Source of the DNA: Verrucomicrobiaceae bacterium
Lineage (GTDB): Bacteria; Verrucomicrobiota; Verrucomicrobiia; Verrucomicrobiales; Akkermansiaceae
NCBI GenBank assembly: GCA_027486655.1
Contig: JAIXOR010000034.1
Span: 1 to 64,000 of the forward strand
Direction of reading: 5' to 3'
DNA: 64,000 nt
Both the position numbers and the translations under genes were made by a program. This document shows positions 1 through 64,000 of the stretch, piece by piece; within the stretch, counting starts at the first letter, position 1, and each line of letters starts with the position of its first letter. The notes under the pieces are model-generated. The model was given only the letters and a program-made list of their open reading frames with translations, searched no databases and was not told the origin of the DNA.

Positions 1-102
1 CCCCAGAACAAAGCGCCGGTCCACCACGCGCGAAATGCAGTGGTAGAACACCGGCTTGTGCCCGGAATGCCGCCAAGTAGCCAGCCAACGCGCTTTCCTC
101 AT
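1..102 (-). CDS. REP-associated tyrosine transposase (Y1 family), N-terminal fragment cut by window edge
   Basis: This gene is not in the ORF track because it runs off the window. Read on the minus strand from the ATG at 102 it gives about 34 residues, including HKPVFYHCISRVVDRRFVLG. That matches the start of Y1/TnpA_REP transposases, where a YHCISR-type segment precedes the metal-binding HUH region. An in-frame ATG nine codons further upstream (129) is possible. The HUH motif and catalytic Tyr would lie outside the window, so whether the gene is intact cannot be judged. Such proteins nick single-stranded hairpins and are often domesticated next to REP palindromes. Confidence 0.75.
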   Translation of the reverse strand, partial: MRKARWLATWRHSGHKPVFYHCISRVVDRRFVLG

Positions 103-145
103 GAGGCCCAAACCCTCACGCAAACCCATCGCACCTGGCAACTAT

Positions 146-165
146 AAAAGGACTGTCCCTTTATT
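146..165. repeat. Short imperfect palindrome just upstream of the Y1 transposase
   Basis: The sequence AAAGGACTGTCCCTTT is an inverted repeat with one bulged base, 17-44 bp upstream of the two possible transposase starts. TnpA_REP proteins recognise small hairpins near their own genes, so this is a candidate element end or REP-like hairpin. It could instead be a weak terminator for the efflux operon that ends at 199. Only one copy was noticed in the window. Confidence 0.35.
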
Positions 166-198
166 TGTTGTCGCCGACGGATGGTTCTGGGGGAGGGC

Positions 199-1599
199 TT
201 ATTTTCCGGACCAGCCGCCGCCGAGGGCTTTGGCGAGGGCGGCGAGGGTGATTCGTTGTTGGGAATCGATTTGGGCGAGGACGAGTTGGACGCGGAGGAC
301 GGTGCGGTCGGCTTCGACGACTTCGAGGTAGGAGCTGAGGCCTTTTTCGAAGCGTTCGAGAGCGATGCGGCGGGTGTCGCGTGCGGAACCGAGTGCGGCG
401 TCCAGGGATTGTTTGGAACGGGCGAGGCCTTGCAGGTCGGTGATGGCATCCTCGACCTCGCGAAGAGCGGTGAGCAGCGCGGTTTTGTATTGGGCAAGGG
501 ACTCGTCCCTGCGACTGACCGCCGCATCGAAGTTGGCGCGGTTGGATCCTCCGTCGAAGAGGGGTGCGGCGACGCCGGCGCCGAGGGATAGCACCCGGTT
601 TTCCCAGTCGAGGAAACGTTTGACGTCCATCGATTCGAATCCGGCCCCGGCATTGAGGCTGAAGCTAGGGTAAAAGGCGGCTTCCGCGACGCCGATGCGG
701 GCGTTGGCGGCGCGCAGTTGTTGTTCGGCCGCGCGGACATCCGGGCGGCGTGCGAGGACCTCGGCGGGGAGTCCCGGGCGGATGCTGGGGACGGACGGGG
801 TCTTGCCGCCGCGTGGCATGGAGAAATCGGAGGGTCTGCTGCCGCAGAGGACGGCCAGTGCGTGTTCGGCGGATCCGCGTTGGCGCTGGACGACGGCGAG
901 GTCGTTGCGTGCGAGTTCCAGCTCGGTGCGGGCCTGGCTGGTGGTGAGGCCGTTGGTCAATCCCGCGTCCGCCTTGCTGGTCTGGATTTCGAGGGTTTCC
1001 TGGCGGCTGGTGATGGTTTCCTCGATGATCTGTTGCTGATCATCGAGGCCACGGAGGAGGAAGAACTGGCGGGCCACTTCGGTGGCGATGCCGAGGCGCT
1101 GGGCGTCCAAGAGGGCTGCCGCCGCATCGGCCTCGGCGGATGAGGCTTCGAGCAGGCGCTTGTTGCGGCCCCAGAGGTCGGGATCGTAGGCGAGGTCGAA
1201 GGTGCCGCGGTAGCGCTGGTTCTCCAGATTTACGGAAACCCCGGGAGGGAGGTTCTCTGTGGTGGCGTCGTTCGAAGCGCGGGCGATTCCGGCGCTGCCC
1301 TGGAGGTCCAGGGTGGGGAAGAGGCGGGCGCGGTCGAGGCCGACGAGTGCGCGTGCGGTGTCGAGACGGGCCTTGGCCGCGGCGAGGTCGGTATTGGCGG
1401 CGAGGGCGCGCTCGACGAGGCGGTTGAGTTGCGCGTCATTGAAAAGCCGCCACCACGCGTCGGGGAGGCGAGCTCCGGGTGAGGGGGTGGTTTCCTTCCA
1501 TTGGTCCCTGCCACCCAGCGATGGAAGTTGGAAATCCGGGCCGAGGGTGCAGGAAGCGAGAAGGATGGCCGCGGCCGGAGTGAGGAGTCGGAGTGTCAT
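199..1599 (-). CDS. NodT-type outer membrane efflux lipoprotein (TolC/OEP family)
   Basis: This 466-residue protein is the outer-membrane channel of a tripartite exporter. The N-terminus has a lipoprotein signal with lipobox LASC, so Cys16 is the expected lipidated residue and the protein is anchored in the outer membrane. Next comes CTLGPDFQLP, typical of the NodT subfamily. Two OEP repeats follow (roughly residues 60-250 and 265-455), rich in alanine coiled-coil segments, with LPAEVLARRPDVRAAEQQLRAANARIG being the usual junction motif. Length is normal for the family. It is the last gene of the 5121-199 operon, starting 3 bp after the NUDIX gene. The partner is expected to be the membrane-fusion protein two genes upstream; the cargo is unknown. 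Confidence 0.93.
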   Translation of the reverse strand: MTLRLLTPAAAILLASCTLGPDFQLPSLGGRDQWKETTPSPGARLPDAWWRLFNDAQLNRLVERALAANTDLAAAKARLDTARALVGLDRARLFPTLDLQGSAGIARASNDATTENLPPGVSVNLENQRYRGTFDLAYDPDLWGRNKRLLEASSAEADAAAALLDAQRLGIATEVARQFFLLRGLDDQQQIIEETITSRQETLEIQTSKADAGLTNGLTTSQARTELELARNDLAVVQRQRGSAEHALAVLCGSRPSDFSMPRGGKTPSVPSIRPGLPAEVLARRPDVRAAEQQLRAANARIGVAEAAFYPSFSLNAGAGFESMDVKRFLDWENRVLSLGAGVAAPLFDGGSNRANFDAAVSRRDESLAQYKTALLTALREVEDAITDLQGLARSKQSLDAALGSARDTRRIALERFEKGLSSYLEVVEADRTVLRVQLVLAQIDSQQRITLAALAKALGGGWSGK

Positions 1600-1602
1600 G
1601 GC

Positions 1603-2229
1603 TCAGTCGAAAGCGGTGGGGAGCGAGGGATCGGCGGCATGGCGCCAGGCGAGGTCGAGATACTGTCTGCCGGAGCGGTGAGGGCACAAGGGCGGGATTT
1701 CCCCGGGGCCGAACCAGGCGGCTCCGGTGGTTTCGTGGCTGGTGGTGAGGACACCGCCGGTGAGCTTGCACAGGAAAACGAGCCGATAGACATGCTCGGG
1801 CTGCGGTGGATGGTTGTGGCGGTCCTTGTCGAGGCAGGCGATGAGTTTGAGGACCTCGACCTCGATGCCGGATTCCTCGAGGACTTCCTTCACCGTGTTT
1901 TCCGCAGGTGTTAGATTCTGGTCCGCCCAGCCGCCGGGCAGGGTCCACATGCCGGTGGAGGCCTCGCGCACGAGGAGGATGCGGTTATGACCGTCGAACA
2001 CGGCCCCGCGCACGTCGACCTTGGGGGTGGCGTAGCCGAACTCCATGGGCCACTTGAATCCGGGCGCGGCGGAGGCGAGTGGAAGGGACGAGAGTTCGTG
2101 GAGGCGCTCGTATCGTTCGCGGTCGAAGGGGCTTTCGCTGTATCGGAGTCCCGCTTCGGAGAGCGCCTTGAGTTCGCGGCTGAAGGAGATCCAGTCGAGA
2201 CCAGGGCCGGATGTCGGTGGATGGTTCAT
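1603..2229 (-). CDS. NUDIX hydrolase with Nudix_N_2-type N-terminal domain
   Basis: A 208-residue cytoplasmic NUDIX protein. Residues 1-65 form the small helical N-terminal domain typical of YjhB-like proteins (ADP-ribose or nucleoside-diphosphate-linked substrates). The catalytic domain follows, with the Nudix box around GGWADQNLTPAENTVKEVLEESGIEV. The REUXEEXGU core is present as KEVLEESGI, so the metal-binding glutamates are kept, while the early Glu of the classical box is replaced, as also happens in YjhB relatives. The gene overlaps the membrane-fusion gene by 4 bp (ATGA) and lies 3 bp before the outer-membrane gene, so it is embedded in an export operon with no obvious mechanistic link. 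Substrate cannot be deduced. Confidence 0.9.
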   Translation of the reverse strand: MNHPPTSGPGLDWISFSRELKALSEAGLRYSESPFDRERYERLHELSSLPLASAAPGFKWPMEFGYATPKVDVRGAVFDGHNRILLVREASTGMWTLPGGWADQNLTPAENTVKEVLEESGIEVEVLKLIACLDKDRHNHPPQPEHVYRLVFLCKLTGGVLTTSHETTGAAWFGPGEIPPLCPHRSGRQYLDLAWRHAADPSLPTAFD

Positions 2230-3182
2230 GGCTCCGGGGCTTCGATGAACACATCGACCTGCTGGCCGACGTACACGGGCGGATCCTGCGGCCGGTTGAA
2301 GGAGAAAATGACCTGCAGCACCCGGGTGTCGACCCGCTCGGTGGAAGATCCCGTAAGTGAGACCTTGGGAATGATGTAGGGTTCCACCCGGACGAATTCG
2401 AGAGGGAACTTCACATTCGGATCGCCCTTGAGGCTGGCGGTTCCTTTCTGCCCGGCGCGGATGCGGGTGGCGTTTTGTTCATCGACGTCGGCGCGGACTT
2501 GCAGGCGCTGGATATCGCCAAGGATCATCGCGGGGGATTTGGGAAGAGTGGCGGCGTATTCGCCCACGCGGAGGTTCACCTGGATGATGGATCCATCGCG
2601 AGGGGCGCGGATGGTAAGGCGGTCGATGAGAAGGCGCAGGCTCTCAAGCTCGCTTGCGGTGGCGGCGAGTTCGGCGGTGGCGGAACTGAGTTGAGCTTCG
2701 GCGACGGAGACGTCCTGGCGGCGGTTGTCGATGTCATCGACGCTGACGGCGCGCGGGTCGCTGACGGCGTTGAGGCGCGAGAGCTGGGATTTGACCTTGG
2801 CAAGCTGCGCCTCCGCGACCTGGACCTTGGACTTGGCCACCGACTGCCGGGCGAGTGTGGTGATTTCCTGGGAGCGGAGGTCGCGATCATCGAGGCGGAA
2901 GAGGATATCGCCTTGTTTCACGGTGTCGTTGACCTTCACCCCGAGCTCGGCGACCAGGCCGGGCTGAGGCACGCCGATGGCGACGTTCTCACTGAGCGCC
3001 TCGATGATGCCGGTGGCGGAGACTGCGTGCACGTAGGGTTTCGGGGCGGGCGGCACGGGTGGGTCTCCCGGGGGCGGCATGGCGCGCTCCGCCTGGATGC
3101 GGGTGATGGTGAGGATGCCAAGCACGCCGGCGATGGCCAGGGCGATGGTGGCGAAGCGGGACACGAGCGAGATGAATTTCAT
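2226..3182 (-). CDS. ABC exporter periplasmic membrane-fusion protein (HlyD/DevB-like)
   Basis: A 318-residue periplasmic adaptor. Residues 10-30 form one N-terminal membrane anchor. A biotinyl/lipoyl-like half motif lies near residues 60-100 (GVPQPGLVAELGVKVNDTVKQGDILFRLDDRDL). A heptad-rich alpha-hairpin spans about 105-190, and the second lipoyl half follows (LTIRAPRDGSIIQVNLRVGEYA). A beta-barrel domain ends the protein. This is the HlyD/DevB arrangement of adaptors that connect MacB/DevC-type permeases to a TolC channel. It lies 35 bp after the ATPase gene and overlaps the NUDIX start by 4 bp, so it belongs to the same transcript. Confidence 0.92.
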   Translation of the reverse strand: MKFISLVSRFATIALAIAGVLGILTITRIQAERAMPPPGDPPVPPAPKPYVHAVSATGIIEALSENVAIGVPQPGLVAELGVKVNDTVKQGDILFRLDDRDLRSQEITTLARQSVAKSKVQVAEAQLAKVKSQLSRLNAVSDPRAVSVDDIDNRRQDVSVAEAQLSSATAELAATASELESLRLLIDRLTIRAPRDGSIIQVNLRVGEYAATLPKSPAMILGDIQRLQVRADVDEQNATRIRAGQKGTASLKGDPNVKFPLEFVRVEPYIIPKVSLTGSSTERVDTRVLQVIFSFNRPQDPPVYVGQQVDVFIEAPEP

Positions 3183-3217
3183 GGAGGTGTGGGTTCGCGG
3201 GTTGCCGGAGGCTGTCC

Positions 3218-3960
<743 letters not shown>

Positions 3961-3964
<4 letters not shown>

Positions 3965-5121
3965 GCGCGGAAGACCATGGCGGGCTCGTAGAGGCTGAGG
4001 CGGATGATTCCCAACAGCGCGGCGATCATGCAGATGAACTGGATCACGCCGAATGCCACGACGGGAATGATCCATGGCATGACGAAGGGGGGTTGTTCGT
4101 TCTGGATGGCGAACCAGGCGAAGACCGAAGTGGCGAGCAGGCCGATGCCGAAGCCGATGAGCCCGACGACGGATGACTGGATGAGGAGCATGATGCTGAG
4201 CCTGAAGTTGGTCATGCCCATGGCCTTGAGCGCGCCGAGGTGCTTCAGGTTGTCCAGGACAAAGGCGTAGAAGGTCTGGCAGGCGATGGCGATCCCGACG
4301 ATGAATCCGATGACCACGGTGGTGCCGAACGAGATGGGGATGCCCGTGTTGCGCACGTACCACCAGACGGTGGAGGTGTTGAAATCATCCGGGTTTTCCC
4401 CGAAACCGCGGTTGACGAAGGCGCGGAGTCCGGTCCTGCGGGTGATTTCCGCGGCGGCGGCGTCGGGTGTCATTCCCTCGACCGGGGCGGCGATGACCGC
4501 GGAGAGCATTTTGCGCGAGGCCGGGGTGTATTGAAGGGCGCGTTCGTAGGTCGTCCAAAGATAGGGCCCTCCGGTGAACGAGCGGACGGCCTTGCAGATA
4601 CCCACGACGCGGGCTTCGATGTCATTGATTTCAAAATGATCGCCGACGGTGATCGGGTTGGTTTTGTCCAGCGAGAGCCGTTCGACGGCGAGTTCGTCGA
4701 TGACGACGGTGTTGGGCAGCCGGAGGTCGGCGAGGTTTCCCTGGATCATGCGCATGGGCCCCCCGGCGAGGGATGCGGCGTCGATGCCGATGAGCTGCAC
4801 GGTCTTGAAACTGCCGTCCTCGATGCGCACCCGCTGGATGCCTGAGTAGAGCGGCATCGCCCATTTCACCGCGGAGACCGAGCGGACTCGGGAAACATCG
4901 GTGTCCCTGAGCGGGTTGGTTTCGTTCACTTGTTCGACGCGTTCCTCGACCACGTAAATGGGAGCGGCGACGTTCTTGAGGGTGGAGGTGGTCCAGGTCA
5001 TGAGCCCGCAGAACACGGAAGCCTGCTGGACGATCAGGAAGGTGGCGAAGAACAGCCCGGCGACGAGCATGAGGTACTTGGCCGTATCGCCGAAGAGCAT
5101 TTTGAGAGCGAGGCCGATCAT
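3961..5121 (-). CDS. ABC transporter permease (FtsX/DevC family)
   Basis: A 386-residue inner-membrane permease. One membrane segment lies at residues 15-35 (TAKYLMLVAGLFFATFLIV), a large periplasmic MacB-core-like domain covers about 40-255, and three C-terminal helices form the FtsX domain (VVIGFIVGIAIACQTFY, SSVVGLIGFGIGLLATSVFAW, IIPVVAFGVIQFICMIAALLG). The C-terminus YEPAMVFRA is typical of DevC-like permeases. The track begins at 5541, but the upstream 140 residues are proline/arginine-rich shadow sequence. The ATG at 5121 directly precedes the first helix. It is the first gene of the minus-strand operon that ends at 199. Confidence 0.92.
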
Positions 5122-5277
5122 GCGCGGTGGGGTGGGGCGGGGGGAGGGTAGCAGCGCCGGAGCAGCCCGCAATGCGCGAACCGTGCCACGGCGCAGATTT
5201 CCCGGGCGCGGTATGAAACGCCGCCTGCCCCGGCATTTGGGATTCCCCCGGACCGGTGGCGGGTGTAGGGGTGGATC

Positions 5278-5805
5278 ATGGGCTTGATCGAAACATGGTT
5301 GGTTTCCGAAGAAACGGGGAGGCCTTTTCACGGCTGTGTCCGCTGCAGGCTGCCCTTGTTGGAGATCGACCGCCCGTGGCTGGTGAACAAGGACTACTTT
5401 CGGGGTGAGTGTGTGCTGGAATACGCCGTCTGCCAGAAATGCCGGGGTGAGGTGTCCGCGGAGATTCCGGAGGTGACGAAGGCCGCGGTGCGCCAGTTTC
5501 TGGAAGCGGAAATCGATTGGCCGGCGCGTCTTGCCGAGCACCTCGGCGAGGGCGGGGAGGCTCTGAGGTTTTCACGTTGTGTCTCTTGCCTGCGGCCGCG
5601 TGAGGATCTGGATGGCTTCGCGCTATCCGGATTGTTCGATGCGGAAGGGCATGCGGTCCTGGGGCCGCTTCCCTTGCTCTTGTGCAGGGAGTGTTACGGC
5701 AGGATGACCTCCCTGCTGTGCGAGCGGAGCCGTGGGGTTTGGAGACGGTTTCTCGACGAAAACTTCGAGGGGCCCTTCGATCCCGACGATCTCGGCATCT
5801 TCTGA
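5278..5805 (+). CDS. Conserved Cys-rich protein with four CxxC pairs, function unknown
   Basis: A 175-residue soluble protein that I do not recognise. It has four CxxC pairs (residues 20-23, 52-55, 101-104 and 136-139). Pairs 1/2 and 3/4 are spaced so that each could form one zinc ribbon, and the two halves look like a duplicated zinc-binding knuckle. No signal peptide or membrane segment is seen. It starts 156 bp from the divergent export operon and ends 11 bp before the convergent PLP-enzyme gene, so it is probably transcribed alone. Codon use matches its neighbours. A structural zinc protein or a DNA/RNA-associated factor are possible; neither is shown. Confidence 0.72.
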   Translation: MGLIETWLVSEETGRPFHGCVRCRLPLLEIDRPWLVNKDYFRGECVLEYAVCQKCRGEVSAEIPEVTKAAVRQFLEAEIDWPARLAEHLGEGGEALRFSRCVSCLRPREDLDGFALSGLFDAEGHAVLGPLPLLLCRECYGRMTSLLCERSRGVWRRFLDENFEGPFDPDDLGIF

Positions 5806-5816
5806 ACGCCTGGCGA

Positions 5817-7340
5817 TCAGCCGAGGGCCAGAGCCTCTTCGAATGCCGCCTGGAGTGTGGAGAAGGACTCCAGCCCGCAGGACACGCGCAGCAGGTGGGA
5901 TGGCACGCCGCAGCCTTCGGCCCACTCGAGCTCCGGGTAGTGCGCGAGCATGGTGTATGGGCAGACCAGTGTGAAGGGCGTGCCGAAACTGGGGCCCTTG
6001 CTCACCTTCAGCGCGTCATACACCTTGGCGGTTTTCTTCGGATTCTTGAGGACAAACGACAGCAAACCGCCATAGCCGCCGTTTTTGCGGCGCACGGCAT
6101 CGTAGTTTTCCCGGCAGACCAGGGACGGATGCCACACCTGCGCGACAGCCGGCTGCTCCGCGAGCCACGAAGCAAGCTCGATGCCGTTGGCGTTGACGGT
6201 TTTCATCCGCTTGGAATAGCCCTTGAGATTCGAGAGAAGCACCTCCGCATCAGCGATGTAAAGCGGCGCGCAATCCGCGGCATCGGCTGCGAGCGATTCA
6301 CACAGCGCAGCGGCCAGCGGGGAATCCGAGCGCACGGCGGCCATGCCGGCCATCACATCGCCTTCGCCCGAGACCCATTTTGTGAGACTGCCGGTGACCA
6401 CATCCGCAAATCTCAGTGCCTCGACGTTCAGAGGGCCTGCCGCCGAATCGTCGACCACAAGCGGCGTGGATCCCTCGGCACAGGCCTGGGCCACCCGTGC
6501 CAGATCCACGGTGCGCAGCAGCGGATTGCTCGGCACCTCGGTGAAGACCCCGGCAAACTCGCCCTGGCGGATGCGTTTGAGCGCCTCATCGAACGACTCG
6601 CCGCTGGCTTCATTCAGATAGACCACGCCGTGTCCGAAGAATTCCTGCACTTTCAGGCAGTCCACATAGGGAAACTCCAGTTGCAGCGTCTTCTTGCCCT
6701 TCATCAGGCCGGGCAGCGCGCGCAGCACCGAGGTGACCGCCGCCATGCCCGAGGAGAAAACAAACGTGTGATCCGGCTCCGAGCCGGTGAACTTGGCGAC
6801 GGCGCGCGCGATCAGGTGCGATTTCGAACCCTCGCGCGGCTTGCCATCGAGGAAATCCTGCGCCTGCCGGCTGCTCACCACCTCACCGGAGAAGCGCCAG
6901 TAGTTGTTGGCCTCCGCTTTCGCCTTCGAGGGAACAATCAATGCCTGGAGCCCGTGGTAGCTGCTGATCCGCACGGCTGTCTCGGCGCGGCGCTCGACCC
7001 AGCGATGGGCGCGCTGCACCGAGGCGCGCGTGGGCAGAACGACCACATCCTCACTGTCCAACGCGGTTTCCGCCTTGGCATTGTCGAACAAGCGCTCGAC
7101 CGTCGGATGCTTGAAAAACCGTGGATACCCCATCCGCATGCGCTTCAACACCTTGTCGCGGCCTTCTTCATAACCGATCACCGAGTCCCACGTCGGAAGG
7201 CACACCGAGCACGCGTGCGGAGAATCCGGGAGAGGTATCCCCAGATCCTTTTCCTGCCATGCCGGCTGGGCTGATAGGTCGCGCGTCACGGCCCCCTCCA
7301 TGACTCGCGGCCGGACTTTGGGCAAGCCGGATCGACTCAT
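5817..7340 (-). CDS. Cys/Met-metabolism PLP-dependent enzyme (cystathionine gamma-synthase-like)
   Basis: A protein of about 507 residues in the trans-sulfuration fold-type I family, predicted to join an activated homoserine to cysteine or another thiol. The N-terminal block CSVCLPTWDSVIGYEEG...RMGYPRFFKHPTVERL resembles the long eukaryote-like cystathionine gamma-synthases rather than short MetB. The PLP lysine is in TGSLTKWVSGEGDVMAG, where the family's usual His (GHxD) is Glu. Further markers are FSSGMAAVTSVLRAL (phosphate loop) and VVDDSAAGPLNVEAL (ring-stacking and Asp region). The track uses a GTG at 7352; the ATG at 7340 is preferred because GGGTGGCAGG lies just before it. No sulfur-metabolism gene is adjacent. 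Confidence 0.82.
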   Translation of the reverse strand: MSRSGLPKVRPRVMEGAVTRDLSAQPAWQEKDLGIPLPDSPHACSVCLPTWDSVIGYEEGRDKVLKRMRMGYPRFFKHPTVERLFDNAKAETALDSEDVVVLPTRASVQRAHRWVERRAETAVRISSYHGLQALIVPSKAKAEANNYWRFSGEVVSSRQAQDFLDGKPREGSKSHLIARAVAKFTGSEPDHTFVFSSGMAAVTSVLRALPGLMKGKKTLQLEFPYVDCLKVQEFFGHGVVYLNEASGESFDEALKRIRQGEFAGVFTEVPSNPLLRTVDLARVAQACAEGSTPLVVDDSAAGPLNVEALRFADVVTGSLTKWVSGEGDVMAGMAAVRSDSPLAAALCESLAADAADCAPLYIADAEVLLSNLKGYSKRMKTVNANGIELASWLAEQPAVAQVWHPSLVCRENYDAVRRKNGGYGGLLSFVLKNPKKTAKVYDALKVSKGPSFGTPFTLVCPYTMLAHYPELEWAEGCGVPSHLLRVSCGLESFSTLQAAFEEALALG

Positions 7341-7545
7341 CGAGCCTGCCACCCCTGTTCCATCCCGCCGATGACTTCGCGTTTTTTGCCGTGTGATGCA
7401 TCTATCTCATTGATTTCCAATCAAATCCACACTCGACGAACCAACGCCCATCTTGCATCGATCCCGTTTCGGCGGCACCAGGAACCCGGAAATCGGATGA
7501 TAAATCCGGCCATCCACCTGGGTTTCATGGGGACTCGCACCACCC

Positions 7546-8319
7546 ATGAAGCGCATCCTGCCGATTCTCACCTCGCTCGTCGGCCTGATCGCCGTGTTCT
7601 TCTGGGTCCTTCAGCCATCCTGGAAAACCCGCTCATCCCCGGCGTCCCCGCCGCCGCTTGTTCCCGCATCCGCGCCGGAATACGAATACCGCGAAGCGTC
7701 TCCCGACGGCATCGGGAAGTTCTTTCTGGGCCGGGAAATCTCGAAGGTCATGGGCCACTCCGGAATCACCTGGCTCGAACGTGATCAACGCGAGGCCGAG
7801 GAAGCACCCACCCGCGCCATCGCCGCGCTCGACCTGCCGCCGGAGACGGTCATCGCCGACATCGGCGCAGGATCCGGATACTACGCGCTGCGCATCGCCC
7901 CGCGCATCCCGCTGGGACGAGTCGTGGCGGTCGATATCCAAAAGGAAATGATTGATTTCCTCTCACTTCGGTCCCGGCAACTCGGCATCTCCAACATCCA
8001 GACGCACCTCGGCGCAGTGGATGATCTCAAGCTCCCGCCCTCCACACTCGACGCGGCGCTTCTCGTGGATGCCTATCACGAGTTTTCCCATCCGCGTGAA
8101 ATGCTTGAGTCCCTCCACCGCGCGCTGAAACCCGGCGGCCGGGTCTTCCTTCTCGAGTTCCGCGGCGAGGATCCGCGCGTGCCGATCAAGCCGCTCCACA
8201 AGATGACGGTCGATCAGGCCCGCCGCGAGTTCGAGGCCTGCGGCTTCCACTTCGCCGAAAACCGCCGCCACCTGCCGTGGCAGCACCTTCTTGTGTTTCG
8301 CAAGCCCTCCGCGCCCTGA
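7546..8319 (+). CDS. Membrane-anchored class I SAM-dependent methyltransferase
   Basis: A 257-residue protein. An N-terminal hydrophobic segment (residues 4-24, ILPILTSLVGLIAVFFWVLQP) is a signal anchor. A Methyltransf_11/31-type domain follows from about residue 95: motif I is VIADIGAGSGYYALRIAP, the acidic residue binding the SAM ribose is in VVAVDIQKEM, and the motif IV region is LDAALLVDAYHEFSHP. The lead-in GREISKVMGHSGITWLERDQREAEE is common in exported methyltransferases of Planctomycetota and Verrucomicrobiota. The catalytic part would face the periplasm if the anchor is not cleaved, which is odd for an enzyme using SAM. Substrate unknown. It is divergent from the PLP enzyme across 205 bp. 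Confidence 0.85.
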   Translation: MKRILPILTSLVGLIAVFFWVLQPSWKTRSSPASPPPLVPASAPEYEYREASPDGIGKFFLGREISKVMGHSGITWLERDQREAEEAPTRAIAALDLPPETVIADIGAGSGYYALRIAPRIPLGRVVAVDIQKEMIDFLSLRSRQLGISNIQTHLGAVDDLKLPPSTLDAALLVDAYHEFSHPREMLESLHRALKPGGRVFLLEFRGEDPRVPIKPLHKMTVDQARREFEACGFHFAENRRHLPWQHLLVFRKPSAP

Positions 8320-8868
8320 TTCACCCGGTGTCGAATCCTGACAGGCAGCGCCATGCACACGGCCCGATTGGATCGACCGCGTCCGCTCCCGCCGCATCAC
8401 CCCTCCCGGCCAATCCCTCCGCTAGGACAGGACCGGGAAAATCCTGCCAATCTCCAAACCACCCGGTGAAGCCTCCTCCCCGGCCTTCCGCTACTGGAGA
8501 CCCTTGGCCGGCAAAGCCGCCTTCTATCAATTCCGCTACGACGATCTTCTCATCGACCTGAGCCAAGCCACCCACCCTTAACCCTCCCACACATGCCTGC
8601 CACCGCAGATTGGTGCCTCGTTGATCCAAAACGTAGCGACCGTTCGATGAACCGCCACGCCAATGAACCGCAGTTCATGGTGAATGGTGACGTCTACCCA
8701 CTCCTCACTCAGACGGATCACTGCTCACCGAGCACTCGGCAATACTCCGCTCGGTCTTTAAAGTGCTGACATCCAGGGTCTTGAGAAATCATGCCGTGAA
8801 CAACAAGCCCGGTTGACGGAATTTCAGTTCTTGTTAGCACGAGGCTGATCGACTACGATTCGGCAGGG
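8320..8868. other. 549-bp gap without a convincing gene
   Basis: No open frame here has family features. A plus-strand stretch ending at the TAA at 8579-8581 reads GKAAFYQFRYDDLLIDLSQ, which looks protein-like but has no start or recognisable domain, so it may be the tail of a lost gene. A perfect 6-bp hairpin (ATGAAC-CGCA-GTTCAT, 8663-8678) is present. TTGACG at 8813 with TAGCAC 16 bp later is a weak sigma-70-like promoter candidate for the gene at 8869. Base composition is less GC-rich towards the right end. Confidence 0.4.
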
Positions 8869-9327
8869 ATGAAGAGGAAGATTGCATTGACCATGCTCGT
8901 TCTGGCGACGACTGCGATTGTTGCCATTATCTCACGTCCTGCCGCCCAAGAGGACGCTTCGAAAGTCATCTGTGTAATTGCGATGGCGCAAAGCGACTTC
9001 CAGAAGCTTGTGAGGTCGGACATTCGATATTCCATGGTGAAGGTCGAGCCAATCGGCAAGTCTGGACGTTTCAGTGTCAGCGCAACTGGCGCAACAAAGG
9101 CGATCGCCGAGAAGAATCTTGAAGCTTCGATTCGCTCACTTGTGGATTGGGGTTACACATGGCAGGTAAAGCGGTGTTCCAAGCAGGAGTTGGCCGAGAT
9201 CAACCTCGCTGGTGCCGTTCAGGATTCCGCCCCCCGGGACAGACCTGGAAGGTGGTCGAATGCGCTCAATCAACTTTATGGACCTTTTCGTGATACTTTC
9301 GACCTTAGACTCAAAAAAGAAAACTGA
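8869..9327 (+). CDS. Small exported or membrane-anchored protein, function unknown
   Basis: A 152-residue protein with an N-terminal signal or anchor (MKRKIALTMLVLATTAIVAIIS) followed by a charged, mostly soluble domain (SDIRYSMVKVEPIGKSGRFSVSATG...RSLVDWGYTWQVKRCSKQEL). I recognise no family. Codon use is more A/T-rich than in the surrounding genes, and it sits between two degraded stretches, so it may be a recent or decaying acquisition. It ends one base before the remnant of an SRPBCC gene. Confidence 0.55.
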   Translation: MKRKIALTMLVLATTAIVAIISRPAAQEDASKVICVIAMAQSDFQKLVRSDIRYSMVKVEPIGKSGRFSVSATGATKAIAEKNLEASIRSLVDWGYTWQVKRCSKQELAEINLAGAVQDSAPRDRPGRWSNALNQLYGPFRDTFDLRLKKEN

Positions 9328-9683
9328 CATCAAGGAGCCATTCGTGATTGTGTGTTTTCCACCGGGAGCTTCGTGGAGCCAATCACGGAGTGGGATGCTC
9401 CTAACCGATTTTCCTTTGACGTGACCGAGAATCCCCCACCCATGAACGAGCTTTCCCTTTACAAGGATTTACAAGCTCCACATCTGCATGGACACATGGT
9501 GTCGGAGAGAGGAAACTTCGAATTGCTAAGCAGGGCGATCAGATTCTGCTAGAAGTTACTACATGGTGTTCCCACAGCATTTCACCGGAGTTCCACTGGT
9601 GGATGGTTTCCGATGAGATCATCCATCGCATCCATCTTCGAGTCCTGATTCACCTCAAGCACCACACCGGAAAGAATCGCTGA
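9328..9683 (+). pseudogene. SRPBCC/polyketide-cyclase-like protein, 5'-truncated and frameshifted remnant
   Basis: The plus strand from 9328 reads GAIRDCVFSTGSFVEPITEW, then FSFDVTENPPPMNELS and APHLHGHMVSERGNFELL. This is the conserved C-terminal half of a family of membrane-associated SRPBCC proteins. The frame breaks near 9525; the next frame continues QILLEVTTWCSHSISPEF and DEIIHRIHLRVLIHLKHH to a TGA at 9683, matching the family's closing segment (DxIIHxIHxRVLxH). The N-terminal half is missing, because the preceding gene's stop codon directly abuts the remnant. I therefore call it a pseudogene; a sequencing error could explain the frameshift but not the missing 5' half. Confidence 0.72.
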
Positions 9684-10042
9684 AAAGGCGCTTCATCCGA
9701 AGGCGGGTAACGCTCCTGTTTGAATACGGGCTTCGGCGTCATGGATCCGAGAGACGATGACGGTCCTTGGGGATGAGGGCGCTTCTGGAGAGGCGTGGTA
9801 TGAACTCGTCAGCTTGAAGGCAAATGAACCAACGAAGATCGGGACAGCGCCCACGCGTTGTGGTGGAGCGAGTCAGAGGGCGTTCTCATGGCCTTTCCGG
9901 ACTTTCGGCCCGCTGAACCCAAGGACCATGCCCAATCCCGGACGGATGGATTGGGTCTTCCTCGTTGCTTGAAGGTCTGAAGGCCGGAGTGATCCACAGA
10001 GCAGCGATGGCGCGGCAATCTGTAACGTGGATGATTCAAAGG
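9684..10042. other. 359-bp gap, no gene recognised
   Basis: The short open frames in both strands (such as 9757-9972 and 9809-10039) show no family motifs or consistent codon use. The stretch lies between the SRPBCC pseudogene and the 3' end of a GH43 gene and may be further eroded coding DNA. I see no tRNA, terminal inverted repeat or transposase fragment in it. Confidence 0.4.
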
Positions 10043-11083
10043 TCAATCCGGGGAAGTTGGAGGCTTCATCCATGCCACTGCACCTTTGGGAGCCAGGAAC
10101 AGGGTTCCATGCTGGGCGCGTGGCGGGAACCGGGTTTCCTTGCGGTGGTTCCACGTTTGCAAGTCTGGCGATGTGGCAAGCTGCAAGTGTCCCCCGGCGG
10201 GTTCGTCCCAGACAAACCACCAGGTTTGATTGTAGAGCAGGAGGCTCGGTCCTTCGGCCATGGAGTTTCGCGGCCTCGGGTCGGAAAACATGGGTGAATG
10301 ATTTCCGGCAATGGGTCCGGTCAGCGGCGAAAAGTCCGGCTTTTCGGTGTCCATGGTGGCGGTGCGTGTGATCCAGAGATTCCGCCCCGGCATGGTTTTC
10401 AGCGATTCGTCGCGCGAGCATTTGATGATCATGACCCAGTTGTGGTTCACGGGATCCGGTTTCATCACGGCATCGATGGAGGCAAAGCCGCGTTCGAAGA
10501 AGAGGCTGGCCCTGCTGAAGGTCTTGAAATCCCTTGTGCGGGTAATGAACACGCGGTTGTCGTATTGGGAACCCCGCTTGCCATTGTTGTTGCTGGCGTC
10601 GTCATCATTCTTTTCCCGCGGAATCGTGCTGGCGAAGAGGATGAAGAAGTCATCCTTCACCGGATCGTGATGGATCTCGGGTGCCCAGACGTTGTCCGGT
10701 TGTTCGTCAATGGGAAGCGAATCGGGGAAGGGTCGCACCTGGACGGGCTCCGACCAGTCGCACAGGTTCCTTGAGGAGGCATAGCCAAAGATGCGCCCGG
10801 TCCAGTTCGAGGTCCACACCATGTGGAAGACTCCCTTGTGATAAACGATGGACGGGTCACGTGTGAGGTTCTGTCCCGGCCATTTTGGCGGTGCAAAAAC
10901 CGGCTTGTCGCCGTTGAGTGCCTGGAATTCGGTGTCGCCACTTCCTTTTGCGAGGAAGACCCCGTCTTTTCCATTATCGCGGAAATAGGAGAACAGCATC
11001 ACCTCGGGGCATTCGGGCTGTGCTGCGATGGAAAGCCCGATGAGGCATGGAGCAATGAGGGCAGGGATGGAGAGGTGTTTCAT
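10043..11083 (-). CDS. Secreted GH43-type glycosidase (five-bladed beta-propeller)
   Basis: A 346-residue protein with a signal peptide (MKHLSIPALIAPCLIGLSIAAQ) and a single beta-propeller domain. GH43 hallmarks in order are RDPSIVYHKGVFHMVWTS (the Asp region), WAPEIHHDPVKDDFFILFAS (the acid-type Glu in WAPE), and repeated blade motifs such as LLLYNQTWWFVWDEP. Members act mainly on arabinosides, xylosides or galactosides of pectin and hemicellulose, and the exact linkage cannot be read here. It is the last gene of the minus-strand glycosidase cluster, 192 bp after a second GH43 gene, so it may have its own promoter. No terminator is evident downstream. Confidence 0.85.
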   Translation of the reverse strand: MKHLSIPALIAPCLIGLSIAAQPECPEVMLFSYFRDNGKDGVFLAKGSGDTEFQALNGDKPVFAPPKWPGQNLTRDPSIVYHKGVFHMVWTSNWTGRIFGYASSRNLCDWSEPVQVRPFPDSLPIDEQPDNVWAPEIHHDPVKDDFFILFASTIPREKNDDDASNNNGKRGSQYDNRVFITRTRDFKTFSRASLFFERGFASIDAVMKPDPVNHNWVMIIKCSRDESLKTMPGRNLWITRTATMDTEKPDFSPLTGPIAGNHSPMFSDPRPRNSMAEGPSLLLYNQTWWFVWDEPAGGHLQLATSPDLQTWNHRKETRFPPRAQHGTLFLAPKGAVAWMKPPTSPD

Positions 11084-11275
11084 TTCAATGGTGATTCGTT
11101 CAGGGATTGGGAATCCGGGTTGCTGAAATCTTGAGCAAGAGGATCCAATTCAGCGCAACTTGTTTGGGTTTTCGAGTGAACGCTGATGAAACCGATGCGG
11201 GTCACGTGGGAGGACGTTCCGTTGCTTTGGACCAACTCGCATGTTGCTGATGCCATGGTAACCGGCGGAAACGAT

Positions 11276-13054
11276 TCAAGGTCTTGTGGGATCAGGTCCA
11301 TCGTGATCCTGGTGGAAGAAATCGAAAGCCGCGACGCCACCACCGGTGGCGTCACTGCGGTTGTAGCTGAACAGGCCGACCTTCGTGCCTTCATACCAGG
11401 TGCTGCGATAGGAGTATTCGAGCGGGCCGAGCGGTTTGAACGAGACTCCGTCCAGACTGTAGAGCAACACTCCCTTCGCCTTCTTGTATTCGAGGCGCAG
11501 CCAAACGGTCGGGCTACTCAATTCCGGGCCGAATTCCGGAATGCCAGGACCGCTTTTGGCATCGCCTTTCACAAAGGCCAGCCTCCGGATGCCCCGGTCC
11601 TGTGAGATGCCGATCCATGTGTAATCGCCGCTCAGCGTGCAAAGTCCGGCGCGTTGGCCATCCCGCATCCCGGAGGCGTCGAGGTGGGTGGTGACCGTGG
11701 AAACCTCCCCATGGATCCGCTGAACAAGCGTGTTGTGAGCAAAGAGAAGATGGTCCTCAAAAAACTTCACTTCCTGCCGAGGATGCTGGGAGAAACCTCC
11801 AGAAGTGTTGATCGCCTTTGCCGTCATTTGAAGCCATCCCGGTCGTTTGATAAGCGATATGAGTGCGTCATCCGGATGGTGGTTCCACATCCACTGATCT
11901 GCAATCTCCGGCGTATCGAACTCATCCGAAGACCGCGGCGTGCCTGCGGGTTGTGGAGCGAGGGTTGGCTTCTCAAAGGGCTTGTCGATGCCAACGGGTT
12001 GGCCCACACCGTCCCCATCAGGGTCCTCTCCGATCCATGGCCAGTCATCTCTCCAGCCTGCGGGTTGGAGGTAGACGCGACGTCCGTAAACGGAATCCAT
12101 GTCATATTCATGATGCACGAAGGCCCATTCGTCGCCTTTGACCTGAACCATGGACCCTTGTGCGGCCTGCATTCCCTGTTTCCTGCCTTCGAACAACAAG
12201 CGTCCTTCGTATGGACCCAGCAGGGATCTGGAACGATAGGCCAGTTGGGCCTTGTGGGGGCCGGTTCTCGCGACAAGGATGTAATAGTAGCCCGCGCGTT
12301 TCAGAATTTGGGGGCCTTTTGGAAGAATGTCCGAGATCAGGGTAGTGCCCTTGCCTTCAATTCCGTCGAAGGAAGAGTTGAGTGGATAGATTTTCAACGG
12401 GCCGGGATTTCCTACGAGCAGTAGGTAGCCCTTTCCGCTTTCGTCCCAGAACGGGCATGGGTCTTCGTGATCACCTCCGATATCTTCGTTGATCTTCCGC
12501 ACCGGTGTCCATGGACCCTCCGGGTTGCGGGCGGTAGTCAAGAAACCCCGATAGCGCGTGCTCCAATTGTAGAGGTAGTAGATTCCGTCATGATAACCGA
12601 CCTCTGCGTCCTGGGAACCGGCCGCATAGGCCTTTCCCGGGAAGTTGAAGTCATCGCTCAGTGGTCGTAAATGGGAATAGATCCGACCTGCGTGGGACCA
12701 GTTCACCAAGTCCTTCGACTTCAGCAAAGGCATGCCCATGTAGTGATGGGTGGCGGCGGTCAGATAATAGTGATCTCCCGCATGGAATACACACGGGTTG
12801 TTGTAGTCCATCCAGAGAATGGGATTGCGAAAGGTGCCATCTCCTTGATCGCCCCATGCCGGACGGGTGCCTTCGTCCTCGGCTTGAGCAAAAGTCGTGA
12901 AGAGCAACGTGCCGGCCAGATGGGCGGCGACTGCCAATGTTGGTTTGACGAGTTTCGATTTCACATTGCAACAGGTTTCGGGGTGACTTTCGTTAGATGG
13001 TGACCGTGGGAATTCCCAATATGGATTCGATTGAAGGTCCTTGGCTGGTTTCAT
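11276..13054 (-). CDS. GH43 beta-xylosidase/arabinofuranosidase-like enzyme with C-terminal concanavalin-like domain
   Basis: A protein of up to 592 residues. The propeller runs from about residue 75 (NPILWMDYNNPCVFHAGDHYYLTAATHH), with blade repeats such as DAEVGYHDGIYYLYNWSTRY and an EDPCPFWDESGKGYLLLVGN acidic motif. A beta-sandwich like the GH43 C-terminal domain follows from about 395 (DEFDTPEIADQWMWNHHPDD...KRPGWLQMTA). The ATG at 13054 overlaps the upstream glycosidase stop by 4 bp. However, a GTG at 12964 would place VKSKLVKPTLAVAAHLAGTLLFTTFAQA at the N-terminus as a proper signal peptide, so the true start is uncertain. It probably removes xylose or arabinose side chains outside the cytoplasm. 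Confidence 0.85.
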   Translation of the reverse strand: MKPAKDLQSNPYWEFPRSPSNESHPETCCNVKSKLVKPTLAVAAHLAGTLLFTTFAQAEDEGTRPAWGDQGDGTFRNPILWMDYNNPCVFHAGDHYYLTAATHHYMGMPLLKSKDLVNWSHAGRIYSHLRPLSDDFNFPGKAYAAGSQDAEVGYHDGIYYLYNWSTRYRGFLTTARNPEGPWTPVRKINEDIGGDHEDPCPFWDESGKGYLLLVGNPGPLKIYPLNSSFDGIEGKGTTLISDILPKGPQILKRAGYYYILVARTGPHKAQLAYRSRSLLGPYEGRLLFEGRKQGMQAAQGSMVQVKGDEWAFVHHEYDMDSVYGRRVYLQPAGWRDDWPWIGEDPDGDGVGQPVGIDKPFEKPTLAPQPAGTPRSSDEFDTPEIADQWMWNHHPDDALISLIKRPGWLQMTAKAINTSGGFSQHPRQEVKFFEDHLLFAHNTLVQRIHGEVSTVTTHLDASGMRDGQRAGLCTLSGDYTWIGISQDRGIRRLAFVKGDAKSGPGIPEFGPELSSPTVWLRLEYKKAKGVLLYSLDGVSFKPLGPLEYSYRSTWYEGTKVGLFSYNRSDATGGGVAAFDFFHQDHDGPDPTRP

Positions 13055-15942
13055 CGGTTTCCGGGTTCGTCAAACGAGATCATCTTGACAGGCCCGAGCA
13101 ATCCGGACGGCAGAAGTTTTTGTTTTGCTTGAATGTAGTTCCAGGTGGAGAACGTGCGGCGGCCTGATGATGGACGAGGCTTTCCTAGGAGCAACCATTC
13201 AGGCAGTCTGGCGAGTCGCATGATGCCGCCGCTCTTGCGCTTGGTGTCCCATTCGATGTCCGCAGGCTCCAGTTCATCGCCGATCAGGCGATTGGCCCAG
13301 AGGTTCGCGACCTCGATGGATAGCTGGTTCGATCCGGGTTTGACCGCGGAGGTGATATCGCAGGTGAAGGGTGGCTTCCACAGCTCGGGGAAACGAGTGC
13401 CGTTCACCGTGACTCTGGCGAGATTCTTCACCTCTCCGAGATCGAGCATGATCCTTCCGTTCTTTTCCGGAATCTCGATCTCACGCTGGTAGGTGGCGAT
13501 GCCCGAGTAGTGGCGGATCTCCTTGTCCGGGTGATCGGTCCACGAGATGAGTTTGGGGAAACCGATCTCGGCCGGTGCACCCATCTCCGGCGAAAAACGC
13601 AGTTTCCAAGGACCTTCCACGGTGATGGTTTCCAACACTTTTGGCGGTGCAAGTTTCACTGGCAGCGATGGGATTTTCCCAGGGCTGAAGCGAATGAAGA
13701 CCGATCCTCGTGCGGGAAAATCCAGGTTCACTTCGGTGCGACCGTCGCGGATCGTCCAGTGGCGAGCGGGTTCGGTGGAGCCGGTATCGGCGTGCCAGAG
13801 TTCAGGAATCTTGCCGGAGACGCGGAAGGAAGCCGTGACCTTGAGTGGTTTGTTGCGTTGATTGGAAACAAAATACCAATCATCCCCGCCGATCACCCGA
13901 TGAACCCATGGGACCTCCTGAGAAGGGATGGCTTCAATCGTTTTGAATTGCGGTTGCACCTTGATGCGGGCAAGCGCCTCGGTGATGGGAATTCCTGATA
14001 GAACCCGTCCTTTGCCGACCTTGCGATCCACCTCCGCACTTCCGGCAGGCCCCCACAGTTCGTTGGCGATGGTGGTGGTCTCCTGATCCGATTCCGGATA
14101 GCCGGTAAGGCCCGCGCTGATCTCCGGGCGCGGGCCGAGGATGGTGGCTCCGGCGTTCACCAGATCGCGGACTTTCCGGAGAAGCGGCAGGGAAATGCTC
14201 TGCGGAAGCGGTGTTTTCGCGGTTCGTTTCTCGATTCCCGAGGGCGAGAGTTGGGCGTTCACGACCTTGGTGGTGTCCACCAGTTCGAGGATCTGATAGC
14301 GCATGCCGCTGGGCAGGCAGAGTGATTTGCCGTCGAAACTCATCGAGGAAATGATCAACTCCTCATTGCAAAGGTCGCTGGCGTGGCCGGGTATCACTTC
14401 GTAGCCTTTTTCATTCGGACGGAAGAGTCTGACGACATCCGCCGTGGGAGATCCCTGCTGCAGGAGATAACAGCAACGGCTGAGGTAGGCGACCCATGAG
14501 CCTGCAAGATCGTTCCAGGTCTGCCATGCCCCCATGAAGGGCGGGAAGAAGCCGCAGGTCATGCCGGGCTTGAGTTTTGGCCACGGATTGTGACCCGAAG
14601 CGTGGATGGCCATGCTGTTGATACCCATCGTGAGGGCGAGATCGGTCTGGGCCTTGGTGCTGAAGGGATCCGCATCCATGCGATGATTGGCCGGCATCGA
14701 CGTCAGGGACTCGGCCGAAGCGATCTTCTTTCCATGGATGTGGGCGACCGATGCGATCATGCGAAGGCTCCACCAGCCGTATTCGCGTTTGTTGAACCAA
14801 TACTCCGCCTCCGGGATGTCGAACAGAGCCCCGGCCGTCATGAAGTTGACCGGTCCGTTGTAGGGTTGGGCGCGCAGTTCCCTGCATCCGGCTTCATGCG
14901 ACAGACGGATCAGCTCGGAGAAATGGTTGTCATTGATCAGCTCCTCAATGGTGGTCTTCCAATCCAGATCGAAGCGGCGGCTCAGCAACTCACTGCCGAC
15001 GATCCGCTTGGTGGCCACGACCAGCCATGGCAACGGATCATAGCCCCGGCGTTTCCGGAATTCCTCACGGAAAGTGGGCGTCCAATTGAGGTTCTGTGCC
15101 TCCCAACTGTCGAAGAACAACTCGATTTTTGAATCCGAGCCGGAAGGGCGTTTGGCGGCGATCTTCTTGAAGTAACTGTCGAACTGGATGCGCGTCGCCA
15201 CCTTGCTGAGCTTGTCGCATTCCAATCCGTATCCCGCTTCGGTGACCGGGTGCACCGGAACTCCGGTGGTGGTATGACCGATGCGGAGAATCACCCAGGA
15301 TCCTTGATCGGGTTTCCATTTCAATCGGCCATCGGCTGTCATCCTTTCCGTGAGAGTGACAATGTTCTCCGGTGCGATCGGCCCTTTGCCCTGGGGCACT
15401 GCCAGAACGGTGATGTCACGATAGTAGTTCCATTTTTTGTCCACCTTGGGAAGTGGCAGCAAGTCATCGAAAGGAGTCTCCGCGCTGCATTTCGTTTCGC
15501 TCCAGACGACCTTCTGCATCGAGTGTTCCGGAGTGATCCATGGTCCGCCGGAGGTTGCGTAGCCGGGACACAGTTGGAACCAAAGGTCGAGATCACGGTC
15601 AGCGGCCTGCTTGAGTTTGAAATCCATGTTGTCCCACCATGGATCCGAAAGCATCGGGACAAAGGGAGAACCCGGAAGGGGTTTGCTGATTCCGCTGGTG
15701 CTGGAGCAATAGGAAACCACCGCCCCGCGGAGGCCGATGTCCTTCATCGCCTCGAGGTCCGCGATCATGCCATCGCGGGTGGCGTAGTCATCCATGAAGC
15801 GCCACCAGAGAACCGGGCGGGTTTCTTGTGGAGGCGATTGGAAATGTTTCTTGAGGGGCGCCTCGTCACCATGGACTGCGACAAGTGCGAGCCATGAGAA
15901 CATCAGGGTGGTTCGTTTCAGCTTGAATCGATTTGGACTCAC
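13051..15942 (-). CDS. GH106-like glycoside hydrolase (alpha-L-rhamnosidase candidate), secreted
   Basis: A 963-residue protein with an N-terminal signal (LMFSWLALVAVHG). The TIM-barrel opening RPVLWWRFMDDYATRDGMIADLEAMKDIGLRGAVVSY is characteristic of GH106-type proteins, as are WVILRIGHTTTGVPVHPVTEAGYGLECDKLS and the acidic stretch SKIELFFDSWEAQNLNWT. The C-terminal part (about 785-920) is a GH2-like sugar-binding jelly roll (ATYQREIEIPEKNGRIMLDLGEVKNLARVTVNG). The family removes rhamnose from pectic rhamnogalacturonan or related glycans. It lies 13 bp after the 253-residue gene and overlaps the GH43 gene by 4 bp, so all three are co-transcribed. Confidence 0.85.
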   Translation of the reverse strand: MSPNRFKLKRTTLMFSWLALVAVHGDEAPLKKHFQSPPQETRPVLWWRFMDDYATRDGMIADLEAMKDIGLRGAVVSYCSSTSGISKPLPGSPFVPMLSDPWWDNMDFKLKQAADRDLDLWFQLCPGYATSGGPWITPEHSMQKVVWSETKCSAETPFDDLLPLPKVDKKWNYYRDITVLAVPQGKGPIAPENIVTLTERMTADGRLKWKPDQGSWVILRIGHTTTGVPVHPVTEAGYGLECDKLSKVATRIQFDSYFKKIAAKRPSGSDSKIELFFDSWEAQNLNWTPTFREEFRKRRGYDPLPWLVVATKRIVGSELLSRRFDLDWKTTIEELINDNHFSELIRLSHEAGCRELRAQPYNGPVNFMTAGALFDIPEAEYWFNKREYGWWSLRMIASVAHIHGKKIASAESLTSMPANHRMDADPFSTKAQTDLALTMGINSMAIHASGHNPWPKLKPGMTCGFFPPFMGAWQTWNDLAGSWVAYLSRCCYLLQQGSPTADVVRLFRPNEKGYEVIPGHASDLCNEELIISSMSFDGKSLCLPSGMRYQILELVDTTKVVNAQLSPSGIEKRTAKTPLPQSISLPLLRKVRDLVNAGATILGPRPEISAGLTGYPESDQETTTIANELWGPAGSAEVDRKVGKGRVLSGIPITEALARIKVQPQFKTIEAIPSQEVPWVHRVIGGDDWYFVSNQRNKPLKVTASFRVSGKIPELWHADTGSTEPARHWTIRDGRTEVNLDFPARGSVFIRFSPGKIPSLPVKLAPPKVLETITVEGPWKLRFSPEMGAPAEIGFPKLISWTDHPDKEIRHYSGIATYQREIEIPEKNGRIMLDLGEVKNLARVTVNGTRFPELWKPPFTCDITSAVKPGSNQLSIEVANLWANRLIGDELEPADIEWDTKRKSGGIMRLARLPEWLLLGKPRPSSGRRTFSTWNYIQAKQKLLPSGLLGPVKMISFDEPGNR

Positions 15943-15955
15943 TGTGTCATTCGGT

Positions 15956-16717
15956 TTAGTTCACTTTCCAGATTCCGACCTCATCGATCCAAACAGTGCC
16001 TGGGATCAGAAAACTGAACCAGCGTTTCACTGGATGGGCGAAACCGCCGGAGCGGTGGCGGGATAACACACGTCCGTCGAGGCTCAGGCGCATCTCATCG
16101 CCCTCGGTGACGAGGATCAGTTCGTGCCATTCGGTGTCAGCCTTCCACGGGGTGGAGCTCTGTTTTGTCTTGAGCAGGTCTTCCAGGTCGGCGGGCAGCT
16201 TTTCCTTGCGGTCGAGGTAGGATTGGCGGCGTTTCCGGAGGTCGAGATTCATGACTCCGGTCTTGTGATCGCTCAGCGTGATGGAGGAAGGGGAGAGGAT
16301 GGCGTAGCAAAGGTGGCCCGCGTGGATGCTTTTCTCCTCACGATCCACGAAGCCGAGTTGCAGTGATTCGGCCTTGGTGAGTCCGGGGAATCTGAAACGC
16401 ACTATGGCGCCTCCGTCGGCGAAACCGGCATCGTGATGAATGTGGGCGGCGTGACCGGCTTCCTTCGTCGCGCTATGGATCTTGAGGATCCCTGCGTCGA
16501 GATCGGCCATTTTGATCTGCGGCACGCGGTCGGCGGTGGCGCTGTTCCAGCCGTTGCCGATGGCCTTGGATCCGTTGCCGGTTTCCTCGCGGTTGAAGGT
16601 GTCGTGGAAGATCAGGATGCCCTTCCCACGCAGCCATGCCGCATCATCCCTGGCAGATGGTTCGGCCATGAGAAGACCGGTGGTCAACAGGGAGATCAAA
16701 GCGAAATGAAGATTCAT
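15956..16717 (-). CDS. Secreted concanavalin-like (DUF1080/LamG-type) protein
   Basis: A 253-residue protein with a signal peptide (MNLHFALISLLTTGLLMAEPS) and one predicted beta-sandwich (ILIFHDTFNREETGNGSKAIGNGWN...GAIVRFRFPGLTKAESLQLGF...WHELILVTEGDEMRLSLDGRVL). This pattern resembles DUF1080 and LamG-type sugar-binding or glycosidase domains that accompany glycosidases in Planctomycetota and Verrucomicrobiota. I see no clear catalytic signature. It sits between the GH29 and GH106-like genes in one transcription unit. A carbohydrate-binding accessory role is the simplest inference. Confidence 0.7.
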   Translation of the reverse strand: MNLHFALISLLTTGLLMAEPSARDDAAWLRGKGILIFHDTFNREETGNGSKAIGNGWNSATADRVPQIKMADLDAGILKIHSATKEAGHAAHIHHDAGFADGGAIVRFRFPGLTKAESLQLGFVDREEKSIHAGHLCYAILSPSSITLSDHKTGVMNLDLRKRRQSYLDRKEKLPADLEDLLKTKQSSTPWKADTEWHELILVTEGDEMRLSLDGRVLSRHRSGGFAHPVKRWFSFLIPGTVWIDEVGIWKVN

Positions 16718-16795
16718 CGGTGGAGGAGGCGGAAGGAGACCTCGGGTTGGAACCGGCGTTCTATCAGAAGGAGGCGAAACGTCGGGGCGCGGGAG

Positions 16796-18376
16796 TTAGG
16801 GTTTGATTTTGATCTGGTTGCCGATCGTCACTGCTATGACGTCGTGAGGTCTATTGCGGTCGGGTTCAGGAAGGTCGATTTCCAACTGCCCGTTTGACCA
16901 TTTGAATTCGACGGTTGCACCCGTTCGTAGAATCCGGACGGACCTGATCGTGGTGGCTGAGGAGCCTGGCTTGACGTGGATCTTTCCTTTTGTCCCTGCA
17001 ACGGCGTGCAGATACCAGGTGCTTTCGCGGGTGGTGACGGGCACGTTGGATTGCATGTCTCGCGGCATGGGATGCGCTCCGAGGATGGATTCAGCATTCG
17101 CCTTCATCCAGTCACGCACTTCGGCCATGCCCTGATAGTAGGGTTGGGGCATCGTTCCATCCGGTCGAGGTCCGCAGTTGGCCATCACGGTTCCTCCCCA
17201 TGCCTTGGTGCGGGCAAGACTTTTGAGGATGGATGCAGTGGATGCATAGGCCTTCTCGTTCTTTGTCATGTAACCCCAGGTCGGTGAGTTCCAGATGCGC
17301 AGTTGTTCCCACCAACCCGGTGGGCGGAAGGGTTGATCGCCGTGCTCCACGGTGAAGAAGTCGCCTTCGAACTTGGTCGCGCCCTGCTTCGTCGGCAGGC
17401 CACCCCGGTTGTTGATCACAATCCCCGGCTGGAGCTTCCGGACTTCCTCAAATGTGATGTCCGAGCCTGAGCCGCCATCGAACCACAACACATCGATTTT
17501 TCCGTAACGCGTCAGCAGTTCGGTGAGCTGTTGGCGGCACTCTTGCTGGATGCGGGCGCGCACCTCGGGGGGCATCGATTTGATCCGGGTGGGTTCCCAA
17601 TTCATGTCGAGATCGGGACGTCCGGGAATCGGCGGCAGAGTTGAATTTCCACCGCTTTCGCTTCGATAGTTGAACGACATGTAGTCCTTGCTCTTGTGCC
17701 AATCCGGACCGGAATAGTAGAAGCCGACCTTGAGCCCATGGGTGCGGCAGGCGTTGACATAGTCCTTCACGAGGTCCCTTCCGGGTAGTGAGGTGCGGAC
17801 GCCGATCTCTGAGGATTCGGTGGGCCACAAGGTGAAGCCGTCATGATGTTTCGTCGTGAGCACGGCGTATTCGAAGCCTGCCTCCTTGGCTGCTTTCAGC
17901 CAAAGATTGGGGTCGTAATGCTCGGCTTTGAACGTCTCCGCCAGCTTCCAGTATTCGGCAGGCATGAGTTTCAAACTTGGTCCCATGTTCTTGATCATGG
18001 GCCAAGACAGATCAATGCCTCCGTGCACCGAGGAAATGCTCCAGTGAAGAAACAGGCCCAGAGATGCATCGCCGAACCATTGGGCATCCGGGTGTGAATT
18101 CCGCTGACCGGGCAGGCCGGCGCGGATTTCCTGCTTCATGCGGGCGTTCAACAACGACGTGCGGTCTGCACCTCCCGGGTCTTGATTCAATGCAGCCGCC
18201 TGCTCGGCTGCATTGCGCTTCATGGTTTCAGCGTCTTCGGAGTCCGATGCATGGATCGAGATCGGCCCAAGGATGGAAAAGAGTGAAACGATCAGATGCG
18301 CCTTGAGCGAGGCGGGTTGGATCTGCCAGAGGGACTGGATTTCCGATGGTCTGCCCGAAGGAGGTGAGTCTGGCAT
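16796..18376 (-). CDS. Alpha-L-fucosidase, GH29
   Basis: A 526-residue secreted glycosidase whose hydrophobic N-terminal stretch (AHLIVSLFSILGPISIHAS) follows an unusually long pre-segment, so the true start may lie downstream. GH29 features are QWFGDASLGLFLHWSISSVHGG, EYAVLTTKHHDGFTLWPTESSE, GLKVGFYYSGPDW and the nucleophile segment DVLWFDGG. The closing beta-domain (about 440-526) is also present. It hydrolyses terminal alpha-fucosyl residues. It is the first gene after a strong hairpin at 18504-18544 and so probably heads a second transcript (GH29, concanavalin-like, GH106-like, GH43). Confidence 0.93.
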   Translation of the reverse strand: MPDSPPSGRPSEIQSLWQIQPASLKAHLIVSLFSILGPISIHASDSEDAETMKRNAAEQAAALNQDPGGADRTSLLNARMKQEIRAGLPGQRNSHPDAQWFGDASLGLFLHWSISSVHGGIDLSWPMIKNMGPSLKLMPAEYWKLAETFKAEHYDPNLWLKAAKEAGFEYAVLTTKHHDGFTLWPTESSEIGVRTSLPGRDLVKDYVNACRTHGLKVGFYYSGPDWHKSKDYMSFNYRSESGGNSTLPPIPGRPDLDMNWEPTRIKSMPPEVRARIQQECRQQLTELLTRYGKIDVLWFDGGSGSDITFEEVRKLQPGIVINNRGGLPTKQGATKFEGDFFTVEHGDQPFRPPGWWEQLRIWNSPTWGYMTKNEKAYASTASILKSLARTKAWGGTVMANCGPRPDGTMPQPYYQGMAEVRDWMKANAESILGAHPMPRDMQSNVPVTTRESTWYLHAVAGTKGKIHVKPGSSATTIRSVRILRTGATVEFKWSNGQLEIDLPEPDRNRPHDVIAVTIGNQIKIKP

Positions 18377-18503
18377 TTCTCCGGACGATACGGGGAATGA
18401 CTCAGGCTTGCCTCGTCAAATCACGCAACAATCCTTCGAATTTGCGTCCATCATGCAATGGAGCCCGTCTATCAGACGCTTTCCTGTGATAGCTTCTTAT
18501 GGG

Positions 18504-18544
18504 CGATCCACCCCGTGGATTGCCGTGGGATTCGGGGTGGATCG
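18504..18544 (-). terminator. Long perfect hairpin between the oxidoreductase and GH29 genes
   Basis: CGATCCACCCC (18504-18514) and GGGGTGGATCG (18534-18544) form an 11-bp perfect stem with a 19-nt loop, 13 bp after the stop of the Gfo/Idh gene. The minus-strand side is not followed by a U-run, while the plus side is followed by TTTT. It could thus be a factor-assisted terminator, an mRNA-stabilising hairpin or an operator, but its position fits the end of the sigma/FecR/GH16 transcript. Confidence 0.55.
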
Positions 18545-18557
18545 TTTTGGACCTCGC

Positions 18558-19853
18558 TCAGGCGATTGTGGGCAGTTCGTAGCCTTTTCGACGCGGCCGG
18601 TCCTGCCTGGTGGCGGCTTCGGCGTCGTTGGTGATTTTTTCGGCCTTGGGATCCCATTTCAGGGGCCTGCCGAGACGCTCCGCGATTCCGGCCAACTGGC
18701 AGATGGTGGCGGAACGGTGGCCCACAGTGGCCGGACAGATCGTGGGTTTGCGAGAAAGGATCGATTCAATGAAATTCTTGCGGTGATCCTTCGACTCATA
18801 GACCTGAACGTCGTTCGCTGTGAACTGGTGGCGGACGAGTTCCTTGGGAAGGGTGTCGATTTTTCCGCGGCTGACGAGCACTTCGCCCTTGGTGCCGATG
18901 AAACGGATCATATGTCCGTTGTCCGGCATGCGGTCCCGCCAGACGGTGATGCCGTCTGCATAGCGGTAGTGGTGGTGCTCGGCTCCTTCGAAGCCTTTGG
19001 GGATGAACTCGACGGGACCGGTCTCGTCACGGCCGAGGGCCCATTGGATGATATCAAAATGGTGAGCACCCCAGTCGCCGAACTTGCGGCTGCCGTAGTC
19101 CCAGTAGCAGCGCCAGCCGCCACCGTAGTTGCCGAGCACGCGATTCTCCGAGTAGTCGTAGAACGGAGTGGGGCCGAGCCAGCGATCGTAGTCGAACCCT
19201 GCGGGAACGGGGACGATGGTTTCCTTTGCGGGTGGCTGGGGAAACTCACCGAGCTTGCAGTAGATTTCCTTGATGTCGCCGATCATGCCGTTGCGCACGA
19301 GATTGGCAGCGATGCGGAAATAGATTTCCGAGCGCTGCTGGCTGCCGACCTGGACGATGCGGCCGTATTTTTTCTCCGCGGCGACCATGGCTTTGCCTTC
19401 CTCGATCGTGAGGGACATCGGTTTCTCCACATAGACGTCCTTGCCTGCCTTCATGGCGGCGATCGCGATGCCGACGTGCCAGTGGTCGGGAGTTGTGACG
19501 CAGACCGCATCGATGTCCGGATTCGAAAGGACCTCCTCGAAGCGTGAGGTGGCGAGCACCCCGTTGTGGCCTTTTTCCTTGAGGGTATCGAGCGCCTTCT
19601 TGAGTTGCCATTCCTTGACGTCGCAGACGGCGATGGGCTGCACGCCCGGCATGCTGGAAAAGGTTCTGAGGTGGCCGTCGGAAATCAGGCCCACGCCGAT
19701 GAAACCCATGCCGATGCGGGAGTTGGCGGCGTCCTTGTTGGCGTTTCCCAGCGTTTCGGCCCGGATGATTTGAGGCCCGGCGATGAGGGCTCCGGCGGTG
19801 CCGAGAGAGGACCTGAGGAAGTGACGGCGTGTGGTTTTTGATGTGGGGTTCAT
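18558..19853 (-). CDS. Gfo/Idh/MocA family oxidoreductase with Tat signal
   Basis: A 431-residue NAD(P)-dependent sugar-type oxidoreductase. The N-terminus carries a twin-arginine signal ([21 protein letters not shown]), so the folded enzyme, likely with bound cofactor, is exported to the periplasm. The Rossmann fold starts at [16 protein letters not shown], the family EKP motif is in [17 protein letters not shown], and the C-terminal domain holds [14 protein letters not shown], the usual substrate-side His/Asp segment. Such Tat-exported members are abundant in Verrucomicrobiota near glycosidases and probably oxidise released sugars or open glycosides by redox chemistry. It follows the GH16 gene by 76 bp. 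Confidence 0.9.
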
Positions 19854-19929
19854 GGGATGATTCGGGGGCGCGCTCCCTTTACGGGACGGCGGGTGCCTGA
19901 GTTTCAGGGTTTCGATTTCGAGAGCGGGG

Positions 19930-22320
19930 TCAAGGCGGAGAAGCAGTGATTTTCAGCCGGACAAAGCGGCGTGTGTTTCCGGCAGGCAGAGTGGCCTTCC
20001 ATGTGGAGGACCCTCCGTTGCCTGTGGCAGGCATCGGGGAATGGGTGACCCCCGTGGCGGACCATGGACCTGTTAGGGAATCCGCCCATTCCACCTGGAA
20101 TCGGATCCCCGACAGGTCGGCCACCGTGCTGCGCTGGTAGACGAATTCGAGGGCGTCGGCGGATTTGGAGAGGCTTGCGATTGCGGCGTCCGGATTTCTG
20201 GGCGAGGTCCCACAGGCGAACTCGAGAAGGTTCGCGTGGCCGTCCTGGTCGGGGTCGGCGAGAGTGGCGGTGTCGGAAGGCTCCGGACCGGAGCCGAAGT
20301 GCATCGCCAGCCACGAACTGTAGTCAGTAGGTGCCGGGGTTACGCTGATGGTGACGGTGGATGAGGTCTCTGCCAGACGGTTCGTGCCGGTGAGCCGCAG
20401 TGTGTAGCTGCCGATAGACGGGAAGGTAATCGTGGTGGCAATGTCGTTTGGATTGGCAAATTCCACCGGAGCCGGCCCCGAGAGCAAGGACCATTGGGTG
20501 ACCTCGGCGTGGCTGGCGGATACCGGTAGGGTGATGGGTTGGCTTGGGTGCGCGGTCGGGATCGTCCCTATCGAAGTTGCTGGAGCATGGTTTCCCCGAT
20601 AGAAAACCGTGAGTTGCGGGCGATGATCCGCGTCCAGGTTGTCGTCCGAAATGATGCGGCTGATCGAGTTTGCGGTTCCGGCTTCGGTGGCTGGGGAAAG
20701 AACCAACAGGCGAAGAGGAGTGCCGGTGGCGCGGGCGTTTTCGGCCAGCGAGGTGAATGCCGGTGTGCCGGGGAAGACAATCGGGTGTTCCAGCAGGGTG
20801 GCATTGAATCCGGGTGCGGTCGAGAGGGGCAACGGGCTGAAGTCGGCTCCGGCTTGGGTCCACAGGTCGGCGGGCGCGCTGCCGCCGTTTCGGGATTGCC
20901 AGGTGGCCCCGCTGCCGGCTCCGTCGGCGGCGCTTGTGCCGGTTCCTGTTCCTTCCACGGGCTCTGCAAGAAGGGGTCTCAATTCGAGTGTGCCGATGGT
21001 GCCGGTGCCGCCTCCGTTGTTTGTCCACAACTCGAAGCTGGCGTTTTCGATGGTGGCATCGGCGGGCAGGCCGGTGAGGTTGTATGAAAAAAGAAGGCGC
21101 ATTCCCTGATCGCCCCAGCGGCCGACGATGATCTGGTCGCGCGCGCCGGAGTTCCATGCCGGGCTGTCACCGCGGATGAAGGTGGCGGTGTGGGTGTAGC
21201 CGTCGAAGCTCTGGCGGAAGATGGCTGGCAAAGGGGCATCCACCGCGACGGGCACGCGGGCCGAGGTCGGGTTTTCATCCACCGTGGCCGTGCACTGAAT
21301 CTGATAGGTGCCGGGAACGGAAAAGCGGACCGTCGTAGCGGGTTGAGTGGGATCGTCAAAGATGACATCGCCCGGCCCGGAGAACTTCGACCAAAGGATG
21401 GCGGGCGTCCGTGCGGGATCGCTGGAGGTTGCATTGGCGGCGATGCGCAGGGAATGACTGGTCGAGGCGAGGGTGACGCCGGCACTGCCGGGAGAAGTGA
21501 TGTTCACAGACGCGGTGGCGCCAGGAGCGAAGAAGCGCGCGTAGTCGAAGAGTGCCGCTGAGGGGAGCTTGGTGTCGTCCACACTGGTGGTGCCGCCCAG
21601 CGGGGCGGCGATGGAGGTGAGCCAGATGTTGAGGTCGTTGTGGGGGAACTGGGTGGCGTTCACCGTTTGCACGACAGTTCCATCAAAGAAGTAGCGGATG
21701 AGCGTGGGCGTGAACTCGCAACCGAAGACGTGATAGTCCGCGCTGAGCGAGGGGGTGGTGACGCTCTTCGATCCATAGGTGAGGTGTGGCGTGGGAAGAT
21801 GGCGGTGGGTGTTGACGCCGTATTTTAACGGAGTGACGGAATCGTTTTCAATCGCGTCCAGTTCGATGGCGACGGTATCGGTTGCGGGACGGTTCGCCTT
21901 CATCATCCAGAACGAGGTGTGCCATCCCGATCCGGGCGGAACCTTCATGCGGGCTTCATAGTAGCCGTAACGGAACAGCTTTTTGCTGATCACTCCGCCG
22001 CCAGTGTAGCTGGTGGTGCCGAAGGTTTCCTTTTTGAGGTCCAGATAGAGAGAGCCGTTGGCGACGCGGACGTTGGCGGCGCGCTGGAGGCTCCAGAAGC
22101 GGGTGTCGGTGCGGTAGTTCCACTTGGAGGTATCGAGAACGGAGCCGTTGAACTCATCCGACCATGCGAGCTTGTAACCGGATACAGGAGTTCCAGGGTA
22201 AGGCTGCGCGCTGCCCGAATTCGGATCGATGTCCTGTGCACGCAGCGACGGTTTCCCGATAGAGGAGAACGCAAGGAGCGCTGCAGTGACTGGAATGACA
22301 GAGCGCATCGGTGGAGGCAT
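19930..22320 (-). CDS. Secreted GH16 endo-glycanase with DNRLRE-like, Ig-like and C-terminal modules
   Basis: A 796-residue protein. A signal peptide ends near SLRA. A GH16 domain spans about 40-275, with catalytic ExDxxE as [10 protein letters not shown] and preceding signature [24 protein letters not shown]. This group cuts beta-glucans, agars or carrageenans, and the exact substrate is not readable. Next come an Ig-like linker, a DNRLRE-type domain ([27 protein letters not shown], about 375-570), another Ig-like domain, and a Verrucomicrobiota-style C-terminal module ([17 protein letters not shown]...[11 protein letters not shown]). The last three modules are also present at the end of the preceding 3295-residue protein, so the two genes share ancestry at their 3' ends. 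Its ATG touches the stop codon of that gene. Confidence 0.9.
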
Positions 22321-25300
22321 TTATGGGGCAGTGATGCGGAGATGCAAGAATCGCCTATTCGTGCCGGCCGGGACCGAGGCTTTCCAAAGCTGACGTGTTC
22401 CATCGTCAGTTCCGGGTAGAGGTGCATGAGTCACCAGGTTGGGAGTCCAGTCGTTGCCGAGAGTGTCACTCCACTCGACGGCGAAGGCGACCCCATCGGC
22501 GACGGCTGCGTGACTGCGGGGATAGGTGAATTCGAGAGTCGAACCGTTCTTCAGCAAGGACCCGGGTTGGCTGTTAGAAGTGTTTGGAAGCGTGCCGATG
22601 GCAAACTCCAGCAGGTTTTCGAGCCCGTCGAAATCCGGATCCGCAGAGTCGGCAGCGCTGCCGGTGTTGGCGGTGGTGCCGAAGTGCGTCTGCCGCCAGG
22701 ATTCGAGCGCGGTGAGGGCGACGCCGGTCACGGTGAGCGACAGCGTGCGGCTGCTTTCGCCGGAGCCGTTGGCGGCGGAGAGGCGCAGGAGGTGGGTGCC
22801 GGGATGGCTGAAACGGACGGTGGTGACGGGCGAAGCGGGATCTCCGAAGATCACGCTGCCCGGGCCGCTGAGGTGCGACCATTGCGTGGTGATGGCGTCG
22901 GAGGCGCTGCCGTTGAGCGGGGCGTCGATGCCGACTTCGGCGGCGGGGGCGCTGCCGGGATTCACGACGGGAACGGTGGGCAGGGAGAAGCCGAGCGTGA
23001 GAAGTGGACGGCGGGAGGAACTCCCGTTTTCGTCTGATCCGAGGCGCACGAAGGCACTGCTGGTGCCTGCCTCGGTGGCGGGCGAGAAGAGCAGCAGGTT
23101 GAGCGGCTGGCCGCTGGCGCGGGCGGTGGCGGCAGCATCGAGGAATTCGTTGGTGGTCGGGAACGTGTGCTGGAGCCCGAGGACGCTGGCGCTGAAACCT
23201 TCGCGGGTGGAAAGCGTGGTCGGTTCGTAGTCGCTTCCTTCGAGTCCCCCGCCCCCTGCCCAGAGTCCGTCGAGGGCGAAGCCGCCAACGCGGCTGTTCC
23301 AGTCGGCACCGGAGTGGATGCCGTGGGCCGAACTGCTGCCGTTGCCGGAGCCTTCGTTGAAGTTGCCTGTGAGATGGCGGAGCTGGAGTTCGCCGACGTT
23401 GCCGCTGGACGCTTCCGAGGTCCAGAGGTCGAGCGACACGCTTTGCAGCACGGCTTCGGGTGGCAACGAGCCGAGCGGGAACGAGAGCAGGCTGCGGAAG
23501 ATGGTGCCACCGCTGCGGCCGACGATGAACTGGTCGCGCGCGCCGGAGTTCCAGGTCCTGGTGTCCGAGCGGATGAAGGTGGCGGTGTGGATGTAGCCGT
23601 TCTGGCCCTGGCGCAGGCTGAGCGTCGTGGCGGGATTGACCCGAACCGTTAGATCGAGCGACGAGCTGCCGAGCGTGTTGGTGGCGGTTGCGCGCAGGAC
23701 ATAGGTGCCGTCGGCGGAGAAGCTGGCGGTGGTGTCGGTGGACGTGGCGTTGCCAAAGGTGACCGTGCCGGGGCCGGAGAGCTTGGTCCACGCGAGCGTG
23801 GTGCCGGTGCCGCCGTTGAGGGAGAGCGCGAGGCGGAGGGCGGACTGGGAATCGGGCAGCGTGACCGGATTGGAAAGCGGCAGCAGCAGCTCGATCGCCG
23901 GGTTTTCCACCACCGCGAAGCCGGGCAGCGGGGTCCAGAGCAGGTTCACGCCGGTGCTGGTGTGTTCGAGGCTGAAGGTGCCATAGGTCGCGGCCGGGTT
24001 GCCACTGGCATCGGCGGTGACGGTGCCGAGGGCGAGGGTGCCACTGCGCGAGGTGCCGGCGAGGACCGGCCACGAGCGGGGCGAACGCCAGAAGGCGTGG
24101 AGGAAATTCACGCTGCTGTTAGGCGCGTTGAAAACGAGATCGAGCGCGGCTCCGCTGGTGATGGAGATGGACGTGCCGGCAAGGCCGCCGAGGGACGCCG
24201 CGTCGTTGGCGCTGCCCTCGATGCGCAGGCGGGCAGTGCTGGCGAGGGACAGGCTGTTGGAGAGCTGCATCCCGTTCGGCGCGAGCGTGCCGTTGATCGT
24301 AACGGGCGAGGCGATCGTGCCGCTGCCGGAGAGTGTGGCACCCGAAGAAACCGTCAGCGCCGCGGGGCTGGCGAGGGTGCCGGCGATCGTGAGATTTCCG
24401 GCGGAGACGGTGGTCGTGCCGGTGTAGGTCGGGTTTCCGGAAAGGATCCAGGTGCCGCTGCCGGACTTGGCGAGCGAGGTTTTGTTAGATAGGGAATTGT
24501 CCACTATCGCTCCGGCGATCTCGCCGCTGCCGGAACCGGTGAGGGTGAGCGTCTTGCTGCCGGCTCCGGTGGCTTGGAAATCGCTGGTGAACTTGAGCAG
24601 GCCGCTGCCGGCATGGTCGAGGGTCGCGCCGAAGGTACCGCGCAGGTTGATCGGACGGTCCGTGGTTTCGCCAGGGCCGGTGTAGCGGAGGGTGGCGGAG
24701 CCCGAACTGGAGCCGAGGCCGATGATGGCGGTGAAGGGCGAGAGCGGCGCGCCGAGGCTGCTGGCGGAGAGCGGAGGCACGCCGTCGTTGTGACTGTTGA
24801 GGGAGGAGACGACCAAGATGCCTCGGTGGATGTTGGTCGTGCCGCTGTAGCTGTTAGAAGAGCCCAGCGTGGTGGTGCCCGTGCCGTTGTGAACGATCGA
24901 GCCGGAGCCGGAGATGGCTTGAGAGAATTCAAAGGCGTTCGAGCGGTTGATGGAGAGAGAACCGTCGAGCGTCAAAGGTCCGCTGCCGAGCGAGCCGGTC
25001 GTGCCGCCGTTGCCGATTTGGGTGCTGCCGCCGAGGAGTCGTGTCGGGCCGGTGTAGGTGCTGTTGGCGGTGAAGATCAGGCTGGCATATTCGCCGGTAC
25101 GGGTGATGCCGCCGGGGCCGCTGATAACGCCGCTAAAGATGTGGGTGGCGGAGTTCGGGCCGTTGATGGTGAGGTCGGCACCGAGCGTGATCGGCTGGGC
25201 GACGTTGTAGGTGGCGACGCCGCCGGTGCAGGTGAGGTCGATGGTGGGCAAGGTCGCTCCGTTGCGGACGAATTCGAGGCCGTTGCCATCGAGCGTGAGG

Positions 25301-28300
25301 TTCGCGCCGGAAGCGCCGGTGCCGGTAAGCGAGAGCCTGTTGAGGCGCAGCGGAGTGGCGATGTCCTGGGTGAAGGTGCGAGACGCGCCGGGGACTGTTA
25401 GGCCGGAGAAGAAGCTGAGATGAGAACCTCGCGACGAGGCCGGCGCGGTGGCGGGGTTCCAATTTCCGGCGGTGGACCAGTTTCCGGTGCTGGCGGAAGT
25501 CCAGTTGCGCGTCACGACCGGCTCGCTGATGCGGACGGTGGCGGGTGCGCTGGTGAGGTTGCCGGCGTCGCGGGCGGTGAAGGTGTAACTCATGTCACCG
25601 GTGAATCCGGGAGCCGGCGTGAAGCGCGCGGTGTGGCCGTCGGGTTGCAGGGCGACCGTGCCGCCGATTCCGTTAGAGACGGCGAAGACGAGGCTGGTGG
25701 TGGCGGTGACGTCGTCGCTGGCGAGCGTGCGCAGGCTGAGATCGGCGGCGGCACCGGCGGTGGAGACGGCGTTGCCATCGACGACGACGGGCGCGGAGTT
25801 TCCGGATGTTAGAGTGCCGCTGTAATCGACGATGATCACCGAAGCGACGGGATCGGGCGCGGTGGCGGGGAGGCTGATGGTGAGCTGGCCGTTCGCGGTG
25901 CTTGTTGTCAGGGCGGTGGTTGGCGAAGCGAGCAGGCGCGCGCCGGTGACGGTGGAGGCGAGCGGCACTTCCAGCGTGCCGTCGGCGGGCCAGTCGAAGA
26001 CGTGCAGGTAAAGTCGATTGCCTTTCCGCGTCGCGCGACCCCAAGGGATCTGGGAGGCGGTCCAAGGTCCGGCGACCGTGCCGTAAATCGACTCGCCATT
26101 GAGGCGCAGCCATTCGCCCATGCGCTGGAGGCGGTCCGCCGCGTAGCCGGGAATGCGGCCTTGCGAATCCGGGCCGACGTTGAGCAGGAAATTGCCGCCC
26201 TTGTGGGAGATGTCGATGAGGTTGCGGAGCAGTTGAGAGTAGGACTTCGGCCGGGTGTCGTAGCGGTTGTAGAACCATTTGTCACCGATGGTCATACAGG
26301 TTTCGAAGTCGCGGCCACCGGACTCGGCGGTGGCGGGGATGCTGCCTTCCGGCGTGTCGAAGTCGCCCTGATAGACGCCGCCGAGGCGGTCGTTGACGAT
26401 GAGGTTCGGCTGCTGGCCGAGCGCGGCGCGGAAGGCGGCGGCGCGGGTGTCGGTCATGTTGGCCGGGGTGTCGAACCACAGCATGTCGATGGGCCCGAAC
26501 TCGGTGAGCAGCTCGCGAACCTGCGGGACGGAGACGTCCGTTAGATAATCATCCATGTTGCCGGCCTGGGCGGGGTCCCAAGGCTGGTCGTTGTTCGGCG
26601 AGAAGTTCCCGATGGCTCCGCCGGGGTTGTTCCAGTCCTTGGCGTGGGAATAGTAGAAGCCGACTTTCAGCCCGTGCTCGCGGCAGGCGTCCACGAGCTC
26701 CTGGAGGATGTTGCGCGGGAAGCCGGAAACATCGGCGATGTCGAAGTTGCTGGCATCGCTGGGCCAGAGCGCGTGGCCGTCGTGGTGCTTGGCGGTGAGA
26801 ACGATGTATTTCTGGCCGGCGGCCTTGGCGAGCAGCACCCAGTCCTCGGCGTTGAACTGGACCGGATTGAAGGTGCTCGCGGTGCTGGTGTAGTCGGCGA
26901 CGGGGATCTGTTGGCCGAACATCATCCAGTCGGCGTAAGTGACGACCTCCTGGCCGTTGTAAGCGCCTTCATAGACCGAGGTGGGTCCCCAGTGGACGAA
27001 CATGCCGAACTTGGCCTCGCGCCACCAGGCGAGGCGGGCATCGCGGGCGGTAGGGGTTTCCACGGTGCCGCCGGGCGTGGTCTGACGGGTGCCGGTGCTG
27101 TCGTAAACCGTGACGTTGAAGGTCTTCGTCGTCGTGTTTCCGGCGGCATCGGTGGCGCTGGCGGTGACGGTGGAAGTGCCGAGCGGGAAGATGAAACCGG
27201 AGGGCGGCGAGGTTTCGGGAACGATGGCTCCATTCACCAGATCGACGGCCCAGGTGGTGAAGGTGACCGCGGCGGAGGTATCGGCGGTGCCGAGGCTGAC
27301 GGAGGCCGGAACCGTTAGAGCGGGACCGGTGGTGTCCACCACGGTGACGTTGAAGGAGCCGGTGGCGGTGTTGCCGGATGGATCGGCGGCGGTGACCGTG
27401 ACGGCGGTGGTGCCGAGCGGGAAGGTCGAGCCGGAGGCGGGTGAGGATGAAGGAACGACCGCGCCGCTGATGGCGTCGCTGGCGGTGGGGGCGAAGTTCA
27501 CAACGGCACCCGAAGGGCCGGTGGCCTCGACGGTGAGGTCGGCGGGCAGCGTGATGATCGGGGCGGTGCTGTCCACCACGGTCACGGTGAAGGTTTTGTT
27601 CGACGTCAGATTGCCGGACGTGGCGCTGGCGGAGACGGTGGTGACGCCGAGTGGAAACAGCGATCCGGAGGCCGGGGTGTTGGTCGTGGAGAGCGGTTGG
27701 CCGCTGCTGCTGACCGCGGAGGTGACGAAGTTCACCACGGTGCCCGCGGGGCCTGCGGCTTCGACGGTGATGGGATCCGGCACGGTGACGACCGGCGGAC
27801 CGGGCGGCGCGCTTTCCACGGTGAGCGTAACGTCGTTGCCATCGCCGCCGATGTAGCGGATGCGGAAGGTGTAGTTGCCGCCGGGACCGGCGACGGTGAA
27901 GGTCGTGTTGTCGGCGCGTCCGCTGAAGGTGCCGCTGATCGCTCCGGCGCTGGTCTTGTTGACGAGCGTGAGGACGGTGGTCTGGGGGAGGTATTCCGCG
28001 ATGTCGAGGGCGAGGGTCGCGCCGAGGGTGACGGTGCCGGCAACATTCAGCGGAGCCGCGCCGGATTGACCGAGACGGGCGCGGAAGGTGGTGGAGGCGG
28101 GCGCGGCGAGATTTCCTGTTAGAGTGATCGAGCCTCGGTTTTCCAGGGTGGCGGTGTTGCTCAGCGTGAGGTTCGAGGCGGATGAAATGCCGCCGCTGAC
28201 GACGAGCGTGCTGGTGGAGCTCACGCTGATCGCGCCGCTGCCGTTGTGGGCTCCGGCGAGCGTGTAGGTGGCGCCGCCGGTGAAGGAGGATCCTCCGGTG

Positions 28301-31300
28301 CCGGAGATCGCCTGTGGAAGAGAATAGGTTCCGCTGCGGTTGAAGGTGAGGCTGGCGTTGTTGACGAGCGGGCCGGTGCCGAGGGTTCCGGTGCTGCCGC
28401 CATTGCCGACCTGGGTGCTGCCGGCGGAGAGCGTGGTGGTGCCTTCGTAGCTGTTGTTGGCGGTGAGGACCACGATCGCGAAGCCGCCGGTGCGGGTGAG
28501 GCCGCCGGTGCCGGAGATCGGGCCGTTGAAGCGGAAGGTGCCGGAGTTCGGGCCGTCGATGGTGGTCGTCGCGGCGAGCGTGAGGGCGTTGGCGACGTTG
28601 TAGGTGAAGCCGCTGGTGGGGCCGGTGAGGGAGATGGATGGCTGCGTGGAACCTGTGGCGCTGAGGGAGAAAGCAGATCCTGTTAGATTGACCACCGGGC
28701 TGGTGCTGTTGCGGGTGCCGTTCAGGTTGAGCTGGTTCACGGCGATTGGACCGACGGGATCGACATTGATGTTGATGGTTCCGGTGGCGAGCGATTGGCC
28801 GGTGAAGAAGCCGATGCGCGCGGCGGTGCCGCCTGCGGGGGCGGCGGCGGGACTCCAATTTGACGCGGTGCTCCAGAGCAGCGAGCCCGCGGTGGAGGTG
28901 TTGGTGAAGGTGAGCGGCTGGACGACGGTGGGGTCGTAGTTGAGCGCTCGCTCTTGGGCGTTGGTGATGCCGTCGTTGTCGGGATCGGCCGAGTCGGCGG
29001 CATTGCCGGTGTTGGAGGTGGTGCCGAACCAGGTGAAGCGCCATTGGTCGTCGGTGGTTAGACCGGTTGGCAGCCAGGCGAGAGAGATCCCGTTGGCGTT
29101 GTTTTGGATCGAAAAGGTTCCGTAGGCGGATGCGGCGCGGCCGCCCGCATCGGTGGTGACGGTGCCGAGCGTGAAGTTGGCGCTGCGGGACGGCGCGTTG
29201 ACCAGCGGCCAGATGCGCATCGTGGACCAGAACGAATCGGTGAAGTTTATCGTCGAGCCGGGGCTGTTCAGCGTGACGTTCACGGTGCCGGGTGATGCAA
29301 GCGGCGCGCCGCTGGTGATCTGGCCGAGGCCGGCGGTGGAGCTCATGTCACAGACGATGCGACCGCTGCCGGTGAAGGTGAGCGCGCCGGCGAATCTGAA
29401 GATACCCGAGGATGGGATGGCGAGGTGGCCACTGCCGACGTTCACAGCACTGGAGAGCGTGGGAGTGCCGGTGAGCGTGCCGGCTTCGATGACGGTGGAG
29501 CCGGAGTAGGTGTGGGTGCCGGAAAGCGCAAGGACACCCGCACCGCGTTTGCGGAAGGTGCCGGCTCCGGAGATCGGTGCGGAGAAGGTGGTGGCGTCGT
29601 CGCGGTCGAAAATGAGTTCCGCGCCGGAGCCGGTGGAGACGCCCGCAGGTGCTGTTAGAGCGAGCGAGCCGCTGGTGCCGGAGCCGATGACGAGCTTGCC
29701 TTGGCTGACCGACAGCGTGGAGGAGAGCGAGTTCGTGCCGGTGAGGATCCAGGTGCCGGAGCCGGTCTTGTTGAGGGAGAGTTTCGCGGGGGCGATGCTG
29801 GTGGTCCCGTCCGAGTTGGTGATGGAAGTCACCACGTTGGCGTCGGAGATGTTTCCGGCGAACACGTTGTTTCCGGAAGAAGTCGTCGCGCCGAGCGTCA
29901 GGCGCGGATTGGCGGATCGGATGACGCTCGGGCTGCCACCGTTGCCGAAGATGACATTTCCGGTCCAGGAGAGCGGGCCGGTGCCGTTGGATTCGAGGAT
30001 GCCGTCGGGGAAACGACCGTCGAAGCGGATGGTGTGGGCGGAGCTGGCGGCCGGGCCGGTGTAGGTGAGGCGGGGCCGCCAGGGATCGGAGTGAAGGTAT
30101 TTCGGGGATAGAACGACGGAGGAGGCTGGGTCGGTGCCTAGGGAAGAGATGGCGGGGATGACGACAGGACCGCGGACGATGCGGAGCTCGCCGGAGTGCT
30201 GGCTGTTGGCCGGAAGGGTGAACGAGGTGTCGCCGGCCTTGTGGACGTGGCGGATGCCGGGACCCAGGGGCTGGCCAAGGATGATGACGCCATCAGAAGC
30301 GTCGCCGGCGATGGGGCTGGTGAACTCGATATCGCGCGGGGCGACGCCGTCGCCGGAGATGAGGCCGTTGAGCCGGAGGGCGTTGCTAGTGACGCGGCTG
30401 TGGTTGACGAACTGGAGGGTTTGGAGACCGACGATGTCGGTGTTGACTGTCTGGTCGGAGGTGACGTCGGTACTCATTCCAATGCCGCCGTGGGTGACGG
30501 AGGCGTCGCCGGGCTTGCCCGCGCCGAGGATGAGTTTGCCCGGACCGGAGAAGGTGTGGGCGGGAAGGGTCGCGCCATCGAGGTAGAGCGACTGGAGGGT
30601 CTGGTCGCTTGTTAGAGAGACTGCGGCGGGGGCGTTGGGGACATTGAAGACGGCGGCGAAGCCGGGGCCGGGCAGACCGTCGGGGCCCCAGTTGGCGGCG
30701 TTGTTCCAGGTGCCGTCCACCGCGCCGAGCCAGCCGGGTTTCTGATAGTAGCTGGTGTAGTCCCAGAGCGCTTCCTGGCCGTCGAGGGCGGCGTTGGGAT
30801 TGAGCCAGTCGAGCACCTTGGTGCTGAGGATGATGGCGCTGCCATGGATCGACTCGGTGTCGTTCATGCCCGATGAGGGGGCGGTGTAAACCTTCTGGCC
30901 GTTGATGTAGACGACCTGGGAGTTGTCGGTGCGCCACTCGAGGCCGATGGTGATGAACTGGGTGACGTCGCCGAGGGTGGGATACTTCTTCGAGTAGTCC
31001 CAGGTGCGGACGCCGTTCAAGTGGTTCCAGACGCCGAAGCCGTAGTTGTTGGTAGCCGGGTCGGTGCGGCTGTTGAAGAACTCGGGCGCGTCGATTTCAT
31101 AACTGCGGAGGGCGCCATCGAGGGCGACATGCCAGTAGGCCATGTCCACGCCGGTGGCGGGGGCCTGGGGGATGCGAAGGCGGGCCTCGTGGTAGCCGAA
31201 CTTCTGGTTGTGGCGGGAGGAGATGCCACCTTCGGACCAGTTGGCCTCGTTTTTGAGGTCGGCGCTGGTGGCGGAGCCGATGGGCGTGCTGCCGACGTAG

Positions 31301-32208
31301 GACAGTTTGGTGCGGAGTCGGCCGCCGGAGACGCTGTAGTTGTTGCGTCCGGCGAAGCCCGACCAGATCGCGGAGTCAATCGCTGTGCCGTCGAAGTGGT
31401 CTGTTAGAGGAAGGATCGTGTAGTCCTGCGGTTTCTCGGCGGCGGGGGCCCAGGGCGCGTGGCGGGGGACGAACTGGACGGCATCAGCCACGACGTTTTC
31501 GTTCGCGCCGTTGTTGCGGATCACGACGCGGGTGGTGGTGCCTGCTTCGGCGGTGACGTTGGTGAGGAGGTTCCAGACGCCGCCGTTGATTTCCTGATTT
31601 AAGATGAAGGTGCGCTGGCCGTCGGGGAAAACGACATCGACGGGAGTGTTGGTGGCGCGGTTCGGGTAGGCGGACCAGCGGAGATAGACGTCGTAATTGC
31701 CGCGGGCCGGAAGGGTCGGCGTGAACGTGTAGGTGGCGGTCGGTGTGGTGCTGCTGGAACCGCCGGCATAGACGGCGTTGGTGCCGTGGGAGCCGGTGAT
31801 GTTGGTGGTGAGCCAGTTGCCGGTGATGGTCAGGCCGGGTGCGGATCCGCCGGGGGCGACGTTGTCGAGGATGACACCTGGAGCCGCCCAGACGCCGCGG
31901 GTGGCGGGGCTTTCTCCGGTGGCGTCTGTGGCGGTGACGGTGTAGTAGAGAAAGCTGCCGGGTGTGGCGGTGGTGTCGGTGAAGGTCGTGGTAGTGACGG
32001 TTCCCAACAGGGTGAGCGCCGCGGTAGGGGACGCGCCGCGTTTCACCTTGTAGCCGGTGGCACCGGGGACTGCGGACCAGGAGAGCGTGACTGCTCCGGA
32101 GAGCGGAGAGGGAGCCTGGGCGACTGTGGCCGGGGCTGAGGGGGAGGCTTTGCTGATGGCGCTGGTGAGACAAAGTCCGACCAGCAGTTTCTGAAGCACG
32201 GATGCCAT
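22321..32208 (-). CDS. Giant secreted multidomain protein: FnIII, GH16, beta-strand repeats, HYR, GH29, DNRLRE-like
   Basis: 3295 residues, preceded by a signal peptide (LQKLLVGLCLTSAISKAS). Approximate domain order: FnIII 25-105; golvesin-like beta-sandwich 112-250; GH16 260-510 with ExDxxE in YEIDAPEFF near 370; PATR repeats 515-1050; an internal DPDNDG segment near 1065; PATR 1110-1400; three HYR-type Ig domains 1470-1705; GH29 1720-2130 with FGMFVHWGPTSVY, LTAKHHDGHALWP and nucleophile segment DMLWFDTP near 1910; PATR 2240-2730; an Ig-like domain; DNRLRE-like 2860-3075; C-terminal module 3185-3295. Both catalytic domains retain their core motifs. It should be an extracellular or surface enzyme joining endo-cleavage with fucose removal. 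It starts 44 bp after the FecR gene and contains nine TGTTAGA words. Confidence 0.9.
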   Translation of the reverse strand: MASVLQKLLVGLCLTSAISKASPSAPATVAQAPSPLSGAVTLSWSAVPGATGYKVKRGASPTAALTLLGTVTTTTFTDTTATPGSFLYYTVTATDATGESPATRGVWAAPGVILDNVAPGGSAPGLTITGNWLTTNITGSHGTNAVYAGGSSSTTPTATYTFTPTLPARGNYDVYLRWSAYPNRATNTPVDVVFPDGQRTFILNQEINGGVWNLLTNVTAEAGTTTRVVIRNNGANENVVADAVQFVPRHAPWAPAAEKPQDYTILPLTDHFDGTAIDSAIWSGFAGRNNYSVSGGRLRTKLSYVGSTPIGSATSADLKNEANWSEGGISSRHNQKFGYHEARLRIPQAPATGVDMAYWHVALDGALRSYEIDAPEFFNSRTDPATNNYGFGVWNHLNGVRTWDYSKKYPTLGDVTQFITIGLEWRTDNSQVVYINGQKVYTAPSSGMNDTESIHGSAIILSTKVLDWLNPNAALDGQEALWDYTSYYQKPGWLGAVDGTWNNAANWGPDGLPGPGFAAVFNVPNAPAAVSLTSDQTLQSLYLDGATLPAHTFSGPGKLILGAGKPGDASVTHGGIGMSTDVTSDQTVNTDIVGLQTLQFVNHSRVTSNALRLNGLISGDGVAPRDIEFTSPIAGDASDGVIILGQPLGPGIRHVHKAGDTSFTLPANSQHSGELRIVRGPVVIPAISSLGTDPASSVVLSPKYLHSDPWRPRLTYTGPAASSAHTIRFDGRFPDGILESNGTGPLSWTGNVIFGNGGSPSVIRSANPRLTLGATTSSGNNVFAGNISDANVVTSITNSDGTTSIAPAKLSLNKTGSGTWILTGTNSLSSTLSVSQGKLVIGSGTSGSLALTAPAGVSTGSGAELIFDRDDATTFSAPISGAGTFRKRGAGVLALSGTHTYSGSTVIEAGTLTGTPTLSSAVNVGSGHLAIPSSGIFRFAGALTFTGSGRIVCDMSSTAGLGQITSGAPLASPGTVNVTLNSPGSTINFTDSFWSTMRIWPLVNAPSRSANFTLGTVTTDAGGRAASAYGTFSIQNNANGISLAWLPTGLTTDDQWRFTWFGTTSNTGNAADSADPDNDGITNAQERALNYDPTVVQPLTFTNTSTAGSLLWSTASNWSPAAAPAGGTAARIGFFTGQSLATGTININVDPVGPIAVNQLNLNGTRNSTSPVVNLTGSAFSLSATGSTQPSISLTGPTSGFTYNVANALTLAATTTIDGPNSGTFRFNGPISGTGGLTRTGGFAIVVLTANNSYEGTTTLSAGSTQVGNGGSTGTLGTGPLVNNASLTFNRSGTYSLPQAISGTGGSSFTGGATYTLAGAHNGSGAISVSSTSTLVVSGGISSASNLTLSNTATLENRGSITLTGNLAAPASTTFRARLGQSGAAPLNVAGTVTLGATLALDIAEYLPQTTVLTLVNKTSAGAISGTFSGRADNTTFTVAGPGGNYTFRIRYIGGDGNDVTLTVESAPPGPPVVTVPDPITVEAAGPAGTVVNFVTSAVSSSGQPLSTTNTPASGSLFPLGVTTVSASATSGNLTSNKTFTVTVVDSTAPIITLPADLTVEATGPSGAVVNFAPTASDAISGAVVPSSSPASGSTFPLGTTAVTVTAADPSGNTATGSFNVTVVDTTGPALTVPASVSLGTADTSAAVTFTTWAVDLVNGAIVPETSPPSGFIFPLGTSTVTASATDAAGNTTTKTFNVTVYDSTGTRQTTPGGTVETPTARDARLAWWREAKFGMFVHWGPTSVYEGAYNGQEVVTYADWMMFGQQIPVADYTSTASTFNPVQFNAEDWVLLAKAAGQKYIVLTAKHHDGHALWPSDASNFDIADVSGFPRNILQELVDACREHGLKVGFYYSHAKDWNNPGGAIGNFSPNNDQPWDPAQAGNMDDYLTDVSVPQVRELLTEFGPIDMLWFDTPANMTDTRAAAFRAALGQQPNLIVNDRLGGVYQGDFDTPEGSIPATAESGGRDFETCMTIGDKWFYNRYDTRPKSYSQLLRNLIDISHKGGNFLLNVGPDSQGRIPGYAADRLQRMGEWLRLNGESIYGTVAGPWTASQIPWGRATRKGNRLYLHVFDWPADGTLEVPLASTVTGARLLASPTTALTTSTANGQLTISLPATAPDPVASVIIVDYSGTLTSGNSAPVVVDGNAVSTAGAAADLSLRTLASDDVTATTSLVFAVSNGIGGTVALQPDGHTARFTPAPGFTGDMSYTFTARDAGNLTSAPATVRISEPVVTRNWTSASTGNWSTAGNWNPATAPASSRGSHLSFFSGLTVPGASRTFTQDIATPLRLNRLSLTGTGASGANLTLDGNGLEFVRNGATLPTIDLTCTGGVATYNVAQPITLGADLTINGPNSATHIFSGVISGPGGITRTGEYASLIFTANSTYTGPTRLLGGSTQIGNGGTTGSLGSGPLTLDGSLSINRSNAFEFSQAISGSGSIVHNGTGTTTLGSSNSYSGTTNIHRGILVVSSLNSHNDGVPPLSASSLGAPLSPFTAIIGLGSSSGSATLRYTGPGETTDRPINLRGTFGATLDHAGSGLLKFTSDFQATGAGSKTLTLTGSGSGEIAGAIVDNSLSNKTSLAKSGSGTWILSGNPTYTGTTTVSAGNLTIAGTLASPAALTVSSGATLSGSGTIASPVTINGTLAPNGMQLSNSLSLASTARLRIEGSANDAASLGGLAGTSISITSGAALDLVFNAPNSSVNFLHAFWRSPRSWPVLAGTSRSGTLALGTVTADASGNPAATYGTFSLEHTSTGVNLLWTPLPGFAVVENPAIELLLPLSNPVTLPDSQSALRLALSLNGGTGTTLAWTKLSGPGTVTFGNATSTDTTASFSADGTYVLRATATNTLGSSSLDLTVRVNPATTLSLRQGQNGYIHTATFIRSDTRTWNSGARDQFIVGRSGGTIFRSLLSFPLGSLPPEAVLQSVSLDLWTSEASSGNVGELQLRHLTGNFNEGSGNGSSSAHGIHSGADWNSRVGGFALDGLWAGGGGLEGSDYEPTTLSTREGFSASVLGLQHTFPTTNEFLDAAATARASGQPLNLLLFSPATEAGTSSAFVRLGSDENGSSSRRPLLTLGFSLPTVPVVNPGSAPAAEVGIDAPLNGSASDAITTQWSHLSGPGSVIFGDPASPVTTVRFSHPGTHLLRLSAANGSGESSRTLSLTVTGVALTALESWRQTHFGTTANTGSAADSADPDFDGLENLLEFAIGTLPNTSNSQPGSLLKNGSTLEFTYPRSHAAVADGVAFAVEWSDTLGNDWTPNLVTHAPLPGTDDGTRQLWKASVPAGTNRRFLHLRITAP

Positions 32209-32252
32209 GGGTGGGGAGAGGGTTTGGGTAGACGGGTCGCCGGGCAGGCAGT

Positions 32253-33860
32253 TCAGGGTTTGCCCGCTTGATAGATGGCCTGGAGTTCGCCTTCGCTCAG
32301 CGCCCGGTTGATGATGGCGAGTTCATCGAGTCTTCCGTTGAAGTTCCGGTAAGCGTCGGGACTTCTTCTGGATTCCGCATTGAGGTCGCCGCTGTTCCAG
32401 TTGCCGAAGGTGTAGCTGTTGTGGATCACGGGGAGATGATCCTTGAATTCTCCCTGGCCGATCTGCGCGCCGTCCCGGTAGTGGCGGACGCTTCCGGTGG
32501 TGGAATCGTAGGTGGAGGCAAGGAAGATCCAGCGTCCGAGGTCGAGATCCGTCATGGCAGGCGCCCGGACCGGGCCTTCCCAGGAGTGGGGTTCTCCGGG
32601 GTTGCCTTTGCCATTGGTGATGGCGAGGCGGAGGTTGCCGTTTCCGTCGAGCATCCATGAGAGTGCCGATGTCCGGTAGGCATCCGGCATGAGAAGGATC
32701 TGATAGAGATTGGGCAGGCTGTCCACGCGGACCCAGGCGAGGAAGGTGGCGGCCTTGTGTGTTCCGGCCAGGCGGAAGAGCATGCGGTCTCCGCGTCCGC
32801 TGAATTCCAAGGCCCGTTTGCCGGGCCAGCGACCTTCCGTCCAGCCGGTGCCGACCAATGAGGCGTGAGAGGGGATGGCGGCGGAGGATGCGTGGTTTCT
32901 GACCGACCGTGCGGACGGATGGGCTTCTCCGAAATGATAGGCGAGCAGGGTGCCCGGATCGTTGGCGAGGGATTTGGATGCGGACAACCAGCGGGAGGCG
33001 GAAGCTTCGCGGTTTGCGGCGATGCGGCCGTCGAAATTGGCGACGGAGGGGAAGAGTGCGTCCGAGGCTGAGGTGGCTTTGGTGTTTCCACGTGAGTCCA
33101 CTGCGACGGCTTCTTCGTCGGTGAGCAGGACGGGGGATCCATTGGCGTGGATTTCCACTTCGCCTTGCATCACCTTGACGAGCGAGTCCCCTGCGGGCCG
33201 GACTTGCAGGCCGAAGATCGTTCCGAGATCCACTACCCGTGACGAGGGGGTGTGGATGCTGAATCCGCGGGCTGGCGGCGGGACGGTGGCTAACAGATTG
33301 CCGGAACGACACGCGACTTCCATTCCGGAGATGAGCGAAATTTCCGCAGGACCTTCTAACAGGATGCGCGCGCCACTTGAAAACTCAAGGGAGGCCATGC
33401 CCGAGGAGAGCTTGAGAGGGCCGGGGAGAAGCGAGCTTCCGGAGCGTGGGGATTCCCCCTGCCAAACGGCGTCGCTTTCCTCCTTGAGGAGGGCAACCGG
33501 TGCGGTTTCCGGGGCGGCGGGTGTATGGGGTTTCGTTCCGAGTGCGAGCCATGCGAGGAATCCGCAGAAAAGAAGCACTGCGGCGACCGCAAGCGAGTTG
33601 GCGGCTTGCTTGCGGCGGGGTGCGCGGTTCCGATGGGCAGGGAGGGGCGGCTTTGGTGCGGTTTCCAGCATGGCGACCATGTGATCGTCTCTCAGCCGGT
33701 TGATCAGGGCGCTTTCGTCCACCAGCAGCCGAGCCATGGTAGCGCGGTGGGCAGGGCTTTGGCGCAGAAGTTCATTGAGTCTGGCGCGTGCGGAGGCGTC
33801 GTTCCCGTCGCGAGCGGCGAGAAGCAGGTCCAGCAAGGTGGTTTCGGAATCCGGGCTCAT
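32253..33860 (-). CDS. FecR-domain anti-sigma-like membrane protein with C-terminal LamG/concanavalin domain
   Basis: A 535-residue single-pass membrane protein. Residues 1-85 form a cytoplasmic segment resembling sigma-binding regions of FecR partners. One transmembrane helix follows near 88-106 (LAVAAVLLFCGFLAWLAL). The periplasmic FecR domain spans about 150-260 (GARILLEGPAEISLISG...FSIHTPSSRVVDLGTIFGLQV...VKVMQGEVEI). A LamG-type glycan-binding-like domain covers 300-530 (TFLAWVRVDSLPNLYQILLM...NGRLDELAIINRALSEGELQAIY). The layout allows an outside signal, perhaps a polysaccharide bound by LamG, to control the sigma factor. The start overlaps the sigma gene by 4 bp (ATGA). Confidence 0.88.
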   Translation of the reverse strand: MSPDSETTLLDLLLAARDGNDASARARLNELLRQSPAHRATMARLLVDESALINRLRDDHMVAMLETAPKPPLPAHRNRAPRRKQAANSLAVAAVLLFCGFLAWLALGTKPHTPAAPETAPVALLKEESDAVWQGESPRSGSSLLPGPLKLSSGMASLEFSSGARILLEGPAEISLISGMEVACRSGNLLATVPPPARGFSIHTPSSRVVDLGTIFGLQVRPAGDSLVKVMQGEVEIHANGSPVLLTDEEAVAVDSRGNTKATSASDALFPSVANFDGRIAANREASASRWLSASKSLANDPGTLLAYHFGEAHPSARSVRNHASSAAIPSHASLVGTGWTEGRWPGKRALEFSGRGDRMLFRLAGTHKAATFLAWVRVDSLPNLYQILLMPDAYRTSALSWMLDGNGNLRLAITNGKGNPGEPHSWEGPVRAPAMTDLDLGRWIFLASTYDSTTGSVRHYRDGAQIGQGEFKDHLPVIHNSYTFGNWNSGDLNAESRRSPDAYRNFNGRLDELAIINRALSEGELQAIYQAGKP

Positions 33861-34390
33861 GCGGGGGCCTTGGAGAGTTGTTGCTGGATGCAGTCACCGA
33901 GCGAGCGGCGCAGGCGCAGCATGATCATTTTCATGGCGCTTTCTCCGCGCCGGGACTCGGCTGCGAGTTGTTTGAGGCTCTTGCCCTGGTGGTAGTGGGC
34001 ATCGAGCAGGCTGCGGTTTTCCTGAGAAAGTTTCTCGAGGCAGTTCCCGAGGGCGCGGCGGCGTTCTTGGAGTTCGCAGGCGAAGGATTCGGTTTCCTCT
34101 GCCATCGAATGGATGACGTCCGGATCGAAGACGAGGCGGTCGCGCGAGCGGTCGCGGAAGTGCGAGAGGATGGTGAAGCGGGCGACGGCGAAAGCCCAGG
34201 GGAGGAACTCGGTCTCTGGATTCCAATCGGCGGACTTGTGCCAGAGCTTGAGGTTGGTTTCCTGAAGGACCTCCCAGGCGTCCTCACGGCGGGCGAGGTT
34301 GGCGTGACAGAACGCCTCAAGCACCGGCTGGTGGCGGGTGAGCGCTTCGATGAACCGGGAGTCCGGTGGGTTTGGAGAACGATCCGTCAT
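33857..34390 (-). CDS. ECF-type RNA polymerase sigma factor (Planctomycetota/Verrucomicrobiota group)
   Basis: A 177-residue sigma-70 family protein. Region 2 is visible in HANLARREDAWEVLQETNLKLW and ETEFLPWAFAVARFTILSHFRDRSRDRL, and region 4 in LSQENRSLLDAHYHQGKSLKQLAAESRRGESAMKMIMLRLRRSL. Size and motifs fit ECF factors that pair with FecR/LamG proteins in these phyla. The gene is translationally coupled to the FecR gene and heads the run of genes down to 18558, so it probably directs their transcription. No autoregulatory promoter could be identified in the 100 bp upstream, which include a small CGGGA/TCCCG hairpin close to the ATG. Confidence 0.9.
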   Translation of the reverse strand: MTDRSPNPPDSRFIEALTRHQPVLEAFCHANLARREDAWEVLQETNLKLWHKSADWNPETEFLPWAFAVARFTILSHFRDRSRDRLVFDPDVIHSMAEETESFACELQERRRALGNCLEKLSQENRSLLDAHYHQGKSLKQLAAESRRGESAMKMIMLRLRRSLGDCIQQQLSKAPA

Positions 34391-34490
34391 GCTGTCCGGG
34401 AGGATATTCCCGAAGGTGGCGGAGGGTCACCGGAAATCCAGGGCTCGTCGAGATTTCGCGCCGTGTCCGGCCGGAGCCGCGGGTCGGGGA

Positions 34491-37307
34491 TCACCGCTTG
34501 CGGCGACGCAGCAGGGTGATGAGGCCAAGACCGCCGATGAGGGCGGCACCGGGTTCCGGGACGGCCATGAGGGCCACGTCGTTGCCACCGGTGAAGAGTC
34601 CTGTGCCGGAGTTAGCGTTGTAGCTGATCTGCCAGGTGTAGCCGCCGAAAGTGGTGACGACGTCATTCTGCGCGAGGCCGGCGAAGGTGCCGGAAACGGC
34701 ATCCGCTCCATCGTTGAGGAGGATGAAGATGAGGTTGCCGTTCGCAGGTGAGAAGCCGCTGAAGCTGGTGGTGAGGATGCCGCCGAGGGTGATGGTGCCG
34801 AGGACGTTCACTTGATCGTGCTGGGTGCCTGCGGTGAGTCCGTTGACCTCGATGTTGAGGGTGCCGGCCTGGTTGTAGTTTCCATCCACGGTGAGTTGGC
34901 CGGGGCTGCTGCCCGGGTTGAGGGAGCCGCCGGAGAGGATGCTCAGGTCGCCGACGGTGCCGGAGCCGCTGAGTGACGCACCGGATTCCACGGTGGTGAG
35001 GCTGCTGGTGGAGATGTTGCCGCTGACGACCAGGTTTCCGGATTTGACGTTGGTGGCTCCGAGGTAGCCGTTGGAGTTGCTGGAAACGATGTAAGTGCCG
35101 GAACGGCCGCCGGTGGTGCCGAAGTCGATGCCGCCGTTGCCGGTGATGGCTCCGGAGAGTTCGAGCGAAACGGGGCTGGAGGTGACCACATCCTCACGGG
35201 TGTTGACGGTGAGGGTGCCGGCGGTGGAGACGGAGCCGGTAATGGCGGTGCTGAGCGAGGACTGGCCGTTGAGGCGATTGGTGAGGGTGGACGAGCCTTG
35301 GAACGCGATGGATTCCGAATTGAAGCTGACGCTGGTCTGGCTGAAGGGATCGAGCAGTAGAGTGCCGCCGTTCTGGATGGTCGTGGTGCCGGCCGCCGCG
35401 CCGCCGGCGGTGCTGCCCATCGAGTTGGGGTTGCGCAGGCTGAGGGTGGCACCGTTGCTGACGACGATATCGCCGGTGAAGCCGTTGCCGTAGGTGGCGT
35501 TGGCGGTGTTTTGTCCAAGGGCGACCACGCCGGGGCCGTTGATGGTGAGCTGGCCGGTTCCTGAGAGAGTGCCGCCGGAGCGGAAGGTGGCGGCCGAGTT
35601 GGTGACTTCAAGAACGCTGTTGGCCGTGAGGTTGAGAGCAAGGTTGTTCGAGGAAATCGTCGTGCTTCCGGTATAACTGAGCGTTCCACCTCCAAGGGTG
35701 ATGGTCTTGGCTGCGGCAAGGCTGCCGAGGTTTCCATTTCCGGTGTTGGTTTGGCTGGAGAAGCTGAGGACTCCGGAGTTCACGCTGACGCCTCCGGTGA
35801 ATGTGCTGCCGGTGTTGGAAAGTGTCTGGGTTCCGGATCCGTTCTTGATCAGGCTTCCTGCGCCGGAGAGGACGCCGGAGTAGCTGGTGTTCTCGTTGTT
35901 TCCACCGACTGAAAGGGCGATCGCGGCAGGAGAGCCCGCGTTGTTCTGCAGGGCGAGGTTGCTGGAGCCGGCGAGGCCTCCGACGGTGAAGGCATTTCCG
36001 CCGACGGTGCTGGAGAAGACCGCGGTGCCTCCACTGAGGGTCAGCGTGCTGTTCTGGATGGCGTTCTGGTTGCCGAGAAGGATGCTTCCTCCCTGGACGG
36101 TGGTGCTGCCGACGAAGGTGTTGGCACCGGCGATGGTCAGAACGGTGGTGTTTTGTTTGACGAGGCGCAGGTTGTTCTCGTTGGTTCCCGCTCCGCCGAG
36201 CACGACCGCCGTGGTGAGGGTGTCGTCAAGGCTGCGGTTGAGAGTGAGTACGGACATGCCTGAGGCACCGCCGACGATTTTGTTGCCGCTGGTGGAGCCA
36301 AACGCGACATCGCCGGTGAATGTGGCGGAGCCGGCGGTGGTTCCATCGGAGAGCCGCAGGGTTCCGCTGGTGGGGCCGGTGGCGTTTCCAAGGGTGAGGC
36401 CGACACCGGTCAGGGACCCGGCGACCTCCACGACACTTGATCGCACATCGGTGGTGCCGGTGGTGGTGAGGGTGGACTTGATGGTGATGGCGGTGGATGG
36501 CGTCGCGTTGCCTGCGATGATGCCTGCGCTGCCGATGCTCTGGACGTCCGAGGTGCTGTCACCGAGAACGAGCTTTCCAGTTGAGCCGAAACTGGCGCCA
36601 GAACCGAAGGTGATGCCCGATGCGCTTCCCCAGGTCTGGTTGCCGGCGATGGTCCAGGTGCCTGCCCATGACGTGTTGCCCTGCTGGATGGAGCTGTTGA
36701 GGGCGGTTCCGAGATTGGAGGTGATGCGGCCGTTGCCTGCGCCGCCGAGGCGAAGTTGGTAGTTCGCTCCCGGCGAGGCGGAGATGCTGCCATTGAGCTG
36801 GAGGTCGGTTGCGGCGGCTCCGTTGTTTGCCACGAGCTTGAGAATGGTTCCCACGGCTGTGTTGACCTGAATGTTGGAGTCGACGGTCGCAGTGCCGGTC
36901 AGCGCCGCATTGGTCTGGATCAGGCCGTTGGCATCTCCGCTGCCGGTTGCGCCGGTGAGGGAAATGGTGCCGCCGGTGAGCAGGATGCTGGCACCTTCCT
37001 GAAAGTTGAGGCCTTGGGCGATGCGGGTGCCACTGGCGGTGATGGTGAAACTGCCGGTCGCAGTGGTGTCTGCGGAGAAGACTGCGGTATTGGCGGTTCC
37101 CGGGTCAGCGGAGAGAGTTCCTGCACCGCCGGTGCTGTCGGTGTTCCAGAGAGTGTTCGTTCCATCCCATGCGCCCGATGGTGTGGCGGATCCCGGGCCG
37201 GCGCTGGTTCCATTCGTGTCCCAGAAGAGATCCGCGGCAGTGGCCGGGTTCAGGGTGATCAGAGTGGCTAATGCAAGCGTGGCCTGGAGCGAGGGGCGGG
37301 GTTTCAT
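34491..37307 (-). CDS. PEP-CTERM sorted protein with autotransporter-associated beta-strand repeats
   Basis: 938 residues, with the start placed at MKPRPSLQATLALATLITLNPATAADLFWD, which gives a normal signal peptide. The track's extra 33 residues run through the upstream region. The body is a long series of PATR units (such as GAGSLIKNGSGTQTLSNTGSTFTGGVSVNSG), expected to form a right-handed beta-helix. The C-terminus is a textbook PEP-CTERM anchor: VPEP, then GAALIGGLGLITLL, then RRRKR. Export would be followed by exosortase processing, although no exosortase gene is in the window. It has no catalytic domain, so a structural, adhesive or glycan-binding role is likely. It is separated from the neighbouring gene by a terminator and has a 28-bp box 72 bp upstream. 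Confidence 0.9.
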   Translation of the reverse strand: MKPRPSLQATLALATLITLNPATAADLFWDTNGTSAGPGSATPSGAWDGTNTLWNTDSTGGAGTLSADPGTANTAVFSADTTATGSFTITASGTRIAQGLNFQEGASILLTGGTISLTGATGSGDANGLIQTNAALTGTATVDSNIQVNTAVGTILKLVANNGAAATDLQLNGSISASPGANYQLRLGGAGNGRITSNLGTALNSSIQQGNTSWAGTWTIAGNQTWGSASGITFGSGASFGSTGKLVLGDSTSDVQSIGSAGIIAGNATPSTAITIKSTLTTTGTTDVRSSVVEVAGSLTGVGLTLGNATGPTSGTLRLSDGTTAGSATFTGDVAFGSTSGNKIVGGASGMSVLTLNRSLDDTLTTAVVLGGAGTNENNLRLVKQNTTVLTIAGANTFVGSTTVQGGSILLGNQNAIQNSTLTLSGGTAVFSSTVGGNAFTVGGLAGSSNLALQNNAGSPAAIALSVGGNNENTSYSGVLSGAGSLIKNGSGTQTLSNTGSTFTGGVSVNSGVLSFSSQTNTGNGNLGSLAAAKTITLGGGTLSYTGSTTISSNNLALNLTANSVLEVTNSAATFRSGGTLSGTGQLTINGPGVVALGQNTANATYGNGFTGDIVVSNGATLSLRNPNSMGSTAGGAAAGTTTIQNGGTLLLDPFSQTSVSFNSESIAFQGSSTLTNRLNGQSSLSTAITGSVSTAGTLTVNTREDVVTSSPVSLELSGAITGNGGIDFGTTGGRSGTYIVSSNSNGYLGATNVKSGNLVVSGNISTSSLTTVESGASLSGSGTVGDLSILSGGSLNPGSSPGQLTVDGNYNQAGTLNIEVNGLTAGTQHDQVNVLGTITLGGILTTSFSGFSPANGNLIFILLNDGADAVSGTFAGLAQNDVVTTFGGYTWQISYNANSGTGLFTGGNDVALMAVPEPGAALIGGLGLITLLRRRKR

Positions 37308-37378
37308 GAGTGAGTTTTCCAAAGGGCTTGTATGGAGCCTAATGTGCGGAAAGCCGCGTGTTCGTGAAATCCACGTTT

Positions 37379-37406
37379 GCGTATTTGTTGAGGACGATTG
37401 CGCCAA
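37379..37406 (-). promoter_or_regulatory. 28-bp box TTGGCGCAA-N11-AAATACGC upstream of the PEP-CTERM gene
   Basis: Read on the minus strand, TTGGCGCAA and AAATACGC are separated by 11 unrelated bases. The same two half-sites with identical spacing occur at 40770-40797, in front of the next PATR gene. The distance to the ATG is 72 bp and the box lies downstream of the terminator of the previous gene, as expected for a promoter or operator. The XylR/AraC-type regulator encoded at 40819-41958 is the obvious candidate binder, but this is inferred from proximity. Confidence 0.5.
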
Positions 37407-37420
37407 TGCGTCGATCCGGA

Positions 37421-37458
37421 AAATGAAAACGCCGGAAGGCCATGAGGCCTCCCGGCGT
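37421..37458 (-). terminator. Intrinsic terminator after the 1062-residue PATR gene
   Basis: On the minus strand, ACGCCGG-G-AGGCC and GGCCT-T-CCGGCGT pair around a TCAT loop. The stem is 12 bp plus one mismatch and is followed by TTTTCATTTT. It lies 25-62 bp after the stop codon at 37483, so the two neighbouring PATR genes are separate transcripts. Confidence 0.85.
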
Positions 37459-37482
37459 GATTGAGGAACCTGTTCCCGGAGA

Positions 37483-40400
37483 TCAATCCTCGTTCACCTT
37501 GAGGCGAACGAAGGTTTTGCCCGCGGCGGAAGGCAGGGTGTAGGTGACGTTGTTGCCGACGATGTTCACTTGGTTTGCGCCGGTGCCGGCGGCGGCATTG
37601 GTCCATGTGGTGAGATCGGGCGAGGTCTGGACCACGAATTGGTTCAGGTAGGTTCCGGTGTAGGAACCGCCTTTGGTCCAGGTGACGGTGTTGCCGACCA
37701 CTCCGGGATTGGCGGTGAATCCGGATCCGGACAGGCCCATGAAGTATTCGACGCCGTTCTCCACGCCGTCGTTGTCATGGTCTTGGGAAACGGTTTGTCC
37801 CGGGGCGTTCGCGGAGGCCCAGGTGGCGAATCCGGCCGGGCCGCTGGTCACGGTGAGGGTGCCGGTGCCGGTGAGGCTGGCATCGACGTTGGGTGCACCC
37901 GAGGAGGCGGATCCCCAAACACCGGCGGCTTTCTGAACGCCACCGATGTAGAGGGCTCCCACGGTATCCGTGCCTGCGAAGTTCAGGTCGAGCGTCGCTC
38001 CGCTTGCCGCAATGCTCACGGTGGAGGCGTTGTTGGACGAGTTCGTCGCGCCGAGCGAAAGAACGCCGCCGTTGACGGTGGTGTTGCCGGAATACTCGGG
38101 ATCTGCGAGGGTGTAGAGGGAGGCGGCCGCGCCCTGGGTTTCCACAGAGCCGGAACCGCTGAGGGCTCCGCTGAGGGTGACCGTTTGAGCGACCGTGCCT
38201 TGAACGATGGGAACCACGACCGACGGGGTAAGTCCGAGCTTGAGGATCGAGCCGACTCCGGTGGTGACGTTTCCGGTGAGCTCGAGCGACGAGATGTTCG
38301 GCGAGGTCGAGTTGATCGTGTTTGCGATGGTGCCGGAGAGTGCGACGGCTTTGGGCGAGGCGAGGCCGAGAACGCTTGAAGGATTGAGGGCAAGCGGGCC
38401 GGTCAGGACGTGCTGGATATCGCTGTCCTGGTCTTCGTTTTTGGTACGGATGAAACTCGCACCGCTGATGGTGATGGGTTCCGCGTCGAAGGTGACACCG
38501 GCGTTTTGGTTGAATGAAAACAGCTCGAGTTGACCATTGGTGAGGGTAGTGCCGCCGCTGGTTGCGCCGAGTGAGTCCGGATTCCGGATGTCCAGGGCTC
38601 CTGCGGTCACGTTGATGCTGCCGCTGAAAGTGTTGCCAAGGGTAGTGACGCTGTTTTTGCCGATGGACAGGATGCCGGATCCGGATTTTTCCAGATTGCC
38701 GCTGCCTGTGATGGGGGCTCCGAGGCGCAGGGTGACTGCGGCGGTGGGGGCGTTCACACCACCGGCGTTGTAAACTCCGGTGACTCTGAGGCCGGAGTTG
38801 CCGGAATTGAGGACGAGCGGGATCGTATCGGAGGTTTCCGCGCCGGAGGCGCTGTAGGTGTATTCCAAGGTGCCCCCTCCGAGTTGGACAGCGCGGGTGC
38901 TCGCGCTGCCGCCGATGCGGTTGAGGGCCGAGATGCTGAGGGTGCCGCCGTTGATGTTGAGGGCGCCGCTGAAAGAATTGGAGCCGGAAGCCTGGGCGAG
39001 AGTCAGCGTGCCGCTGCCGCTCTTGGTCAGGGAGCCGGAGCCGGTGATGGTGCCGCCACTGACCGTGTAGTTGTTAGAGTGATTGAAGACCATGTTCCCC
39101 GGGCTGACCGAAGTGCCTTGGATTTCAACCGTGAAGGAAGAGGCCGTATCGTTGAAAGTGACGGAGTCATTCGAGTAGAAGCGGTCGGCTCCGGAGTTGT
39201 CCCAGTTGTAAGTGGTTCCGAGATCCCAGAAGGTGGGGCTGGTGCCATCATTGCCCTTCCAAATCAGGGATGCGGCGTTGCCGGTGTAGGTGATGGTATT
39301 GGTGCCCTCACCTCCGATCGTGCCGCGGCCTCCGGCGACGAAGGCGGCGACGTCGGAACTGCTGAAGGTGCCGGCTGTCTTGGTGAGAACCGTGTAGGTG
39401 CTGCCGATAGCGGTGGCGGCCGTCGGATTGGCGACGATGGTCGCCCCCGTGGTGGTGACGCTGCCGGCCGTGAAGGAACCCGGGGTCGAGGGATCGAAGT
39501 TGAGGGTGCTGCTGCCGGTGTCGAAGGTGAGTGAGGAGGAGGTGGCTCCTTCGCTGCTGAGGGTGGCTCCTGCCTTCACTGTGATGGGCGAGGCGAGTGT
39601 CGCCGTGCTGGCGACGGCAAGGGTGCCTGCTTCCACCGTGGTGGCTCCGGTGTAGGTGGCGTTGCTCGAACGGATGATCAGAGAGCCGCTGCCCTTCTTG
39701 ATGATGGAGAGGTTGTTTTGGTCGGTGCCTGCGCCGCCGAGGGCGACATTGACGCCGATCTCCCCGCCGGTGAAGGAGATCGCTCCACCGGTGCCGTAGC
39801 CTGTGATGCTGGAGCCGGTGACGGTGCCGTTGAAGGTGCCGGCGGTGATGGTTCCACCGACTGCGAGGTTCATCACGTTGTTGAGCGTGATGTTCCGCCA
39901 GGTCTGATCATCGGCGGAGCTTTCCCCGAGGACCAGTCGTGCGGTGGCGGTTGGATTCAGGAAGCCCGAGCCGCTCGACGAGATGGTGATGTCCGTGCTG
40001 GCAAGTGAGGCCTGGTCGCCCGCTATGATCAGATCGCCTGCCCAAGCTCCGTTCGCGCTGCTGTTCTGCAGGGTGCCCATGCCGCTGATGGTGCCTGCGA
40101 TGCGGGTGTTGGAGGTGTTTACGTTGCCGCTGGTATTGTTGCCGTAGCGGAGGTTGTAGGAGGTGGCGGTGCTGGAGGGAGCCAGGGCGATGCCTCCATT
40201 GATGCTGAGGGTCGTGGTATCGGAGGTGGTCCGGTTGTTGTAGACCAGGAAAAGGTTTCCAAGCGGGGCGGCGGTGGTGACGGACTTGACGAGGACCGGC
40301 TCGTTGATCTGGACGTTGGGGGCCGCGCTGGTTGCCTGGATGCCGTATGAATTGCTGCCACTGCTGGTTCCACGGTAGGTGAGGGTGCCCGCTCCATCCG

Positions 40401-40671
40401 CGAGCGTGAAGGTGTTGGATAGGACCGTGCGGACGAACTCGACGGGCGTGTTGATGGTGGCGGTGCCCGAGGCGGTTCCAAAGGTGACGGTGGCAGGTCC
40501 CGTCAGGTCTGGAAGGGTATCCGCGTCCCAGTTCGCTGCGGTGTTGATGTTGGTGTCTGCTCCTCCACCTGCGTCCCAAGTGGTTCCAGCCTGGATCGAG
40601 GAGGCCGAGAATGTGATGAGCAGGAGCGTGCCGACGGAGTGACGGATGGAGAGGCGGGCTTTTGGTTTCAT
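37483..40671 (-). CDS. Secreted protein with autotransporter-associated beta-strand repeats
   Basis: 1062 residues with a signal peptide (SVGTLLLITFSASSIQAG). The mature part starts with the WDAGGGADTNINTAANWDADTLPD motif common to PATR proteins and contains many repeat units (SGSLIIRSSNATYTGATTVEAGTLAV, SGSLTKSGSGTLTLAQASGSNSFSGALNINGGTL). The C-terminal 130 residues (VSQDHDNDGVENGVEYFMG...VQTSPDLTTWTNAA...GKTFVRLKVNED) are the calcium-motif plus beta-domain module also seen in four other proteins here, in place of PEP-CTERM. No enzyme domain is evident. A surface or extracellular binding protein is inferred. Confidence 0.88.
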   Translation of the reverse strand: MKPKARLSIRHSVGTLLLITFSASSIQAGTTWDAGGGADTNINTAANWDADTLPDLTGPATVTFGTASGTATINTPVEFVRTVLSNTFTLADGAGTLTYRGTSSGSNSYGIQATSAAPNVQINEPVLVKSVTTAAPLGNLFLVYNNRTTSDTTTLSINGGIALAPSSTATSYNLRYGNNTSGNVNTSNTRIAGTISGMGTLQNSSANGAWAGDLIIAGDQASLASTDITISSSGSGFLNPTATARLVLGESSADDQTWRNITLNNVMNLAVGGTITAGTFNGTVTGSSITGYGTGGAISFTGGEIGVNVALGGAGTDQNNLSIIKKGSGSLIIRSSNATYTGATTVEAGTLAVASTATLASPITVKAGATLSSEGATSSSLTFDTGSSTLNFDPSTPGSFTAGSVTTTGATIVANPTAATAIGSTYTVLTKTAGTFSSSDVAAFVAGGRGTIGGEGTNTITYTGNAASLIWKGNDGTSPTFWDLGTTYNWDNSGADRFYSNDSVTFNDTASSFTVEIQGTSVSPGNMVFNHSNNYTVSGGTITGSGSLTKSGSGTLTLAQASGSNSFSGALNINGGTLSISALNRIGGSASTRAVQLGGGTLEYTYSASGAETSDTIPLVLNSGNSGLRVTGVYNAGGVNAPTAAVTLRLGAPITGSGNLEKSGSGILSIGKNSVTTLGNTFSGSINVTAGALDIRNPDSLGATSGGTTLTNGQLELFSFNQNAGVTFDAEPITISGASFIRTKNEDQDSDIQHVLTGPLALNPSSVLGLASPKAVALSGTIANTINSTSPNISSLELTGNVTTGVGSILKLGLTPSVVVPIVQGTVAQTVTLSGALSGSGSVETQGAAASLYTLADPEYSGNTTVNGGVLSLGATNSSNNASTVSIAASGATLDLNFAGTDTVGALYIGGVQKAAGVWGSASSGAPNVDASLTGTGTLTVTSGPAGFATWASANAPGQTVSQDHDNDGVENGVEYFMGLSGSGFTANPGVVGNTVTWTKGGSYTGTYLNQFVVQTSPDLTTWTNAAAGTGANQVNIVGNNVTYTLPSAAGKTFVRLKVNED

Positions 40672-40739
40672 GGGATGATGGTGGGTCTTTTGGAGGTGGC
40701 TGCGGGAGGGGATAGCCCTCCATTCAGGGTGGACTTTAT

Positions 40740-40755
40740 CCCCCGATGCCGGGGG
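40740..40755. repeat. GC-rich inverted repeat in the leader of the 1062-residue PATR gene
   Basis: CCCCC and GGGGG flank GATGCC, 69-84 bp upstream of the start codon. On the minus strand it reads CCCCCGGCATCGGGGGAT. Related GGGGGAT-containing inverted repeats precede the pectinase gene (43246-43263) and the GH106-like gene (60566-60597). It could be an operator or a 5'-UTR hairpin. Confidence 0.4.
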
Positions 40756-40769
40756 CGAAATGCCCTGGC

Positions 40770-40797
40770 GCGTATTTTATGTTCACTTTTGCGCCAA
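40770..40797 (-). promoter_or_regulatory. 28-bp box TTGGCGCAA-N11-AAATACGC upstream of the 1062-residue PATR gene
   Basis: This is the second copy of the two-part box described at 37379, with the same half-sites and the same 28-bp length. It lies 99 bp before the ATG and 22 bp after the stop of the XylR/AraC-type regulator gene. The surrounding bases extend it into an inverted repeat (TGGCGC...GCGCCA), which is absent from the other copy. Confidence 0.5.
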
Positions 40798-40818
40798 ATG
40801 GGCTCTGCGGCATTTCTG

Positions 40819-41958
40819 TTAGATCCGGCGCGCCCGGAACTGGGAACGATAGGTGCTGGGGGTCATCCCGGTTTCCTCATGAAACACGCGGCCCATGTAG
40901 TTGTAAGACGAGAACCCGCATTTTTCCGCAATCAGGGTGACGGGATCGTTGGTGCCTGCGAGCAGGAGCCGCGCTTCATTGACGCGGATCTGGCGGATTC
41001 GGTCGACCACGGAGATGCCGAAGGTTTGGCGGAATTTTCTTTCCAGCGAGCGTCTGGCCATGGGCACGGCATCGAGGATGTCCGGCACTCCGATGGGTTC
41101 GCGGAAGCGCGTTTGGATGAAGCGCATGGCGGCGGCGATTCCGGGATCGCCGATGGCGAGGGTGTCGGATGAGAGCTTGGCGACCACGCCTCCCGCGGTG
41201 ATGGCGTGGTGGCGTTTTTCCGGTTCGGCTCCGGCCATCATGCGGTCGAGTTCCGCGGCGGCGATGAGGCCGATTTGTTCCGATGCCATGCGGATGCCGG
41301 ACTGGGCGGGGTGGGAGGCCTCGCTTTGGAGTTCGTCGTAGTCGGCCCCGAGCACGGCGACGTCGTGGGGGACGGCGATGCCGGCATCCAGGCAGATGTC
41401 GATGACCAGTCGGCCGATGCGCGGGCCCCAGCAGAGGACTCCGGCGGGTTTGGGCAGGCCTCTCAGCCATTTGAGGATCTCGGCGGGGCTTTCCGTGTGG
41501 CTGCACGCGCGGCAGGTGTGGCCGCGGCTGGCGAGCTCCTTCACAAACGCCTCGTATTGCCCGTGAACGTAGGATTGGCCGAGGTTGCCAATGTATCCGA
41601 AGTGGGGGATGCCGCGTATTTTGAAATGGTCGGCAGCCATCCGGCAGACGGCCTCGCCGCTGGTGGTGACGCGGGTGAAGTCGGCGTCCGGGAGGCGAAT
41701 GGAGGAGACGTTGACGATGGGCACGCCGAGTTCCTTGAGCTGGCGTGCGAAGCCAGCGCTGGCAACGCGGGCGATGACGCCATCGCATTTCCGCCGTCTC
41801 GGGATTTCCGGGGCTTCGTCGGGTCCCTTGGGTTCGATGTGGATGTGCCAGGGGCCGTTCTGTTTGGCATGGGCGAGGATGCCGGCGACGACGCGCCGAC
41901 CCCACGAGGTGGCGGTTTCCACGAAAATCGAGACGTTGGGAATGCTGCGGCGATCCAC
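40819..41958 (-). CDS. XylR-like AraC-family regulator with LacI-type sugar-binding domain
   Basis: A 379-residue transcription factor. The track extends it to 42312, but that part overlaps the glycosidase gene and is not protein-like. A GTG at 41958 gives DRRSIPNVSIFVETATSWGRRVVAGI, the usual start of this family. Residues 8-265 form a periplasmic-binding-protein-like ligand domain (PHFGYIGNLGQSY, AVLGADYDELQSEASHPAQSGIRM). Residues 277-379 form the AraC double helix-turn-helix (RRSLERKFRQTFGISVVDRIRQ, IAEKCGFSSYNYMGRVFHEETGMTPSTYR). Homologues sense pentoses or other monosaccharides and activate catabolic genes. The stop codon TAA lies inside a TGTTAGA word. It follows the beta-propeller glycosidase gene by 121 bp. 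Confidence 0.9.
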   Translation of the reverse strand: MDRRSIPNVSIFVETATSWGRRVVAGILAHAKQNGPWHIHIEPKGPDEAPEIPRRRKCDGVIARVASAGFARQLKELGVPIVNVSSIRLPDADFTRVTTSGEAVCRMAADHFKIRGIPHFGYIGNLGQSYVHGQYEAFVKELASRGHTCRACSHTESPAEILKWLRGLPKPAGVLCWGPRIGRLVIDICLDAGIAVPHDVAVLGADYDELQSEASHPAQSGIRMASEQIGLIAAAELDRMMAGAEPEKRHHAITAGGVVAKLSSDTLAIGDPGIAAAMRFIQTRFREPIGVPDILDAVPMARRSLERKFRQTFGISVVDRIRQIRVNEARLLLAGTNDPVTLIAEKCGFSSYNYMGRVFHEETGMTPSTYRSQFRARRI

Positions 41959-42079
41959 GACGGACGAGAGGCTCCGGAGAACCGGGGCCGAGGGTTTGGG
42001 TTTACGGATTCTTATTCCGGAACCGCCGCCAGGGTCACCGATTTTCTCAGAGAATCTCCGGGAATCGAAGCCGGTCCGT

Positions 42080-43144
42080 TCAGCGGTCGGGCTCGGGGGC
42101 GCCGAGTGGGATTCCGACGTTGAAGCTTTCCTCCAGTTTTCCGGCTGGGGCGGCGGCGCAAAGGAGGATGGTGGGCCGGCCGTTCTCGAAGAACAATTGG
42201 GGCCGTTCGAGCTTGAGAAGCGCTTGTTTGGGGGCGTCTTTCCAGACAAGTTCGAGGGTGGAAACAAGCGGGTGCTTCGCAAGTTTCCAATCGATGCCAT
42301 CGGCCGATTCAAAGAGCGCGAGCGACGTGCCTTTGCCGGTGAAGTGTCCGCTGAAGTCCTTGACGATGGCCCAGTAGCGGTCTTCCCCGCGCCAGATGAA
42401 GGGGTCTTCCGCGGCGAAATGTTCCCCGGGTTTGGTGAAGACCGGGTTGGGGTGTTTCACAAAAGGTCCGGCCGGGGATTCGCTGGTGGCCACGACGTGG
42501 ACGACGGGACCTCCGAAGGGTTTTTTCTTTTTGTCCCCCACGGCCTTGTAAACCATCAGGTAGCCGCCTTCCGGTCGGCGTGTCACCGAGGGGTTGGCGA
42601 GGCAGAGCGCATCATGAAACCCGGGGGTGGGGGAGATGAGCGGTTGGTCCATCCGTTTCCATGGGCCGTTGGGGGTATCCGCCACGGCCACTCCGATGCG
42701 CTGGTTGTTGCGGTGCGTCCAGTTGAGGTCCTTGGAAGCCTTTCCGTCTCCGGTGTTTCCCATGTAGTAGAGGTAATAGCGGCCATCGAACTCCAGCACC
42801 GTCGGGTTGTGCGTGCACAAGCCATCCCAGTGCTCCGCACCGCGGGCGGGCAGCGCCACATCGACGAAACGGAATGGGCCTGAGGGGCTCTCGGCCACGG
42901 CATGGGCGACTTCGGAATGGGTGACCCAAGCGTAGTGCCCCAGCGATCGTGGCCAGCGGGAGTAAAACAAGTGATGTTTGCCATCCTTTCCTTTCACCAT
43001 GGTGCCGCACCAGACGATGAATCCCGGATCTTCAAATTTCGCGCTCGCCGGGATCGGGCGGATGATTCTCTGGAAGTCGAGGTCACCCAAGGCAAGGGTG
43101 TGGGATGCAATCACGGTCAGGGCGGTGGCTAGGATGGCGCGCAT
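42080..43144 (-). CDS. Secreted GH43/GH32-clan beta-propeller glycosidase
   Basis: 354 residues when started at MRAILATALTVIASHTLALGD, a clean signal peptide; the 29 extra residues in the track are upstream sequence. The body is a five-bladed propeller: FEDPGFIVWCGTMVKGKDGKHHLFYSRWP (first acidic blade), CTHNPTVLEFDGRYYLYYMGNTGDG, NQRIGVAVADTPNGPWKRMDQPLI, FAAEDPFIWRGEDRYWAIVKDF. This subgroup is regularly found in plant- and algal-glycan loci, and its exact specificity is unknown to me. It is divergently transcribed from the pectinase gene over a 233-bp region and lies directly upstream of the sugar-sensing regulator, so the two may be co-transcribed. Confidence 0.82.
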   Translation of the reverse strand: MRAILATALTVIASHTLALGDLDFQRIIRPIPASAKFEDPGFIVWCGTMVKGKDGKHHLFYSRWPRSLGHYAWVTHSEVAHAVAESPSGPFRFVDVALPARGAEHWDGLCTHNPTVLEFDGRYYLYYMGNTGDGKASKDLNWTHRNNQRIGVAVADTPNGPWKRMDQPLISPTPGFHDALCLANPSVTRRPEGGYLMVYKAVGDKKKKPFGGPVVHVVATSESPAGPFVKHPNPVFTKPGEHFAAEDPFIWRGEDRYWAIVKDFSGHFTGKGTSLALFESADGIDWKLAKHPLVSTLELVWKDAPKQALLKLERPQLFFENGRPTILLCAAAPAGKLEESFNVGIPLGAPEPDR

Positions 43145-43245
43145 GGATGTGGGAGCGGTATCAAAGGGGCATTCAAATGAAAACTTTATTTTATGAGAGC
43201 GGAAGGCGATCGGCTCTTTGCCGATTGCCACAATGCATCGGCTGG

Positions 43246-43263
43246 ATCCCCCATGCGGGGGAT
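43246..43263. repeat. Perfect inverted repeat in the divergent region before the pectinase gene
   Basis: ATCCCCC-ATGC-GGGGGAT is a 7-bp perfect inverted repeat about 115 bp upstream of the 43378 start and about 100 bp from the divergent 43144 start. The 10-mer CGGGGGATGG that it includes recurs at 60573-60582 before the GH106-like gene. The rest of the 233-bp region holds an AT-rich patch (AAACTTTATTTTATGAG) suitable for a promoter, but no clear -35/-10 pair. Confidence 0.45.
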
Positions 43264-43377
43264 GGTCGGTCCGCGTTCCAGCGTTATGATGTCATCATCC
43301 GGTGCCGCCGGGCTTCGAAAGCGCCATCGATGGATGGACCGAGCCGCGGAGTGTGCCGATCGCCCAAACTCTCCCTC

Positions 43378-46300
43378 ATGTCGTCCGGAATCCATTCGCG
43401 CCTGTTCGTTTCGCTGCTGCTGTTCCTTTGTTTTGCGCACAGGATCTCCGCGCAGACGGCAACCGGATGGTTTCCGGTGAACAACGCGACGAACGTCTGC
43501 GCCGACACCCCGCTGAAGATCACCTTCGACACGCCGCCTGTGGTGGGGACCACCGGTGCTGTTAGAATATTCACCAGCGCCGGCACCCTCGTCGAAACCC
43601 TCGACCTCGCGGTTCCGCACACCCGAACCATCGGCGGCACGGTTCACAACGCAATGCCCGTCCTCGTCAGCGGAAACACCGCGTCGATCTTCCCCCGCTC
43701 CGGCGTGCTGGCCTACAACACGACCTACTACGTCACCATCGACGCCACCGTCTTCCCCGGTTACGCGGGCATCTCGGCCAACACCGCGTGGCGCTTCACC
43801 ACCAAGGCCGCCGCGCCTTCCTCCGCCTCGACCTACCTCACCGTCGCCGCCGATGGCAGCGGCGACTTCTGCACGGTCCAGGGCGCGATCGACCTCATCC
43901 CCGCCAATAACACGACGAAGCGCACCATCAACCTCCGCAACGGCACCTATCAGGAAATCGTCCGCGTCTCCTCGAAGCACAACCTCGCCTTCCGCGGCCA
44001 GAACCGGAAACGCACCGTCATCTCCTACCCGAACAACAGCAACCTCAACGCCTCCACCAACACCCGCCCGCTCTTCAACGTCGTCGCCAACGACATCAGC
44101 TTCGACAATCTCACCCTCCACAACACCACGCCCGACGGCGGCTCGCAGGCCGAGTCGCTGCGCGTGAACGCCCAGCGCTGCGTCGTGAACAATTGCGACC
44201 TCCGCAGCTATCAGGACACCTTCCTCGTCAACAGCACAGCCGACACCGCGTACTTCAAGGACTCGCTCATCGAAGGCGACGCCGACTTCATCTGGGGCAC
44301 CGGCCGCGCGGTCTTCCAGAGCTGTGAGATCAAGTCCCTCGCCGGCGGCTACGTCTGCGCCATGCGCAATCCCGCCGGCCAATACGGTGCCGTTTTCCTC
44401 GACTGCCGCTTCACCCGCTCGCCCGGCGTCACCGGTGTCGTGTTCGGCCGGGTCGATCCGAACACCTTCCCCGACAGCGCCGTCGCCGTGGTCAATTGCG
44501 CGGTGGACGCCCACATCACCGCCGCCGGATGGACGCTCTCGAATCCCGGCCCCACCACCGGCCTCCGCTACTGGGAATACCTGAGCACCGATCTAACAGG
44601 AGCGCCCTTGAACGTCAGCGGCCGCGCCTCATTCTCCCAGCAGATCAACGCCACCCAGGCATCCGCCCTGCGCAACCTCGCCACCACTTTCGGCGGCTGG
44701 ACGCCCATCCCTCCGCTCCCCGCCTTCCCTGGTGCCGAAGGCGCGGGCATGAACACCCTCGGCGGCCGCGGCGGCGATCTCTACTTCGTCACCAACCTCA
44801 ACGACTCCGGCGCCGGCTCGCTGCGCGACGCCATCTCCACCGCCCCCTCCACCGGCCGCACCATCCTGTTCCGGACCTCCGGCACCATCGCGCTCAACTC
44901 CACCCTTACGGTCAACAAACCCCGCATCACCATCGCCGGACAATCGGCCCCCGGTGGCGGCATCTGCCTGAAAAACTACACGCTCCGCGCTGGCGCCGAC
45001 GACGTGATCATCCGCCACATTCGCTCCCGGCTCGGCACCGACGCCAACCGTGAGGACGACGCCATCACCGTGACCGGCGGCATCAACGTGATGATCGACC
45101 ACTGCTCCGCTTCCTGGTCCGTGGACGAGGTTCTCAGCGTCACCAACGCCGCCGACAACGTCACCGTCCAGTGGTCGATGATCTCCGAGGCGCTCGACAA
45201 CTCGATCCACTCGAAAGGCCCGCACGGTTTTGGCTCTCTGCTCGCCTGCCATGTCCCGGCCCGCTATTCGTTCCACCACAATCTCTACGCCCACAACAAG
45301 AGCCGCAACCCCAGGCCCGGCAGCGATTTCGGAGCGATCCTCAATCTCGATTTCCGCAACAACGTGATCTACAACTGGGGCTACTTCTGCGGCTACAGCG
45401 GCGGGGCCGACGAAGACGTGGAGATGAACCACGTCGCGAACTACATGGTCAAGGGACCGGGTTCCACCACCGACTCCGCCTTCCGCGGCGGCGCGGCCAC
45501 CACCCTCATCCATCAGAGCGGCAACCGGATCGACCTCAACAAGAACGCCACCTTCGACGGCACGGACACCGGATGGTCGATGTTCAGCGGCACCTACACC
45601 CAGCGCGCCAGCGCGTTCGACTTCGCGCAAACCAACACCACCGACAGCGCCAGCCTCGCCCTCCAACGCGTGCTCTCCAAAGCCGGCGCACGTCCCTGGT
45701 CCCGTGACACCAAGGACGCCGCCATCGCCGCGAACGTCTCCGCAGGCACCGGCACCTTCGTCAACACCTCCGCCGATGCGGGCGGCTATCCGGTTCTAAC
45801 AGCCACTCCGGCGCCGACCGATAGCGACAACGACGGCATGCCCGACGATTGGGAGAGCGCCGTCGGCAGCGATCCCTTCGTGGCCAACCACAACGCGGAC
45901 GCCGATGCGGACGGCTACACCGATCTCGAGGAATACCTCAACTGGCTCTCCGCCCCGCACGCCTTCACCCAGAAGAACAACGCCGTCCAGATCGACCTCC
46001 AACAGCTCAACGGCAATCGCACGGGACTCACTTACACCTTGGGCAATCCCTTCAACGGCACCGTCACTCTCGCCCCCGACGGTCGCACCGCCACCTTCAC
46101 GCCCACCGCAGGCTTCCAGGGGCTCGGCGCTTTCACCTTCAGCTTCACCGCCCTCGGCGAAACGATCAGCCAGACCGTGGGCGTCGCCGTCACCGCCGGT
46201 CCTCCCCGCGAGGTCTCGTGGACCGGCGCGACCAACGGCATCTGGGACCTCGCCGCCACCGCGAATTTCCACGACGGCAGCGCCGCCACCCCCTTCGCCC

Positions 46301-49300
46301 AGGGCGACCGTGTCCGCTTCCTCCAGACCGGCGCGAATCCCACGATCACTCTGTCCGGTTCGCTCGCCCCCTCGCTCATGACGGTGGACGCCACGAAGGA
46401 CTATTCGTTCGGCGGCACCGGTTCGCTCACCGGCTCGATGAGCGTGGTAAAATCCGGTAGCGGAAAACTCACCCTATCCACCGCCAACAGCTTCACCGGC
46501 GGAGTCACCGTCACCGGCGGCACCCTCGCCCTCACGAATGCCAGCGCCGCCGGCAGCGGGCCGATCAGCATCCAGCAATCCACCCTCGACATCGCCGGCC
46601 TCAACCTCGTCAACCCCGTCGACTTTACCGGCACCAGCCAGTTGACCGGGCTCGCCTTTTGCAAACTCAAGGCAGTGAGCGGCGATGGCACGGTCAACGT
46701 CTCCATCGGCTCCAGCCCCTTTGATCTAACAGGAAACATGGCGGACTTCTCCGGCTCGCTGGTTCTCGCCACCAATACCAACATCCGGCTGCTCACCGGC
46801 ACCACCGGCTCCGCGCTCGCCACCTTCGATCTCGGCAGCGGCACCGGCAACATCACCGTCCGCAACAACCTGCCCGCCATCGCCATCGGCGCCTTGAAAG
46901 GCGGGCCCAACACCCTGCTGCTTGGCCAGAGCAACGACAACCAGGCCACCACCTTCACCATCGGCGGAAACGATCAGGACAGCACCTTCTCCGGCGGCAT
47001 CCGCAACGGCACGTCGGGGGCCGCCGCCATCACCTCGGTCACCAAGATTGGTAGCGGCACCCTCACCCTCGCCGGAACCAGCAACTACACCGGCGCGACG
47101 CTGGTCAACGAGGGCACGCTCCGGGTCACCGGCGCTCTCGGCGCGACCGCCGTCACTGTCGCCAATGGCGCAAATCTAACAGGCACCGGCACCCTCGGCG
47201 GCTCCGTGACGGTTCAAACCGGCGGCTCCATCGCCTCCGGCTCCGGCGGTGCGGGCACGCTCGCCATCGCCGGCGGACTCACGCTCAACGGCACGCCGCT
47301 CACCTTCGACCTCAACAACAGCCCGACCGCCGGCGGCGGCATCAACGACCTCTTCACCATTGGTGGCGCTCTGACCCTGAACGGCACCATCATCATCACG
47401 CCGAACCTCCTCAACGGCCCGCTCGCCGCCGGCACCTACACCCTGATCAGCGGCGGCAGTTCCACCGTGAACAACGCGACCTTCGTCTGGGGCGGCACCC
47501 CGAACGGCGGCCGCCAGAACGTCGCCTTCGACACCGGCACGCCCGGCACGCTGAAGCTCGTCGTCACCGGCACGCCCTCCGCCTCGCTCTTCTGGAACGG
47601 CAGCCCCGGCACCACCTGGGACTCCGGTGATCCCCTCGTCCCCGCCAGCGGCGCGGCCAACTGGCGCAACGGAGCCGCCGCCGACCGTTTCGTGAAATAC
47701 GACAGCGTCACCTTCGACGACACCCTCGCCAACGGCACCGCCGTTCTAACAGGAAACGTCGAGCCCGCCGCTCTCACTGTCAACAACACCACCAAATCCG
47801 TCACCCTCAACGCCAACGCGGGCAGCATCACCGGCGGCACCTCCTTGATCAAAAGCGGCACAGGCACCCTTACCCTCGATGGAGCGAACACCTACAGCGG
47901 CGGCACCACCCTCAACGCCGGAACCATCCAACTCGTCAGCGACAACGCGAACACCAACGCCCTCGGCAGCGGTCCCGTCACTCTCAAGGGCGGCACGCTC
48001 GCCATGTTGTCGAATTTCAGCACCTCGAACACCTCTACCTGGAACCTCGTCGTCCCCACCGGCTTCACCGGCACCCTGAACTGCGACTCCCGCTGCTCGA
48101 TCCGCGGCTCCCTGACAGGCGGCGGCATCCTCAACCTTTACATCCCCGACATCCGCACCGGCATCGATGCCGATTGGTCCGCCTTCACCGGCCGCATCAA
48201 CGTCACCACCGATGCCAACGGCGGCGAGTTCCGCATCGGTAACAACTACTCGCCCACCGGCCTGCCGCTCGCAGCCCTGAATCTCGCCGCAAATGTCACG
48301 TTGCGTTATGTCGGCATCGTCGATGCCGGCCCCGGCTCCAAGGTCGCGGTCGGCGCTCTAACAGGCGCGCCCGGCTCCATCCTCCAGGGAGGCCCGACCA
48401 CCGGCCGGACCTTCACCTGGGAGATCGGCCAGGGAAACACGGACACGCTTTTCCAAGGCATCATCTCCGAACAGGCAGCAGGCTGCATCACCGCCCTCAA
48501 CAAAGTCGGCAGCGGCGTGCTGAAGCTCACCGCCGCTTCCAGCCACAGCGGCCCCACCACCGTTTCCGCCGGTTCGCTGATCGTGAACGGCAGCATCAGC
48601 GCCAGCCCGCTCACGGTGAGCGCCGGTGCGCTGTTAGGCGGCAGCGGCAGCCTCGCCGCCACCACCATTCAGGGCGATGCCACTCTCGCTCCCGGTGATG
48701 GCGGCCCCGGCGTGCTCACCGTTACCGGCGGGCTCACCCTCGCCGCGGAAAGCGTCGCCGCCTTGGAAATTGGAACCTCGCGCGACCGCATCGACGTCAC
48801 CGGCAACCTCGTCCTCAACGGCCTCGTCAACTTCACCAACTCGGGCGGCCTCCTCCCGGGCACCTACACGATCTTCAACTACACCGGCACCCTCGGCACG
48901 ACCGGTCTCGCCGTCGGCAGCGTGCCGCCCGACTTCGCCTGCACCCTCGACACCGCCACGCCCGGCCAGGTGAAAGTCGTCGTCACCAGCACGCTCAGCG
49001 CCTTCCAGCAATGGCAGGTCCTGTGGTTTGCAGACTACAACTCGCCCAACGCCGCCGCCAGCGCCGATCCCGACCTCGACGGCCAGACCAACAACGACGA
49101 ATTCCTCGCCGGCACCGACCCCACCTCCGCCGCCTCCGTGGCCACCCTCGCCTGGCGCGGCGATGGTGCCGCGAACCTTTGGAACGCCGGCACCGCCGCC
49201 ACCTTCTGGAACGGCAACCGCCTTTCCACCTTCACCAATGGCAACCCCGTCCTCTTCGACGCCACCGGATCCGCCAACCCCAGCGTCAATCTAACAGGAG

Positions 49301-51054
49301 CGCTCTCGCCGGCCTCCGTTTCGGTCAACAACACCACCGCCTTCACCTTCACCGGGCCGGGCAATCTAACGGGTGTCGCCGCGCTGACAAAAACGGGAAC
49401 CGGAATCCTCAACCTCCAAACCCCGAACTCCCACAGCGGCGGCACCGTGGTCAACGGCGGCACGGTCAATCTTTCCGGAAACCAATCGGGCGCGACCGGC
49501 GGCTACGCGCTGAACATTGTGAACTCCGCCACTTCGACCCTCAACCTCGGCAGCGCTTCGCAAAGCGCAGCCACCTCGATCGTCAGCGGCGCTTCCAAGT
49601 CCATCCAGTTGGGCGCGATCCCCGGCGTCAACACCGCGACCAGCACGGCCGCACAAACCGTGAACGTGAACGGCGCGTCCGCCTTCCCGACCACCGTCAC
49701 CAACAGCGGTTCGCTCGCGGTCGCACGCAACGCGACCCTGAACCTCGGCGACCACTCGACCTGGAACCAGGCCGGCGCGATCAACGTGCAGGCCAACGGC
49801 GGCTACAGCGCCAACCTCAACATCGGCACCGCGGCAGGCAGCAACGCCGCGATGGTTTACAGCGGCACCAGCCCCATCCAGTTGTCGCAAACCGCCGGCA
49901 CCACCAGCGTCAGCACGCTCACCGTCCGCGGTGGCGTTCTAACAACCGGGCAGCCCGTGCACTTCAACGGCGCGTCCGGCAACTCCATTGGTTACGGCCG
50001 CATCATCCTCACCAACGGCGGCACCCTCAAACTCTCCGCCAATCTTCCCCAACTGGTCACCGGCGACGCCAGCGGCCGCGTCATCCTTTCCAGTGGTGGA
50101 GGCGGCATCATCGACACCAACAGCTTCTCCACCACCCTCGACCGCCCGCTTGCCGACAGCAACTCCGTCACTTTCATCGGCTCCCTCGCCAAGGCCGGCG
50201 CGGGAACGCTCACCCTGAGCGGCAGCCACGGCCACACCGGCACCACCACCGTCAGCGGCGGCACCCTCGCGGTGAATGGCAGCCTCACCACCAGCCCAAT
50301 CACCGTCTCTTCATCCGCCACCCTCGCCGGCAGCGGCACCGTCGGCGCGGTCAACGTTTCCAACGGGGCCACACTCTCGCCCGGCGCGGACACTCCCGCC
50401 ACCTTCGCAACTGGCGCACTGACCCTCGCCTCGGGAAGCACCAGCCGATTCCAACTCGGCGCTTCCAGCGATCGCGTGAACGTCAGTGGCAACCTCGTCC
50501 TTGGCGGCACCTTCGTGCTGCTCGACACCGGCGGCGCGCTCAGCGGCAGCCATACGCTCTTCACCCACAGCGGCACCCGGTCCAGCAGCGCCACGATCAT
50601 GCCGCCGCCCGGTTTCGCCGCCGTGCTCGACCTCACCACTCCCGGCATCGTCAAAGCCACGCTCACCGCGAACACCTACTCGACCTGGTCGCGCGACCAC
50701 TTCACGCCCGCCGAGCTCGCCAACCCAGCCATCAGCGGACCCGATGCCATCCTTGCTGGCGACGGCCTCACCAACCTCCTCAAATACGCCCTTGGTCTCC
50801 CGCCAAAGACCCCGTCCACCACCGGGATCTCGCTTGCCAAGTCCGGTGCCGAATGGTGGTTCACCTATCAACGTCCCGCGAACCGCTCCGACCTGACCTA
50901 TTCGCCGGTGATTTCTAACCATCTTGCCTCATGGACCACCACCGGACTGATCCACGAACGAATCGCTACCGGCGATCCGGAAACCTGGCGCGCCCGTCTT
51001 CCTAACGCGCCCGCCAACCGCCTCTTCTTCCGGCTCAATGTCACCCGGCCCTGA
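43378..51054 (+). CDS. Giant pectin methylesterase (CE8) and pectate lyase (PL1) fusion with beta-strand repeats
   Basis: 2558 residues from MSSGIHSRLFVSLLLFLCFAH, a signal peptide; the track's first 91 residues are untranslated. Domain order: an SbsA-type Ig (Big_5) domain 32-145; CE8 pectinesterase 150-395 (ADGSGDFCTVQGAIDLIP, catalytic blocks LRSYQDTF and GDADFIWGTG); PL1-type lyase 445-775 (AFPGAEGAGMNTLGGRGG, IDHCSASWSVDEVLS, YSFHHNLYAHNKSRNPR); a DxDxDG calcium-type segment near 820; PATR repeats 940-2420 interrupted by another DPDLDG segment near 1900; the shared C-terminal module. De-esterification followed by lyase cleavage of homogalacturonan would thus be performed by one extracellular chain. 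Eight TGTTAGA words in this gene are embedded mostly as CTA ACA. The kinase gene starts 10 bp after the stop. Confidence 0.92.
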   Translation: MSSGIHSRLFVSLLLFLCFAHRISAQTATGWFPVNNATNVCADTPLKITFDTPPVVGTTGAVRIFTSAGTLVETLDLAVPHTRTIGGTVHNAMPVLVSGNTASIFPRSGVLAYNTTYYVTIDATVFPGYAGISANTAWRFTTKAAAPSSASTYLTVAADGSGDFCTVQGAIDLIPANNTTKRTINLRNGTYQEIVRVSSKHNLAFRGQNRKRTVISYPNNSNLNASTNTRPLFNVVANDISFDNLTLHNTTPDGGSQAESLRVNAQRCVVNNCDLRSYQDTFLVNSTADTAYFKDSLIEGDADFIWGTGRAVFQSCEIKSLAGGYVCAMRNPAGQYGAVFLDCRFTRSPGVTGVVFGRVDPNTFPDSAVAVVNCAVDAHITAAGWTLSNPGPTTGLRYWEYLSTDLTGAPLNVSGRASFSQQINATQASALRNLATTFGGWTPIPPLPAFPGAEGAGMNTLGGRGGDLYFVTNLNDSGAGSLRDAISTAPSTGRTILFRTSGTIALNSTLTVNKPRITIAGQSAPGGGICLKNYTLRAGADDVIIRHIRSRLGTDANREDDAITVTGGINVMIDHCSASWSVDEVLSVTNAADNVTVQWSMISEALDNSIHSKGPHGFGSLLACHVPARYSFHHNLYAHNKSRNPRPGSDFGAILNLDFRNNVIYNWGYFCGYSGGADEDVEMNHVANYMVKGPGSTTDSAFRGGAATTLIHQSGNRIDLNKNATFDGTDTGWSMFSGTYTQRASAFDFAQTNTTDSASLALQRVLSKAGARPWSRDTKDAAIAANVSAGTGTFVNTSADAGGYPVLTATPAPTDSDNDGMPDDWESAVGSDPFVANHNADADADGYTDLEEYLNWLSAPHAFTQKNNAVQIDLQQLNGNRTGLTYTLGNPFNGTVTLAPDGRTATFTPTAGFQGLGAFTFSFTALGETISQTVGVAVTAGPPREVSWTGATNGIWDLAATANFHDGSAATPFAQGDRVRFLQTGANPTITLSGSLAPSLMTVDATKDYSFGGTGSLTGSMSVVKSGSGKLTLSTANSFTGGVTVTGGTLALTNASAAGSGPISIQQSTLDIAGLNLVNPVDFTGTSQLTGLAFCKLKAVSGDGTVNVSIGSSPFDLTGNMADFSGSLVLATNTNIRLLTGTTGSALATFDLGSGTGNITVRNNLPAIAIGALKGGPNTLLLGQSNDNQATTFTIGGNDQDSTFSGGIRNGTSGAAAITSVTKIGSGTLTLAGTSNYTGATLVNEGTLRVTGALGATAVTVANGANLTGTGTLGGSVTVQTGGSIASGSGGAGTLAIAGGLTLNGTPLTFDLNNSPTAGGGINDLFTIGGALTLNGTIIITPNLLNGPLAAGTYTLISGGSSTVNNATFVWGGTPNGGRQNVAFDTGTPGTLKLVVTGTPSASLFWNGSPGTTWDSGDPLVPASGAANWRNGAAADRFVKYDSVTFDDTLANGTAVLTGNVEPAALTVNNTTKSVTLNANAGSITGGTSLIKSGTGTLTLDGANTYSGGTTLNAGTIQLVSDNANTNALGSGPVTLKGGTLAMLSNFSTSNTSTWNLVVPTGFTGTLNCDSRCSIRGSLTGGGILNLYIPDIRTGIDADWSAFTGRINVTTDANGGEFRIGNNYSPTGLPLAALNLAANVTLRYVGIVDAGPGSKVAVGALTGAPGSILQGGPTTGRTFTWEIGQGNTDTLFQGIISEQAAGCITALNKVGSGVLKLTAASSHSGPTTVSAGSLIVNGSISASPLTVSAGALLGGSGSLAATTIQGDATLAPGDGGPGVLTVTGGLTLAAESVAALEIGTSRDRIDVTGNLVLNGLVNFTNSGGLLPGTYTIFNYTGTLGTTGLAVGSVPPDFACTLDTATPGQVKVVVTSTLSAFQQWQVLWFADYNSPNAAASADPDLDGQTNNDEFLAGTDPTSAASVATLAWRGDGAANLWNAGTAATFWNGNRLSTFTNGNPVLFDATGSANPSVNLTGALSPASVSVNNTTAFTFTGPGNLTGVAALTKTGTGILNLQTPNSHSGGTVVNGGTVNLSGNQSGATGGYALNIVNSATSTLNLGSASQSAATSIVSGASKSIQLGAIPGVNTATSTAAQTVNVNGASAFPTTVTNSGSLAVARNATLNLGDHSTWNQAGAINVQANGGYSANLNIGTAAGSNAAMVYSGTSPIQLSQTAGTTSVSTLTVRGGVLTTGQPVHFNGASGNSIGYGRIILTNGGTLKLSANLPQLVTGDASGRVILSSGGGGIIDTNSFSTTLDRPLADSNSVTFIGSLAKAGAGTLTLSGSHGHTGTTTVSGGTLAVNGSLTTSPITVSSSATLAGSGTVGAVNVSNGATLSPGADTPATFATGALTLASGSTSRFQLGASSDRVNVSGNLVLGGTFVLLDTGGALSGSHTLFTHSGTRSSSATIMPPPGFAAVLDLTTPGIVKATLTANTYSTWSRDHFTPAELANPAISGPDAILAGDGLTNLLKYALGLPPKTPSTTGISLAKSGAEWWFTYQRPANRSDLTYSPVISNHLASWTTTGLIHERIATGDPETWRARLPNAPANRLFFRLNVTRP

Positions 51055-51064
51055 GCACACTCCC

Positions 51065-53212
51065 ATGCGCCTTCTCCGTTGGATTGCCTTGGCCCTGCTT
51101 GCCGCTCTGACGATGCCGTTGGATGCCGAGCCATTGACCCGGGTGGCCGAGATCCGCGGCCTTTCTCGCGAGGACGCCGCCAAGGCCATCCCCGTGAAGT
51201 TCGCCGGTGTGGTCACCTATGTGGGTTGGGAAAACTTCGTGGTGCATGACGGCGAAACCTCGATCTTCGCCGACTTCCGGTTTTCAAAAGCAAAGGGCCA
51301 CTGGCTCGATGAGATCCCGGATCTTTCGAAACTGCAGCCCGGAGATGGTGTCGAAGTCGAGGGTCTCAGCGATCCCGGAGGCTTTTCGCCCATGGTGCTG
51401 GTGACCAAGTTCCGCCGCATCGGCCGGCAGGTCGTTCCCGCTCCCCTCAGACCTTCCATGGAGCTCCTTCTATCAGGTTCCCAGGATACCCAATGGATCG
51501 AGGTCGAAGGCGTGGTCCGCCAACACCACCCTTCCGAGCCCGGCCCGGAGCGCCTCGCCCTCGTCGTGGCCGGTCACCGATGTCCCGTTATCTTGAGCAA
51601 CCGCACCGGCCTCCGGCCCGAGCAACTTGTCGACGCCCGCGTCCGGGTTCGCGGCGTGCTGCTCAATATCGCCAACCTCCGCTCCCAGGTCGCGGGACTC
51701 AAGATCCACAGCAACGGCCGGCAGGATATCGACATCCTCGCTCCTCCCTCCGCCGATCCCTTCCTCGCCCCGCAGGTCTCGCTCGACCGCCTCATTCCTT
51801 TCGATCCGCAGGCTGATTTCGGCCATCGCAGGGTCTCCTCCGGCGTTGTCACCTTCGTCGCACCCGGCCGTTTCTTCTATCTTCTGGATCGCGGCGCCTG
51901 CGTGCGGGTTGACAGCGTCGATGCCGTCGTCTCTCCCGGCGACAGGGTGGAGGTCTCCGGTTTCATCGATACCGATCGCGTGCTCGCCTCGTTCAGCGAA
52001 GCGCTCGTCCGCGTCATCGGGAAGGGGCCCGTTCCGCCACCCGCACCCGCCGATATTCCGGCAATTCTTGAGCCCAAGGTCCGCAGCTATGAAGAAATGG
52101 TGGCTGAACACGGATACACCGACGCCAACGGCCGCCTGGTTCGCCTTCAAGGGATCTTGCGGCGCGTTCTTCCGGCCGACAAAGAAGGCAACGCTGCCCT
52201 CGTGATCGAATCCGGCGAGCACCTTTTCCAAGCATTCCTTCCCATCATCAATGACACTTCGTCACGCAGACTCCAATCGTGGATCGAAGGTTCCACCATC
52301 GAACTGACCGGGGTCTCGGAATTGGAAATGGTCCGCATCGACACCCAACCCTGGTATGCCATTGCCGGATTCCACCTCTGGCTTTCTTCTCCCGACGATC
52401 TGCGAGTGATCGCCAGACCGCCATGGTGGACGCCGCAACGACTCGCCATCGTGCTGGCCGGTGTGTTGATGGTGCTTGGCCTCGTATTCGCCTGGGCTTA
52501 CGCGATGCGTCGCCAGGTCGCCCTTCGCAGTGGTCAACTCGCCCGTGAAATCGCCGCTCGCGAAGCCGCCACGCTGGAGTTTGACGCCATCCTCCGCGAA
52601 CGCCGACGGCTTGCCAACGATCTCCACGACACGCTGGAACAAGCTCTCACCGGCCTCGCTCTGCAACTTGAAATCACCGATCGAAGCAAAGCCTCCAACC
52701 CCGAACTCAGCGCCCGCCACCTCCACCTCGCCCAGCAGTTTCTCGAGCGCAGCCGCCGCGAAGTCCACCGCACGGTCTGGGACCTCCGCGCCCACGGGCT
52801 TGACGGGCGGGATGTCATTGACCTCCTCCACGAGCGCGCCACCGCCATGGTCCAGGGCTCGCCCGTCGCCATCTCCGTGGAACGTGATGGCTCTTCCTTG
52901 CCTCTTCCCGACCTCCTTGCCGGCAACCTTCTCATGCTCGCCCAGGAAGCCGTCACCAACGCCCTCAAACACGGCGCGCCCTCCCGCATCTCGCTGCGTC
53001 TGAAATCGCAGGATCAACACATCGAACTCGAAGTCCGCGATGACGGCCGGGGCTTCGACCCCGTCACCGCTGCAGGACAGCTTGAAGGACACTTCGGACT
53101 CCAGGGCATGCGCGAGCGTGCCAAGCGCCTCGGCGGCATTCTCGATGTTAGCTCTTCCCCGGGCCAGGGCACCTCCGTCAACATCCGCGTCCCGCTACCC
53201 ATTCAGCCATGA
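51065..53212 (+). CDS. Sensor histidine kinase (HisKA_3) with large extracytoplasmic OB-fold-like region
   Basis: 715 residues from MRLLRWIALALLAALTMPLDA; the ATG at 51038 overlaps the pectinase gene and would spoil the signal. Residues 25-445 are extracytoplasmic and appear to be several OB-fold-like units (such as SSGVVTFVAPGRFFYLLDRGACVRVDS...GDRVEVSGFID). A WWTPQRLAIVLAGVLMVLGLVFAW helix follows (455-482). The HisKA_3 box RRRLANDLHDTLEQALTGLALQLE carries His near 520, and the HATPase domain has QEAVTNALKHGAPSRISL and DDGRGFD. It is a NarL/LiaS-type kinase paired with the response regulator that overlaps it by 4 bp, and is paralogous to the kinase at 57676. The ligand may be a pectin fragment, given the neighbour; this is inferred. 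Confidence 0.92.
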   Translation: MRLLRWIALALLAALTMPLDAEPLTRVAEIRGLSREDAAKAIPVKFAGVVTYVGWENFVVHDGETSIFADFRFSKAKGHWLDEIPDLSKLQPGDGVEVEGLSDPGGFSPMVLVTKFRRIGRQVVPAPLRPSMELLLSGSQDTQWIEVEGVVRQHHPSEPGPERLALVVAGHRCPVILSNRTGLRPEQLVDARVRVRGVLLNIANLRSQVAGLKIHSNGRQDIDILAPPSADPFLAPQVSLDRLIPFDPQADFGHRRVSSGVVTFVAPGRFFYLLDRGACVRVDSVDAVVSPGDRVEVSGFIDTDRVLASFSEALVRVIGKGPVPPPAPADIPAILEPKVRSYEEMVAEHGYTDANGRLVRLQGILRRVLPADKEGNAALVIESGEHLFQAFLPIINDTSSRRLQSWIEGSTIELTGVSELEMVRIDTQPWYAIAGFHLWLSSPDDLRVIARPPWWTPQRLAIVLAGVLMVLGLVFAWAYAMRRQVALRSGQLAREIAAREAATLEFDAILRERRRLANDLHDTLEQALTGLALQLEITDRSKASNPELSARHLHLAQQFLERSRREVHRTVWDLRAHGLDGRDVIDLLHERATAMVQGSPVAISVERDGSSLPLPDLLAGNLLMLAQEAVTNALKHGAPSRISLRLKSQDQHIELEVRDDGRGFDPVTAAGQLEGHFGLQGMRERAKRLGGILDVSSSPGQGTSVNIRVPLPIQP

Positions 53213-53841
53213 AACCATCCCGCCGTATCCGCATCCTGATTGTTGACGACCACTCCATCGTCCGCATCGGGATGTCCGGACTGCTGGCGATGGAGAGTGA
53301 TTTGGAAGTCGTCGCCGAAGCCGAAGATCTTGAACAGGCTCTTGCCGCATTCACGCTCCACCGCCCCGACGTCACGCTCATGGATGTCAGGATGCCGGGT
53401 GGAAACGGGCTTGAGGCGCTCGCAAAGATCCGTGCTGTCGACCCGGGTGCACGCGTCGTCATGCTCTCGACCTTCGACCTCGAACAACCGATCACAGCCG
53501 CTCACGACGCCGGTGCCGCCGGCTATCTTCTCAAGTCGATCAAAGGTGCTGAACTCGCCGCCGCGATCCGCCGCGTCCACGCTGGCGAGTCGTGTTTTCC
53601 CGCTGCGTTGCACGGCCACCTCGCCGCCCGAGCGGGTTCCAAACCTCTCACCCCACGCGAGATCGAAACCCTTGATCTCCTCCGCCGGGGGCTGTCCAAC
53701 AAGGATATCGGCCAGATCCTCGCGATCTCTGAAAACACCGCGAAATTCCACGTCAAGGCCATCCTCGCCAAGCTTGAGGTCACCGACCGCGCGGAAGCCG
53801 TCGCCGCCGCCTATGAGCGCGGACTCCTGCAAGTGGACTGA
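53209..53841 (+). CDS. LuxR/NarL-family response regulator
   Basis: A 210-residue regulator with a receiver domain at 6-122 (acidic pair in IVDDHSIVRIG, phosphoacceptor Asp59 in TLMDVRMPGGNG, conserved Lys109 in GYLLKSIKG). The C-terminal LuxR helix-turn-helix spans 145-205 (LTPREIETLDLLRRGLSNKDIGQILAISENTAKFHVKAIL). All phosphorylation residues are present. It is translationally coupled to the upstream kinase (ATGA overlap). Targets are unknown; the adjacent pectinase and PATR genes are the natural candidates. Confidence 0.94.
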   Translation: MKPSRRIRILIVDDHSIVRIGMSGLLAMESDLEVVAEAEDLEQALAAFTLHRPDVTLMDVRMPGGNGLEALAKIRAVDPGARVVMLSTFDLEQPITAAHDAGAAGYLLKSIKGAELAAAIRRVHAGESCFPAALHGHLAARAGSKPLTPREIETLDLLRRGLSNKDIGQILAISENTAKFHVKAILAKLEVTDRAEAVAAAYERGLLQVD

Positions 53842-53997
53842 AGCCGTGTCCTACCCGGTTGGATAGTAGGCGGCGCGAAGGATTGCGCCCAAGCTCCGCA
53901 CCCATTGGTAGTGGAGGAATATCCGGATGGTCCGAAATCGTGGAACCCATTGCATCCGGCACTGCCGCTCGAAAACCCCAAGCAACCCGCATAACCC

Positions 53998-56900
53998 ATG
54001 AAACGCCGCTCCATCTCGATCTATCAGTTTCTCGGCATCATCGCCACCTGTTCCGCCACCGTCCATGCCGCATCGATTACCCAGACCGCCAACGACGTCT
54101 TTGGCACTCCGGCGCAGGCATCGTTCATCGACTCCGCCCGCTGGAGCAATCTTGCGGCACCTTCCGCCGGCAACACCTACTCCACCAACGGCTTCGTCTT
54201 CCGCACTCCGGCGGTGAACTCGGCCACCGTCACCTTCGCAGGCGATTCGTTGAGTGTCGAAACCCGCTCGACGGCAAGCGGCACCCCCGGTGCCACGGTC
54301 ATCACCAAGGGCACGGCCAACCAGACGATCAGCTTCCCCAACCTCATCATGAACGGCGGGATCTTCAGCCAGGGCGAGAACGGCTACACCCACACGCTCG
54401 CCGGCAACGTCACCGCCAACGCCACTTCCGGTTTCAGCATCACCGACTCCAGCACCCGTAACCTCTTCGTCTCCGCAAACGTCTCGGGAGCCGGACGCCT
54501 CCACGTCGGTTCGTTCGGCCAATACAATGCCAGCAATCCCGCCTACGTTCCCACCGCCTTCACCTCGACCTTCGCCGTGTCGGGAAACAACAGCTCGTTC
54601 AGCGGCGGTTGGACACTCGGCGGGGGCTATGACGCCCCGGTCTTCGGTGGCAGCGGCACTTACCGTCTCAACTTCAACGCCTCCGGCATCACCTTCCGCC
54701 TCGGCCATGCGAACGCCCTCGGCACCGGCACCCTCAGGCTTCACGCCGGAACCGTGAACCTCAACGGATTCAACGCGAGCGGACTCGCCGGCGTCGAACT
54801 CCCGGACAGTGCATCCGCCATAATCCGCACCGCAGGCAATACCCTGAGTGCCACCAACCTCACCCTCGGCTCCACCACCGGTGCCACCCTCAATCTTGAA
54901 ACCGCCGCCGCAGGCAACCCGGCCACGGCACCGATCCAGAGCACCAACTTCACTGTCAACGGCCCGTCCACCCTCGGCGTCCGCGGCACCGCCCTCGCCA
55001 CAGGCTCCTTCCCACTCATCGGTTACACGGGAAGCATCGGTGGCAGCGGCGGCTTCGGCGCCCTCTCGCTGGTTCTGCCTCCCGGTGTCTCCGGCTCCCT
55101 CAGTGACAATCCCGGCGTCTCCGTCAACGCGACCATCAGCAACATCGAGTTCATCCAATGGACCAACGGCGCGTCCACCGGAAATTGGAACATCAATACC
55201 GACGCCAACTGGCAGACCGCCGTCAGCCTCACCAGCAGCACCTATCAGCAAAACGCCGCAGGCGGCCACAGCGTGCTCTTCAACGAATCGGAAACCGCCC
55301 CCAGCCCGGTCGCGATCGCCATTCCCGCCGACGTCAGCCCCAACGCCATCACCGTCAACAACCCGACCAAGGACTACACCTTCTCCGGCCAGAACATCAC
55401 CGGCAGCGCCGCCTTCGTCAAAAACGGAGCCGCTACCGTCAACTTCGCCAACACCCTGCGCGTCACCGGCGGCAACACCATCAACCTCGGCAAGGTCATC
55501 CTCACCGGTGCGGTCTCCGGCACCACCACCACCATCGCCGCAGGCGGTACCCTCGAATACGCCCACACGACCAATCCCGGCCAACCCGCCCACACGTTCA
55601 GCGGCGGCGGCTCGATCATCAAGAGAGGCGCAGGCACCCTCACCTTCAACTCAGGAAACAGCACCATCGCTCTCGCTGACGGTGGCTTGATCGATGTCCA
55701 GGGCGGCAAGATCCAGTTCGGAAACTTCGACGCCCAAGGCTGCTCCGCCACCGCCAACCAATCCGACATGAACATCGCCAGCGGCGCGATCTTCGATGCC
55801 TATGCCGGAACCGTGGTCGTCGATGGACTCACCGGCAGCGGCACCTATCAGGGCGGCTACTTCGGACCGCGCTCGCTCACCGTTGGCATCAATGGCGCGA
55901 GCAGCACCTTCTCCGGCACCATCAAGAGCAACGGGGTCGACGGCAATTCGCAGGTCCAGCTGATCAAGCGCGGCAACGGCACCCTCACCCTCACCGGCAC
56001 CGTCAACGCCCGCGGCGCCTACGGCGGTAGCTCGGTCGAAGTCCGCGGCGGCACCCTGCTGTCCCCCAGCACCCTCAACCTGAGTCCCACCGATCCGCTC
56101 TCGATAACCGGCTACACCGGCGGCCGCGTCCACGTCGGACCGGCCAATACCGACGTCGCCGTCCTCAACCAGACCGCAGGCACCGTTACCGCCAACACCC
56201 TGTCGATCGGTGAATCCGGCCAAGCCACCTACGACATCTCCGGCGGCGCGATCAACGCCACCCAAATCGAACTCGCCTACACCGGCGGAGCTCTCAACCC
56301 ACCCGCCACGCTCAACGTCAGCGGCAGTGCGCAGGTCAACCTCAACAGCAACGGCAGCATCGTGATGGGCCAGTTCTTCGGCCGCTCGGTGACGGTCAAC
56401 CAGAGCGGTGGCCAGGTCGTCCAGTTCAGCGACAACGCCACCACCCGCGGCGGCACCGGCTCGCTGAGGTTCAACAGCGGCAACCAGAATCTCACTTGGA
56501 ACCTCTCCGGCGGCACGCTGTCCCTCGCCGGCATCAGCTGGCTGCCCTCCGGCTCCGGCGCGGGCGGCGGCAACGGCGTCCTCAACCTCAACGGCGGTGT
56601 CCTCCAGATCACCAACGCCGCCTTTGCCGCTCCCACAGGAGATGCCAACGGCAAGCCGAAGGTCGCCGCCAAGGTGCTTGGCGACGAGTTCACGTCTGAA
56701 AGCGGCGCGATCATCGATCCCTACGGCCTCGCCATCACGTTCGCCGCTCCCATCCTCCACGGACCGGTCGGCACCTTCGACGGCGGCTTGAAGATCGCGA
56801 CCTCCATCCCCGGTGGATCGCTCACCTTGACCGGCACCAACACCTATACCGGAAACACGGTGATCCCCGCCAACAACTCGCTGACCCTAGCCGCGAGCTC

Positions 56901-57600
56901 GTCCACCGCCTTCGTGATCGATGGCATGCAATCTAACAAAATAACCGGCGGCGGCTCGGTCGCCATCGACGGTGCCTTTGCACTCGACACCACCTTTGCC
57001 GATCTCACCGACGGCAATACCTGGACGCTCGTCGAGGTCGCCACCCTCGCGGAAACCTTCGGCAGTGGATTCACCCTCGCCGGCTTCACCGAGGACGGCG
57101 TCACAGGCATCCACACCCGGGTCGATGGCTCTAACACCTGGACCTTCGATGAAAGCACCGGCCAGCTGGCCCTCGATGTGGCGTCTCTCAGCGGCTATGC
57201 CCTTTGGATCAGCGGATTCACCGTAGGCGACAGCGCGCCCGGCGCGGATCCCGACAACGATGGCATCGAAAACCTGCTTGAATACGTCCTCGACGCCAAT
57301 CCCTCCGTCGCGGATCCCGACAAGCTCCCTGATCTCGACGCTTCCGGTCCGAACTTTGTGTTCACCTTCCAGCGCCGCGATGACTCGGAAGCCGACACCG
57401 TGCAGGTCTTCCAGTATGGCTCCACCCTCAATGGCTGGACCGATCTCGCAGTCGGCGCCAGCTACGGCCCCGATGGGAACGGTCGCCAGGTTTCGGTCTC
57501 TGAAAACGGTGCCCTGCCCGATGCGATCACGGTCACCCTGCCGAAGGCGCTCGCCATCGACGGCAAACTCTTCGGACGCCTGCAAGCCGTCCAGCCCTGA
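53998..57600 (+). CDS. Secreted beta-strand repeat protein between two two-component systems
   Basis: 1200 residues with a signal peptide (SIYQFLGIIATCSATVHAAS). The N-terminal 380 residues are a beta-rich region that includes FIDSARWSN and a long Thr/Ser-rich solenoid. PATR-type units follow (GGGSIIKRGAGTLTFNSGNSTI, QLIKRGNGTLTLTGTVNARGAYGGSSVEVRGGTL). From about 1075 comes the C-terminal module with ADPDNDGIENLLEYVLDANP and a final beta-domain (FQYGSTLNGWTDLAVG...GKLFGRLQAVQP). No catalytic motif was found. It is probably a secreted or surface-bound solenoid with an adhesive or glycan-binding role, and may be a target of the flanking regulators. The 156 bp upstream show no convincing promoter. 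Confidence 0.85.
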   Translation: MKRRSISIYQFLGIIATCSATVHAASITQTANDVFGTPAQASFIDSARWSNLAAPSAGNTYSTNGFVFRTPAVNSATVTFAGDSLSVETRSTASGTPGATVITKGTANQTISFPNLIMNGGIFSQGENGYTHTLAGNVTANATSGFSITDSSTRNLFVSANVSGAGRLHVGSFGQYNASNPAYVPTAFTSTFAVSGNNSSFSGGWTLGGGYDAPVFGGSGTYRLNFNASGITFRLGHANALGTGTLRLHAGTVNLNGFNASGLAGVELPDSASAIIRTAGNTLSATNLTLGSTTGATLNLETAAAGNPATAPIQSTNFTVNGPSTLGVRGTALATGSFPLIGYTGSIGGSGGFGALSLVLPPGVSGSLSDNPGVSVNATISNIEFIQWTNGASTGNWNINTDANWQTAVSLTSSTYQQNAAGGHSVLFNESETAPSPVAIAIPADVSPNAITVNNPTKDYTFSGQNITGSAAFVKNGAATVNFANTLRVTGGNTINLGKVILTGAVSGTTTTIAAGGTLEYAHTTNPGQPAHTFSGGGSIIKRGAGTLTFNSGNSTIALADGGLIDVQGGKIQFGNFDAQGCSATANQSDMNIASGAIFDAYAGTVVVDGLTGSGTYQGGYFGPRSLTVGINGASSTFSGTIKSNGVDGNSQVQLIKRGNGTLTLTGTVNARGAYGGSSVEVRGGTLLSPSTLNLSPTDPLSITGYTGGRVHVGPANTDVAVLNQTAGTVTANTLSIGESGQATYDISGGAINATQIELAYTGGALNPPATLNVSGSAQVNLNSNGSIVMGQFFGRSVTVNQSGGQVVQFSDNATTRGGTGSLRFNSGNQNLTWNLSGGTLSLAGISWLPSGSGAGGGNGVLNLNGGVLQITNAAFAAPTGDANGKPKVAAKVLGDEFTSESGAIIDPYGLAITFAAPILHGPVGTFDGGLKIATSIPGGSLTLTGTNTYTGNTVIPANNSLTLAASSSTAFVIDGMQSNKITGGGSVAIDGAFALDTTFADLTDGNTWTLVEVATLAETFGSGFTLAGFTEDGVTGIHTRVDGSNTWTFDESTGQLALDVASLSGYALWISGFTVGDSAPGADPDNDGIENLLEYVLDANPSVADPDKLPDLDASGPNFVFTFQRRDDSEADTVQVFQYGSTLNGWTDLAVGASYGPDGNGRQVSVSENGALPDAITVTLPKALAIDGKLFGRLQAVQP

Positions 57601-57675
57601 TCGATCGACAAGCCGCGCGCCGCTTGGCGGAAATCCGGGCTTTCTTCCCTACCTCATGCTCCCCAATCTTGAGGC

Positions 57676-59889
57676 ATGGCAAGCGATGTTCCATCCGGCC
57701 GATCGATCCATTCCTTCGTGTGTCTCACTGCCATTCTTGCGATTGGGGGGATTCTCCAGGCGTCCGCCCGTGAATCCCCCCTTGCCACCGTCTCCGAGAT
57801 CCGCAGCCTTTCGCGTCCGGATGCGGCGCTCGCCCGGCCGGTCCGCCTGCGTGGCGTGGTGATCTGGCAGGATTCGGACACGCGTCCCGCCTTCTTCCTT
57901 CACGACGGGCGGAAGAGCATCTGGGTGGACCGGGCCACCGCCCTGCGCAGGGGAATCTGGGCCGGTGGCGATCCGCCTGCTTCCGAGTGCTCGGTCGGTT
58001 CGATGGTCGAGATCGAGGGCGTCACCGATGCCGGCGGATACGCGCCCTGCATCCTTCCCGTTACGATGAAACGGGTCGGCTCGGCCCCGGTCCCGCAAGC
58101 CGCCCGGTTTCCTCTCGAACGGCTTCTATCAGGCAGTGAGGACGGCCAGTTGGTGGAACTGGAGGGAGTGGTCCAGAATGTTTCCCCGCCCGACACCTTC
58201 GGGGACTCGCGAATCCTCATCATGGTCGACGGGCATCCCTGCCGCGTCGCCTCGGAATACGGGAGCACCCTGGATGCCGTGCGTCTGGTCGATGCCCGCG
58301 TCGTGGTGAGCGGCATCCTTGTGCCCTTGCCGAACCTGCGGGCCGAGGTGGCCGGACTCCGCATGAACATCATGGGTGCGGGAAACCTGAGAGTTGTCGA
58401 GCCTCCACCGCCTGACCCGTTCTCCGCCCCCCGTGTTCCGCTCGATGGGCTGCTGCCGTTTTCACCGGACACCAAGCCCTTCCACCGCAAGGTCACCGCG
58501 GGTGTCGTCACCTTTGCGGTGCCTGGCCGGTTCTTTTTCCTGCAGGATGGAAGCCGCAGCGTCCGCGTCAGTTCGGAGGCGCGGAATGTCCGCCGTGGAG
58601 ACCACGTGGAAGTGGCCGGGTTCATCGATACCTCGCAGACTCTCGCTGCTCTAACCGGTGCCATCGTCCGCCATGTCGGAAAAGCCGGGGAGCCCGAGCC
58701 GGTGCGCGTCTCGGTGGAAACGATTCTCAACCCCGAGTTCCGCAGCGATTTCGAGAAGGTCGCCGATTCGGATTTCAGCGGGCGCCTGGTTCGCTTTCAA
58801 GGGCAGTTGGTGCGGTTGGACCGCGACCATACGGACTCGCCTCCCACCCTGCTCATTGCCTCCGGTGGCAACGTCTTCCCGGCGAGCCTGACCGAAGCGG
58901 GTGCCGCCATTCCGGCGGACTGGGTGGAAGGCGCGACGCTGGATCTCACCGGAGTCGCCGAACTGGATTTCAAGGAAGATGCCAATACCCAGGGCTCGCT
59001 CTCGATCAGCGGATTCCGCCTGTGGCTGCGCGAACCATCGGATGTGGTGGTGCTGGCCGTGCCATCGTGGTGGACTCCGCGCCGTCTCGCACTGGCGCTT
59101 GCCGCGGTGGTGGCCGTGCTGCTGCTGGCCATCGCCTGGAACCTCGCCCTGCGCCATCTGCTGTGGAAACGCGGGCGTTTGTTAGAGGATGTGATGCGCC
59201 GCCATCGGGATTCCGAAATCGAGTTCGAAGGCGCGCGCCAGGAACGGCGCCGTCTCGCCGGCGATCTGCACGACGGGCTCCAGCAGTTGATGGCGGGTGC
59301 GGCATACCGGGTGGAGGCGGCGGCCGCCCATCTCGGTGAAATGCCTCCCGCGGTGGAGGCTCAACTCACGGCCGCGCGCCGGGCCTTGGTGCGCTCGCAG
59401 AATGGCCTGCGGGAAGTCCTGTGGGGACTCCAGCACATGGAGGAGGACTCGGACGACTTCGTGGCCTTGCTGAGACATGCCGTCGGCACGGTGGAACACT
59501 GGCCGCAGGATGCCGTGGTGGTGGGCAGCGAGGGAACCCCCTTTCCAGTCTCCCGCCAAGTGCGGGGCAGCCTGCTGCTCCTGATGCAGGAGGCGGTTGG
59601 AAATGCCTTCAAACACGGAGCAGCCAAGCGTGTGGACGTTTCTCTGGTCTATGCGGCGGATCACCTCGGACTGTTCGTTTCGGATGACGGCAAGGGCTTC
59701 GATCCCGCAAAGGCTCCCGGCCCGCGGGAAGGGCACTTCGGGCTCGAATCCACCCGCCTGCGCATGAAATGGCTGGGCGGAAGCCTCGAAATCCGCAGCG
59801 CCCACGGTGAAGGCACCCGCATCCTCTGCAAGGTCCCCGCCGCGCGCGCACGGTCGGGCCAGTCTAACAAAGTGGAAGAATCCCCATGA
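57676..59889 (+). CDS. Sensor histidine kinase (HisKA_3), paralogue with OB-fold-like sensor
   Basis: 737 residues with a signal sequence (FVCLTAILAIGGILQASA). The extracytoplasmic part (35-460) aligns with the kinase at 51065 throughout: VSEIRSLSRPDAALARPVRLRGVVI, ERLLSGSEDGQLVELEGVVQN, AGVVTFAVPGRFFFLQDG and HVEVAGFIDTSQTLAALTGAIVR. A WWTPRRLALALAAVVAVLLLAIAW helix lies at 467-495. His near 531 is in RRRLAGDLHDGLQQLMAGAAYRVEAAA, and the HATPase domain has QEAVGNAFKHGAAKRVDV and DDGKGFD. It forms a pair with the response regulator overlapping its stop by 4 bp. The two kinases differ most in the dimerisation helices, so they are probably specific for their own partners. Confidence 0.92.
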   Translation: MASDVPSGRSIHSFVCLTAILAIGGILQASARESPLATVSEIRSLSRPDAALARPVRLRGVVIWQDSDTRPAFFLHDGRKSIWVDRATALRRGIWAGGDPPASECSVGSMVEIEGVTDAGGYAPCILPVTMKRVGSAPVPQAARFPLERLLSGSEDGQLVELEGVVQNVSPPDTFGDSRILIMVDGHPCRVASEYGSTLDAVRLVDARVVVSGILVPLPNLRAEVAGLRMNIMGAGNLRVVEPPPPDPFSAPRVPLDGLLPFSPDTKPFHRKVTAGVVTFAVPGRFFFLQDGSRSVRVSSEARNVRRGDHVEVAGFIDTSQTLAALTGAIVRHVGKAGEPEPVRVSVETILNPEFRSDFEKVADSDFSGRLVRFQGQLVRLDRDHTDSPPTLLIASGGNVFPASLTEAGAAIPADWVEGATLDLTGVAELDFKEDANTQGSLSISGFRLWLREPSDVVVLAVPSWWTPRRLALALAAVVAVLLLAIAWNLALRHLLWKRGRLLEDVMRRHRDSEIEFEGARQERRRLAGDLHDGLQQLMAGAAYRVEAAAAHLGEMPPAVEAQLTAARRALVRSQNGLREVLWGLQHMEEDSDDFVALLRHAVGTVEHWPQDAVVVGSEGTPFPVSRQVRGSLLLLMQEAVGNAFKHGAAKRVDVSLVYAADHLGLFVSDDGKGFDPAKAPGPREGHFGLESTRLRMKWLGGSLEIRSAHGEGTRILCKVPAARARSGQSNKVEESP

Positions 59890-60545
59890 ACCCGCACGTA
59901 TGTTCCGACTCCACGGCCATGACCTCGTCGCCATCCATCCGCCTCCTCATCATCGACGATCACGCCGTCGTCCGCGAGGGACTTGAAGCGATGCTCGGCG
60001 TGGATCCCTGCTTTGCCGAGATCGCCACCGCCGCTTCCACCGAGGAAGGCGTGCAGGCCTGCCGGGACTTTCATCCGGACGTGATCCTTCTGGACCTGCG
60101 CATGCCCGAGTGCGATGGATTCAGCGCCTTGGAAATCATCCATCGCCAATGGCCGTCCATCCGCATCCTGGTCCTCTCGGCAGGTGCGACCGCGGCAGAG
60201 GTGAAACTCGTCAAACGCAATGGCGCATCCGGCTATCTGAGCAAATCGGTGGACCGCGCCTCGCTGCTGGCTGCGATCCGCACCGTGGCTGCGGGCGAGA
60301 TGATCTTTCCCCGCGACCCGGTTCCGAAGGCGGGTGATGCGCCGCAGTTGAGCGCCCGCGAACTTGAAGTGCTGAGACATCTCGGCCGCGGCCTGTCCAG
60401 TCAGGAACTTGGCGTGGTGCTCGGCATCAGCCCGGAGACCGTGAAGAGCCACATCAAGGCGATCTTCCAGAAGCTCACCGTCACGGACCGCGCGGAAGCC
60501 GTTTCACGTGCCTACGAACTCGGCTTGCTCGGCGTGGACCGTTGA
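59886..60545 (+). CDS. LuxR/NarL-family response regulator, partner of the second kinase
   Basis: A 219-residue regulator. The receiver domain has IIDDHAVVREG, phosphoacceptor Asp70 in ILLDLRMPECDGF and Lys120 in GYLSKSVDR. The LuxR domain is LSARELEVLRHLGRGLSSQELGVVLGISPETVKSHIKAIFQKLTVTDRAEAV. An internal ATG (59919, MTSSPSIRLLIIDD) would give the more usual length, but the ATGA overlap at 59886 favours the first one. It is 97 bp upstream of a GH106-like gene whose leader carries two inverted repeats, a possible target. Confidence 0.93.
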   Translation: MNPHVCSDSTAMTSSPSIRLLIIDDHAVVREGLEAMLGVDPCFAEIATAASTEEGVQACRDFHPDVILLDLRMPECDGFSALEIIHRQWPSIRILVLSAGATAAEVKLVKRNGASGYLSKSVDRASLLAAIRTVAAGEMIFPRDPVPKAGDAPQLSARELEVLRHLGRGLSSQELGVVLGISPETVKSHIKAIFQKLTVTDRAEAVSRAYELGLLGVDR

Positions 60546-60565
60546 CGCCACCCATTTGCAAAATC

Positions 60566-60597
60566 CCTCATCCGGGGGATGGGGCGGATCCATCCGC
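60566..60597. repeat. Two adjacent inverted repeats before the GH106-like gene
   Basis: CCTCATCC-GGG-GGATGGGG (60566-60584, 8-bp stem with one G-T pair) is followed directly by GCGGAT-CC-ATCCGC (60584-60597, 6-bp perfect stem). They lie 46-77 bp before the ATG at 60643 and 21-52 bp after the response regulator. The first shares CGGGGGATGG with the pectinase upstream repeat. They could be an operator pair or a weak terminator without a U-run. Confidence 0.45.
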
Positions 60598-60642
60598 AAC
60601 CCTAGGTTCGGGTCTGTCCCAATCACCGAACCATCGTTTCTC

Positions 60643-63600
60643 ATGAACCTCCGGTCCTGCTTCAGCCAAGTTTCCGCCCTTGTTGTCTGTGTGGCGGCCC
60701 TTCATGCCGCGGACAGCGATCCCTCGAAGACTCCGCCACCACCCGCCGGTTCCATCGGCTTTGCGGACCGCTCGCCGGATCTCGACGTGCTTCCGGGTTT
60801 CCGCAATCCGCCGCCGGGTTTCGGCATCGTTCCGTTCTACTGGTGGCTGGGCGACACGCTGACCAAGGAGCGCCTGGCCTGGCAGCTCGAACAGATGAAG
60901 GGCATGGGCGTGGCGGGATATCAGATCAACTACGCGCACTCCGCCAAAGGCGGCCGCAGTTTCGGATTCACCTATCCAAGCGATCCGGCGATCTTCTCGA
61001 AGGACTGGTGGGATCTGGTCGGCTGGTTCAAGGATGAAGCGAAAAAACAGGGTGCGGGGATCAGCCTGAGCGATTACACGCTCGGCTTCGGCCAAGGCTA
61101 CATGGTGGATGAACTGCTGCGTGATCATCCGGAGGTCATGGGCATGGAGCTGCGCATGGGAAAGGATGGCAAAGTGACGGCGGTCACCGTGCCATGGTCG
61201 CTCAATCCGATGCACCCGATGTCCGGCAAGTGGTATGCGGAGCGTTTCTTCGGCCAGTTTGAAAAACGTTTCCCCGGAGAAGGGGGGAGGGGCCTGAACT
61301 TCTTCTTCTCGGACGAACTCGGCTTCGGCGTGAGCGGAAGGTTGTGGTCCAGGGAATTCGCAGGCGAGTTCCTCAAGCGGAAGGGATATGACATCACTCC
61401 GGAACTGGCCGCGCTCTTCAAGGACATCGGACCGCGCACGCCGAAGGTCCGGATGGACTATTATGACGTCCTCTCCGCACTGAGCGAAGAGGGCTTCTTC
61501 AAGCCGGTCTTCGACTGGCACCAGCAACGCGGCATGATCATGGGCTGCGACCACGGCGGCCGGGGCAGGCGCGTGGATGAGTTCGGCGACTACTTCCGCA
61601 CCCAGCGCTGGAATCAGGGGCCCGGGGCCGATCAACCCCGTCTCGGCAAGGACCTGATCAAGGCGAAGGTCGCCGCATCGATCGCTCATCTCTACGATCG
61701 GCCGCGCGTGTGGCTGGAGGGATTCTACAGCAGCGGATGGGGCACTTCGTCCGCCGGGCTGGTGGATGCCACGCTTGCGAACTACGCCATGGGCTTCAAT
61801 CTGTTAGGTCTGCACGGGATGTATTACTCCACCCATGGCGGTTGGTGGGAATGGGCGCCGCCGGACAACACTTTCCGCATGCCCTATTGGAAGCATCTGC
61901 GCGCCTTCATGGATTGCCAGCAGCGCCTCGCCTATCTGCTCAGCCAGGGCCATTACCGCTGCGATGTGGCCATCCTCTATCCGGTTTCCCCGGTGGATGC
62001 CGGCATGGATGGCAAAAAATCGGTGGATACGGCCTTCGGAACGGCGCGTGCCATTTATAACAAGGGCGTGGACTTCGATTTCATGGATTTCCAATCGCTC
62101 GACCGCGCGAGGATCGTTGGCAGTGAATTGCATGTGACCGGGAATGTTTACAAGGTGCTCATCCTCCCCGCGATGAAGGCGCTGCGGCATCCCACCTTGC
62201 GGAAGGCTCTGGAGTTCAAGCGTGCCGGCGGCGTGGTGTTGGCGGTGGGTGCGGTGCCCGAGGTGAGCGACCGGATCGGCCGCGATGATCCGGAGGTGGC
62301 GGCGATGGTGAAGGAGTTGTTTCCCGCCGGTCCGCTGGCCAGCGAGTCGCAGGTGCTCCCGGCCATTCCTTTCCGGGACTACGAAGGCCCCGGCATGGTG
62401 CAACACCGCAGGATCGGCCCTCGGGACGTGTATGCGATCTACGACGCGCCGAAGAACAGCGAGTGTTTTTTCCGCGCCACCGGCAGTGTCGAGTGGTGGG
62501 ACCCGTGGAGCGGGCAAACCCGGCCGCTGGAGGTCGTTTCACAGGATGCCAAGGGCACGAGACTGCGGCTTCCTCTAACGGAAAAGGAAATGCAGGTGAT
62601 CGTCTTCAGCCCCGGCCGGGCAGTCATCGCCGCGCCCGCCACCACTCCTGAAACGCCTTCCGCGCTTGCTTTGGAGGGCGATTGGGAGTTCGAGTTGGCA
62701 CCCACCCTCGACAACCGCTTCGGCGACTTCCATTGGCCGCCGACCCGGCAACTCATTGGTGCCGAGGCACGGCGTTTGAGATACGCCGAGGAAACCAGCG
62801 CCAACCCCGGTTGGGAGAAGCCGGGCCTCGATGATGGCAAGTGGCGGGAAGTCACCTGCGGTTTTGGTCCGCGCTTTTGGAAACTGGGCCCGCTGCCTGC
62901 GGGTGCCGATGCCGATGCGGCCTTGGCATCGCTCAAGTCGGTCGATCCATCGGTTCCCGTGCGAATCGGCGGCCGCGAGTATGCTTGGTCGCCCTATGAG
63001 TTTTCCTGGCGCTTCGGCATCGAGGGCGACTGCGGGTCACAGGGTTATCACGGACTGAAGATCCAGGTGGGTGACGACCTCATCGGTCTCGGTCAGATGA
63101 GTCATGGCCACCCCGCCTGTTCGCGGGTCGCGGAGAAAGAGGGCAGCCGTTACTACCTCTGGACCTCCGTGGCCTCGGCAAAGGCCGCCACAGTCCCGCT
63201 GTCCAAAGGCGGGATGCTGCCGGTGAAGGCATGGCTCGATGGCAAGCCCCTCGATGTTTCCTCCAGATCCGCGGCACTCCGCTCCGGTGCGAATCCGCTC
63301 CTGCTGCGATACGACAAGCCCGGTCGTGGCTGGTTTGTCTTTGGCAGTGAAGCGCCTGCGGAGGAATCCCCGTTCTCTTCCGCCGCGAAGTGGATCTGGC
63401 TGCCCGGCGATAAGGAGGGCGTGGCGAAGCGTTACTTCCGCAAGGAGTTCACGCTTCCCTCCTTGCCCGAAAGTGCGCGGCTCCATGTCACCTGCGACAA
63501 CGGATACACGGTCCGCATCAATGGCGCGGTGATCGGCAGCGGCGATGACTGGAAACAGATCGGGCGTTATCCTGTGGCCGCCAACCTGAAAGTCGGTGGC

Positions 63601-64000
63601 AACCTCATCGAGGTCGAGGCCCGCAATGGCGGGGGCGATGGCGCGCTCGTGGTGGAGATCGCGGCGACGCTTGCCGATGCGAGCGTGCTGCGGATCGGCA
63701 GCGATGCCTCGTGGATGGCTGCTCCGGATCCGAACAAGGGCTGGCGGGAAGCCAGGGTGGTCGCCGAATACGAGGGCAGCCTCTGGGTGAAACACGAGCA
63801 GGGGCCGCCGCGTGTGGTGGAATCGAAGGCGGCGGATGGCGATGGCTCGATGCCATGGAACCGCGACCTTGCTTCACGGTGGTTCAAGGATGGCAGGCGG
63901 CTTGAGTTCGACACCCGTCCGCAGGTGGCGAAGCCTGCGGGATGGTATCGTTTCACCGCGCCACCCGGCTTGCGTGGCATGGAGATCCCCTGCGGGCGTG
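60643..64000 (+). CDS. GH106-like glycoside hydrolase, 3' end cut by window
   Basis: Absent from the ORF track because no stop occurs before the window ends; at least 1119 codons are open from the ATG at 60643. A signal peptide (SQVSALVVCVAALHAAD) precedes the catalytic barrel: GIVPFYWWLGDTLTKERLAWQLEQMKGMGVAGYQINY, LNFFFSDELGFGV and VWLEGFYSSGWGTSSAGL. Then comes WWEWAPPDNTFRMPYWKHLRAFMDCQQRLAYLLSQGHYRCDVAILYPVSPVD, a block typical of large GH106-type enzymes. Jelly-roll domains follow (KRYFRKEFTLPSLPESARLHVTCDNGYTVRINGAVIG). It is predicted to release rhamnose or a related sugar and is a distant counterpart of the enzyme at 13051-15942. It may be regulated by the adjacent two-component pair. 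Confidence 0.85.
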   Translation, partial: MNLRSCFSQVSALVVCVAALHAADSDPSKTPPPPAGSIGFADRSPDLDVLPGFRNPPPGFGIVPFYWWLGDTLTKERLAWQLEQMKGMGVAGYQINYAHSAKGGRSFGFTYPSDPAIFSKDWWDLVGWFKDEAKKQGAGISLSDYTLGFGQGYMVDELLRDHPEVMGMELRMGKDGKVTAVTVPWSLNPMHPMSGKWYAERFFGQFEKRFPGEGGRGLNFFFSDELGFGVSGRLWSREFAGEFLKRKGYDITPELAALFKDIGPRTPKVRMDYYDVLSALSEEGFFKPVFDWHQQRGMIMGCDHGGRGRRVDEFGDYFRTQRWNQGPGADQPRLGKDLIKAKVAASIAHLYDRPRVWLEGFYSSGWGTSSAGLVDATLANYAMGFNLLGLHGMYYSTHGGWWEWAPPDNTFRMPYWKHLRAFMDCQQRLAYLLSQGHYRCDVAILYPVSPVDAGMDGKKSVDTAFGTARAIYNKGVDFDFMDFQSLDRARIVGSELHVTGNVYKVLILPAMKALRHPTLRKALEFKRAGGVVLAVGAVPEVSDRIGRDDPEVAAMVKELFPAGPLASESQVLPAIPFRDYEGPGMVQHRRIGPRDVYAIYDAPKNSECFFRATGSVEWWDPWSGQTRPLEVVSQDAKGTRLRLPLTEKEMQVIVFSPGRAVIAAPATTPETPSALALEGDWEFELAPTLDNRFGDFHWPPTRQLIGAEARRLRYAEETSANPGWEKPGLDDGKWREVTCGFGPRFWKLGPLPAGADADAALASLKSVDPSVPVRIGGREYAWSPYEFSWRFGIEGDCGSQGYHGLKIQVGDDLIGLGQMSHGHPACSRVAEKEGSRYYLWTSVASAKAATVPLSKGGMLPVKAWLDGKPLDVSSRSAALRSGANPLLLRYDKPGRGWFVFGSEAPAEESPFSSAAKWIWLPGDKEGVAKRYFRKEFTLPSLPESARLHVTCDNGYTVRINGAVIGSGDDWKQIGRYPVAANLKVGGNLIEVEARNGGGDGALVVEIAATLADASVLRIGSDASWMAAPDPNKGWREARVVAEYEGSLWVKHEQGPPRVVESKAADGDGSMPWNRDLASRWFKDGRRLEFDTRPQVAKPAGWYRFTAPPGLRGMEIPCGR

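Follow-up and report, generated by a model that had tools for sequence, protein, structure and literature searches.

A candidate operator of a XylR/AraC-type regulator upstream of two PATR genes, one encoding a PEP-CTERM-like protein, in a Verrucomicrobiaceae genome

AraC-family dimers use direct repeats two helical turns apart. Two direct repeats are the reported binding site of E. coli XylR and of Vibrio XylRA (PMC12125979). A cis-regulatory site of PEP-CTERM genes was found by its authors in Proteobacteria only, with further motifs expected elsewhere (PMC1569441), and our literature search yielded no paper that dealt directly with XylR-type regulation in Verrucomicrobiota. Here we analysed a 64,000-nucleotide stretch of a Verrucomicrobiaceae genome (the window), in which two PATR genes next to a XylR-type regulator gene are each preceded by a copy of the same box. 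The PATR products are large repeat proteins destined for export. We consider it probable (roughly 0.8) that these boxes, A and B, are the operator of the adjacent regulator (40819-41958), each with two AraC-family half-sites, through which the regulator would activate the PATR genes.

Two boxes beside a XylR-type regulator gene

The features of the locus, all on the minus strand, are as follows.

32253..33860, minus strand: FecR/LamG protein (Pfam), the probable partner of the ECF factor
33857..34390, minus strand: ECF sigma factor (Sig-70_gvs1; TIGR02989), downstream
34491..37307, minus strand: PATR gene behind box A, 938 aa, with the PEP-CTERM-like C-terminus VPEPGAALIGGLGLITLLRRRKR (PF12951, TIGR02601, sequence)
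37366..37370, minus strand: ATTTC, candidate weak -35 region 8 bp downstream of box A, at the same spacing in both promoters
37379..37406, minus strand: box A, TTGGCGCAATCGTCCTCAACAAATACGC, with GGCGCAA and TACGCAA as half-sites at 21-bp spacing (exact match; core common to XylR-clade sites)
37429..37458, minus strand: strong intrinsic-terminator-like hairpin that separates the PATR genes
37483..40671, minus strand: PATR gene behind box B, 1062 aa (PF12951, TIGR02601)
40757..40761, minus strand: ATTTC, candidate weak -35 region 8 bp downstream of box B, at the same spacing in both promoters
40770..40797, minus strand: box B, TTGGCGCAAAAGTGAACATAAAATACGC, with GGCGCAA and TACGCGC as half-sites at 21-bp spacing (exact match; core common to XylR-clade sites)
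40819..41958, minus strand: XylR-type regulator, Peripla_BP_3 and AraC HTH_18, about 379 aa (Pfam, E. coli XylR match, tree, own gene caller)
42080..43144, minus strand: GH43/GH32-like glycosidase, upstream of the regulator (Pfam)

The first-pass annotation had described two 28-bp copies in the same orientation and with identical spacing, 72 and 99 bp before start codons, and the sequence agrees exactly. The pattern TTGGCGCAA-N11-AAATACGC has exactly two copies (37379-37406 and 40770-40797), both on the minus strand and both with a spacer of 11 bp; box A lies 72 bp from the start of the PATR/PEP-CTERM gene (34491..37307) and box B 99 bp from the start of the 1062-aa PATR gene. The coordinates also bear out the statement that the sugar-sensing regulator gene ends 22 bp from the second copy, this being the distance of its stop codon from box B. 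Both copies are exact, but 28 bp understates their extent: the match continues as far as the ATTTC 8 bp downstream. The anatomy of the boxes is solid, and binding, ligand and sign of regulation are predictions. Box A sits just past the terminator-like hairpin (37458-37429) and so probably opens a separate transcription unit. No good sigma-70 promoter was found, and an Rfam search of the locus returned no RNA family. A sigma-54 PEP-CTERM site of the Prs system was considered as well and rejected, as direct reading of both boxes showed that the GG-N10-GC element is absent.

The regulator carries a PF13377 sensor domain and a C-terminal AraC HTH (PF12833), both above the Pfam cut-off, and matches the E. 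coli XylR structures 4fe4 and 4fe7 over nearly the full length (4fe7, E=6e-30). Its longest open frame starts at 42312, and the start at 41958 is that of our own gene caller. Among its neighbours are GH43, GH29, GH16, GH106, pectate-lyase-like and PATR genes as well as an ECF/FecR cassette. In this cassette (32253-34390), which lies within the PATR array, the gene for an ECF sigma factor (Rhodopirellula/Verrucomicrobium family) stands beside that of its probable FecR-LamG partner; a XylR paralogue on contig C29 is followed by a similar cassette. Two pairs of histidine kinase and LuxR-type response regulator (51065-53841 and 57718-60545) each adjoin PATR genes, an arrangement similar to that of kinase/response-regulator pairs beside PATR genes in the relative G018.

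Within the window, boxes A and B were the only matches with up to three mismatches (0.08 expected from shuffles). A genome-wide search had been set beforehand as a refuting test; many non-promoter matches were not seen, and with up to two mismatches the whole 5.33-Mb genome held boxes A and B only. At three mismatches there were ten more matches compared with six for the reversed control, and one of the ten (C34:34873) is a real relative of the boxes. In 99 relatives, matches to the 28-bp pattern at two mismatches showed a modest and uninformative excess over the reversed control. In the whole collection the exact pattern occurred in 63 stretches scattered over unrelated phyla, and the DNA retrieved for them contained no XylR or ECF homologue.

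In an ungapped alignment the two PATR promoters agree at 21 of the 28 box positions; extended to the downstream GNGATTTCNC, the alignment has 29 identities in 43. Of 12,183 random pairs of upstream regions drawn from the genome, 17 (about 0.14%) reached at least 21/28 and 5 at least 29/43. Taken alone, the pair of boxes is significant but not overwhelming, and its function is not settled by the pair alone. That the similarity arose by chance, or is a functionless remnant of promoter duplication, might be argued from this 0.14% and from the many pairs that each window offers; we nevertheless consider it very improbable, given that the boxes are unique in the genome, that their spacing is conserved with other XylR loci and that such sites are associated with one regulator clade. 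The decisive evidence is the recurrence of the box at related regulators, above the similarity of the pair itself.

Recurrence of the site at related regulators

The core of the boxes, GCGCAA-N14-TRCGC, consists of two half-sites 21 bp apart and recurs in intergenic DNA, with identical spacing, at the XylR gene on C29, which a genome search identified as the closest paralogue of the window regulator (39%). Pattern searches covered the whole genome, and GCGCAA-N11-DRRTRCGC gave six matches (boxes A and B, C29:37635, C29:41637, C34:34873 and one in a coding region), a descriptive count and no test, as the pattern was derived from these same sites. C29:37635 precedes a PATR/PEP-CTERM gene and C29:41637 lies between the XylR paralogue gene and its divergent MFS gene. 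An all-against-all scan of upstream regions linked the PATR/PEP-CTERM gene of C29 to C34, both with GCGCAA and TGCGC at the exact spacing of the window. Such local scans covered 1.54 of the 5.33 Mb, weighted to PATR contigs. In this 1.54 Mb, a matrix trained on nine sites, none of them from the window, gave 14 matches of at least 14 bits, three being training sites, and none of at least 14 on the reversed sequence. One match, in the window, is nearer to the canonical TGCGCA type than boxes A and B:

18419..18451, minus strand: ATGGACGCAAATTCGAAGGATTGTTGCGTGATT, a canonical-type site that precedes an alpha-L-fucosidase gene (16796-18139) by 280 bp; matrix score 24.7

Another strong intergenic site, TTTTGCGCAATCCCGCAGATACGATGCGTGATT, was seen at G000:C76:46296-46328 (locus L247, 6296-6328), distant from any XylR gene found.

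Other species serve as an independent check. At homologous XylR loci of six relatives (G018, G020, G019, G012, G002 and G024) the site was intergenic and mostly in the XylR/MFS promoter, in a search that allowed variants of orientation and half-sites. The unsymmetrical pattern GCGCAA-N11-DRRTRCGC gave mostly coding or chance matches in relatives. Four sites were found in G018, one preceding a PATR gene, and one in G021, likewise preceding a PATR gene; the site of the first XylR gene in G018 lies just past the stop codon, as at the window regulator. These loci bear on an alternative in which the downstream ECF sigma factor (33857-34390) would use the box as its -35/-10 promoter, with GGCGC and TACGC 16 bp apart. 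Such spacing is ECF-like, and an ECF/FecR cassette shares the gene array both here and beside the XylR paralogue on C29. We consider this reading quite unlikely, however: the operator-bearing fragments of the relatives had no ECF gene that we could find, several relatives carry the operator at the promoter of the XylR gene itself, no box within three mismatches precedes the ECF gene 33857-34390, and the half-sites repeat at 21 bp in the fashion of the AraC family.

In a tree of 51 XylR-like proteins the window regulator was sister (100/99) to a clade of 11 members. The operator was present in 9 of the 11 clade rows and in 1 of 39 elsewhere (Fisher 2e-7, kinship ignored). Clade members G033 and G030:C220 had no such site; G033 and the window regulator have long branches. 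No close orthologue of the window regulator was available for footprinting, the best being 40%. A reader of the box other than the adjacent regulator, such as a paralogous XylR or one of the LuxR-type response regulators of the neighbouring kinase pairs (51065-60545), is conceivable in view of six other XylR-like matches in the genome and of the frequent position of PATR genes next to kinase/response-regulator pairs. This seems unlikely to us, since the GGCGCAA/TACGC variant was found beside the window regulator only, the tested XylR paralogues outside the clade had no such site within 3 kb, and boxes near the kinase pairs look different.

The proposal of the first-pass annotation, that both genes have an operator in common which the neighbouring XylR/AraC-type regulator reads, gains support from this sequence comparison, as architecture and spacing recur at a XylR paralogue and in six relatives. 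Such sites stand at the promoter of the regulator itself and before PATR genes, and their presence tracks the regulator clade. That the box is the operator of this clade is well supported, and the adjacent regulator is its likely reader.

Half-site geometry and the variant of the window

All sites of the clade have half-sites 21 bp apart. Canonical sites cannot separate direct from inverted repeats, because TGCGCA is its own reverse complement. In G005, of a related clade, the non-palindromic TGACGCAAA forms direct repeats at 21-bp spacing in two places, of which the first lies behind the XylR gene and the second ahead of a gene of 1152 aa; the direct-repeat reading is clear in G005, partial in box A and weaker in box B. 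Contig C727 of G020 carries two copies of CCGCAAAAGTGCAGGAAANATCCGC-like sites (CCGCAA variant), the first following the XylR gene and the second ahead of a PEP-CTERM-like gene, which is the anatomy of the window.

Box A and box B each agree with the clade core at only 10 of 12 positions, a fit equalled by 29 of 200,000 shuffled two-block boxes. Both deviate in the same two ways: G replaces the T that precedes the first half-site, and A replaces a G of the second. With the full matrix, built without window sites, box B scored 11.5 and box A 0.5, so that box A was not singled out; the assignment therefore rests on half-site core, spacing, uniqueness and neighbourhood. Apparently the boxes are a diverged, paralogue-specific variant of the clade operator, with a diverged interior. 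Recognition helix 1 of the window regulator is similar to that of the clade (RRxLE), and helix 2 reads SSYNYM versus SSPEYM in the clade. A paralogue-specific change of specificity would be the simplest reading of the variant.

For the proposed mechanism, activation and ligand are assumed by analogy with the family. The LacI/GalR-like domain would sense a sugar freed from polysaccharide by the glycosidases of the locus. The AraC-type domains would then fill both half-sites, GGCGCAA and TACGC(A/G), which at 21 bp are two helical turns apart just upstream of both PATR promoters and adjoin the candidate weak -35 region (ATTTC), and the sugar-bound regulator would switch on the exported PATR/PEP-CTERM proteins.

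Other PATR promoter boxes and comparison with described systems

Further PATR clusters with shared promoter boxes of their own were seen in G000 on C1 (L119-L122), C14 (L114-L118), C17 (L123-L128) and C34 (L095-L096). On C1, CCCGCACATTTTAACGGGTAGG stands before about eight genes, and it occurs twice in the relative G018; TTTGCCTCTGGAGGGGCAAA is a box of PATR clusters on C1, C17 and C14, CATCCCTAGTTTWAGGGACATGACG on C14 and C17, and AACCCCTCCCGCGRGGGATGG on C34. Within the window, the palindrome-like ATCCCCCATGCGGGGGAT and a copy with two mismatches (43246-43263 and 60563-60580) lie upstream of two PATR genes, with 0.09 matches expected at up to three mismatches. The perfect palindrome CCTGATGCGGCCGCATCAGG, or a near copy, is common to three upstream regions (G000:C73 near 17404-18705 and upstream of C2:185620; loci L253 and L112). 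When 609 upstream regions, taken from the same 1.54 Mb with its emphasis on PATR contigs, were compared all against all, 15 of 113 same-contig PATR pairs reached 21/28, well above the background of about 21 per 10,000 unrelated pairs; the 15/113 is descriptive, as related genes and tandem duplication contribute.

We tentatively suggest that many giant PATR/PEP-CTERM gene clusters of this lineage might have a private box and a private regulator, and that XylR operators might form a graded series (TGCGCA, GGCGCA/TACGC, CCGCA, TGACGCA) diverged together with the recognition helices. If this is true, private boxes would let the cell vary its surface proteins with the polysaccharide. The diverged regulator/operator pairs would also form a natural series in which to study the change of specificity after duplication.

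The regulation predicted here is of a known kind, XylR/AraC-type; the targets and the operator sequence are new. E. coli XylR and Vibrio XylRA have the same domain order as the window regulator, a LacI/GalR-type sensor followed by an AraC-type DNA-binding domain, and their operator, two direct repeats ahead of genes for sugar utilisation (PMC12125979), is like the one predicted here. The window regulator is however distant from them (E=6e-30 against the sequence of the E. coli structure), its half-sites are CGCAA-type and not AT-rich, and its predicted targets are PATR/PEP-CTERM export genes, the expression of which would thereby be tied to sugar sensing. Tandem operators of the AraC family such as araI1-I2 also have half-sites 21 bp apart that abut the promoter, although half-site sequence and sensor domain differ from those of the window system. 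The proteobacterial PEP-CTERM site (PrsK/PrsR, sigma-54) is likewise a DNA box upstream of PEP-CTERM genes, but has a sigma-54 -24/-12 element that is absent here (PMC1569441). In the description of the PEP-CTERM system, such motifs were expected outside Proteobacteria but had not been found there (PMC1569441), and the boxes and the adjacent regulator offer a concrete candidate regulator-operator pair for PATR/PEP-CTERM export genes outside this phylum.

Follow-up and report, generated by a model that had tools for sequence, protein, structure and literature searches.

The analysed window, a 64,000-nucleotide stretch from a freshwater Verrucomicrobiaceae bacterium (5.33 Mb genome, 98.5% complete, an 87-contig draft), carries at positions 43378–51054 of the forward strand an open frame of 2558 codons that encodes 2558 aa, hereafter the putative pectinase (Table 1). 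An alternative start lies upstream at 43105; the start at 43378 yields a good signal peptide (MSSGIHSRLFVSLLLFLCFAHRISAQ). From the N-terminus, the domains follow in the order signal peptide, Big_5, CE8, PL1, TSP3/Big_9 linker, PATR solenoid and C-terminal domain. A preliminary description of this DNA had proposed one 2558-residue chain, and our analysis agrees: the frame is open throughout, and the CE8, PL1-type and repeat regions are all matched by profiles. Pfam matches also revealed parts beyond that description, namely the N-terminal Big_5 domain and the TSP3 and Big_9 linker behind the lyase.

Table 1 Features of the pectinase gene and its downstream neighbours (window coordinates).
Feature	Coordinates	Strand	Basis
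Whole pectinase ORF	43378..51054	+	ORF reading; Pfam, NCBIfam; full-length orthologs L050, L051, L052+L053
Predicted N-terminal signal peptide, residues 1-26	43378..43455	+	Sequence; heuristic scan positive
Big_5 Ig-like domain, residues 27-142	43456..43803	+	Pfam PF13205, E 2.9e-9
CE8 pectin methylesterase domain (predicted), residues 155-401	43840..44580	+	PF01095, E 4.7e-33; PDB alignments; residue check
PL1-type pectate lyase domain (by similarity), residues 448-811	44719..45810	+	NF041900, E 4e-46; PDB 9buj; VexL; residue check
TSP3-type calcium-binding-like hinge, residues 815-834	45820..45879	+	Pfam PF18884
Big_9 Ig-like linker	45967..46182	+	Pfam PF17963, E 7.8e-6
PATR / autotransporter-type beta-strand repeat solenoid, residues ~941-2430	46198..50667	+	PF12951, TIGR02601, 6 stretches
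Hinge half of the C-terminal domain, internal copy (W...ADPDLDGQTN)	49003..49146	+	Profile match positions 2-50
C-terminal domain, residues 2434-2558: DxDGxxNLLEYA hinge + Ig-like beta sandwich, RLFFRLNVTRP at stop	50677..51051	+	
HisKA_3/HATPase sensor kinase, overlaps pectinase stop by 17 nt	51038..53212	+	Pfam
NarL/MadR-type response regulator	53209..53841	+	NCBIfam
Related C-terminal domain on 1200-aa neighbour (53998-57600)	57220..57597	+	Profile E 1e-16, ends 1 aa from stop

Downstream, the region 51038–60545 (+) holds two HisKA_3 kinase/NarL-type regulator pairs that flank a 1200-aa PATR-like protein with a divergent C-terminal domain. The pectinase orthologs lack these kinase/regulator neighbours and are followed instead by a YeiH-like membrane protein (likeness judged by eye); co-regulation with the pectinase is therefore unsupported, and we do not claim a regulatory operon of the pectinase and the two pairs. 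The window further contains a GH43-like gene (42080–43231, −) and a GH106 alpha-L-rhamnosidase-type gene that runs off its end (60508–64000, +), both of which are possible pectin side-chain enzymes.

The CE8 domain matched PF01095 with 114.6 bits (cut-off 27) over model positions 3–259 of 298, and a PDB sequence search also aligned it with plant, fungal and bacterial pectin methylesterase structures. Q257, D280, D303 and R358 align with the residues of solved pectin methylesterases and are conserved in the orthologs. The family profile, together with this set of one Gln, two Asp and one Arg, supports assignment as a pectin methylesterase, with demethylation as its predicted activity.

The lyase domain matched the NCBIfam model PelZ (NF041900) at E 4e-46, with a score under the model's equivalog cut-off of 840 bits; its nearest solved relative is PDB 9buj, annotated as 'Pectate lyase' (E 6e-38), and VexL is a more distant one (E 1e-14). 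No Pfam pectate-lyase model (PF00544-type) reached E 0.01 on the pectinase, and the label PL1 accordingly reflects resemblance to annotated relatives rather than a CAZy profile. D561, D574, D583/E584, K613, R643 and R646 are conserved across most of some 20 homologs; they may comprise the catalytic Arg and acidic calcium ligands, going by PelC numbering and not by a structural mapping. A check for loss of catalytic residues, suggested in the preliminary description, found none lost: the four CE8 positions and, among the putative catalytic set of the lyase, D561, D574, D583-E584, K613 and R643 are all conserved. The order of the two enzymes was also given correctly there, whereas the stated limit of 775 residues was slightly too short, as the lyase reaches about residue 811. 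The domain matches and conserved residues thus support two predicted pectinolytic domains in one secreted chain. With VexL, whose substrate is not pectin, among the closest solved relatives and no call from Pfam, the substrate of the lyase half could be another uronan, which would leave no pectin relay between the domains; this is improbable, however, considering the annotation of 9buj, the PelZ match, and the fusion of the lyase to a CE8 domain with intact catalytic residues.

Whole-length orthologs occur in three other Verrucomicrobiaceae MAGs (L050, L051 and L052+L053, the last split over two contigs), with 72–79% identity over essentially the whole chain. The named relatives bearing an ortholog are pond MAGs labelled Verrucomicrobiaceae, and the window protein and these three are the only close full matches among 73 genus genomes. 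The draft state of the source assembly, and a relative in which the CE8 and PL1 domains are separate genes (L128), would fit a CE8–PL1 fusion created by misassembly or a frameshift; yet the same uninterrupted domain order recurs in all three MAGs, which rules out misassembly and chance alike, and we give an artefact practically no credence.

In the relative just mentioned (G267), the CE8 gene immediately precedes the PL1-solenoid gene; the two share one reading frame, interrupted by stop codons, and there is a separate signal peptide. This adjacency suggests that the CE8–PL1 fusion arose from neighbouring genes. Many genus members carry PL1 with the same kind of solenoid and without CE8 (L129, L131–L133). 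Another genome of the genus (G302; L134:3-3512, +) encodes a Big_5-CE8-PL1-type protein that has no solenoid and keeps the same C-terminal domain, probably an independent fusion. The PL1 motif of this protein differs from that of the pectinase and is classical-looking. In a PL1 tree, the four Verrucomicrobiaceae sequences form a clade, and the branches leading to the fused Alteromonadales sequences are long, which makes independent fusion in the two groups likely but not proven.

The solenoid consists of PATR (PF12951) and TIGR02601 repeats in six stretches (E 6.5e-36 and 1.3e-35; Pfam and NCBIfam), with a DxDxDG hinge inside it at about residues 1876–1923; the source genome holds at least 150 PATR repeats. 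About 1500 repeat residues running to the C-terminus had been described: the length stands at about 1490 aa, but the repeats stop near residue 2430, where a non-repeat domain of about 125 aa follows. An AF2 model of residues 939–1560 consists nearly entirely of strands and is weak (pLDDT 61, pTM 0.44), too weak for us to claim a fold from it; Foldseek leads with this model were autotransporter passengers, at E of 3.6e-3 or higher. A beta-helical stalk is the likely form of the repeats.

PATR repeats are a typical feature of autotransporter passengers, whose secretion they promote (PMC9977779). This association, as well as the Foldseek leads, would be expected if the solenoid were a type Va autotransporter passenger that exports itself via its own outer-membrane barrel, with the repeats driving folding outside. 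The pectinase, however, has no barrel domain (no PF03797 in Pfam), a small hinge-plus-sandwich domain occupies its C-terminus, and a single PF03797 barrel genome-wide contrasts with the at least 150 PATR repeats. We rejected type Va identity on the missing C-terminal translocator barrel and regard such a passenger as very improbable. The one barrel of the genome (L049, G000:C37:5257-5985) is on a frame of about 2017 aa. The stalk had also been suggested as the device that holds the enzymes at the cell surface or on the substrate, a role that does not sit well with two observations: the repeats end before the C-terminus, where the terminal domain of about 125 aa has the traits of an element for sorting or attachment, and the solenoid is optional, as L134 lacks it and retains the terminal domain. 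A holding function fits the terminal domain better than the solenoid.

We then examined the distribution of this C-terminal domain. A search with the 127-residue terminal region matched 38 places in the source genome, and a profile built from 28 sequences (A1) revealed at least 37 copies there and detected the domain in 118 of the 142 genomes from the order (some have none, and an Akkermansia-like genus includes both zero-copy and many-copy members) and in 44 of 115 from the phylum; across 14 genomes belonging to other phyla it gave no full-length match. Of 78 copies located in complete ORFs, 76 end no more than 10 aa before the stop codon. A protein rarely carries more than one full copy; one N-terminal (L116) and one internal copy (L017) are exceptional. 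In L116 (649-1989, −), the domain lies right behind the signal peptide and precedes an FGE-sulfatase-like domain (by eye). By a home-made heuristic, applied to the better-scoring matches, a signal-peptide-like start was found in 67/77 carriers vs 15/63 internal control windows. The attached domains are unrelated (alpha-L-fucosidase, GH16, GH115, sulfatase-type, GSDH, CotH/LTD, RCC1 propeller, NHL propeller and pure PATR). Within the window, a 3295-aa protein (22321–32208, −) with Golvesin_C, PATR, HYR, alpha-L-fucosidase, Big_9 and PKD domains carries the same C-terminal domain last. A genome of 2,664,102 bases, which by its size appears to be that of Akkermansia muciniphila MucT, encodes two terminal-domain proteins (L114 and L115), one sulfatase-type (1474 aa) and the other (1277 aa) weakly matching a chitinase/endoglycosidase.

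The C-terminal domain is not covered by any sequence match in Pfam, NCBIfam or PDB; only its hinge part shows a weak resemblance to TSP3 and Amuc_1099. AF2 predicted a sandwich of six strands following a helical hinge (pLDDT 72, and 79–91 for most of the sandwich), for which Foldseek returned generic Ig-like folds only. We infer a surface-sorting or attachment module from the strict C-terminal position and the sharing among dozens of unrelated secreted proteins. Such a generic sandwich, with a first half resembling TSP3/EF-hand-type hinges that also occur internally, is what an ordinary accessory domain (a carbohydrate-binding or spacer Ig-like domain, for example) would present if it came last by chance and signalled neither sorting nor anchoring. 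We consider this unlikely, although still a serious contender, because proteins seldom carry a second full copy and the one they have almost always sits at the very end, and because the carriers include non-carbohydrate proteins (CotH, RCC1 and NHL propellers).

With respect to known C-terminal signals, PEP-CTERM identity was rejected: PEP motif, TM helix and basic tail are all lacking from the domain, and a TM-like tail was found in the last 60 aa of 0/77 carriers. None of the 28 members of the domain matched the type IX secretion CTD models of Pfam or NCBIfam, and a search for the SprA translocon gave no match in 20 genomes, the control genomes being silent too. The genome encodes three exosortases (for other substrates) and a GspD-like secretin, neither of which is linked to the domain. 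A 971-aa PATR protein in the window (34491–37406, −) has a weak PEP-CTERM match, so that exosortase-type and hinge-sandwich-type C-termini coexist here. No described verrucomicrobial C-terminal sorting domain was found in the literature searched, which covered few subscription journals. We tentatively propose that the domain of about 125 aa could serve throughout the Verrucomicrobiota as a C-terminal signal for sorting or surface attachment. Not represented in current family libraries, such a signal would have its own export or anchoring machinery and dozens of users per genome among secreted enzymes and surface proteins, two of them in the presumed A. muciniphila MucT.

Taken together, we favour, with moderate confidence, a secreted, cell-envelope-associated two-step pectinase with a long stalk and a terminal sorting or attachment module. 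The signal peptide would direct export through the inner membrane; CE8, the more N-terminal enzyme, would strip methyl esters from homogalacturonan, making substrate for the PL1-type domain on the same chain, which would cut the newly exposed polygalacturonate by beta-elimination. The beta-repeat stalk may hold the enzymatic head at a distance from the cell, and the hinge-plus-sandwich domain, which the phylum appends to many secreted proteins, may give surface delivery or retention. The two-step reading is also based on the GH43 and GH106 genes of the window, the CE8–PL1 fusions elsewhere, and the CE8 gene upstream of the PL1-solenoid gene in L128. A Gram-negative Verrucomicrobiaceae bacterium would thus pack consecutive steps of pectin breakdown on one long-stalked chain, rather than on separate enzymes of a polysaccharide-utilisation locus. 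Should the terminal module act as a sorting signal, its presence would allow the surface proteome to be predicted for a phylum that abounds in fresh water, soil and gut, and phylogenetic profiling could seek the matching transport machinery.

CE8 and PL1 on one chain is an already known design, since such chains exist outside the phylum and CE8–PL9 and PL10–CE8 proteins have been published; greater interest lies in the C-terminal module. Saccharobesus litoralis (WP_159084287.1, 817 aa) and Pseudoalteromonas sp. HL-AS1 (WP_309169162.1, 2056 aa) encode proteins that likewise have CE8 followed by a PL1-type domain and are annotated only as pectinesterase family protein; identity to the pectinase is low (CE8 30–33%, PL1 24–33%), with no full-length match seen outside both enzyme domains. 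In Bacteroides finegoldii, a CE8 gene lies next to PL1 genes. The PL10-CE8 protein of Maribacter (PMC8072126) combines pectate lyase and methylesterase in the same pairing, with another lyase family. PmeC5 of Butyrivibrio fibrisolvens, a 2089-aa secreted protein with pectin methylesterase, PL9 pectate lyase and adhesin-like domains (PMC12109409), is similarly a giant secreted single chain that joins CE8 and a pectate lyase to autotransporter-adhesin-like or wall-binding parts; it differs in its PL9 lyase (PL1-type here), its Gram-positive wall-binding repeats, and the absence of any reported terminal hinge-sandwich domain. PATR beta-helix-type repeats are shared with the Ssp passenger (8e7f, PMC9977779); unlike Ssp-type passengers, the pectinase has no translocator barrel and bears N-terminal pectinase domains. 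The terminal domain itself resembles PEP-CTERM/exosortase signals (PMC1569441) and type IX CTDs in being strictly C-terminal and present on many unrelated secreted proteins per genome, and differs in lacking the PEP motif, TM helix and basic tail and in having no similarity to library models of these signals.
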